Below the pieces are notes generated by a model that saw only the letters and a list, made by a program, of their open reading frames with translations, was not told the origin of the DNA and did no database searches. A stretch of 21,137 nucleotides of DNA, taken from the IMG/VR virus record IMGVR_UViG_3300042484_000680, positions 1 to 21,137 of that record, one strand, 5' to 3'. Numbering within the stretch: the first letter of the stretch is position 1; each line of letters opens with the position of its first letter. Position numbers and translations under genes: made by a program. Shown here piece by piece: positions 1 through 21,137 of this stretch. The stretch is from a virus.

Positions 1-145
1 TTATCGAACAAACGGATCTCTTAAAAATGCAGAGTATGTGGATGCAAACGGATTCTTTATTGGTAATGATGCTAGAGACCTAACTGACTCATTAGCATTG
101 GTGAAATTGGTAGTAGAGCAGGTATACAACAATCAAAAGGGTTAA
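1..145 (+). CDS. DegT/DnrJ/EryC1/StrS-type sugar aminotransferase, C-terminal end (partial)
   Basis: The open frame enters from the left edge (codons from base 2) and stops with TAA at 143-145, so only the last 47 residues are visible. The residues NAEYVDANGFFIGN and the following RDLTDSL resemble the C-terminal end of PLP-dependent sugar aminotransferases/dehydratases of the DegT/StrS type, where a conserved 'NGFFIGNH' segment lies close to the carboxy end. The next gene, a GDP-mannose dehydratase, begins one base after this stop, which fits a two-gene pathway making an amino- or deoxy-sugar from GDP-mannose (for example GDP-perosamine or GDP-colitose-like products). The PLP lysine lies outside the window, so the exact reaction cannot be judged. 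Family assignment rests on a short segment. Confidence 0.55.
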   Translation, partial: YRTNGSLKNAEYVDANGFFIGNDARDLTDSLALVKLVVEQVYNNQKG

Positions 146-146
146 C

Positions 147-1124
147 ATGAAAAAAGCATTTGTTACAGGAATGACCGGTCAAGATGGACCGTATCTAGCA
201 AAATTATTATTAGAAAAAGGTTATCAAGTGTACGGGTTAGTAAAAAGATACAGTAACCCCAACTTAGATAATATTAAATTTTTAGGAATTGAGAACGATG
301 TCGAATTGATAACGGGTGATATAACTGATGAAAACTCAATGAATCATCTTGTAAAATCTATTAGACCTAACGAATTTTATAATTTAGCGGCACAGAGTTT
401 TGTTGGTGCTAGTTGGGATCTTAATAAATTAACCACTGAAGTGAATAGTATTGGTCCTTTGAATATTCTAAATGCAATTCAAAGTAATAGCCCAACTACT
501 AAATTCTATCAAGCAAGTACTAGCGAAATGTACGGCAACAGTAACGGTGAAATGCAAGATGAAAATACAACCTTTAAACCGAGAAGTCCTTACGGAGTTA
601 GCAAATTATATGCACATTGGATGACTATTAACTTTAGAGAAAGTTATAGTATCCATGCATCTAGTGGAATTTTATTCAATCACGAAAGTCCTATTCGTGG
701 TAGAGAATTTGTAACACGTAAAGTTACAGACGGTATTGTTCGAATTAAGCTAGGCCTGCAAGATAAAATCGTCTTGGGTAATTTGGATTCTAAACGAGAT
801 TGGGGATTTGCCGGTGACTTTGTGGAAGCCATGTGGATGATGCTTCAACAAGACGAACCAGGTGACTATGTTGTAAGCACAGGAATACAACATAGCATTA
901 CTGATTTATTAAACATTGGATTTAATCATGTTGGCATTGTTGACTGGAAAAAATATATAGAGTCTGATCCTAGATTCAAACGTCCTGCCGAACTACATAG
1001 TCTCTGTGGTAATAGTTCAAAAGCTAAGAAGATTTTAGGATGGGAACCAAAAACAAATTTTGAAACATTGATTAAAGAAATGGTAGATGTGGATTTAAAA
1101 AGATTGCAGAAAAATAAAGATTAG
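147..1124 (+). CDS. gmd: GDP-mannose 4,6-dehydratase
   Basis: 325-residue short-chain dehydrogenase of the extended (epimerase/dehydratase) type. It converts GDP-D-mannose to GDP-4-keto-6-deoxy-D-mannose with bound NADP. Visible hallmarks are the nucleotide-binding TGMTGQDG at residues 8-15, the catalytic S/T-E pair in TSEMYG (125-130), and YxxxK at Y149/K153 within SPYGVSK. The later FNHESPIRG and GNLDSKRDWGFAGD segments are typical of GMD. It is slightly shorter than cellular GMDs (about 340-370 residues) but all catalytic parts are present. It starts one base after the aminotransferase stop, with AAAAGG about 8 bases upstream of ATG. The gene is AT-richer than the replication genes that follow, which suggests recent acquisition. 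Phage sugar genes of this kind may modify host surface glycans or decorate the virion; that role is inference. Confidence 0.9.
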   Translation: MKKAFVTGMTGQDGPYLAKLLLEKGYQVYGLVKRYSNPNLDNIKFLGIENDVELITGDITDENSMNHLVKSIRPNEFYNLAAQSFVGASWDLNKLTTEVNSIGPLNILNAIQSNSPTTKFYQASTSEMYGNSNGEMQDENTTFKPRSPYGVSKLYAHWMTINFRESYSIHASSGILFNHESPIRGREFVTRKVTDGIVRIKLGLQDKIVLGNLDSKRDWGFAGDFVEAMWMMLQQDEPGDYVVSTGIQHSITDLLNIGFNHVGIVDWKKYIESDPRFKRPAELHSLCGNSSKAKKILGWEPKTNFETLIKEMVDVDLKRLQKNKD

Positions 1125-1125
1125 T

Positions 1126-1410
1126 ATGGGTACACTAACACCCGGCGCAACTTACATATACGAGCAAAATGGTGATGAGGTGTACGCTCGCGAGTTTGGC
1201 AAAACTGATCGCAAATTGATTGGATACAAATACCAAATGCAAAATAAACCAGATCCTCGCACCAATGACGGCAGACCATTACACGAACACATAATGGAAG
1301 ATAAAATGTGGGGTGAGATTCGGAGAGAAGCACGTACCAATATCACTTTACAAAAGGCTCTAGATCGTGCTATAATGATATATAGGCTTAGCAAGGATAA
1401 ACCATTATGA
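1126..1410 (+). CDS. conserved phage hypothetical protein
   Basis: 94 residues, beginning one base after the gmd stop (TAGTATG) and overlapping the next gene by ATGA, so it is translationally coupled on both sides. An N-terminal beta-rich part (GATYIYEQNGDEVYAREFG) is followed by a basic C-terminal helix region (LHEHIMEDKMWGEIRREA, then LQKALDRAIMIYRLSK). No catalytic motif or membrane segment is visible. Proteins with this general look occur among T4-like marine phages, but I recognise no function. Position just before the clamp-loader candidate suggests a replication-associated role, which is inference from context only. Confidence 0.8.
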   Translation: MGTLTPGATYIYEQNGDEVYAREFGKTDRKLIGYKYQMQNKPDPRTNDGRPLHEHIMEDKMWGEIRREARTNITLQKALDRAIMIYRLSKDKPL

Positions 1411-1871
1411 GTAAGTTAGCACTAAAAGATATATTGGAAGCAGTGGATCAAGGCGGTAGAGACCTTTGGGATTTGTTTGATGAAGAACAACGGAAAGATG
1501 TGAAATTCTTCTTGCTCAATAGATATGTCAGTAGTGTACGGACCAGCAACAGAGAAGTACAAGAACACTTTGTATTGGCCACAAATGAATATTTTAACAA
1601 GCATTGGAACTTGTTGTACAAACATCCAAAGCTGTTGTGGCAACTGCTATGTTGCTGTGGTTATGAAAACAAACAGGCATACTTCCATGAATGGATTGGC
1701 AATAAAAAGAAAGCCGGTGAAGGTAAAAAATTAAAACTTCTACAAGAGATGTATCCCAGTAGAAAGATGGATGAATTAGAAATGCTAGCAGACATGATGA
1801 CTACCAAAGAGCTAAAACATCTAGCACAAGAACAATGTTGGGACGATAAAAAAATTGATAAGTTTTTCTAA
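1407..1871 (+). CDS. probable clamp-loader small subunit (gp62-like)
   Basis: 154 residues, all-helical in appearance. The opening part (KDILEAVDQGGRDLWD, then FFLLNRYVSSV) and the C-terminal part (KLLQEMYPSRKMDELEML followed by TTKELKHLAQ) resemble the short gp62 clamp-loader A subunits of T4-like marine phages, which partner gp44 to load the gp45 sliding clamp onto DNA. T4 gp62 is 187 residues and the marine versions are shorter. The start overlaps the previous gene (ATGA) and the stop overlaps the next start (TAATG). The partner gene 44 is not in the window, so this assignment comes from sequence resemblance rather than synteny. A structure-based comparison to Phage_clamp_A would settle it. 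Confidence 0.5.
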   Translation: MSKLALKDILEAVDQGGRDLWDLFDEEQRKDVKFFLLNRYVSSVRTSNREVQEHFVLATNEYFNKHWNLLYKHPKLLWQLLCCCGYENKQAYFHEWIGNKKKAGEGKKLKLLQEMYPSRKMDELEMLADMMTTKELKHLAQEQCWDDKKIDKFF

Positions 1872-2569
1872 TGCTACAGTTAAAAGTGATTGATCAACCA
1901 TATATTTGTGAACACTGCAAAAACAAGTTCTCTAAAGAAAAAACTTTAGTTGTGCATATGTGTGAGCAAAAGCGTAGGCATCTTGCCAAAGGTGAGAAGC
2001 ATGTTCAGATTGGCTATCAAGCATATGTTAGGTTTTATCAAATAGCACAAAAGCAAGACAAGATTAAAACTTATGACGAATTTGCACACAGTTCCTACTA
2101 CAATGCATTTGTTAAGTTTGGTAGCTTTGTTAGTAATGTCAATCCCTTATACCCAGATCAATACATAGACTATGTTGTTAAGAGCGGAGTTAGATTGGAT
2201 CATTGGTGCAGAGATGGACTGTATGAACAATATGTATTACATTTGATTAAAACAGAAAGTGTTGAGACTGCACTGCAAAGAAGTATTGGCCATATGATGG
2301 AATGGGCTGACAAGAACAACAGCGTGTGGCATCACTATTTCAATTACGTAAGTGTTAACAGAGCAGTGTTTGATGTCAAGGATGGAAAGATAAGTCCTTG
2401 GTTATTGTTAAACTGTAGCTCAGGAAAGAAACTATTATCCAACTTCAGTGATGAACAATTGGCTGCGATAAGTACAATGATTGATCCGCCATATTGGATC
2501 AAGCAGTTTAAAAAGTTAAGTGATGATGTAGACTTAGTTAGGCAAGTTGCCAAGGAGTCAAACCTATGA
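1871..2569 (+). CDS. zinc-finger-like phage protein of unknown function
   Basis: 232 residues. The N-terminus carries C13-x2-C16 followed by H29, C31 and H37, compatible with a single C2H2-type or mixed Cys/His zinc-binding finger, and a basic QKRRH stretch (residues 33-37) suited to nucleic acid contact. The remainder is rich in aromatic residues (SSYYNAFVKFGSF, DPPYWIKQFKKL) with no recognisable catalytic motif. It overlaps both neighbours by one to four bases (TAATG at its start, ATGA at its end), so it belongs to the same translational chain as the clamp-loader candidate and the DnaE-like protein. A DNA-binding role in replication or recombination is plausible but only inferred from the finger and context. 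Confidence 0.75.
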   Translation: MLQLKVIDQPYICEHCKNKFSKEKTLVVHMCEQKRRHLAKGEKHVQIGYQAYVRFYQIAQKQDKIKTYDEFAHSSYYNAFVKFGSFVSNVNPLYPDQYIDYVVKSGVRLDHWCRDGLYEQYVLHLIKTESVETALQRSIGHMMEWADKNNSVWHHYFNYVSVNRAVFDVKDGKISPWLLLNCSSGKKLLSNFSDEQLAAISTMIDPPYWIKQFKKLSDDVDLVRQVAKESNL

Positions 2570-2736
2570 GTTCAGAACCAGTTCCATTAAACATGGAAGT
2601 AATAGTAAGTGAAGAAGACCTAGCAGTATATGTAAAGTTTACAGGCTTTGATGATGTAGACTTTGCTAACGAATGGGCAGACAGAATGATTGATGAGTTG
2701 CCATTAAAACTTTTTGAGTCACCGGTAAAACACTAA
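2566..2736 (+). CDS. small acidic protein (56 aa)
   Basis: A 56-residue frame starting with the ATG of an ATGA overlap with the preceding gene and ending TAATG into the next, so both boundaries show the coupling used throughout this operon. The protein is acidic (SEEDLAVYVKFTGFDDVDF, then ADRMIDELP), with no cysteines and no membrane segment. The start and length are well supported by the overlapping junctions although the product is short. Function unknown; it sits directly before the DnaE-like gene. Confidence 0.75.
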   Translation: MSSEPVPLNMEVIVSEEDLAVYVKFTGFDDVDFANEWADRMIDELPLKLFESPVKH

Positions 2737-3314
2737 TGCCAGATATTGATATTGACTTTGCTAATAGAGATCTTGCTCTTAACAAACTAGAGCACGTTAA
2801 GGCCATGCGGCTTGCAGACAATAGTCCAGTTGCACATGCCACAGGCATTTATGCACATCGTATTCCCTATGATCCCGTTAATAACATTGCGGGCATTGAT
2901 TACAAAACAGCAGAAGATCGAGGCTATTTTAAAATTGACTTTTTAAATGTTGGTGTGTATGAACATGTACGAGACGAAGCGCATTTGATAAAACTTATGG
3001 AGACAGAACCATTATGGGATCTACTACAGGACGACAGTTTTACGAGTTTATTGTTTCACATAAACGGGTATGGCGACTTGCTACGCAAGCAGAAGCCAAC
3101 GAGTATCTTAGAACTGGCCGTGTGCCTAGCCTTGATCCGCCCAGGCAAGCGACACCTACAAGACATGACGAAGAAAGATATTATGGAACAGATATGGGAG
3201 AAACCAGCGACTGGTGAGTACCATTTTAAGAAGAGTCATGCTGTGGCCTATGCCACAGCCATAGTGGTGCAGATGAATCAGATCTGTGAAAGCATCAGTT
3301 ACGGGTATAGTTAA
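2736..3314 (+). CDS. miniature DnaE-like (DNA polymerase III alpha) protein
   Basis: 192 residues that read as a condensed, collinear copy of the C-family polymerase palm and fingers. PDIDIDF at residues 2-8 matches the DnaE PDFDVDF motif carrying two catalytic aspartates (here D5 and D7). AHATG at 33-37 matches the KHAGG segment. GYFKIDFLNVG at 63-73 matches VKFDFLGL with the third catalytic aspartate (D68). The segment from LLFHINGYGDLLRK to LALIRPG (about 105-137) matches the DnaE stretch ending ALFRPG. FKKSHAVAYA at 164-173 matches FNKSHSAAYA. The PHP domain, thumb, clamp-binding and OB regions of the roughly 1,100-residue DnaE are absent. It ends by sharing TTAA with a convergent gene. 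Whether it polymerises, regulates or inhibits is unknown. Confidence 0.7.
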   Translation: MPDIDIDFANRDLALNKLEHVKAMRLADNSPVAHATGIYAHRIPYDPVNNIAGIDYKTAEDRGYFKIDFLNVGVYEHVRDEAHLIKLMETEPLWDLLQDDSFTSLLFHINGYGDLLRKQKPTSILELAVCLALIRPGKRHLQDMTKKDIMEQIWEKPATGEYHFKKSHAVAYATAIVVQMNQICESISYGYS

Positions 3315-3682
3315 CGTTTGCGTACCAGTTGAACGCTTTTTCGTTTGATGCGTCTAACTGATAAGTTTAGTAAGTTAACAACTGGTCCCAGTAATATACG
3401 TACATCTTTACTGTTAAAAGTCTTAATACAGTATCGAAAAGGTTCTATTTCACGGCGAAGAAATATGTTTATTGGGATTTGTCTGTTACTTTCCCACCAC
3501 CATGTTTCACCTATTTCTAAAAATATGGTCTTTTCATCAGGCGTTTTAATAGCATCAATGTCGTAAAAGCTGGTTACGTACTGATCCTGATTTATAATGA
3601 TACCGACGTACTCTAACTCCCCGTAGTTAATAACGCTAATAAAGGGTAATTGTTGTTCTGTGGTCTGTCTTAGTTTAACCAT
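3311..3682 (-). CDS. conserved phage protein, MVKLRxTT type
   Basis: 123 residues on the minus strand from ATG 3682 (a longer frame from 3736 is open but would run into the structural gene's start on the other strand). The sequence begins MVKLRQTTEQQLPFISV and has a tryptophan triplet in GETWWWESNR, an IPINIF segment and a very basic tail (RRIKRKSVQLVRKR). I recall close relatives starting at this methionine in T4-like marine phages, always without a known function. The TATAAATA late promoter at 3724-3731 lies 42 bases upstream, inside the opposing structural gene. No good Shine-Dalgarno precedes the start. The stop shares TTAA (3311-3314) with the convergent DnaE-like gene. Confidence 0.8.
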   Translation of the reverse strand: MVKLRQTTEQQLPFISVINYGELEYVGIIINQDQYVTSFYDIDAIKTPDEKTIFLEIGETWWWESNRQIPINIFLRREIEPFRYCIKTFNSKDVRILLGPVVNLLNLSVRRIKRKSVQLVRKR

Positions 3683-3689
3683 ATAAATA
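3682..3689 (+). promoter_or_regulatory. late promoter TATAAATA
   Basis: Exact match to the T4-type late promoter box, 17 bases before the ATG at 3706. Expected transcription start is near 3695, just ahead of the TGAGG ribosome-binding site (3695-3699). It overlaps the start codon of the minus-strand gene. Confidence 0.8.
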
Positions 3690-3705
3690 TATGTTGAGGC
3701 TTCCA

Positions 3706-4539
3706 ATGCAAAAAATTTCAAGTTATTTATATTCAAATCGAATCCAACTCATGGCAGATGTGATAGTGTTGGACGCGGCCTACCCTGTGGAGTGGAAAAT
3801 TGTGTACCAAAGACCAATAAAAATTTATAAAGGCGTGGACAACGTCATTGAACTGGATGTTAAAAACGCTGATCAAAAGCGCATAGACATTTACGGTAAG
3901 ACAATCAAGTTTGTGGTTATGGATCAAACTGATAAAGAAGTTAATACATACACGGCCACTGTGCTGGATGATGGCAGTACTGTGGGTGTCAAAGGTTTGG
4001 CTAAGGTAACAATCAGCGCCGCAGACACAACGGCATTACAAGCACAGTATTTGAAGTTTAGTGTGTATATGCTTAACAACGACTCAACTAAGACTGTGTT
4101 GTACGGTGACACACGATTTGGTGCTCACGGCACACTTGAACTACTTGGTGGAGTGCTTCCAGTAACACGACCAATACAGCGTTACGACGACTTTCAACAA
4201 CAAACAAACTATCAGGGATTGGCCATATCGGATAGGATTATAACACACTACAGTAGCGCAATACCAGTCAAGTATTATGAAGCAACACCGACTACCACTA
4301 TTGATGTATCCGTATCGGTTACTGGCTTTACTGGTTCCGTTACCATTGAAGCAACCAAAAATATTGTAACCGGACATGAAGCGTTTCTACATCCAATAAT
4401 TATTCAAACTCAAACATTTACTGTGGCTAGAAGTACTCCAGTGTTGTTTACGGATATTAACATAGCCGATTACACATATATACGAGTTAGTTACATCAAT
4501 ACAACCGGAACTGTTGACTTTTTCACTGTAGCCAGTTAA
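3706..4539 (+). CDS. virion structural protein (MQKISSYLY type)
   Basis: 277 residues from ATG 3706. Open ATGs also exist at 3691 and 3751, but 3706 has TGAGG six bases upstream, an exact TATAAATA 17 bases upstream, and gives the N-terminus MQKISSYLYSNRIQL that I recognise from T4-like marine phage structural proteins. A second recognisable segment is YQRPIKIYKGVDNVIELDVKNADQKRIDI, here cited by its ends (about residues 35-63). The rest is beta-rich with many Thr/Val/Ser (ATPTTTIDVSVSVTGFTG), as in baseplate, neck or fibre-associated proteins. Its exact position in the particle is unknown. Late promoter plus strong ribosome-binding site fit abundant late expression. Confidence 0.75.
   Translation: MQKISSYLYSNRIQLMADVIVLDAAYPVEWKIVYQRPIKIYKGVDNVIELDVKNADQKRIDIYGKTIKFVVMDQTDKEVNTYTATVLDDGSTVGVKGLAKVTISAADTTALQAQYLKFSVYMLNNDSTKTVLYGDTRFGAHGTLELLGGVLPVTRPIQRYDDFQQQTNYQGLAISDRIITHYSSAIPVKYYEATPTTTIDVSVSVTGFTGSVTIEATKNIVTGHEAFLHPIIIQTQTFTVARSTPVLFTDINIADYTYIRVSYINTTGTVDFFTVAS
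3724..3731 (-). promoter_or_regulatory. late promoter TATAAATA (minus strand)
   Basis: TATTTATA on the plus strand, that is TATAAATA reading leftward. It is encoded inside the opposing structural gene, in the codons for its SYLY residues. Expected start near 3718, serving the gene that begins at 3682. Confidence 0.65.
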
Positions 4540-4549
4540 AATAAGGCAT

Positions 4550-5545
4550 ATGAGCCTTATCGCCGACACACTACTAGCCTACTTACCTCCCAAGCGAAAA
4601 CACACCCCTAGTGGGTGGATCAGTTTCAATGCTCCGTGTTGCGTACACAATGGCAACAACGTTGACAAGCGTATGCGTGGTGGCTTTATCATAAATGGCG
4701 GTGATGCTGTCAGTTATCATTGCTTTAACTGTGGATTCAAAAGCAGTTGGCAACCTGGAAGATTGGTTGGACCAAAACTTAAGAATCTAATGCGTTGGCT
4801 CAGCATACCCGACGATCTCATTAACAAAATGGTATTTGATGCCATGCGTGTTAAGGAAGATTCTGAATTGGGAAGTAAACTACAACTGGTACCCACATTC
4901 ACTCCTAGAGCATTGCCCTTAAACAGTGAGCCCGTTGAGCACTGGTTAGAAAACAAAGTAAACAAACATCTAATGCCCGTGTTGGAATATATCAACAGTA
5001 GAGCATTATACTTAGAAGACTATCCATTTTATTGGAGCAATGATCTAGGATTTAGAAGTAGACTCATAGTTCCGTTTTATCATAACAAACAAGTTGTGGG
5101 TTGGACTGCTCGTAGTGTTAACGGACAGATGCCCAAGTATCTAAGTGAGCAACAGCCTGGCTATGTGTTTAACCTAGATAGGCAACATTGGGACCGCAAG
5201 TATGTTATAGTATGTGAAGGACCGTTTGATGCTATCAGCATTGACGGAGTAGCCCTGTTGGGCAGTGAGATCAAGCAGGGTCAACACTTGCTGATCAATC
5301 AACTACAGAGACAGATCATTCTAGTTCCAGATAGGGATGCCGCTGGAGAAAAGACTGTGGAACAGGCAATTGAATTTGGATGGAGTGTAAGTTTCCCACC
5401 ATGGCCCGAAGGTATTAAAGACGTTAATGATGCTGTCAGGATCTTGGGAAGACCAGCTACACTATGGCTAATTATTAACTCCGCAGTACAAACAGAACTT
5501 AAAATTAAATTACAATCAAGAAATTGGTTTAGGAAAGAACAATGA
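4550..5545 (+). CDS. DNA primase (gp61-like, DnaG type)
   Basis: 331 residues, close to T4 gp61 (342). It synthesises RNA primers for lagging-strand replication together with the gp41-type helicase encoded next. The N-terminal zinc ribbon is C30/C31-x-H33 paired with C58-x2-C61 (YHCFNCGF). The Toprim domain follows: CEGPFDA with E223 (222-228), then VPDRDAAG with D261 and D263 (259-266), then KDVNDAV (290-296). The start at 4550 has AAGG upstream and gives a zinc ribbon at the expected distance from the N-terminus. It begins 10 bases after the structural gene, apparently without its own promoter, and overlaps the helicase gene by ATGA, so primase and helicase are co-translated. Confidence 0.9.
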   Translation: MSLIADTLLAYLPPKRKHTPSGWISFNAPCCVHNGNNVDKRMRGGFIINGGDAVSYHCFNCGFKSSWQPGRLVGPKLKNLMRWLSIPDDLINKMVFDAMRVKEDSELGSKLQLVPTFTPRALPLNSEPVEHWLENKVNKHLMPVLEYINSRALYLEDYPFYWSNDLGFRSRLIVPFYHNKQVVGWTARSVNGQMPKYLSEQQPGYVFNLDRQHWDRKYVIVCEGPFDAISIDGVALLGSEIKQGQHLLINQLQRQIILVPDRDAAGEKTVEQAIEFGWSVSFPPWPEGIKDVNDAVRILGRPATLWLIINSAVQTELKIKLQSRNWFRKEQ

Positions 5546-6960
5546 AACAAAACGTAGATTACGGATATGATGTACAGCGTATATATTTGGAAATGATGTT
5601 GGCAGATGCACAGACTTATGTGCGTTGCCAAAGCATCTTTGATCCCACGCTGTTTGATAGAAAGCTACAAAAGCCCGCGGAGTTTCTACAACACTATGTA
5701 AGCGAACACAATGTATTACCCACTCCAGACATTATCAATGCAACAACTGGCAGTGACTTTAAAACAATCACGGATATGCGTGATGAACACTTTGATTGGT
5801 TACTCAGCGACTTTGAAACGTTTACTAGACACAAGGGTCTTGAACGTGCCATTCTTGAAAGTGCAGACTTATTGGAAAAGGGTGAGTATGGTCCAGTAGA
5901 AGAAAAGATCAAACAGGCAGTGCAAATTGGTCTGCAAAAAGACATGGGTACTGATTACTTTTTAGATCCTAGAGCACGTTTGATGAAGATCAAAGACAAG
6001 AATGGACAAGTGAGTACAGGTTGGAAAAGCGTGGATGATAGATTGTTTGGTGGAATGAACAGAGGTGAGCTCAACATCTTTGCAGGCGGATCGGGAGCAG
6101 GTAAAAGTTTGTTCCTGGCTAATCTAGGCTGTAACTGGGCATTGGCCGGACTTAATGTAATATATCTAACATTGGAACTGAGTGAAGAGTTGGTCAGTAT
6201 GCGTGTGGACAGTATGCTTACTGGAATCCCCACTAGAGAGATTTTTAAAAGCATTGATGATGTTGAAATGAAAGTGCGTGTGATTGGCAAGAAGTCGGGA
6301 CACTTTCAAGTCAAATACATGCCCAGTGGTAAGACTGCAAACGATGTACGTGCTTACTTGAAAGAATATGAAATCAAAATGGGACACAAGGTAGATGTAC
6401 TACTAGTGGACTATTTGGACTTGTTAATGCCTATTAGTAAGAAGATTTCACCAGCAGACTTGTTTATCAAGGACAAGTATGTGAGTGAAGAACTGCGTAA
6501 CCTAGCAGTGGAAAAGAACTGTGTGTTTGTCACAGCGGCACAGTTGAATAGGGGTGCAGTAGAAGAAGTGGAGTTTGATCACAGCCATATCAGCGGTGGA
6601 TTGAGTAAGATCCAAACTGCGGACAACGTGTTTGGTATTTTTACAAGTCGTGCTATGCGTGAGCGGGGACGTTATCAAATACAACTAATGAAAACACGAT
6701 CAAGCAGTGGTGTTGGTATGAAGATTGATTTGGAATTTGATTTGGACAGTTTGCGTATTAGGGACTTGGATGAAACTGAAGATGTCAACGGTGCTGCCAC
6801 TAGACCAGGTAGCAGTATGTTGGATACGATTAGACAGCGTCAAAGCACAGTGACTCCAGCGGCATTGGAAGATGGCGCCAACGCTCCCAAGATTACAGCA
6901 CAGGTTGAAAGTACAAAACTTAGACAGTTACTCAACAACATGGGCTCAGATGACATATAA
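5542..6960 (+). CDS. replicative DNA helicase (gp41-like, DnaB family)
   Basis: 472 residues, similar to T4 gp41 (475). Hexameric 5'-to-3' helicase that unwinds the fork and stimulates the primase. The N-terminal helical domain (about 1-135) precedes a RecA-like ATPase: Walker A GGSGAGKS at 182-189, the conserved LTLELSEE at 209-216, Walker B VDVLLVDYLDLL at 284-295, TAAQLNR (331-337) with the conserved Gln, and MKTRSSSG near 383-390 as the arginine-finger/DNA-loop end. The C-terminal 80 residues are polar and probably disordered. Its ATG overlaps the primase stop (ATGA), the classic T4 61-41 functional pair fused into one translational unit. Confidence 0.92.
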   Translation: MKQNVDYGYDVQRIYLEMMLADAQTYVRCQSIFDPTLFDRKLQKPAEFLQHYVSEHNVLPTPDIINATTGSDFKTITDMRDEHFDWLLSDFETFTRHKGLERAILESADLLEKGEYGPVEEKIKQAVQIGLQKDMGTDYFLDPRARLMKIKDKNGQVSTGWKSVDDRLFGGMNRGELNIFAGGSGAGKSLFLANLGCNWALAGLNVIYLTLELSEELVSMRVDSMLTGIPTREIFKSIDDVEMKVRVIGKKSGHFQVKYMPSGKTANDVRAYLKEYEIKMGHKVDVLLVDYLDLLMPISKKISPADLFIKDKYVSEELRNLAVEKNCVFVTAAQLNRGAVEEVEFDHSHISGGLSKIQTADNVFGIFTSRAMRERGRYQIQLMKTRSSSGVGMKIDLEFDLDSLRIRDLDETEDVNGAATRPGSSMLDTIRQRQSTVTPAALEDGANAPKITAQVESTKLRQLLNNMGSDDI

Positions 6961-6971
6961 TATGCTAATTT

Positions 6972-6979
6972 TATAAATA
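6972..6979 (+). promoter_or_regulatory. late promoter TATAAATA
   Basis: Exact late-promoter box 12 bases after the helicase stop. The predicted start lies near 6985, followed by AAAAAGGAAAC (about 6997-7007) and ATG 7018. Confidence 0.8.
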
Positions 6980-7017
6980 CAAGCATTAACACATAACAAA
7001 AAGGAAACGGCACTAAA

Positions 7018-7488
7018 ATGCTTGATTGTATCACACACGTAGATGATCCACGTACTGCAATAATCAAAGATGATCCAGTGCGTCCCAACATAGCCATCGA
7101 AGACAGAATCAACGATAGAGCCAAGATTTATCTATGGTGTGAAGAAGATTCAATACGTAGTGCGGTGTGTGTTGCGCTTTGTGATGCTGTTCCAGACAGT
7201 GAGAACACACTACTAAGTCCACCAGTGGGCGAGCTAACAGTGGCAGTGGCCTATACCATTTGGAGTTACAGTGCGGGAGCGGCACAAAAGCTGATCTTTG
7301 CGCTACGTGACCAATTGCCCGAAAGCATTGTCAAGATGGTGACCTTGAGCCCACAAACAGAAATGGCCCGCAAGTTCCATGAACGTAACGGCGCCAAATT
7401 GGTCAGAGAAAATGCGGATACTTGGAACTTTGAGTATGCCATTGCCAAGGATGTTGTTGAACTAAAACAACAACAGGCCGAGCATTAA
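7018..7488 (+). CDS. GNAT-fold acetyltransferase-like protein
   Basis: 156 residues. The C-terminal half looks like the GNAT N-acetyltransferase core: a YSAGAAQKLIFALRD helix where the acetyl-CoA pyrophosphate loop and following helix would be, then VTLSPQTEMARKFHERNGAKLVREN, which here spans residues about 107-131 and resembles the GNAT segment 'ArkFYerhGF'. The Q/RxxGxG/A loop is imperfect, so activity is uncertain. The first 30 residues are an extra N-terminal extension. It has its own TATAAATA late promoter (6972-6979) and a strong AAGGAAAC ribosome-binding site. The stop shares TTAA (7485-7488) with the convergent gene. Similar proteins occur in T4-like marine phages; substrate unknown. 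Confidence 0.6.
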   Translation: MLDCITHVDDPRTAIIKDDPVRPNIAIEDRINDRAKIYLWCEEDSIRSAVCVALCDAVPDSENTLLSPPVGELTVAVAYTIWSYSAGAAQKLIFALRDQLPESIVKMVTLSPQTEMARKFHERNGAKLVRENADTWNFEYAIAKDVVELKQQQAEH

Positions 7489-7709
7489 TTCATTCTTTGA
7501 TTGACCAGTTCTAATCTAGTTTCCAATTCCCTTACACGGTTAGCCAATCTATTGTAGTTACGCTGTAGCAGTTCCAACTGTGCGTACACTCTCTGTATGT
7601 CAGGCGTAAGATCGGGCGTCTTTTTATCATGCGAAGTTGATCCCACGGGACTGCTAGTGGCTCCGGCATCGTCGGGGTTGGAGTATTGTGTGCTTATACT
7701 TGGATTCAT
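7485..7709 (-). CDS. small coiled-coil protein
   Basis: 74 residues. A low-complexity Ser/Thr/Pro/Asp N-terminal half is followed by a heptad-rich helix from about residue 36 to the end (VYAQLELLQRNYNRLANR, then VRELETRLELVNQRMN), which predicts a two-stranded coiled coil. Its ATG overlaps the stop of the upstream gene (ATGA at 7706-7709). It ends convergently with the GNAT-like gene, both stops sharing TTAA. Late-phage coiled-coil proteins of this size are often virion or assembly components, but nothing here proves that. Confidence 0.7.
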   Translation of the reverse strand: MNPSISTQYSNPDDAGATSSPVGSTSHDKKTPDLTPDIQRVYAQLELLQRNYNRLANRVRELETRLELVNQRMN

Positions 7710-7924
7710 ATAGTAGTTATCTGTAATTCACTGGTGGGATAAAATAATATCAACTTGGTTAGATCTCGATCTGCTATTACTATGTCAGTGTCCGTGATTC
7801 TCACATAGTCAATGCCCAATCCAGCCAAGTCCACTAGCCAACACTCCCTATTGAGTTCTCCCACTATGTAGCCCAGGGGTTTGAGCCTATCATCAATGCC
7901 AAATTCAATATGTATGCAGGGCAT
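7706..7924 (-). CDS. conserved phage hypothetical protein
   Basis: 72 residues (MPCIHIEFGIDDRLKPLG..., acidic, beta-rich, with VDLAGLGIDYVRITDTDIV in the middle). It is the first gene of a two-gene minus-strand unit with the coiled-coil gene, overlapping it by ATGA. There is no Shine-Dalgarno. Instead TTAAATATA lies only 3 bases before ATG, an arrangement seen again before 9076, so the message may be leaderless. No recognisable domain; function unknown. Confidence 0.7.
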   Translation of the reverse strand: MPCIHIEFGIDDRLKPLGYIVGELNRECWLVDLAGLGIDYVRITDTDIVIADRDLTKLILFYPTSELQITTI

Positions 7925-7963
7925 GTGTATATTTAACTAAGTATGTAACTAAAAGGAAAACCC

Positions 7964-8194
7964 ATGTTTATTACCCTAACCAATATTGCACCAGCACACA
8001 AGGACAAGAAAGTTGTGCTAAACGGCGACATCATTGTGAGCATGTTCACTGCCACAGTGACCAGAGAAGCTGTTGAAGATGAAGCGGCTGTAGTTGAAGA
8101 CGTTACATTTATCCATTGCCCACCACACGGCACTTGGGAAGTGAAAGAAAGCATGAGCTATATTACTAGGCTACTAAACGGAGATGCGGCTTAA
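7964..8194 (+). CDS. conserved small phage protein (MFITLTN type)
   Basis: 76 residues. The opening MFITLTNIAPAHKDKKVVLN and the later VTFIHCPPHGTWEVKES are features I recognise from a conserved but uncharacterised small protein of T4-like marine phages, where the gene also lies among late or structural genes. The ribosome-binding site AAAAGGAAA is about 7 bases before ATG. No exact late box precedes it; TATATTTAA at 7928-7936 is at the comparable distance and may serve both directions. The 3' end overlaps the convergent gene 8166-8333 by 29 bases. Confidence 0.75.
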   Translation: MFITLTNIAPAHKDKKVVLNGDIIVSMFTATVTREAVEDEAAVVEDVTFIHCPPHGTWEVKESMSYITRLLNGDAA

Positions 8195-8333
8195 TCTCTT
8201 GTGGAGGGGGTATGGTGTACTCATCGTCAACGCCACGTAGTGTACCGCCCCACATAGCTCTATATGTTTCTGCGCAGGCCAATATGTAAAACTTATACTC
8301 ATTGCCCTTGGTAGTGGTCAAGACATAGTGCAT
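8166..8333 (-). CDS. small late protein (55 aa)
   Basis: A 55-residue frame, MHYVLTTTKGNEYKFYILA then CAETYRAMWGGTLRGVDDEY and a proline-rich tail. It is short, but support is strong: an exact TATAAATA late box at 8360-8367 on the same strand, a predicted start near 8354, and AAGGGGAAC placed 4 bases before ATG. It overlaps the 3' end of the convergent gene 7964-8194 by 29 bases, so the two late messages are antisense at their ends. No domain recognised. Confidence 0.75.
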   Translation of the reverse strand: MHYVLTTTKGNEYKFYILACAETYRAMWGGTLRGVDDEYTIPPPQEIKPHLRLVA

Positions 8334-8359
8334 GGCGTTCCCCTTAAATTGTGTAGTAA

Positions 8360-8367
8360 TATTTATA
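8360..8367 (-). promoter_or_regulatory. late promoter TATAAATA (minus strand)
   Basis: TATTTATA on the plus strand. Lies between the stop of gene 8379-8585 and the well-placed ribosome-binding site of gene 8166-8333, with a leader of about 20 bases. Confidence 0.8.
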
Positions 8368-8378
8368 TTACAAGTATA

Positions 8379-8585
8379 TTACATGCCAGTGGATAAGTCA
8401 ACTGTTTCATCCACATAATGGCAACAGGTGCCCAAACGTAGTACAAACTCAGTAAGCACTGATCCCTCTGGTACCCAAAAACGAGTGCGGTTTAGGTGTA
8501 CTTCAAAACGTAGCTTGTGATGGTCAATAAAGTTGAACACATCGCCAATGCGTGGATCTGCTGTTAGTACGTAGTAGTGTCTCAT
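8379..8585 (-). CDS. hypothetical protein
   Basis: 68 residues (MRHYYVLTADPRIGDVFNF..., ending HYVDETVDLSTGM), with mixed alpha/beta character and no motif recognised. Its ATG overlaps the stop of the upstream gene (ATGA at 8582-8585), so it depends on translation of that gene. The next gene downstream has its own late promoter starting 12 bases after this stop. Confidence 0.7.
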   Translation of the reverse strand: MRHYYVLTADPRIGDVFNFIDHHKLRFEVHLNRTRFWVPEGSVLTEFVLRLGTCCHYVDETVDLSTGM

Positions 8586-9076
8586 AATAAGGGTATGTGT
8601 AGATTCATTCCGTCAATGTAAAAATCAGCTTGTGCTACCCCTGGAGGTACGAGGGCAGTCAGTTGCTCAACAACGGGAGCAATTTCCCCGGGATAGTTGT
8701 GGTAGTAGTATTCCATGATCAACTGACCCCGCCAAGTGATATCTTTAAAGAACTTAGCATCTTGAATCATGGTATTGTATTCTGGGGTGGGGTTATTACA
8801 AGCTAGATGTAGGACCTTAATGGGCTGTGCATTATCAAGTATTCGTTGAAGATCCCCACGTGCTAGTTCTAGTTCAGTTATGTCCAGCATTTTGAAATCA
8901 ACAAAGATGATGTCGTCCCAGTTAATATCATGTTCTCTTGGTATATAACGATCTCGATCTTGGCAATGGCGATAATGGCCCATTACATGGCCAGCTCTAT
9001 AAGTACCAAAATCAAAAACTACGCTGTGTTCTCTTGGTATTATTTGAAGGTTATGTTTGTGTCTATTTGGATCCAT
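8582..9076 (-). CDS. hypothetical protein with repeated IPREH motif
   Basis: 164 residues. The pentapeptide IPREH occurs twice (residues about 13-17 and 45-49), the second before NWDDIIFVDFKMLD. A histidine/tyrosine-rich stretch (MGHYRHCQDRDRY) lies between, and the C-terminal third contains MEYYYHNYPGEIAPVVEQL. No known domain is recognised. There is no Shine-Dalgarno; TTAAATATA sits 2 bases before ATG, as at 7924, so a leaderless late transcript is possible. Repeat element R1 lies just upstream. It overlaps the following gene by ATGA. Confidence 0.7.
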   Translation of the reverse strand: MDPNRHKHNLQIIPREHSVVFDFGTYRAGHVMGHYRHCQDRDRYIPREHDINWDDIIFVDFKMLDITELELARGDLQRILDNAQPIKVLHLACNNPTPEYNTMIQDAKFFKDITWRGQLIMEYYYHNYPGEIAPVVEQLTALVPPGVAQADFYIDGMNLHIPLL

Positions 9077-9160
9077 ACTATATTTAATTCATACACAAGA
9101 GCCCAGGGGGAATGTTGGACGATACTCTACACGCGAAGCGTCAGCGCAAAAAATTTTTGC
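9077..9160 (-). repeat. intergenic repeat R1 (TTTTTTGCGC element)
   Basis: First of three related upstream regions. On the minus strand it carries TTTTTTGCGC (9144-9153), then a C-rich run (CCCCCTGGGC) and an AT box (TTAAATATA) just before ATG 9076. The segment GCAAAAATTTTTTGC at 9146-9160 is nearly palindromic. Confidence 0.45.
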
Positions 9161-9208
9161 AAGTGTGCGCCTTTTGGGTAGGATTGTAATTACTGTGTTC
9201 ACTGTATC

Positions 9209-9307
9209 TTACTGTGTAGTCACTGTGGTTAATGAGTAGAGTATGAGTTCCAGTATGATTTGAATATCTACAAAATCTAGTGGCTTTGGTGTCAAAGGTA
9301 CTTGCAT
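9209..9307 (-). CDS. possible small hydrophobic peptide (32 aa)
   Basis: Frame MQVPLTPKPLDFVDIQIIL continuing ELILYSLTTVTTQ, then TAA. The C-terminal half is hydrophobic enough for one short membrane helix. It is supported mainly by position: repeat R2 sits before it as R3 sits before the clear gene at 9561, with nearly the same distance from the shared TTCGGCA core to ATG (11 versus 13 bases). There is no Shine-Dalgarno. It may not be a real gene. Confidence 0.3.
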   Translation of the reverse strand: MQVPLTPKPLDFVDIQIILELILYSLTTVTTQ

Positions 9308-9367
9308 GGTTTAATAACGTGCCGAACGGGGTATACAGGGTAAAAAAAATTCTGCGCAAAAAAATTG
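9308..9367 (-). repeat. intergenic repeat R2 (TTTTTTGCGC element)
   Basis: On the minus strand: TTTTTTTGCGC (9354-9364), a T-rich run, then ACCCCGTTCGGCACG followed by TATTAAA close to ATG 9307. The core ACCCCxTTCGGCAxG matches R3 at nearly every position. Confidence 0.55.
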
Positions 9368-9375
9368 CACACACA

Positions 9376-9561
9376 TCATACAGTACCCATGAAGTTTTCT
9401 ATACAGTAGCAAGCAATGGCCAGTATCATACAGACTACAATCCAAGCATACTTACTGATGGTGCTTTCAGCTTCCGGTACAGCATAGTAAGCATCAAGGT
9501 CTGGATCGTAGCGATAGGCTCTTCCACGGATTATTTCGGTTTGATTATCATGTGCGTTCAT
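9376..9561 (-). CDS. small single-pass membrane protein
   Basis: 61 residues from ATG 9561 (a longer open frame to 9615 would run through repeat R3, so the later start is preferred). A polar N-terminal part (MNAHDNQTEIIRGRAYRYDP, residues 1-20) is followed by one clear C-terminal transmembrane helix (YAWIVVCMILAIACYC, about 39-54) and a short tail. This is the look of a tail-anchored inner-membrane protein, and marine T4-like phages often carry such genes among late genes. It has no Shine-Dalgarno; TATATA lies 7 bases before ATG. Function unknown. Confidence 0.6.
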   Translation of the reverse strand: MNAHDNQTEIIRGRAYRYDPDLDAYYAVPEAESTISKYAWIVVCMILAIACYCIENFMGTV

Positions 9562-9620
9562 ACTAGTATATAGCATGCCGAAAGGGGTCTTGGGACTAAT
9601 TTCGATACCGCGCAAAAAAT
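9562..9620 (-). repeat. intergenic repeat R3 (TTTTTTGCGC element)
   Basis: On the minus strand: ATTTTTTGCGC (9610-9620), then ACCCCTTTCGGCATG and TATATA just before ATG 9561. Same order and spacing as R2, which argues for a regulatory unit rather than chance. Confidence 0.55.
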
Positions 9621-9701
9621 AGTGTACAAGTACTTAGAGTTTTGGTGGGGGGTTTTGCACATATGGGTCGTTTTTAGCGGGGGAATTTTAAGACGTTTGC
9701 G

Positions 9702-9730
9702 CTGTTGTTTTTTCGCAACAGTTTTGTTTG
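9702..9730 (+). terminator. possible rightward terminator hairpin
   Basis: CTGTTG pairs with CAACAG across an 8-base loop and is followed by TTTTGTTTG. The stem is short and no plus-strand gene ends nearby, so it may instead block rightward read-through into the early block. Confidence 0.4.
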
Positions 9731-9776
9731 TATAGCCCCCGACCCCTATAATCTTTTCTTAATCGTAACCACCACC

Positions 9777-9812
9777 GCCAAAAAGAAACCTCCGAACATT
9801 TCTATCCGGAGG
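9777..9812 (-). terminator. terminator of the leftmost early transcript
   Basis: On the minus strand CCTCCG (9807-9812) pairs with CGGAGG (9789-9794) around a 12-base loop, followed by TTTCTTTTTGG. It lies 40 bases past the stop of gene 9852-10172, the last gene of the early block. Confidence 0.65.
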
Positions 9813-9851
9813 AACGGGAGACTCAGGCGTGTTGCAGAGTCGCTGGCGTTT

Positions 9852-10172
9852 TTAATCTAGTCGACTGCAACCGTATGCACGGAGTCCCAGTGCCTGTAGG
9901 TATGCGGCGTAGGCCTCAGCGCCCGCTTCCTTTACGCTGATGCTCTGCGTGGGCACGCCAGCTGGATCCCACATGGTCAAGCACTTGGGCTTGTAGTCCT
10001 TACGGAAGCCAGCGGCCAATAGCTCTTTGGCCTGAGCACTATTAGTCCTATCCACGTACACCTCAACCCAACCAAAGCCGCAAGCATCGCGCTCGCCTAT
10101 GCGTTGATACATGGCCAAGCCCGCTTGCTCTGCTAGGGCCTTGCCCTTAACAATCTCTTGTGCTGTAATCAT
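9852..10172 (-). CDS. conserved early phage protein
   Basis: 106 residues (MITAQEIVKGKALAEQAGLA at the start, then DACGFGWVEVYVDRTNSAQ, and MWDPAGVPTQSISVKEAGAEAY near the end, about residues 67-88). I recognise the pattern CGFxWV ... W(D/N)P ... KEAGAxAY from a conserved uncharacterised family in T4-like marine phages. It has its own early promoter (10203-10231) and the shared leader, with AAAAGGAGC upstream of ATG. Last gene of the early block, followed by a terminator. Confidence 0.8.
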   Translation of the reverse strand: MITAQEIVKGKALAEQAGLAMYQRIGERDACGFGWVEVYVDRTNSAQAKELLAAGFRKDYKPKCLTMWDPAGVPTQSISVKEAGAEAYAAYLQALGLRAYGCSRLD

Positions 10173-10202
10173 CTATCGCTCCTTTTGTTTAACTTAGCCT
10201 AT

Positions 10203-10231
10203 AGTATAGCACCAGTTCACCAATATGTCAA
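10203..10231 (-). promoter_or_regulatory. early sigma-70 promoter P1
   Basis: TTGACA (10226-10231), 17-bp spacer, TATACT (10203-10208), then the shared leader. The -35 contains the TGA stop of gene 10228-10485. Confidence 0.85.
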
Positions 10232-10485
10232 CTCAATACCACTACACGGCGTAGGGTTTCATCACGGATCTCTTCACCCGTTTCCTCATCAAACTCCACA
10301 TCGTACTGCTCTTCCATCAACTTGTCCATACGGTGGTAGTCACTGTATACCACACTGCCCACATCCACACGGCTCAACTTGGGAGCCACTTCTGTGCGCC
10401 AGTGGTCGCCATAGTTATAGGCAAAGTGTACGTCTGCTTCGGGATTCATCTCTGCCAACATCTCAATCAGTTCTTTAACTTGCAC
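10228..10485 (-). CDS. conserved early phage protein (FAYNYGDHWRT type)
   Basis: 85 residues: an N-terminal helix (MQVKELIEMLAEMNPEADV) followed by HFAYNYGDHWRTEVAPKLS and an acidic C-terminal part (EEQYDVEFDEETGEEIRDE). The GDHWRT segment is one I associate with a conserved uncharacterised protein of marine myoviruses. It has its own promoter at 10516-10544 and the standard leader. Its TGA stop is inside the -35 box of promoter P1, so its end and the next transcription unit are physically interlocked. Confidence 0.8.
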   Translation of the reverse strand: MQVKELIEMLAEMNPEADVHFAYNYGDHWRTEVAPKLSRVDVGSVVYSDYHRMDKLMEEQYDVEFDEETGEEIRDETLRRVVVLS

Positions 10486-10515
10486 AGCTCGCTCCTTTTG
10501 TTTAACTTAGCCTAT

Positions 10516-10544
10516 AGTATAGCACCATCTCACCAAAATGTCAA
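10516..10544 (-). promoter_or_regulatory. early sigma-70 promoter P2
   Basis: TTGACA (10539-10544), 17-bp spacer, TATACT (10516-10521), shared leader. The -35 contains the TGA stop of gene 10541-10735. Confidence 0.85.
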
Positions 10545-10735
10545 CTGATATCTACCACCCATTGTAGGCAATTGTTGTAAAAATTGTACTCGGCTCTGAG
10601 GCTGTCGCCGGGGAAGAATGGGTTGCTTACTATAGCATATGGAGCATCATCGTGATCCATCTTGAAGCTGTGAACATCCACTTCCCAGTTGCCTAGGTCT
10701 TGGGCAATGCCCGAATCAATAAAGTGTACGTTCAT
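10541..10735 (-). CDS. early hypothetical protein
   Basis: 64 residues (MNVHFIDSGIAQDLGNWEVD, later FFPGDSLRAEYNFYNNCLQW), acidic and aromatic, with no recognised motif. Its ATG overlaps the stop of the upstream gene (ATGA at 10732-10735), and its own stop lies in the -35 box of P2. It is third in the operon started by P3. Confidence 0.75.
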   Translation of the reverse strand: MNVHFIDSGIAQDLGNWEVDVHSFKMDHDDAPYAIVSNPFFPGDSLRAEYNFYNNCLQWVVDIS

Positions 10736-11106
10736 ACCCAGCTCTCCACCATTGGTATGGGCTTCTTCAAGACTCGTTTCACAAAGTCTTCGGGCTCATC
10801 ATCACAGCGTACTAACACGAATCCCATGCTCTCTACCAAGTCCACCTCACACACTTGGAGATCAATGTTAGCGGCTTCAAAGGCCACATTCATCTTGCTC
10901 AGTGCATACTTGACGCCTGCTTGGAAGGCCTCGTACTCGTGACTGCCTGTTTCTTCAAAGTCAAACTCTGTTTCCATAACATGAGCAAACTCTTGTCCAT
11001 CTGCTACGATGAACTTGTTGATCTTTTTCCAGTTGCTTTGCTTCTCACTGTCAAAGTGATCACAGCATTCGTTGATATCAAATGAGGCAAAATTGTCGTA
11101 GTTCAT
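10732..11106 (-). CDS. early hypothetical acidic protein
   Basis: 124 residues, strongly acidic (CCDHFDSEKQSNWKK, then METEFDFEETGSHEYEAFQ, CDDEPEDFVKRV). No membrane segment or catalytic motif is recognisable. Such acidic early proteins can act as DNA mimics or host-protein binders, but this is only a possibility. AAGGAGCCCTT precedes ATG; it is the second gene of the three-gene unit 11391-10541. Confidence 0.75.
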   Translation of the reverse strand: MNYDNFASFDINECCDHFDSEKQSNWKKINKFIVADGQEFAHVMETEFDFEETGSHEYEAFQAGVKYALSKMNVAFEAANIDLQVCEVDLVESMGFVLVRCDDEPEDFVKRVLKKPIPMVESWV

Positions 11107-11115
11107 AAGGGCTCC

Positions 11116-11391
11116 TTAAGCGGCTTCTAACATGTTAGCGGGAACACGCCACATACCTGCTGGGGTACGGACTGTTACATACTTAATGGCGATCTTAGTG
11201 ACATCGCCAACCATTGTCTGGCCAGTCTTGCTGGATGTGAACTTGACCATTTGACCTGGCTTGATCGAGTTCTTTACGTTTCGGGTCAGTTGGGATCTGT
11301 TCCACTTGACCGCATCAATCATGCTGGCTAGCTCTACGTTGGTCCATGTACCAAACATGATTGCACTATTAACTTCCTGGATTGTTTTCAT
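11116..11391 (-). CDS. conserved early phage protein with SH3-like C-terminus
   Basis: 91 residues. An N-terminal helical half (MKTIQEVNSAIMFGTWTNVE, then MIDAVKWNRSQLTRNVKNS) is followed by a beta-barrel-like half starting KPGQMVKFTSSKTGQTM and ending VRTPAGMWRVPANMLEAA. The 'GxxVKF ... G ... VxVRT..G.WRVP' pattern suggests an SH3/KOW-like nucleic-acid or protein binding fold. First gene after promoter P3 with the standard leader. Similar proteins occur in marine myoviruses without assigned function. Confidence 0.75.
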   Translation of the reverse strand: MKTIQEVNSAIMFGTWTNVELASMIDAVKWNRSQLTRNVKNSIKPGQMVKFTSSKTGQTMVGDVTKIAIKYVTVRTPAGMWRVPANMLEAA

Positions 11392-11421
11392 CGCTCGCTC
11401 CTTTTGTTTAACTTAACCTAT

Positions 11422-11450
11422 AGTATAGCGTCACTTTGTCGAATTGTCAA
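11422..11450 (-). promoter_or_regulatory. early sigma-70 promoter P3
   Basis: TTGACA (11445-11450), 17-bp spacer, TATACT (11422-11427), shared leader. The -35 and most of the spacer are coding sequence of gene 11431-11598 (GTT GAC read as Val-Asp). Confidence 0.85.
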
Positions 11451-11598
11451 CCGATTTCATTGCTTCTACTCCCCACCACATGATCAGCAGGCCAAAGAAG
11501 GCGTACCAAAGGATGGCGCTAATGGGAGCGGCATCATCTGCTCCTACAGCACTGGCCACCAGGACAAAGCCCAGCAACAGTCTCAACGAACCCTTCAT
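11431..11598 (-). CDS. small inner-membrane protein (two helices)
   Basis: 55 residues from ATG 11598, chosen because it forms an ATGA overlap with the preceding gene and has GGGAG upstream. A longer open frame to 11646 would sit wholly inside that gene. Two hydrophobic stretches are visible: LRLLLGFVLVASAVG (about residues 5-19) and SAILWYAFFGLLIMWWG (about 27-43). The first may be a signal anchor. Its last six codons (V-D-N-S-T-K) overlap promoter P3. Small early membrane proteins in phages often act on superinfection exclusion or envelope proteins; this is inference. Confidence 0.7.
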   Translation of the reverse strand: MKGSLRLLLGFVLVASAVGADDAAPISAILWYAFFGLLIMWWGVEAMKSVDNSTK

Positions 11599-11972
11599 AC
11601 AGTCTCCCGACGAAAGTAACCATATGGCAGGCCAATCAAGTAGCACAAGTACTCGTCATCACCGTTGCTACCTTCTGCTTCGTGTATCCAACGCAGGGCC
11701 ATCTCACGAGTCTTAGCACCCGTTTGCTGTAGGCTAAGGATCCGCATTTCAAAGTCGTGTTGGGCACGCTCTTCAGATTCTTTACGGATGCGATCTTCTT
11801 CGGCAATGGTCACGCTCAACTGGAAGAACTCACGCTCAAAGTCTTCTTCTGTCCAGGCGCTTGTATCAATACCACGTGGGCGAACGCCGTAGGCATCCTT
11901 GTACATGTCCCAGTAGGTGCAAGCATACTGCTCCAACACTGTCATCTCTTCCCACGTTTTGAAATCTTCCAT
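11595..11972 (-). CDS. early hypothetical protein
   Basis: 125 residues, rich in charged residues and aromatic pairs (MEDFKTWEEMTVLEQYACTY, later FFQLSVTIAEEDRIRKESEE, about residues 50-69). A probable long helix covers 60-90. No motif recognised. It is first after promoter P4, ATTGCCGCTCC giving GGAGCGGCA before ATG, and it is coupled to the small membrane protein by ATGA. Confidence 0.75.
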   Translation of the reverse strand: MEDFKTWEEMTVLEQYACTYWDMYKDAYGVRPRGIDTSAWTEEDFEREFFQLSVTIAEEDRIRKESEERAQHDFEMRILSLQQTGAKTREMALRWIHEAEGSNGDDEYLCYLIGLPYGYFRRETV

Positions 11973-12001
11973 TGCCGCTCCTTTTGTTTAACTTAGCCTA
12001 T

Positions 12002-12030
12002 AGTATAGCACCGGTCAACCAAAATGTCAA
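12002..12030 (-). promoter_or_regulatory. early sigma-70 promoter P4
   Basis: TTGACA (12025-12030), 17-bp spacer, TATACT (12002-12007), shared leader. The -35 contains the TGA stop of gene 12027-12272. Confidence 0.85.
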
Positions 12031-12272
12031 CCTAATGCTTTGTATAACCCTACTAGCCCTATGGCTAATGATACGATGTTGACCATTGCCTGTGGCTTGT
12101 TCTTAACCCTAAAGGCCCATGTAAGGAACAAGACTGTACCCACAGCAAAGGTTAAGATGTTGTAGGGATATACAGCTGGGCCCATGGCATTGAGCACGTG
12201 GCCCGCTACAATGAAGCCTGCTCCGGACCATTGTAGGGATTCGTCTATTGTTCGTTGTGTTAACATGTTCAT
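12027..12272 (-). CDS. small multi-pass membrane protein
   Basis: 81 residues (or 79 if the third-codon ATG is used). Three hydrophobic helices: WSGAGFIVAGHVLNAMG (about 15-31), YNILTFAVGTVLFLTWAF (about 37-54) and MVNIVSLAIGLVGLYKAL (about 63-80). The repeated small-residue pattern and three-helix layout resemble SemiSWEET-like or other half-transporter folds, but identity cannot be claimed. Promoter P5 lies just upstream with a non-standard leader. Its TGA stop is in the -35 of P4. Confidence 0.7.
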   Translation of the reverse strand: MNMLTQRTIDESLQWSGAGFIVAGHVLNAMGPAVYPYNILTFAVGTVLFLTWAFRVKNKPQAMVNIVSLAIGLVGLYKALG

Positions 12273-12291
12273 TCGCTTTCTTAGTGTTTAT

Positions 12292-12320
12292 AGTATAGCA
12301 CCATCTGCTCGAAATGTCAA
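12292..12320 (-). promoter_or_regulatory. early sigma-70 promoter P5
   Basis: TTGACA (12315-12320), 17-bp spacer, TATACT (12292-12297). Leader differs from the shared one. A terminator ends directly before the -35. Confidence 0.85.
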
Positions 12321-12346
12321 CCAAAAAGATGTTGTATTTTTACAAC
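12321..12346 (-). terminator. terminator after tRNA gene
   Basis: On the minus strand GTTGTA (12341-12346) pairs with TACAAC (12331-12336) around a 4-base A loop, followed by ATCTTTTTGG. It ends the tRNA-containing transcript immediately before promoter P5. Confidence 0.7.
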
Positions 12347-12349
12347 GGT

Positions 12350-12427
12350 TGGTGGGCCCCCCGTGAGTCGAACACGGCACCAATGGATTATGAGTCCACT
12401 GCTCTAACCAACATGAGCTAGGGGCCC
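12350..12427 (-). tRNA. tRNA-Met(CAT), or Ile after C34 modification
   Basis: A complete cloverleaf on the minus strand. Acceptor stem GGGCCCC (12421-12427) pairs with GGGGCCC (12354-12360); discriminator A and CCA are encoded (12350-12353). The D arm is GCTC...GAGC, the anticodon loop CTCATAA reads CAT, and the T arm is CCGTG-TTCGACT-CACGG (12361-12377). It has none of the three consecutive G-C pairs in the anticodon stem typical of initiators, so it is elongator Met or the CAT-anticodon Ile tRNA; sequence alone cannot decide. It lies 6 bases after gene 12434-12622 and shares that transcript. Confidence 0.93.
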
Positions 12428-12433
12428 GGTAAT

Positions 12434-12622
12434 CTATTTAATACGTTCTATCTCAACAAGTTCGCCTTCTTGATCTTCTGCGTAGACTATGCACTCGACA
12501 TAGTAGTCAGTTAGATTAGCTTCTGCGATTGCCCGAGCTTCTTTCAAGCTCTTTGTGGTATCGATCAAGTCTTCGTGTCCATCTTCATCAACGGACCAAA
12601 CCTCGTACAATTCCCAGTTCAT
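12434..12622 (-). CDS. small early protein
   Basis: 62 residues (MNWELYEVWSVDEDGHEDLI, then KSLKEARAIAEANLTDYY, ending ELVEIERIK). Beta-strand, then one amphipathic helix, then beta, as in small alpha/beta domains. It begins downstream of the hairpin at 12641-12664 and has only a weak GAGAA ribosome-binding site. The tRNA gene follows after 6 bases. No known family recognised with confidence. Confidence 0.7.
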   Translation of the reverse strand: MNWELYEVWSVDEDGHEDLIDTTKSLKEARAIAEANLTDYYVECIVYAEDQEGELVEIERIK

Positions 12623-12640
12623 TTAGTTCTCTATAAGTTA

Positions 12641-12664
12641 AACAAGGGCACATAGGCCCTTGTT
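12641..12664 (-). terminator. intergenic hairpin, partial terminator or processing site
   Basis: Perfect 9-bp stem AACAAGGGC/GCCCTTGTT with a 6-base loop, followed on the minus strand only by TAACTTATAG. With no U-run it more likely attenuates or marks RNA processing between gene 12681-13034 and the downstream gene plus tRNA. Confidence 0.5.
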
Positions 12665-12680
12665 GGTTGTCACGCCAGGA

Positions 12681-13034
12681 TTAGAACGGAGCGTCTTCAT
12701 CCTCAGTAACTTTGGCACGAGCCTTAACTGGCGCCTTGGCAACTGTCTTCTTAGTTGCTGTGGGAGTTGACACTGGGTTAGTGCGGGGAGTGTTGCGCTC
12801 CACATACTCCACGATAGTAGCTTGTGCCACAACGTCCTGGAACTCGTCCAAGGCCTTAAGGGCAATAGCTGCCTCCATCTTGCTTACGGGCTCGTCCAGT
12901 TCTGCCAAACGGATGTCTGTGTGTCCACCCTTTGTAAGTACTTTGATACGCATGATATCATTTGCAAAGCGAACCTTGTACTCGCCGTCTTTCTTAGAAA
13001 TACCAACTACCTTGAAAAGTTTATCTGTAGCCAT
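12681..13034 (-). CDS. early protein with SSB-like acidic C-terminal tail
   Basis: 117 residues. The N-terminal domain (MATDKLFKVVGISKKDGEYK, then VRFANDIMRIKVLTKGGHTD) resembles a conserved uncharacterised family of T4-like marine phages. After residue about 85 comes a Pro/Ala/Lys/Thr-rich linker (TPTATKKTVAKAPVKARAK), then the last seven residues EDEDAPF. This closely resembles the bacterial SSB tip DDDIPF, the docking peptide for host repair and replication proteins. Domain plus flexible linker plus acidic PF tip is the SSB layout, but an OB fold cannot be asserted from sequence alone. Promoter P6 drives it. Confidence 0.75.
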   Translation of the reverse strand: MATDKLFKVVGISKKDGEYKVRFANDIMRIKVLTKGGHTDIRLAELDEPVSKMEAAIALKALDEFQDVVAQATIVEYVERNTPRTNPVSTPTATKKTVAKAPVKARAKVTEDEDAPF

Positions 13035-13093
13035 TGTGTGTGCCTCTTTCTGTGTTTAAAAATAACGTTAGGACCTTCCCAACGTATGCATTA

Positions 13094-13122
13094 ATTATAC
13101 TATCGTTTCGGTTTGATGTCAA
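13094..13122 (-). promoter_or_regulatory. early sigma-70 promoter P6
   Basis: TTGACA (13117-13122), 17-bp spacer, TATAAT (13094-13099): consensus at all twelve positions. The -35 and spacer are coding for gene 13100-13363, whose TAG stop abuts the -10. Confidence 0.85.
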
Positions 13123-13363
13123 CCGTTTTCCTACCTTTTTGAGCAACCTTTTTGGGACGCTCAAACTCACTTTGGACATAATGAGCGATCAAACATCGCT
13201 GGATCATTGTGACCAAATCGCCGTGATCTTCAGGGACCACAAACCTTACAGGGCAAGCACCCCATGAGCTTGTCTTAACGAATTGATAATACCAACGACG
13301 ATGATCCTTGTTAGCGGGATCAAAGATCGTATAGGGCCTGCCAAAAAGTTCTAAACGGCTCAT
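13100..13363 (-). CDS. conserved early phage protein (LFGRPYxIFDP type)
   Basis: 87 residues: MSRLELFGRPYTIFDPANKD, then HRRWYYQFVKTSSWGACPVRF and a basic C-terminus (ERPKKVAQKGRKTVDIKPKR). The pattern 'LFGRPxxIFDPxNxxHRRWY ... WGxCPVRF' is one I recall from uncharacterised proteins of marine and freshwater T4-like phages. The basic tail could contact nucleic acid. ATG overlaps the stop of the 43-residue gene upstream (AAATGA). The final codons double as promoter P6, whose -35 reads as Val-Asp. Confidence 0.8.
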   Translation of the reverse strand: MSRLELFGRPYTIFDPANKDHRRWYYQFVKTSSWGACPVRFVVPEDHGDLVTMIQRCLIAHYVQSEFERPKKVAQKGRKTVDIKPKR

Positions 13364-13491
13364 TTATTTCCAGTGATCCACTGCCGGATCACAGCCTCCA
13401 GAGGTTGCCAATTGTAAGTAGGGCCTTTTGGCCGCACCCGCACCTTCTGCTTGGCATCAAACTCTTGATTCTTTTCTTTATTTGTTTTCAT
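13360..13491 (-). CDS. very small basic protein (43 aa)
   Basis: Frame MKTNKEKNQEFDAKQKVRVR followed by PKGPTYNWQPLEAVIRQW and ITGNK. It starts inside the end of the Api92-like gene (14-base overlap) and ends by an ATGA-type overlap with gene 13100-13363. AGAAGAAGAAG lies upstream of the ATG. The junctions on both sides and a coding-like composition support it. Function unknown. Confidence 0.6.
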   Translation of the reverse strand: MKTNKEKNQEFDAKQKVRVRPKGPTYNWQPLEAVIRQWITGNK

Positions 13492-14065
13492 CTTCTTCTT
13501 CTGCCTCCTCGGCTTCGTATTCGGCTATCGTTTCCGATATCCCAAACATCTCATCGAGCTCAGAAGGAATTTCTTCTGCTACTTGATCAGACGTCATACT
13601 ACCCAAGTCGTGATAGTCATCATGACCATCTTCATATATGCCAGCAAAGGCCATACCCGGTTCGTAGTAATAAAGGCGCACTGAGAATCCCAATGCTTCA
13701 AACTTGTCCATGGCCGTAGTAGGAGGAGCCCACGCACTGTCAAAACTCATTGTGATCTTGTTAGGCGTTTCTTGAATGGGTTCGTTGTAGTCATTGCCAC
13801 CAACATCCCATTTGGTTCCCCACTCGTTCACACAATAGTCATACCAGTTGCCATACCCGTGGACAGCAAGGTTACGGGCAGTGTCCTCTTCCAACTTCTT
13901 CTGCTCGTCACCGTCACCAACCCTGCCTGCTACAATATGCAGGCTCTCTGGCACTGGACAGAACTCGTCCAACAGTCTACCATCTGCAAAGGCTTTCTTA
14001 GCCCGCTCAATCATTGCTGGGTCTTCGTGGGCCAGTTCCAATGTGTTGTTGCACCAATTAGGCAT
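13478..14065 (-). CDS. Api92/DUF1281-like phage protein
   Basis: 195 residues. The N-terminus MPNWCNNTLEL is the signature of the Api92-like/DUF1281 family found in many phages and plasmids; WAPP and the aromatic 'F ... LYYYEPGMAFAGIYEDG' (about residues 115-146) are further family-like features. The family has a ferredoxin-like C-terminal domain and no established function. The last 35 residues are extremely acidic (EAEEAEEEDENK). AAGGAGCCCTT precedes ATG. It is second in the operon from promoter P7 and is followed with overlap by the 43-residue gene. Confidence 0.85.
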   Translation of the reverse strand: MPNWCNNTLELAHEDPAMIERAKKAFADGRLLDEFCPVPESLHIVAGRVGDGDEQKKLEEDTARNLAVHGYGNWYDYCVNEWGTKWDVGGNDYNEPIQETPNKITMSFDSAWAPPTTAMDKFEALGFSVRLYYYEPGMAFAGIYEDGHDDYHDLGSMTSDQVAEEIPSELDEMFGISETIAEYEAEEAEEEDENK

Positions 14066-14074
14066 AAGGGCTCC

Positions 14075-14338
14075 TTAGTTGAATTCGTAAAAGGTTACTG
14101 AAGAATCAATGCTCTGCAACTCCTGTGCCGCACGGGTCAGCATCTTGTAGCGAGCTTGAACTTGACTGCGTGGCAGCTCACCATCGCATGTGAGGTTCTC
14201 TGGGCTAAGGTCACTGTCAATGCTGTCCGCAATCTTTTGACGATCCGTTGCACTCAACAGGCTCAGTGGCTTATTCCCAAACAGTTTGCCCCAACTGTTC
14301 TTTTTTTCTACATACTGCTCTAGTGTGCTAATGTTCAT
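14075..14338 (-). CDS. early hypothetical protein
   Basis: 87 residues, mainly helical (MNISTLEQYVEKKNSWGKLF, then LLSATDRQKIADSIDSDL, and YKMLTRAAQELQSIDSS). No motif or membrane segment is visible. It is first after promoter P7, with the shared leader variant ending AAAAGGAGCAG. The downstream Api92-like gene starts 9 bases after its stop. Confidence 0.75.
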   Translation of the reverse strand: MNISTLEQYVEKKNSWGKLFGNKPLSLLSATDRQKIADSIDSDLSPENLTCDGELPRSQVQARYKMLTRAAQELQSIDSSVTFYEFN

Positions 14339-14367
14339 CTCTGCTCCTTTTATTTAACTTAACCTAT

Positions 14368-14396
14368 AGTATAGCGTCACTCAACCAAAATGTCAA
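14368..14396 (-). promoter_or_regulatory. early sigma-70 promoter P7
   Basis: TTGACA (14391-14396), 17-bp spacer, TATACT (14368-14373), shared leader variant. The TAA stop of gene 14400-14624 lies 3 bases upstream. Confidence 0.85.
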
Positions 14397-14399
14397 CCG

Positions 14400-14624
14400 T
14401 TATGCGTAGAAACTTGTTGTAAATCCACAACGGCTATAGATCATTTCACGCACTGCGGTGTCGTTGATTTCACCGTACTGATCTCGCTTTTGGTCACCAA
14501 TGAACCGCATAATGCTCATTGTCTGCTTCCAGTCAAGTCCGGCAGCTTGGGCCAGCTCCACTACCTTCTGTGCTACCACTTCACCTTGATCGGTGAACAT
14601 GGCAAAGTCGTTTACATCATTCAT
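14400..14624 (-). CDS. early hypothetical protein
   Basis: 74 residues: MNDVNDFAMFTDQGEVVAQK, then VVELAQAAGLDWKQTMSIMRF and a C-terminal part with one Cys (YSRCGFTTSFYA). Helical, no recognised motif. AAGGAGCAAGC precedes ATG, and the ATG overlaps the stop of the Cys-rich gene upstream (ATGC/ATGA region at 14621-14624), so the two are coupled. Confidence 0.75.
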   Translation of the reverse strand: MNDVNDFAMFTDQGEVVAQKVVELAQAAGLDWKQTMSIMRFIGDQKRDQYGEINDTAVREMIYSRCGFTTSFYA

Positions 14625-14890
14625 GCTTGCTCCTTAAAAACTACCATTTGCATTTTGTTACGGGCGCGGTCTTCTACGAAGGCATAGTTACTTTCAAACT
14701 CTACATTGGGATTGGACAAGATCTTCTTAGCAATGATCCTAACACTGCGTTCGTTGACGCTATCCGTTACATCGTAGCCTGGGCCGTGATTCTTGGCACC
14801 GTCGGCTGTATATGAATACTTGCCGTTGCATCCGCACATACAACCGCAACGGCCGTTGTATACCTTTACAATCCGATCCACATTCAACAT
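14621..14890 (-). CDS. conserved early protein with CGCMCGCNGKY motif
   Basis: 89 residues. A cysteine cluster near the N-terminus (C15, C17, C19, C21 in GRCGCMCGCNGKYSY) could bind a metal such as zinc or iron. The later KILSNPNVEFESNYAFVE and the C-terminal MQMVVF segment look like an alpha/beta domain. Related 'GC.CGC.GKY' proteins are common in T4-like marine phages without known function. First gene behind promoter P8 with the standard leader. Confidence 0.8.
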   Translation of the reverse strand: MLNVDRIVKVYNGRCGCMCGCNGKYSYTADGAKNHGPGYDVTDSVNERSVRIIAKKILSNPNVEFESNYAFVEDRARNKMQMVVFKEQA

Positions 14891-14919
14891 ACTCGCTCCT
14901 TTTGTTTAACTTAGCCTAT

Positions 14920-14948
14920 AGTATAGCACCAATCCGAACCTTTGTCAA
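14920..14948 (-). promoter_or_regulatory. early sigma-70 promoter P8
   Basis: TTGACA (14943-14948), 17-bp spacer, TATACT (14920-14925), shared leader. The -35 contains the TGA stop of gene 14945-15151. Confidence 0.85.
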
Positions 14949-15151
14949 TCGATCCAGCAATCCCTGGCCAACTGTGTGGTTATTGTATCTCCACCAATGT
15001 AGTCGCCTGAGAACCCGCTCAAGTTCTCCAAGATCAGGGACACACCCATATAGCTAGACTTGATGTCTACAATCTTACCCGACTGCTCTATGTCTGACTT
15101 GAAGCCTACCCAGTCACCAATGTTAACTGTCTGTCCTTCTACTGTGGCCAT
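14945..15151 (-). CDS. early hypothetical protein, small beta-barrel
   Basis: 68 residues: MATVEGQTVNIGDWVGFKSD, then IEQSGKIVDIKSSYMGVSLIL. 'GDWVGFK ... GKIVDI' is typical of small SH3-like or KOW-like barrels. A single gene between promoters P9 and P8. Ribosome-binding site AAAAGGAGCGCGATATG. Its stop lies within the -35 of P8. Confidence 0.75.
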   Translation of the reverse strand: MATVEGQTVNIGDWVGFKSDIEQSGKIVDIKSSYMGVSLILENLSGFSGDYIGGDTITTQLARDCWID

Positions 15152-15181
15152 ATCGCGCTCCTTTTGTTTAACTTAGCCTAT

Positions 15182-15210
15182 AGTATAGCACCACTCAACC
15201 AATTTGTCAA
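15182..15210 (-). promoter_or_regulatory. early sigma-70 promoter P9
   Basis: TTGACA (15205-15210), 17-bp spacer, TATACT (15182-15187), shared leader; drives gene 14945-15151. Confidence 0.85.
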
Positions 15211-15226
15211 GTGTGCTATAATAACC

Positions 15227-15439
15227 CTACTCCGTGTAAGTGTATCCTGCTTCGCCTGCAAGCGCACAATCCCGCCATTCGTCAAAGCAATCTTCTGCGT
15301 ACTCAGGTTCCCAAATAAGTATCTCGTCACAGCTCGCAATCGCTTTGCCTCTCTGTAGTGTAACCTTTACAGTGCTTCCGCTAGCGTGTTCGCTAGTGTA
15401 ATACCCTGCCGCTTCTATGTTTACTACTTTTACCTTCAT
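15227..15439 (-). CDS. early hypothetical protein
   Basis: 70 residues from ATG 15439 (an in-frame GTG two codons earlier lies in the ribosome-binding site AAGGAGTGCAT, so ATG is the better start). MKVKVVNIEAAGYYTSEHAS opens a beta-rich part, then LQRGKAIASCDEILIWEPEY and an acidic C-terminus. No family recognised. Promoter P10 has a non-standard leader. The start context AGGAGTGCATATG is identical to that of gene 19780-20010. Confidence 0.75.
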   Translation of the reverse strand: MKVKVVNIEAAGYYTSEHASGSTVKVTLQRGKAIASCDEILIWEPEYAEDCFDEWRDCALAGEAGYTYTE

Positions 15440-15465
15440 ATGCACTCCTTATTGTCTATACTGTA

Positions 15466-15494
15466 AGTATAACACAGGTTCACCAAAATGTCAA
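15466..15494 (-). promoter_or_regulatory. early sigma-70 promoter P10
   Basis: TTGACA (15489-15494), 17-bp spacer, TATACT (15466-15471). A strong terminator ends immediately upstream. Leader is not the shared one. Confidence 0.85.
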
Positions 15495-15525
15495 CCAAAA
15501 AAAAGCCCGGGGAGCGAATCCGGGC
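15495..15525 (-). terminator. strong terminator of the AAA+ ATPase gene
   Basis: On the minus strand GCCCGG (15520-15525) pairs with CCGGGC (15505-15510) around a 9-base loop, followed by eight T residues (15497-15504). The best intrinsic terminator in the window. Confidence 0.85.
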
Positions 15526-15526
15526 C

Positions 15527-15552
15527 CTAAAAACCCTACATCGGGTTTTTAG
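15527..15552. terminator. second hairpin of a tandem terminator
   Basis: Perfect 10-bp inverted repeat CTAAAAACCC (15527-15536) and GGGTTTTTAG (15543-15552) with a 6-base loop, one base from the strong terminator. Because its arms contain A5/T5 it can end in a U-run on either strand. Confidence 0.6.
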
Positions 15553-15584
15553 ACTTGTGGCTTAGCCTTCTGGGAGCGAATCAG

Positions 15585-16475
15585 TTAACCTCGGCGCATA
15601 CAAGTCATCTCTGCAATGCCAGTCCAGCGGTCAGGGAACCCTGCTTTGAGATCCGCCAGCTTGAGCACCATACGTAGGCTGAGTTCTCTCAGCTTCTTCT
15701 TGTTTTGATCAATAAAGTCCAGGAGCTCTTCTTTTGCACCCGGCTCAAACTCATACTTGTCCAGCATGCCGTCTTCAACGATCTGCTTAATGCGCAAAAC
15801 CTTCTCACGCTCTGTGTCAATGGTAAGGTCAAGGTAGTGACAGCGTGACTCCAATGCCTCAAGGTGATCACGGAGCTTCTTGCTCTTAACGTTTTCGAAT
15901 TTGATGTTGGTGATAAAGATAGCACCGCCTTTGAACTCAAAGCTGTCAGGCACACCTTCACGACGCAACATGTGCGAGTCTGTGTTCCAGTGGATCATAC
16001 GCTTTGATCCACTGTCCAATGCTGCCTTGAGAATGTTAAGGGAGAGGTCGTCCAACAGCACGGAGTCACAGTCATCAAACACAAGGATGTTCTTGGCATC
16101 GCTGTACTGATAGAGCTTGCTGTACAGTCCCAGCGCACTCATAGCACCCTTGACCACTTCGTACTTCTTCAGCTTCTCATTGCCAGCAATATTAGCCATC
16201 ATGTCATGCTTGCCCAGTACAGCTTCTACACCGTGGCTCTTGCCTACGCCTGGAGGTCCGGATACGATCATGGCACGTACAGCACCCTTCTTCACAGCAC
16301 GGGTCATGTCGTCTAGGATGTTGAAACGCTCACGCAAGCGGCCCATAATCTGTTCGTCGCTCTCGTTGAGAATCTTCTCAACCTTGTCCATCTCTAGACT
16401 TTTGACTTCGCCCTTAGAGGCCTTCTTCGCTGTAGTCATCTCCGCCATCATCTCCATAGTTACAACTCTCGCCAT
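15585..16475 (-). CDS. AAA+ ATPase (CobS/MoxR-like)
   Basis: 296 residues, one AAA+ module. Walker A GPPGVGKS at 73-80, Walker B ILVFDDCD at 130-137, a sensor-1 Asn in FITN at 187-190, and after it LRDHLEALESRCHYLDL with an arginine that could be the finger (R211). The C-terminal part is a helical lid. The N-terminal 60 residues are a helical extension. T4-like marine phages often carry such a gene, commonly annotated CobS-like because of similarity to the cobaltochelatase ATPase subunit; its true partner is unknown. It is alone behind promoter P11 and closed by a tandem terminator, so it is expressed as a single-gene transcript, the most insulated gene of the early block. Confidence 0.85.
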   Translation of the reverse strand: MARVVTMEMMAEMTTAKKASKGEVKSLEMDKVEKILNESDEQIMGRLRERFNILDDMTRAVKKGAVRAMIVSGPPGVGKSHGVEAVLGKHDMMANIAGNEKLKKYEVVKGAMSALGLYSKLYQYSDAKNILVFDDCDSVLLDDLSLNILKAALDSGSKRMIHWNTDSHMLRREGVPDSFEFKGGAIFITNIKFENVKSKKLRDHLEALESRCHYLDLTIDTEREKVLRIKQIVEDGMLDKYEFEPGAKEELLDFIDQNKKKLRELSLRMVLKLADLKAGFPDRWTGIAEMTCMRRG

Positions 16476-16503
16476 TTGTCGCTCCTAACTTGTTTAAAAA
16501 TTA

Positions 16504-16532
16504 ATTATACAGCCTTTTCGCTGTTTTGTCAA
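16504..16532 (-). promoter_or_regulatory. early sigma-70 promoter P11
   Basis: TTGACA (16527-16532), 17-bp spacer, TATAAT (16504-16509): full consensus. The -35 contains the TGA stop of gene 16529-16672. Own leader, AGGAGC before ATG. Confidence 0.85.
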
Positions 16533-16672
16533 TAGTTTTCCATCAAGCTTCGAATGTTTTCTTTACCATATTGAGCGGCCACTTGGCACTCGGCAAAGTA
16601 CTTATTCTCAGCCTGAACAGTTACGCTCAGTAGAGTGCCATTGACTTCAACGACTGCTCTCCATGTTTGCAT
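16529..16672 (-). CDS. very small early protein (47 aa)
   Basis: Frame MQTWRAVVEVNGTLLSVTVQ followed by AENKYFAECQVAAQYGKE and NIRSLMENY. It starts by TAATG overlap with the previous gene and ends with TGA inside the -35 box of P11. The beta-beta-helix order 'WRAVVEV.G.L..VTVQA.N.Y.A...' resembles conserved tiny proteins of marine phages. Both junctions support it. Function unknown. Confidence 0.7.
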   Translation of the reverse strand: MQTWRAVVEVNGTLLSVTVQAENKYFAECQVAAQYGKENIRSLMENY

Positions 16673-17148
16673 TATGCTTCTTCCTTAACTGTAGCAAGGG
16701 CTTCTGTCAATGGCACAAGCTTCTTGTAGAAACGCTCGTCCTTCTCATAGATATTGCCCACATACCAAACACCATCACGCATGATGTAGTACCACTCGCA
16801 CCACGAGCCTTCAACCTCTGCAAAGAAGTCTACGAAGTTGGTATGGGTCTTCCACTCTGCACCCGTCTCGCCACGGTCACGTCCGTAGAAGGTGCACATG
16901 CCACCATACTGCTTTTCAAATTCTTCTGAGGTAAGTTCGTCACAATCAAATGGACTGAACTTGTGCTTCTCACCAATGTTGGGGCGCAGGCTGCTCAAGT
17001 CACCCAGTGCCACCAGTTGATTAGCCTTCACGCTGTCATAGTGCTCTTGGAGGATAGCTCCATTGTGCTCTAGATAGCCATCCCAGTGACAATATACGCT
17101 CTTGACATTGTCTCCGTGCATTACGCCAATTCTGCTTCGTGTTCCCAT
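16672..17148 (-). CDS. conserved phage protein (MGTRSRIGV type)
   Basis: 158 residues. It opens MGTRSRIGVMHGDNVKSVYC and continues HWDGYLEHNGAILQEHYDS, a pattern found in a widespread uncharacterised family of phage and bacterial proteins ('RSxIG ... VYCHWDGYPEHNG ... L ... Y'). Later parts are rich in aromatic residues (WCEWYYIMRDGVWYVGN). No catalytic motif is known. First after promoter P12 with the shared leader and AAAAGGAGCGCGAT before ATG; followed with one-base overlap by the 47-residue gene. Immediately upstream lies the structured RNA candidate. Confidence 0.85.
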   Translation of the reverse strand: MGTRSRIGVMHGDNVKSVYCHWDGYLEHNGAILQEHYDSVKANQLVALGDLSSLRPNIGEKHKFSPFDCDELTSEEFEKQYGGMCTFYGRDRGETGAEWKTHTNFVDFFAEVEGSWCEWYYIMRDGVWYVGNIYEKDERFYKKLVPLTEALATVKEEA

Positions 17149-17178
17149 ATCGCGCTCCTTTTGTTTAACTTAGCCTAT

Positions 17179-17207
17179 AGTATAGCACCACTCAACCAAT
17201 TTGTCAA
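17179..17207 (-). promoter_or_regulatory. early sigma-70 promoter P12
   Basis: TTGACA (17202-17207), 17-bp spacer, TATACT (17179-17184), shared leader. The -35 lies 4 bases after the end of the long RNA helix. Confidence 0.85.
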
Positions 17208-17209
17208 CC

Positions 17210-17519
17210 TAGTTAGGAAAGAACTAGAGGAACATGTAGTCTGCCCAAGGGACCGTCTCCGTCAAGGGCTTGTACCGTCATTACTTCCTACATTGTCCGC
17301 CGCTTCTCCAGAGCTCGCGCTCCTATTTCATGACCTGGACTAGACCAACATCCGTCGACATTGTCGTCTTCCCAGAGCCCTAGCGGTGTAGGTAACCTCT
17401 AACTCTTTCCTAACAAGATTAGGCCGAGTCTCCAAACTCGCTTCGTATCCCTTGGTTACAACCCTTTTTGCATTACTGCTGGGTTCTTACATTTGAGGAT
17501 CGCCTTTATCTTCTAACTT
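17210..17519 (-). ncRNA. candidate structured RNA (about 310 nt)
   Basis: A gene-free stretch with its own consensus promoter (P13). No plausible frame exists in the transcribed direction; the first ATG is followed directly by TAA. A 19-bp helix pairs 17396-17414 with 17212-17230; its two DNA mismatches become G-U and U-G in the minus-strand RNA, but A-C in the plus strand. Nested inside, 17383-17392 pairs with 17287-17292 and 17297-17300 (10 bp with a 4-base bulge). Smaller hairpins are at 17243-17269, at 17311-17322 (GAGC-GCGA-GCTC, a GNRA tetraloop), at 17425-17440 (5 bp) and at 17460-17485 (5 bp with an inner 3-bp stem). No intrinsic terminator is seen, so the RNA may be processed. Boundaries are approximate; no known RNA class is recognised. 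Confidence 0.7.
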
Positions 17520-17525
17520 AAATCA

Positions 17526-17554
17526 ATTATAACGCCACTTCGTTACTTTGTCAA
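17526..17554 (-). promoter_or_regulatory. early sigma-70 promoter P13 (for the structured RNA)
   Basis: TTGACA (17549-17554), 17-bp spacer, TATAAT (17526-17531): full consensus. The -35 is read in frame as Leu-Thr in the last codons of gene 17543-17773. No gene with a ribosome-binding site follows. Confidence 0.85.
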
Positions 17555-17773
17555 CTTGAACCTATCAATAACCATGTTAGCTTCAGGGTATTTGTTTTGC
17601 TCCAACAGCTCTTCAAATGTCTCCAAAACCACTAGACGCTGTAGGCTCTCTGCTTCAAACCTATCTGCTTTGGACAGCGTGTCCATCCATTGTTCCAACT
17701 CTGTGAACTCTTCGATGGCCCACATGGTGTCCAGGAGCTCTACCTGGTGCTCTGTCAGTCCTTCTAGTTTCAT
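17543..17773 (-). CDS. conserved early phage protein (LTEHQxELLDxMW type)
   Basis: 76 residues: MKLEGLTEHQVELLDTMWAI, then EEFTELEQWMDTLSKADRFE, ending EANMVIDRFKLTK. All-helical and acidic. The pattern 'LTEHQ..LLD.MW ... EFEEW...L...D ... L.ELI..E......EA..VL..F.L' is a well-conserved but uncharacterised family in T4-like cyanophages and other marine myoviruses. GGAGCAGAGCT precedes ATG. Second gene of the unit from promoter P14. Its last four codons overlap promoter P13. Confidence 0.82.
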   Translation of the reverse strand: MKLEGLTEHQVELLDTMWAIEEFTELEQWMDTLSKADRFEAESLQRLVVLETFEELLEQNKYPEANMVIDRFKLTK

Positions 17774-17784
17774 AGCTCTGCTCC

Positions 17785-17982
17785 TTAACTTGCGAATACG
17801 TCTTTGCTCAGGATCTCGTCTTCAACCACCTGGTTACAGGCATTGAGCGTGAGCATGACAAAGTGGGTTGCCAGTGCTCGCTCTGCACCCGACAGCTTCT
17901 GTAGACTGGCCTGCAGGTCTTCTAGACTGTAGGTTGCCCACATACCGCTACGGGGGATTGGGTTTTGAACTATATCATACAT
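17785..17982 (-). CDS. early hypothetical protein
   Basis: 65 residues: MYDIVQNPIPRSGMWATYSL, then EDLQASLQKLSGAERALATH, ending SKDVFAS. The C-terminal two thirds are helical. First gene behind promoter P14, with AAAAGGAGC 8 bases before ATG. No motif recognised. The following gene starts 11 bases past its stop. Confidence 0.75.
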   Translation of the reverse strand: MYDIVQNPIPRSGMWATYSLEDLQASLQKLSGAERALATHFVMLTLNACNQVVEDEILSKDVFAS

Positions 17983-18014
17983 AAGTGTCGCTCCTTTTGT
18001 TTAACTTAACCTAT

Positions 18015-18043
18015 AGTATAACGTCACTCAACCAAAATGTCAA
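18015..18043 (-). promoter_or_regulatory. early sigma-70 promoter P14
   Basis: TTGACA (18038-18043), 17-bp spacer, TATACT (read here as TATACT at 18015-18020), shared leader variant. The -35 contains the TGA stop of gene 18040-18207. Confidence 0.85.
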
Positions 18044-18207
18044 GCCCCATTGTAGGGGCTGAACTCTTCCTGTTGCGTTTCTGCAACACCCTGTTCGGTC
18101 AGCCAATCATAGACGAACGACACTGGGCACTCCAGTTGGGTTGCAATCTCCCGGGGGCTCAACCCGTCAATGTAGAGCTGTTCAATATCATATGCTAGTT
18201 CACTCAT
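18040..18207 (-). CDS. small helix-turn-helix protein (55 aa)
   Basis: MSELAYDIEQLYIDGLSPRE then IATQLECPVSFVYDWLTEQG and an acidic tail ending FSPYNGA. Residues about 6-40 read as a helix-turn-helix: 'I..LY..G.S..EIA..L......V..WL', the layout of transposase/sigma-like or resolvase-like HTH domains. Similar tiny proteins are widespread in T4-like marine phages. The start overlaps the previous gene by 8 bases (ATGAGTGA), and its TGA stop is inside the -35 of P14. A role as a small DNA-binding regulator is plausible but unproven. Confidence 0.8.
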   Translation of the reverse strand: MSELAYDIEQLYIDGLSPREIATQLECPVSFVYDWLTEQGVAETQQEEFSPYNGA

Positions 18208-18415
18208 CAAAGGCCTCCTCGCCCATTTCAGTTACAGTTTCAGTTACCACGCCCAAGTCAACGATGCGGGCTGTTTGATCTTCGTTGCTTACACCTTGGA
18301 AGGCTGTACGGAACGATTGGTTCTCTGCTAGGAAGTCAAACACATCAAAGCGATCCCACGACTCAGGCACTTCAAGCTCTTGTGTCAATACAGTTTCAAC
18401 GATGACCTTCTTCAT
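18200..18415 (-). CDS. early hypothetical acidic protein
   Basis: 71 residues from ATG 18415: MKKVIVETVLTQELEVPESW, then DRFDVFDFLAENQSFRTAF, ending EMGEEAFDE. I chose this start because AAAGGAGC, the standard early ribosome-binding site, lies just upstream. A longer frame from ATG 18472 is also open, forms an ATGA overlap with the GP88-like gene and has GGAGG before it, so a 90-residue form is possible. One beta strand followed by an acidic helical region; function unknown. Confidence 0.7.
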   Translation of the reverse strand: MKKVIVETVLTQELEVPESWDRFDVFDFLAENQSFRTAFQGVSNEDQTARIVDLGVVTETVTEMGEEAFDE

Positions 18416-18468
18416 ACCCTGCTCCTTTAGTTTATCCGCCGCACTCATTTTCTTACTACGAAAGCCTG

Positions 18469-19170
18469 TCATGCTACCTCCGCCACACGGATTACGAAGC
18501 CCGAGTAGTCTTTCTTTGCACGACCCTTAGCCTTAAGTCCAAGCATGATGCCTTTGGGATCCAGGAAGCGCAGGTCAGTTTCGTCTGCACTGGGCACACC
18601 CGCTGGGATCTGATCGTAGACAGCAACCACGCTCATGCCTTGGAACAGGGCTTCTGCTACATCGCTGTCGTTGCCGTCAGCTTTGGAGAAGGTCAAGTGG
18701 TAGTTCTTAAGGTGCTTGACCTTACGACCCAAGACCTTAGTGTAGTCATAGAACTGAACATAGTCAAACAATTCAAAGATGTTCTTGCCATGAGCCGCTT
18801 CGTACTTCTCCCAGCTAAGGTCACTCGTACCGTTTAAGCGGAACACGGGGGTCAAACCCTGCTTGGCTGCGAACTTGATAGCCTTATTAATGTCGCTAAC
18901 CAAGTCAGCCATAAAGCCAGCACGATCATTGAAGAAGTATTCTGTCTTGCGGATACGAGCCTTTTGGATCATGTTCGTGTTCTCACCACGTTTGAACATA
19001 CCACCACGCCCGGCAGTATTAAGGCATGCGGCAGTGCAACCCGCTGTTCGCTTGGGGCAGGTCTCACGACCGCTCAAGTCTGCTGGGGCAAGGTGTAGGA
19101 TGAAGCTGAGGTAGCCCATCTTAGTACCCTTTTGGATCTTGGGGTTCGCTGTACTTAATAGTTTAAACAT
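18469..19170 (-). CDS. GP88-like phage protein
   Basis: 233 residues. The N-terminal part carries the cysteine motif ETCPKRTAGCTAACLNTAGR (C38, C45, C49 near residues 36-55) that marks the 'Gene product 88' family known from mycobacteriophages and many other phages. A domain of TIM-barrel-like alternation follows (FRLNGTSDLSWEKYE, then FYDYTKVLGRK, YHLTFSKADGND and VVAVYD). The cysteines could ligate a metal or iron-sulfur cluster, which is inference. No enzymatic activity is established for the family. Promoter P15 drives it with AAGGAGCGAACC before ATG. Likely cotranscribed with the two small genes downstream. Confidence 0.8.
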   Translation of the reverse strand: MFKLLSTANPKIQKGTKMGYLSFILHLAPADLSGRETCPKRTAGCTAACLNTAGRGGMFKRGENTNMIQKARIRKTEYFFNDRAGFMADLVSDINKAIKFAAKQGLTPVFRLNGTSDLSWEKYEAAHGKNIFELFDYVQFYDYTKVLGRKVKHLKNYHLTFSKADGNDSDVAEALFQGMSVVAVYDQIPAGVPSADETDLRFLDPKGIMLGLKAKGRAKKDYSGFVIRVAEVA

Positions 19171-19202
19171 GGTTCGCTCCTTGTTTGTCTGTGTAAGTGT
19201 AT

Positions 19203-19231
19203 ATTATAGCATCAATCCACGTAATAGTCAA
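19203..19231 (-). promoter_or_regulatory. early sigma-70 promoter P15
   Basis: TTGACT (19226-19231), 17-bp spacer, TATAAT (19203-19208). The only -35 that deviates. It lies within gene 19212-19367, its GTT GAC read as Val-Asp. Confidence 0.8.
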
Positions 19232-19367
19232 CCGCTTCTGTCAGCGTACCCAATGCACTCGTAACCTCTTCAAAGCACGTCATCTCTGCCAAAGGATCGC
19301 CATCCAGAGTTGCCTTCGCCAGCAATTCTTCTACTTCCGCCAGCTTGGCCAAAATCTCATCACGCAT
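19212..19367 (-). CDS. very small early protein (51 aa)
   Basis: MRDEILAKLAEVEELLAKAT, then LDGDPLAEMTCFEEVTSALG and TLTEAVDYYVD. Acidic, mostly helical with leucine heptads in the first 17 residues. Promoter P16 and the shared leader with AAAAGGAGTGAGCG precede its ATG. Its last codons are promoter P15. Too small to assign; the strong promoter and ribosome-binding site make it credible. Confidence 0.75.
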   Translation of the reverse strand: MRDEILAKLAEVEELLAKATLDGDPLAEMTCFEEVTSALGTLTEAVDYYVD

Positions 19368-19397
19368 CGCTCACTCCTTTTGTTTAACTTAGCCTAT

Positions 19398-19426
19398 AGT
19401 ATAGCACCAGTTCTCCAAACTGTCAA
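19398..19426 (-). promoter_or_regulatory. early sigma-70 promoter P16
   Basis: TTGACA (19421-19426), 17-bp spacer, TATACT (19398-19403), shared leader. Confidence 0.85.
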
Positions 19427-19462
19427 GCCGCCGTTGAAGAGACCTGACAGCTTGGAAGGGTA

Positions 19463-19726
19463 TTACATGCTCCAGTAGGCTTCGCTTGAAGGGCTACAAT
19501 AGCGCGGAGTGTCATAGCGTTCCGTGTACTCTTTGCCACCCATCATGTTGGTCCGCTTGACATAAGTCTCGTGGATCTCATAGCGGAAGCCCTGGCTTGC
19601 TCTGTAGGTATGCTTAACCGTGTGTTCAAGCATAGACTTCTCCGTTACTTCATAGTCCGTCTTGCTGACCAGTCGCTCGCCTGCCTTAGTCCGCTTGTCC
19701 GTTTTGTAGATTTCAACTGTATACAT
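19463..19726 (-). CDS. early hypothetical basic protein
   Basis: 87 residues: MYTVEIYKTDKRTKAGERLV, then SKTDYEVTEKSMLEHTVKHT and a Tyr/Arg/Glu-rich C-terminal half (FRYEIHETYVKRTNMMGG). Beta-rich and basic, with no recognised family. The start has AAAGGAGCGCGAT upstream. Promoter P17 with a non-standard leader drives it as a single gene. Confidence 0.75.
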   Translation of the reverse strand: MYTVEIYKTDKRTKAGERLVSKTDYEVTEKSMLEHTVKHTYRASQGFRYEIHETYVKRTNMMGGKEYTERYDTPRYCSPSSEAYWSM

Positions 19727-19754
19727 ATCGCGCTCCTTTAGTGTTTAAGTGTAT

Positions 19755-19783
19755 AGTATAACACCAATCCGAACCTTTGTCAA
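19755..19783 (-). promoter_or_regulatory. early sigma-70 promoter P17
   Basis: TTGACA (19778-19783), 17-bp spacer, TATACT (19755-19760). The -35 contains the TGA stop of gene 19780-20010. Own leader. Confidence 0.85.
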
Positions 19784-20010
19784 TCCCAGCACTTCTTGCC
19801 GCCGTATTGCTCGTTCCAATTGTAGCCCGCCGTATAGGCCACTATCTCATCCGCTGTCATATCAGCCAGTTCAACACGGCTACCACTATCACCGCCCACT
19901 CCGCCATAGTGGGGATTGAAAGGACGGCTGTACCAACTGTCTGCTGAGCCACGATCAAATGGTGTACCATGGCTCGTATCAAATCGCTCTCGTATGTCTT
20001 CTGCTATCAT
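19780..20010 (-). CDS. conserved early phage protein (SHGTPFDRGSADSWY type)
   Basis: 76 residues from ATG 20010. A GTG two codons earlier overlaps the ribosome-binding site AGGAGTGCAT, so ATG is preferred. MIAEDIRERFDTSHGTPFDR is followed by GSADSWYSRPFNPHYGG, then MTADEIVAYTAGYNWNEQYG. The combination of 'TSHGxPFDRGSADSxY' with 'MTxxEIxxYxxGY' is a pattern I recall from small uncharacterised proteins of phages and enterobacterial prophages. Its ribosome-binding site overlaps the stop of the GIY-YIG gene. Its stop lies in the -35 of P17. Confidence 0.8.
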   Translation of the reverse strand: MIAEDIRERFDTSHGTPFDRGSADSWYSRPFNPHYGGVGGDSGSRVELADMTADEIVAYTAGYNWNEQYGGKKCWD

Positions 20011-20018
20011 ATGCACTC

Positions 20019-20354
20019 CTATAAGTATTGATCATTCAATGTGGGCTCCGCCATCTTGACCAGCTCGCGCTCGTAAGCATAAGCTTCAGCACGGCCACGC
20101 ACGATAGCTAGGATATTGTGCGTCCAGCCCAAGTCCAGACCGCCAGTCTTCAAGTATACATAGAGCGCCCATGTACGGTTCTCGTTACGAGCACGGCTCT
20201 TATGCTTGCGCCACCGCTCTAACACCGCTTTAACCGGGGTCACATTGCCCTTGCGGGTAAGTCCGATATATGAGTCCCCAAGCTCGCTAGTCATCTCGTA
20301 TATGACATAGGAGCTGTCCTTGCGTGGGGTTCTGCGTGTCTTTGTTTCCATCAT
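20019..20354 (-). CDS. GIY-YIG nuclease-domain protein
   Basis: 111 residues from ATG 20354 (or the adjacent ATG 20351). The GIY-YIG core is visible: YVIY at 16-19 in place of GIY, SYIGLT at 28-33, RWRKH with R48 in the following helix, E95 in YAYEREL, and a terminal LND with the Asn near 107. A stand-alone single domain, like the Seg-type free-standing endonucleases of T4, which cut DNA to mobilise themselves or exclude related phages. The -10 TATAAT ends 6 bases before the ATG and there is no ribosome-binding site, so the message is probably leaderless. A longer frame to 20402 is open but merely translates the promoter. Confidence 0.75.
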   Translation of the reverse strand: MMETKTRRTPRKDSSYVIYEMTSELGDSYIGLTRKGNVTPVKAVLERWRKHKSRARNENRTWALYVYLKTGGLDLGWTHNILAIVRGRAEAYAYERELVKMAEPTLNDQYL

Positions 20355-20360
20355 ATCATA

Positions 20361-20389
20361 ATTATAGCAAAGGTTCACCAAAATGTCAA
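20361..20389 (-). promoter_or_regulatory. early sigma-70 promoter P18
   Basis: TTGACA (20384-20389), 17-bp spacer, TATAAT (20361-20366): full consensus. The predicted start coincides with the A of ATG 20354. Confidence 0.85.
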
Positions 20390-20413
20390 GTGCAGACCGC
20401 ACTCGACCTGTTG

Positions 20414-20563
20414 TTAAAATACAACGTCGTCTAGCTCGCAGGCTAGTGCATTAAATGCATTTTGCAAAGGCTCGTGCTCGTCTAAACCCGCTTGGTCCAA
20501 CAAGTCTTGTAACTGTAGCATTAAACTGTCGATTTTGCGCTTAAGAGTTTGTGCGTCTGACAT
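20414..20563 (-). CDS. very small early protein (49 aa)
   Basis: MSDAQTLKRKIDSLMLQLQD, then LLDQAGLDEHEPLQNAFNAL and ACELDDVVF. Helical with leucines spaced as in a short coiled coil, and acidic at the end. ATG 20563 has AAAGGAAATAAAG upstream and promoter P19 22 bases before it. A longer frame to 20620 simply reads through the promoter. First gene transcribed leftward in the early block. No family recognised. Confidence 0.75.
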   Translation of the reverse strand: MSDAQTLKRKIDSLMLQLQDLLDQAGLDEHEPLQNAFNALACELDDVVF

Positions 20564-20584
20564 CTTTATTTCCTTTAAAAATGT

Positions 20585-20613
20585 ATTATAGCGCAAGTTC
20601 ACCAAAATGTCAA
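20585..20613 (-). promoter_or_regulatory. early sigma-70 promoter P19
   Basis: TTGACA (20608-20613), 17-bp spacer, TATAAT (20585-20590): full consensus. The rightmost leftward early promoter. Confidence 0.85.
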
Positions 20614-20658
20614 GGACCAAATAATACCCACACAGCCGTCATGGGTTCGTCACGCCGG

Positions 20659-20687
20659 TTGACAAATGGGCAAAATGACGCTATAAT
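20659..20687 (+). promoter_or_regulatory. rightward early sigma-70 promoter P20
   Basis: TTGACA (20659-20664), 17-bp spacer, TATAAT (20682-20687): full consensus and the only plus-strand copy. It diverges from P19 with 45 bases between the -35 boxes. No gene follows within the window. Confidence 0.85.
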
Positions 20688-20693
20688 TAAGAC

Positions 20694-20900
20694 ATAATAA
20701 GAAAACGGGTAGACCGCAATAGTGTTCGAACTGCTTAAGGGGATGGACGGCGAGGCTGGGCGAACGATTCTCGGTTAGTTGGCGCTAACTAACCCGTTTG
20801 GTTCGGCGACGGGTTTGGAAAAACGCAACACCTTCACCAAAAATCGGTTGACATTCCGGCGGACCTTTTTGATTGATTCCCACTTTGGTAACCGCCTCGA
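20694..20900 (+). ncRNA. candidate structured RNA from the rightward early promoter
   Basis: No plausible gene follows P20. The transcript is highly self-complementary: AAACGGGT (20703-20710) with ACCCGTTT (20792-20799); GGTTAGTT (20773-20780) with AACTAACC (20787-20794); AACCCG (20791-20796) with CGGGTT (20810-20815). These three pairings share bases, so they exclude one another. Further on, GGCGGACC (20858-20865) pairs with GGT/CCGCC (20887-20896) with a 2-base bulge. GTTCG occurs at 20724 and 20801, either able to pair with CGAAC at 20761. It could be an independent RNA, a switching leader for genes beyond the window, or DNA secondary structure at an origin. End not determined. Confidence 0.5.
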
Positions 20901-21137
20901 GACCTCTCAAGACCTTTGCGCCCGAATTCGCCTTGATAACCTCCGAATGGATTACTAGTTTGTGCAGATAATCATATTGATAATGAACTTAAAGGCCAAT
21001 AAGTCTAGTACGCTATACACGGACACACTCATGTTGAGTATGCCATACACTGTATAAGTCATATAGACTGTATACGCACTATAGCTAGACGGCTCAAACT
21101 AACCTTATGGCTCTGTATATAACAGCGAGCACAGTGA
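20896..21137. other. gene-free right end with short AT-rich repeats
   Basis: No frame longer than about 25 codons with a credible start. It contains a tandem 10-base repeat (CTCGAGACCT at 20896-20905, CTCAAGACCT at 20906-20915), the palindrome CGAATTCG near 20933-20940, and three CTGTATA copies (21050, 21068 and about 21112), the first two 18 bases apart in an AT-rich tract with several CTATA/TATAG pentamers. It may belong to the leader of a gene outside the window or to an origin. Confidence 0.4.

Follow-up and report, generated by a model that had tools for sequence, protein, structure and literature searches.

The window analyzed here is a virus record of 21,137 bases from IMG/VR, and it contains a gap of about 300 bases that was examined mainly on the minus strand. 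On this strand, the gap lies behind a sigma-70-type promoter (TTGACA-N17-TATAAT; 17554-17526), which agrees with the consensus at 12 of 12 positions, as a previous sequence-only reading of the window had stated, and whose -35 box shares bases with the 3' end of the preceding gene (17773-17543). A second minus-strand promoter (TTGACA-N17-TATACT, 11/12 positions; 17207-17179) precedes the next gene (16672-17148). Between both promoters there is no credible gene on the minus strand, and the only open reading frame covering the gap (17086-17343, plus strand) reads the promoter repeat backwards. The region 10203-20687 contains 19 near-consensus promoters (TTGACA-N17-TATAMT), 18 of them on the minus strand, with a chance expectation of 0.04, and due to this abundance roughly one promoter per small gene is the local style of the window.

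The sequence-only reading had proposed a single structured RNA for this gap. When relatives of the gap were located via their flanking proteins, its left and right parts were found apart from each other, and therefore the gap holds two RNAs in tandem and not one: RNA A (17506-17421) and RNA B (17414-17212), both on the minus strand and both predicted to belong to a transcript initiated at the promoter 17554-17526. The proposal of a structured RNA was thus correct, that of one RNA was not, as RNA A had been overlooked and all helices described previously lie in RNA B.

RNA B comprises about 203 nt. The 5' strand of its helix P1 (minus-strand 17414-17396, GUUAGGAAAGAGUUAGAGG) pairs with the 3' strand (17230-17212, CCUCUAGUUCUUUCCUAAC) in 17 Watson-Crick pairs, one G-U and one U-G pair, and the two wobble positions are A-C when read on the plus strand; the 19-position outer helix of the sequence-only reading, with wobbles in the minus-strand sense only, is therefore present to the base. 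The bulged inner helix described before also exists and corresponds to P2, in which CCUACA and CCGC of the 5' strand (17392-17383) pair with 17292-17287 and 17300-17297, respectively, of the 3' strand GCGG-ACAA-UGUAGG (17300-17287). Hairpin P3 (17375-17335) carries a CGACGG loop, and hairpin P4 (17325-17308) includes the previously noted GNRA stem (17322-17311, GAGC-GCGA-GCUC), with a cap that is GCGA here and GCAA or GUAA in relatives, and with one pair that alternates between A-U, G-C and C-G. The arm P5 (P5a/P5b; 17277-17233) with its AGACG loop is shortened in the subfamily of the window. In the consensus, P1 is followed by UUA, P2 (CCUAnA-CCGy), a junction with the hairpins P3 and P4 split by AUGAA, the second half of P2 (GCGG-nnA-UnUAGG), AGUAAUGA, the arm P5 and the second strand of P1; UUA, AUGAA and AGUAAUGA are the invariant unpaired stretches. 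The 16S rRNA 3' end was also considered as a complement of GGUUACCU, but this idea was dropped because most of GGUUACCU is paired in P1 and P2.

Folding of 17212-17414 yielded -74.1 kcal/mol for the minus strand (z -3.3), and none of 200 shuffled sequences reached an energy as low, while -59.0 kcal/mol were obtained for the plus strand (z -2.0), with 6 of 200 shuffles as low. This asymmetry between strands is real, and folding energy by itself is modest evidence; a z of only -3.3 would still be compatible with a chance fold or the relic of a gene. That explanation is refuted by the compensatory changes found across about 110 contigs, which leave it a negligible probability.

These contigs were obtained by searching the IMG/VR viral collection with one motif per RNA and later with two more motifs for RNA B. 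A covariance model (R1) was built from a 15-sequence structure with 48 pairs; its match to the window (17402-17224, 152.2 bits, E 1.8e-39) holds by construction, as the window copy sits in the R1 seed. R1 finds RNA B in contigs that had been fetched for RNA A alone and in nearly all viral contigs holding the second motif variant, and misses L224, whose motif lies 75 bases from the contig end. With a motif taken from the opposite half of RNA B, 49 stretches were retrieved, 47 of them known members, and the remaining two also match the model. RNA B is therefore a family, present in about 110 phage contigs of IMG/VR from freshwater. Cellular homologues were considered as well and rejected, as R1 detected RNA B in 0 of 18 bacterial or archaeal contigs, which share a 19-base motif by chance.

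In an alignment of 15 sequences made with MAFFT without the model, 19 pairs are changed on both sides, and RNAalifold recovers the same helices unaided. The larger alignments were made with the covariance model and, in contrast to the first 15 sequences, which were aligned independently of it, are biased towards its structure: with 28 sequences, 39 of 48 pairs are changed on both sides and 94.2% of the cells are paired (75.5% in shuffled and 33-42% in slid controls); with 49 sequences, the values are 37 pairs and 94.0% (75.1% shuffled), and with 54 sequences 39 pairs and 93.8% (73.7% shuffled). In most copies P1 extends by 13-20 pairs beyond the model, and there its sequence is wholly replaced between groups and still helical (GCTATATTAAAATGTATTAAAGG with CCTTTAGTATTTTTTAATATAGT; ATTCATATGTAAATGTATTATAGG with CCTATAGTATTTTTACATATGAAT). 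Judged from these alignments, compensatory changes in RNA B are overwhelming and lie far above the shuffled and slid controls. Structure and sense strand of RNA B are thus established, and the minus-strand structured RNA of the sequence-only reading is borne out by folding and by changes in relatives (15-54 sequences) that keep pairing in the same helices. Loops and helix lengths differ among relatives through indels of all sizes, and no conserved reading frame was found in them.

At the gathering threshold, Rfam 15 gave no plausible match for the window and seven relatives, and at E values up to 10 the window segment 17100-17600 and the copies from L150 and L230 produced chance matches only (for example Pinc and microRNAs). 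The Rfam families not matched by RNA B include riboswitches, RNase P, tmRNA, group I/II introns and 6S RNA as well as the GOLLD, ROOL, OLE, HEARO, SRP and rRNA models. Similarly, neither ARAGORN nor Rfam indicated a tRNA or tmRNA in 17200-17520, in agreement with the earlier statement that the RNA is no tRNA, tmRNA, RNase P or group I intron. When the gap and other RNA B copies were compared with isolated phages (INPHARED) by BLAST, only tRNA-Asp or chance matches were returned. No account of RNA B was encountered in literature searched for structured RNAs and tRNA arrays in huge phages, although a large-scale survey, such as that of Fremin, Bhatt and Kyrpides (2023) on candidate structured RNAs of viruses, may list the motif unnamed.

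These results bear on the possibility that RNA B is a mimic of a host RNA, as considered in the sequence-only reading, or a decoy that sequesters a host protein, either of which would be a particular form of trans action. A protein-binding RNA might be expected to have a compact and conserved core of this type, with invariant motifs that are single-stranded; however, neither an Rfam match (RNase P, 6S, SRP, tmRNA and rRNA included) nor a cellular homologue among the 18 pattern matches was found, and we regard mimicry, unsupported as it is, as very improbable.

RNA B shares with GOLLD and ROOL the setting of a non-coding phage RNA near tRNA islands. GOLLD is a phage or prophage RNA of unknown function, often near such islands, but it is elaborate, in many cases longer than 800 nt, and assembles into a 14-mer cage, whereas RNA B has about 200 nt and a much simpler fold (PMC12286853). 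ROOL, likewise a phage or prophage RNA near tRNA islands and of unknown function, is a nanocage of 659 nt with multiple pseudoknots in the form studied (PMC12286853), and RNA B does not match its model. No conserved palindromic kissing loop for self-assembly was found in RNA B, loop L5b being GACGU in some copies and GACGG in others. RNAC and RNAD of T4 (species 1 and 2 stable RNAs; NC_000866, 70908-71046 and 71053-71171) are located beside a tRNA cluster, as RNA B often is, and are small stable RNAs expressed during infection whose function is unknown (PMC9697503). They measure 139 and 119 nt, respectively, compared to about 200 nt for RNA B, and a homology to them was rejected, since the RNA B model R3, applied to T4 70908-71171 with filters off, reached at best 4.3 bits, which is chance level. 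An RNA-seq-annotated lncRNA is known from the nearest group of isolated jumbo phages, ncRNA004 of PA5oct (L276; MK797984, 246116-246734), but it has 619 nt and matches the models of neither RNA B nor RNA A. By model search, RNA B is a new family that is unrelated to GOLLD, ROOL and T4 RNAC/RNAD and shares only the broad setting with them.

Each of 14 contigs of 111-383 kb contains exactly one RNA B, and of 15 further contigs all but one have a single copy as well, the exception having two in tandem (28/29 single in total). Carriers include contigs of more than 340 kb, which are distant relatives of Pseudomonas phage PA5oct, and several carriers are related to the window by their replicative helicase (56-80%). 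Among isolates, PA5oct-like Pseudomonas phages (Arenbergviridae) come closest, with 53-55% in the replicative helicase. However, neither R1 nor R3 matched anywhere in PA5oct, and RNA B is also missing from Paride and was not matched in the 345-kb relative G019. Therefore, at the level of model matches, RNA B appears as an accessory element, dispensable for some phages of the group.

RNA A is a second unlisted, pseudoknotted RNA of 86 nt (17506-17421, minus strand) that is matched by its model R2 with 114.6 bits, the window copy being part of the R2 seed. According to the alignment of 23 relatives it consists of P1 (17505-17502/17424-17421), P2 (17500-17496/17451-17447), P3 with a GNRA-like cap (17490-17481/17464-17455), P4 (17440-17436/17429-17425) and a kissing pseudoknot (17454-17452/17435-17433). 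Among these 23 distinct but close relatives, 98.2% of the cells are paired and 7 pairs are changed on both sides; in the pseudoknot, a loop-junction pairing, a double change from C-G (17 sequences) to U-A (5 sequences) converts CCAA/UUGG to CUAA/UUAG. From this alignment, RNA A is judged to be real and independently conserved, but it is supported less deeply than RNA B. Four large contigs contain one copy each, and the model found no match in PA5oct or Paride. In the copies tabulated, a promoter is located immediately upstream of RNA A, and its right neighbour varies, being RNA B in some phages and a promoter, a gene or other RNAs elsewhere. Other long-helix stretches replace RNA B after RNA A in L003 (3583-3891; also in L004 and L005) and in L087 (about 2710-2800), and the one in L003 stands before a tRNA-Asp; these stretches are probably further RNA genes.

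RNA B copies stand either behind a promoter of their own and before many unrelated genes, or within phage tRNA arrays. Where a promoter flanks the copy, the distance from the end of the -10 box to the model start follows the length of P1, with 24-25 nt for a long P1 and 15-18 nt for a short one, and the predicted transcription start is therefore close to the P1 foot in both cases. More than 10 unrelated genes come after RNA B copies, mostly with their own promoter, and this promoter often lies within a few bases of the RNA B end. In L134, L152, L183, L170, L239 and L260 the 3' strand of P5 contains or adjoins the -35 box (TTGACA) that belongs to the next promoter, and for this reason some letter changes at the overlapping P5 pairs may be due to the promoter and not to the RNA.

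In the window, RNA B is placed between a promoter and the gene 16672-17148, for which the sequence-only reading had considered it a possible large leader, and since no terminator was found after RNA B in the window sequence, some read-through into this gene would be possible. However, the promoter at 17207-17179 starts 5 bases past the end of RNA B and parts it from the gene, as a promoter does in most promoter-flanked relatives. Furthermore, L003-L005 keep the gene (82% identical protein) without RNA B and have RNA A, structured stretches and tRNA-Asp there. The intervening promoter, the arrangement in L003-L005 and the diversity of following genes together rule out a dedicated leader of 16672-17148. 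With no constant link to one gene family and many copies that lead into tRNAs, without a gene nearby, RNA B is independent of any single gene, and it is quite improbable that RNA B, or RNA A and B together, acts in cis as a leader or riboswitch for whatever gene lies downstream.

A same-strand tRNA is found within 450 nt downstream in 38 of 76 distinct RNA B copies. It is tRNA-Asp(GUC) in 24 and tRNA-Glu(UUC) in 8 of the 38, although Asp(GUC) accounts for only 38 of 540 tRNAs overall; as these copies are related by descent, the association with tRNA-Asp represents few independent events. P1 often ends 1-8 nt ahead of the following tRNA, which suggests that the cut freeing this tRNA may also end RNA B. 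In arrays, copies are found in stretches with 10-31 tRNAs, and their downstream neighbours are tRNA-Asp, -Glu, -Leu or -Ser. A cis-acting function of RNA A or RNA B, in antitermination through tRNA arrays or in the cutting of tRNA precursors, might explain why RNA B occurs just upstream of tRNA-Asp, -Glu, -Leu or -Ser, and RNA A, which starts the transcript, resembles in this respect put-type RNA antiterminators, RNA elements located at the transcript start. However, about half of the distinct RNA B copies lack a tRNA within 450 nt downstream, many promoter-flanked copies meet the next promoter at once, so that no stretch is left for processing or read-through, and RNA A is often found directly before a promoter or gene. 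We therefore consider such a role unlikely.

Instead, RNA B is likely a trans-acting phage RNA, the product of an RNA gene rather than a piece of an mRNA, processed with tRNAs or like them; this is the best supported of the three guesses made in the sequence-only reading. Its 5' end would be formed either by a promoter that starts transcription at the P1 foot or by processing from a longer precursor, here the A-B transcript and in other phages the tRNA array. The 3' end would arise by processing at P1 or by the cut releasing the 5' end of a tRNA a few bases downstream. The RNA would then fold compactly, with P1 closing a junction to P2, which bears P3 and P4, and to the arm P5. We infer that RNA B is transcribed, processed and stable, and that it acts in trans on a partner, the likeliest target being the infected cell's machinery for translation or RNA processing, for the sole reason that RNA B keeps company with phage tRNAs. 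The chances seem evenly balanced for the wider reading that RNA B represents a new class of RNAs of about 200 nt from large and jumbo phages, which is associated with tRNA arrays and targets translation or RNA processing in trans while the host is being taken over, and which one clade combines with a second new RNA, pseudoknotted and 86 nt long, at the start of transcripts.

Phages with hundreds of genes thus harbour noncoding RNAs that are invisible to annotation pipelines; here, a 300-base gap led to two RNA families with consensus structures and working covariance models, and to about 110 examples of the larger one. RNA B offers a smaller and simpler RNA for testing the role of the RNAs of phage tRNA clusters, from T4 RNAC/RNAD to GOLLD and ROOL, and its conserved core (UUA, AUGAA and AGUAAUGA) points to the bases for mutagenesis.

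Two further observations concern individual contigs. ARAGORN calls permuted tmRNAs in the tRNA arrays of L212 (6233-6631) and L217 (3059-3603), which may be false positives. In L262, two tandem, diverged copies of RNA B (94-282 and 320-513, minus strand) are located ahead of a tRNA-Asp.
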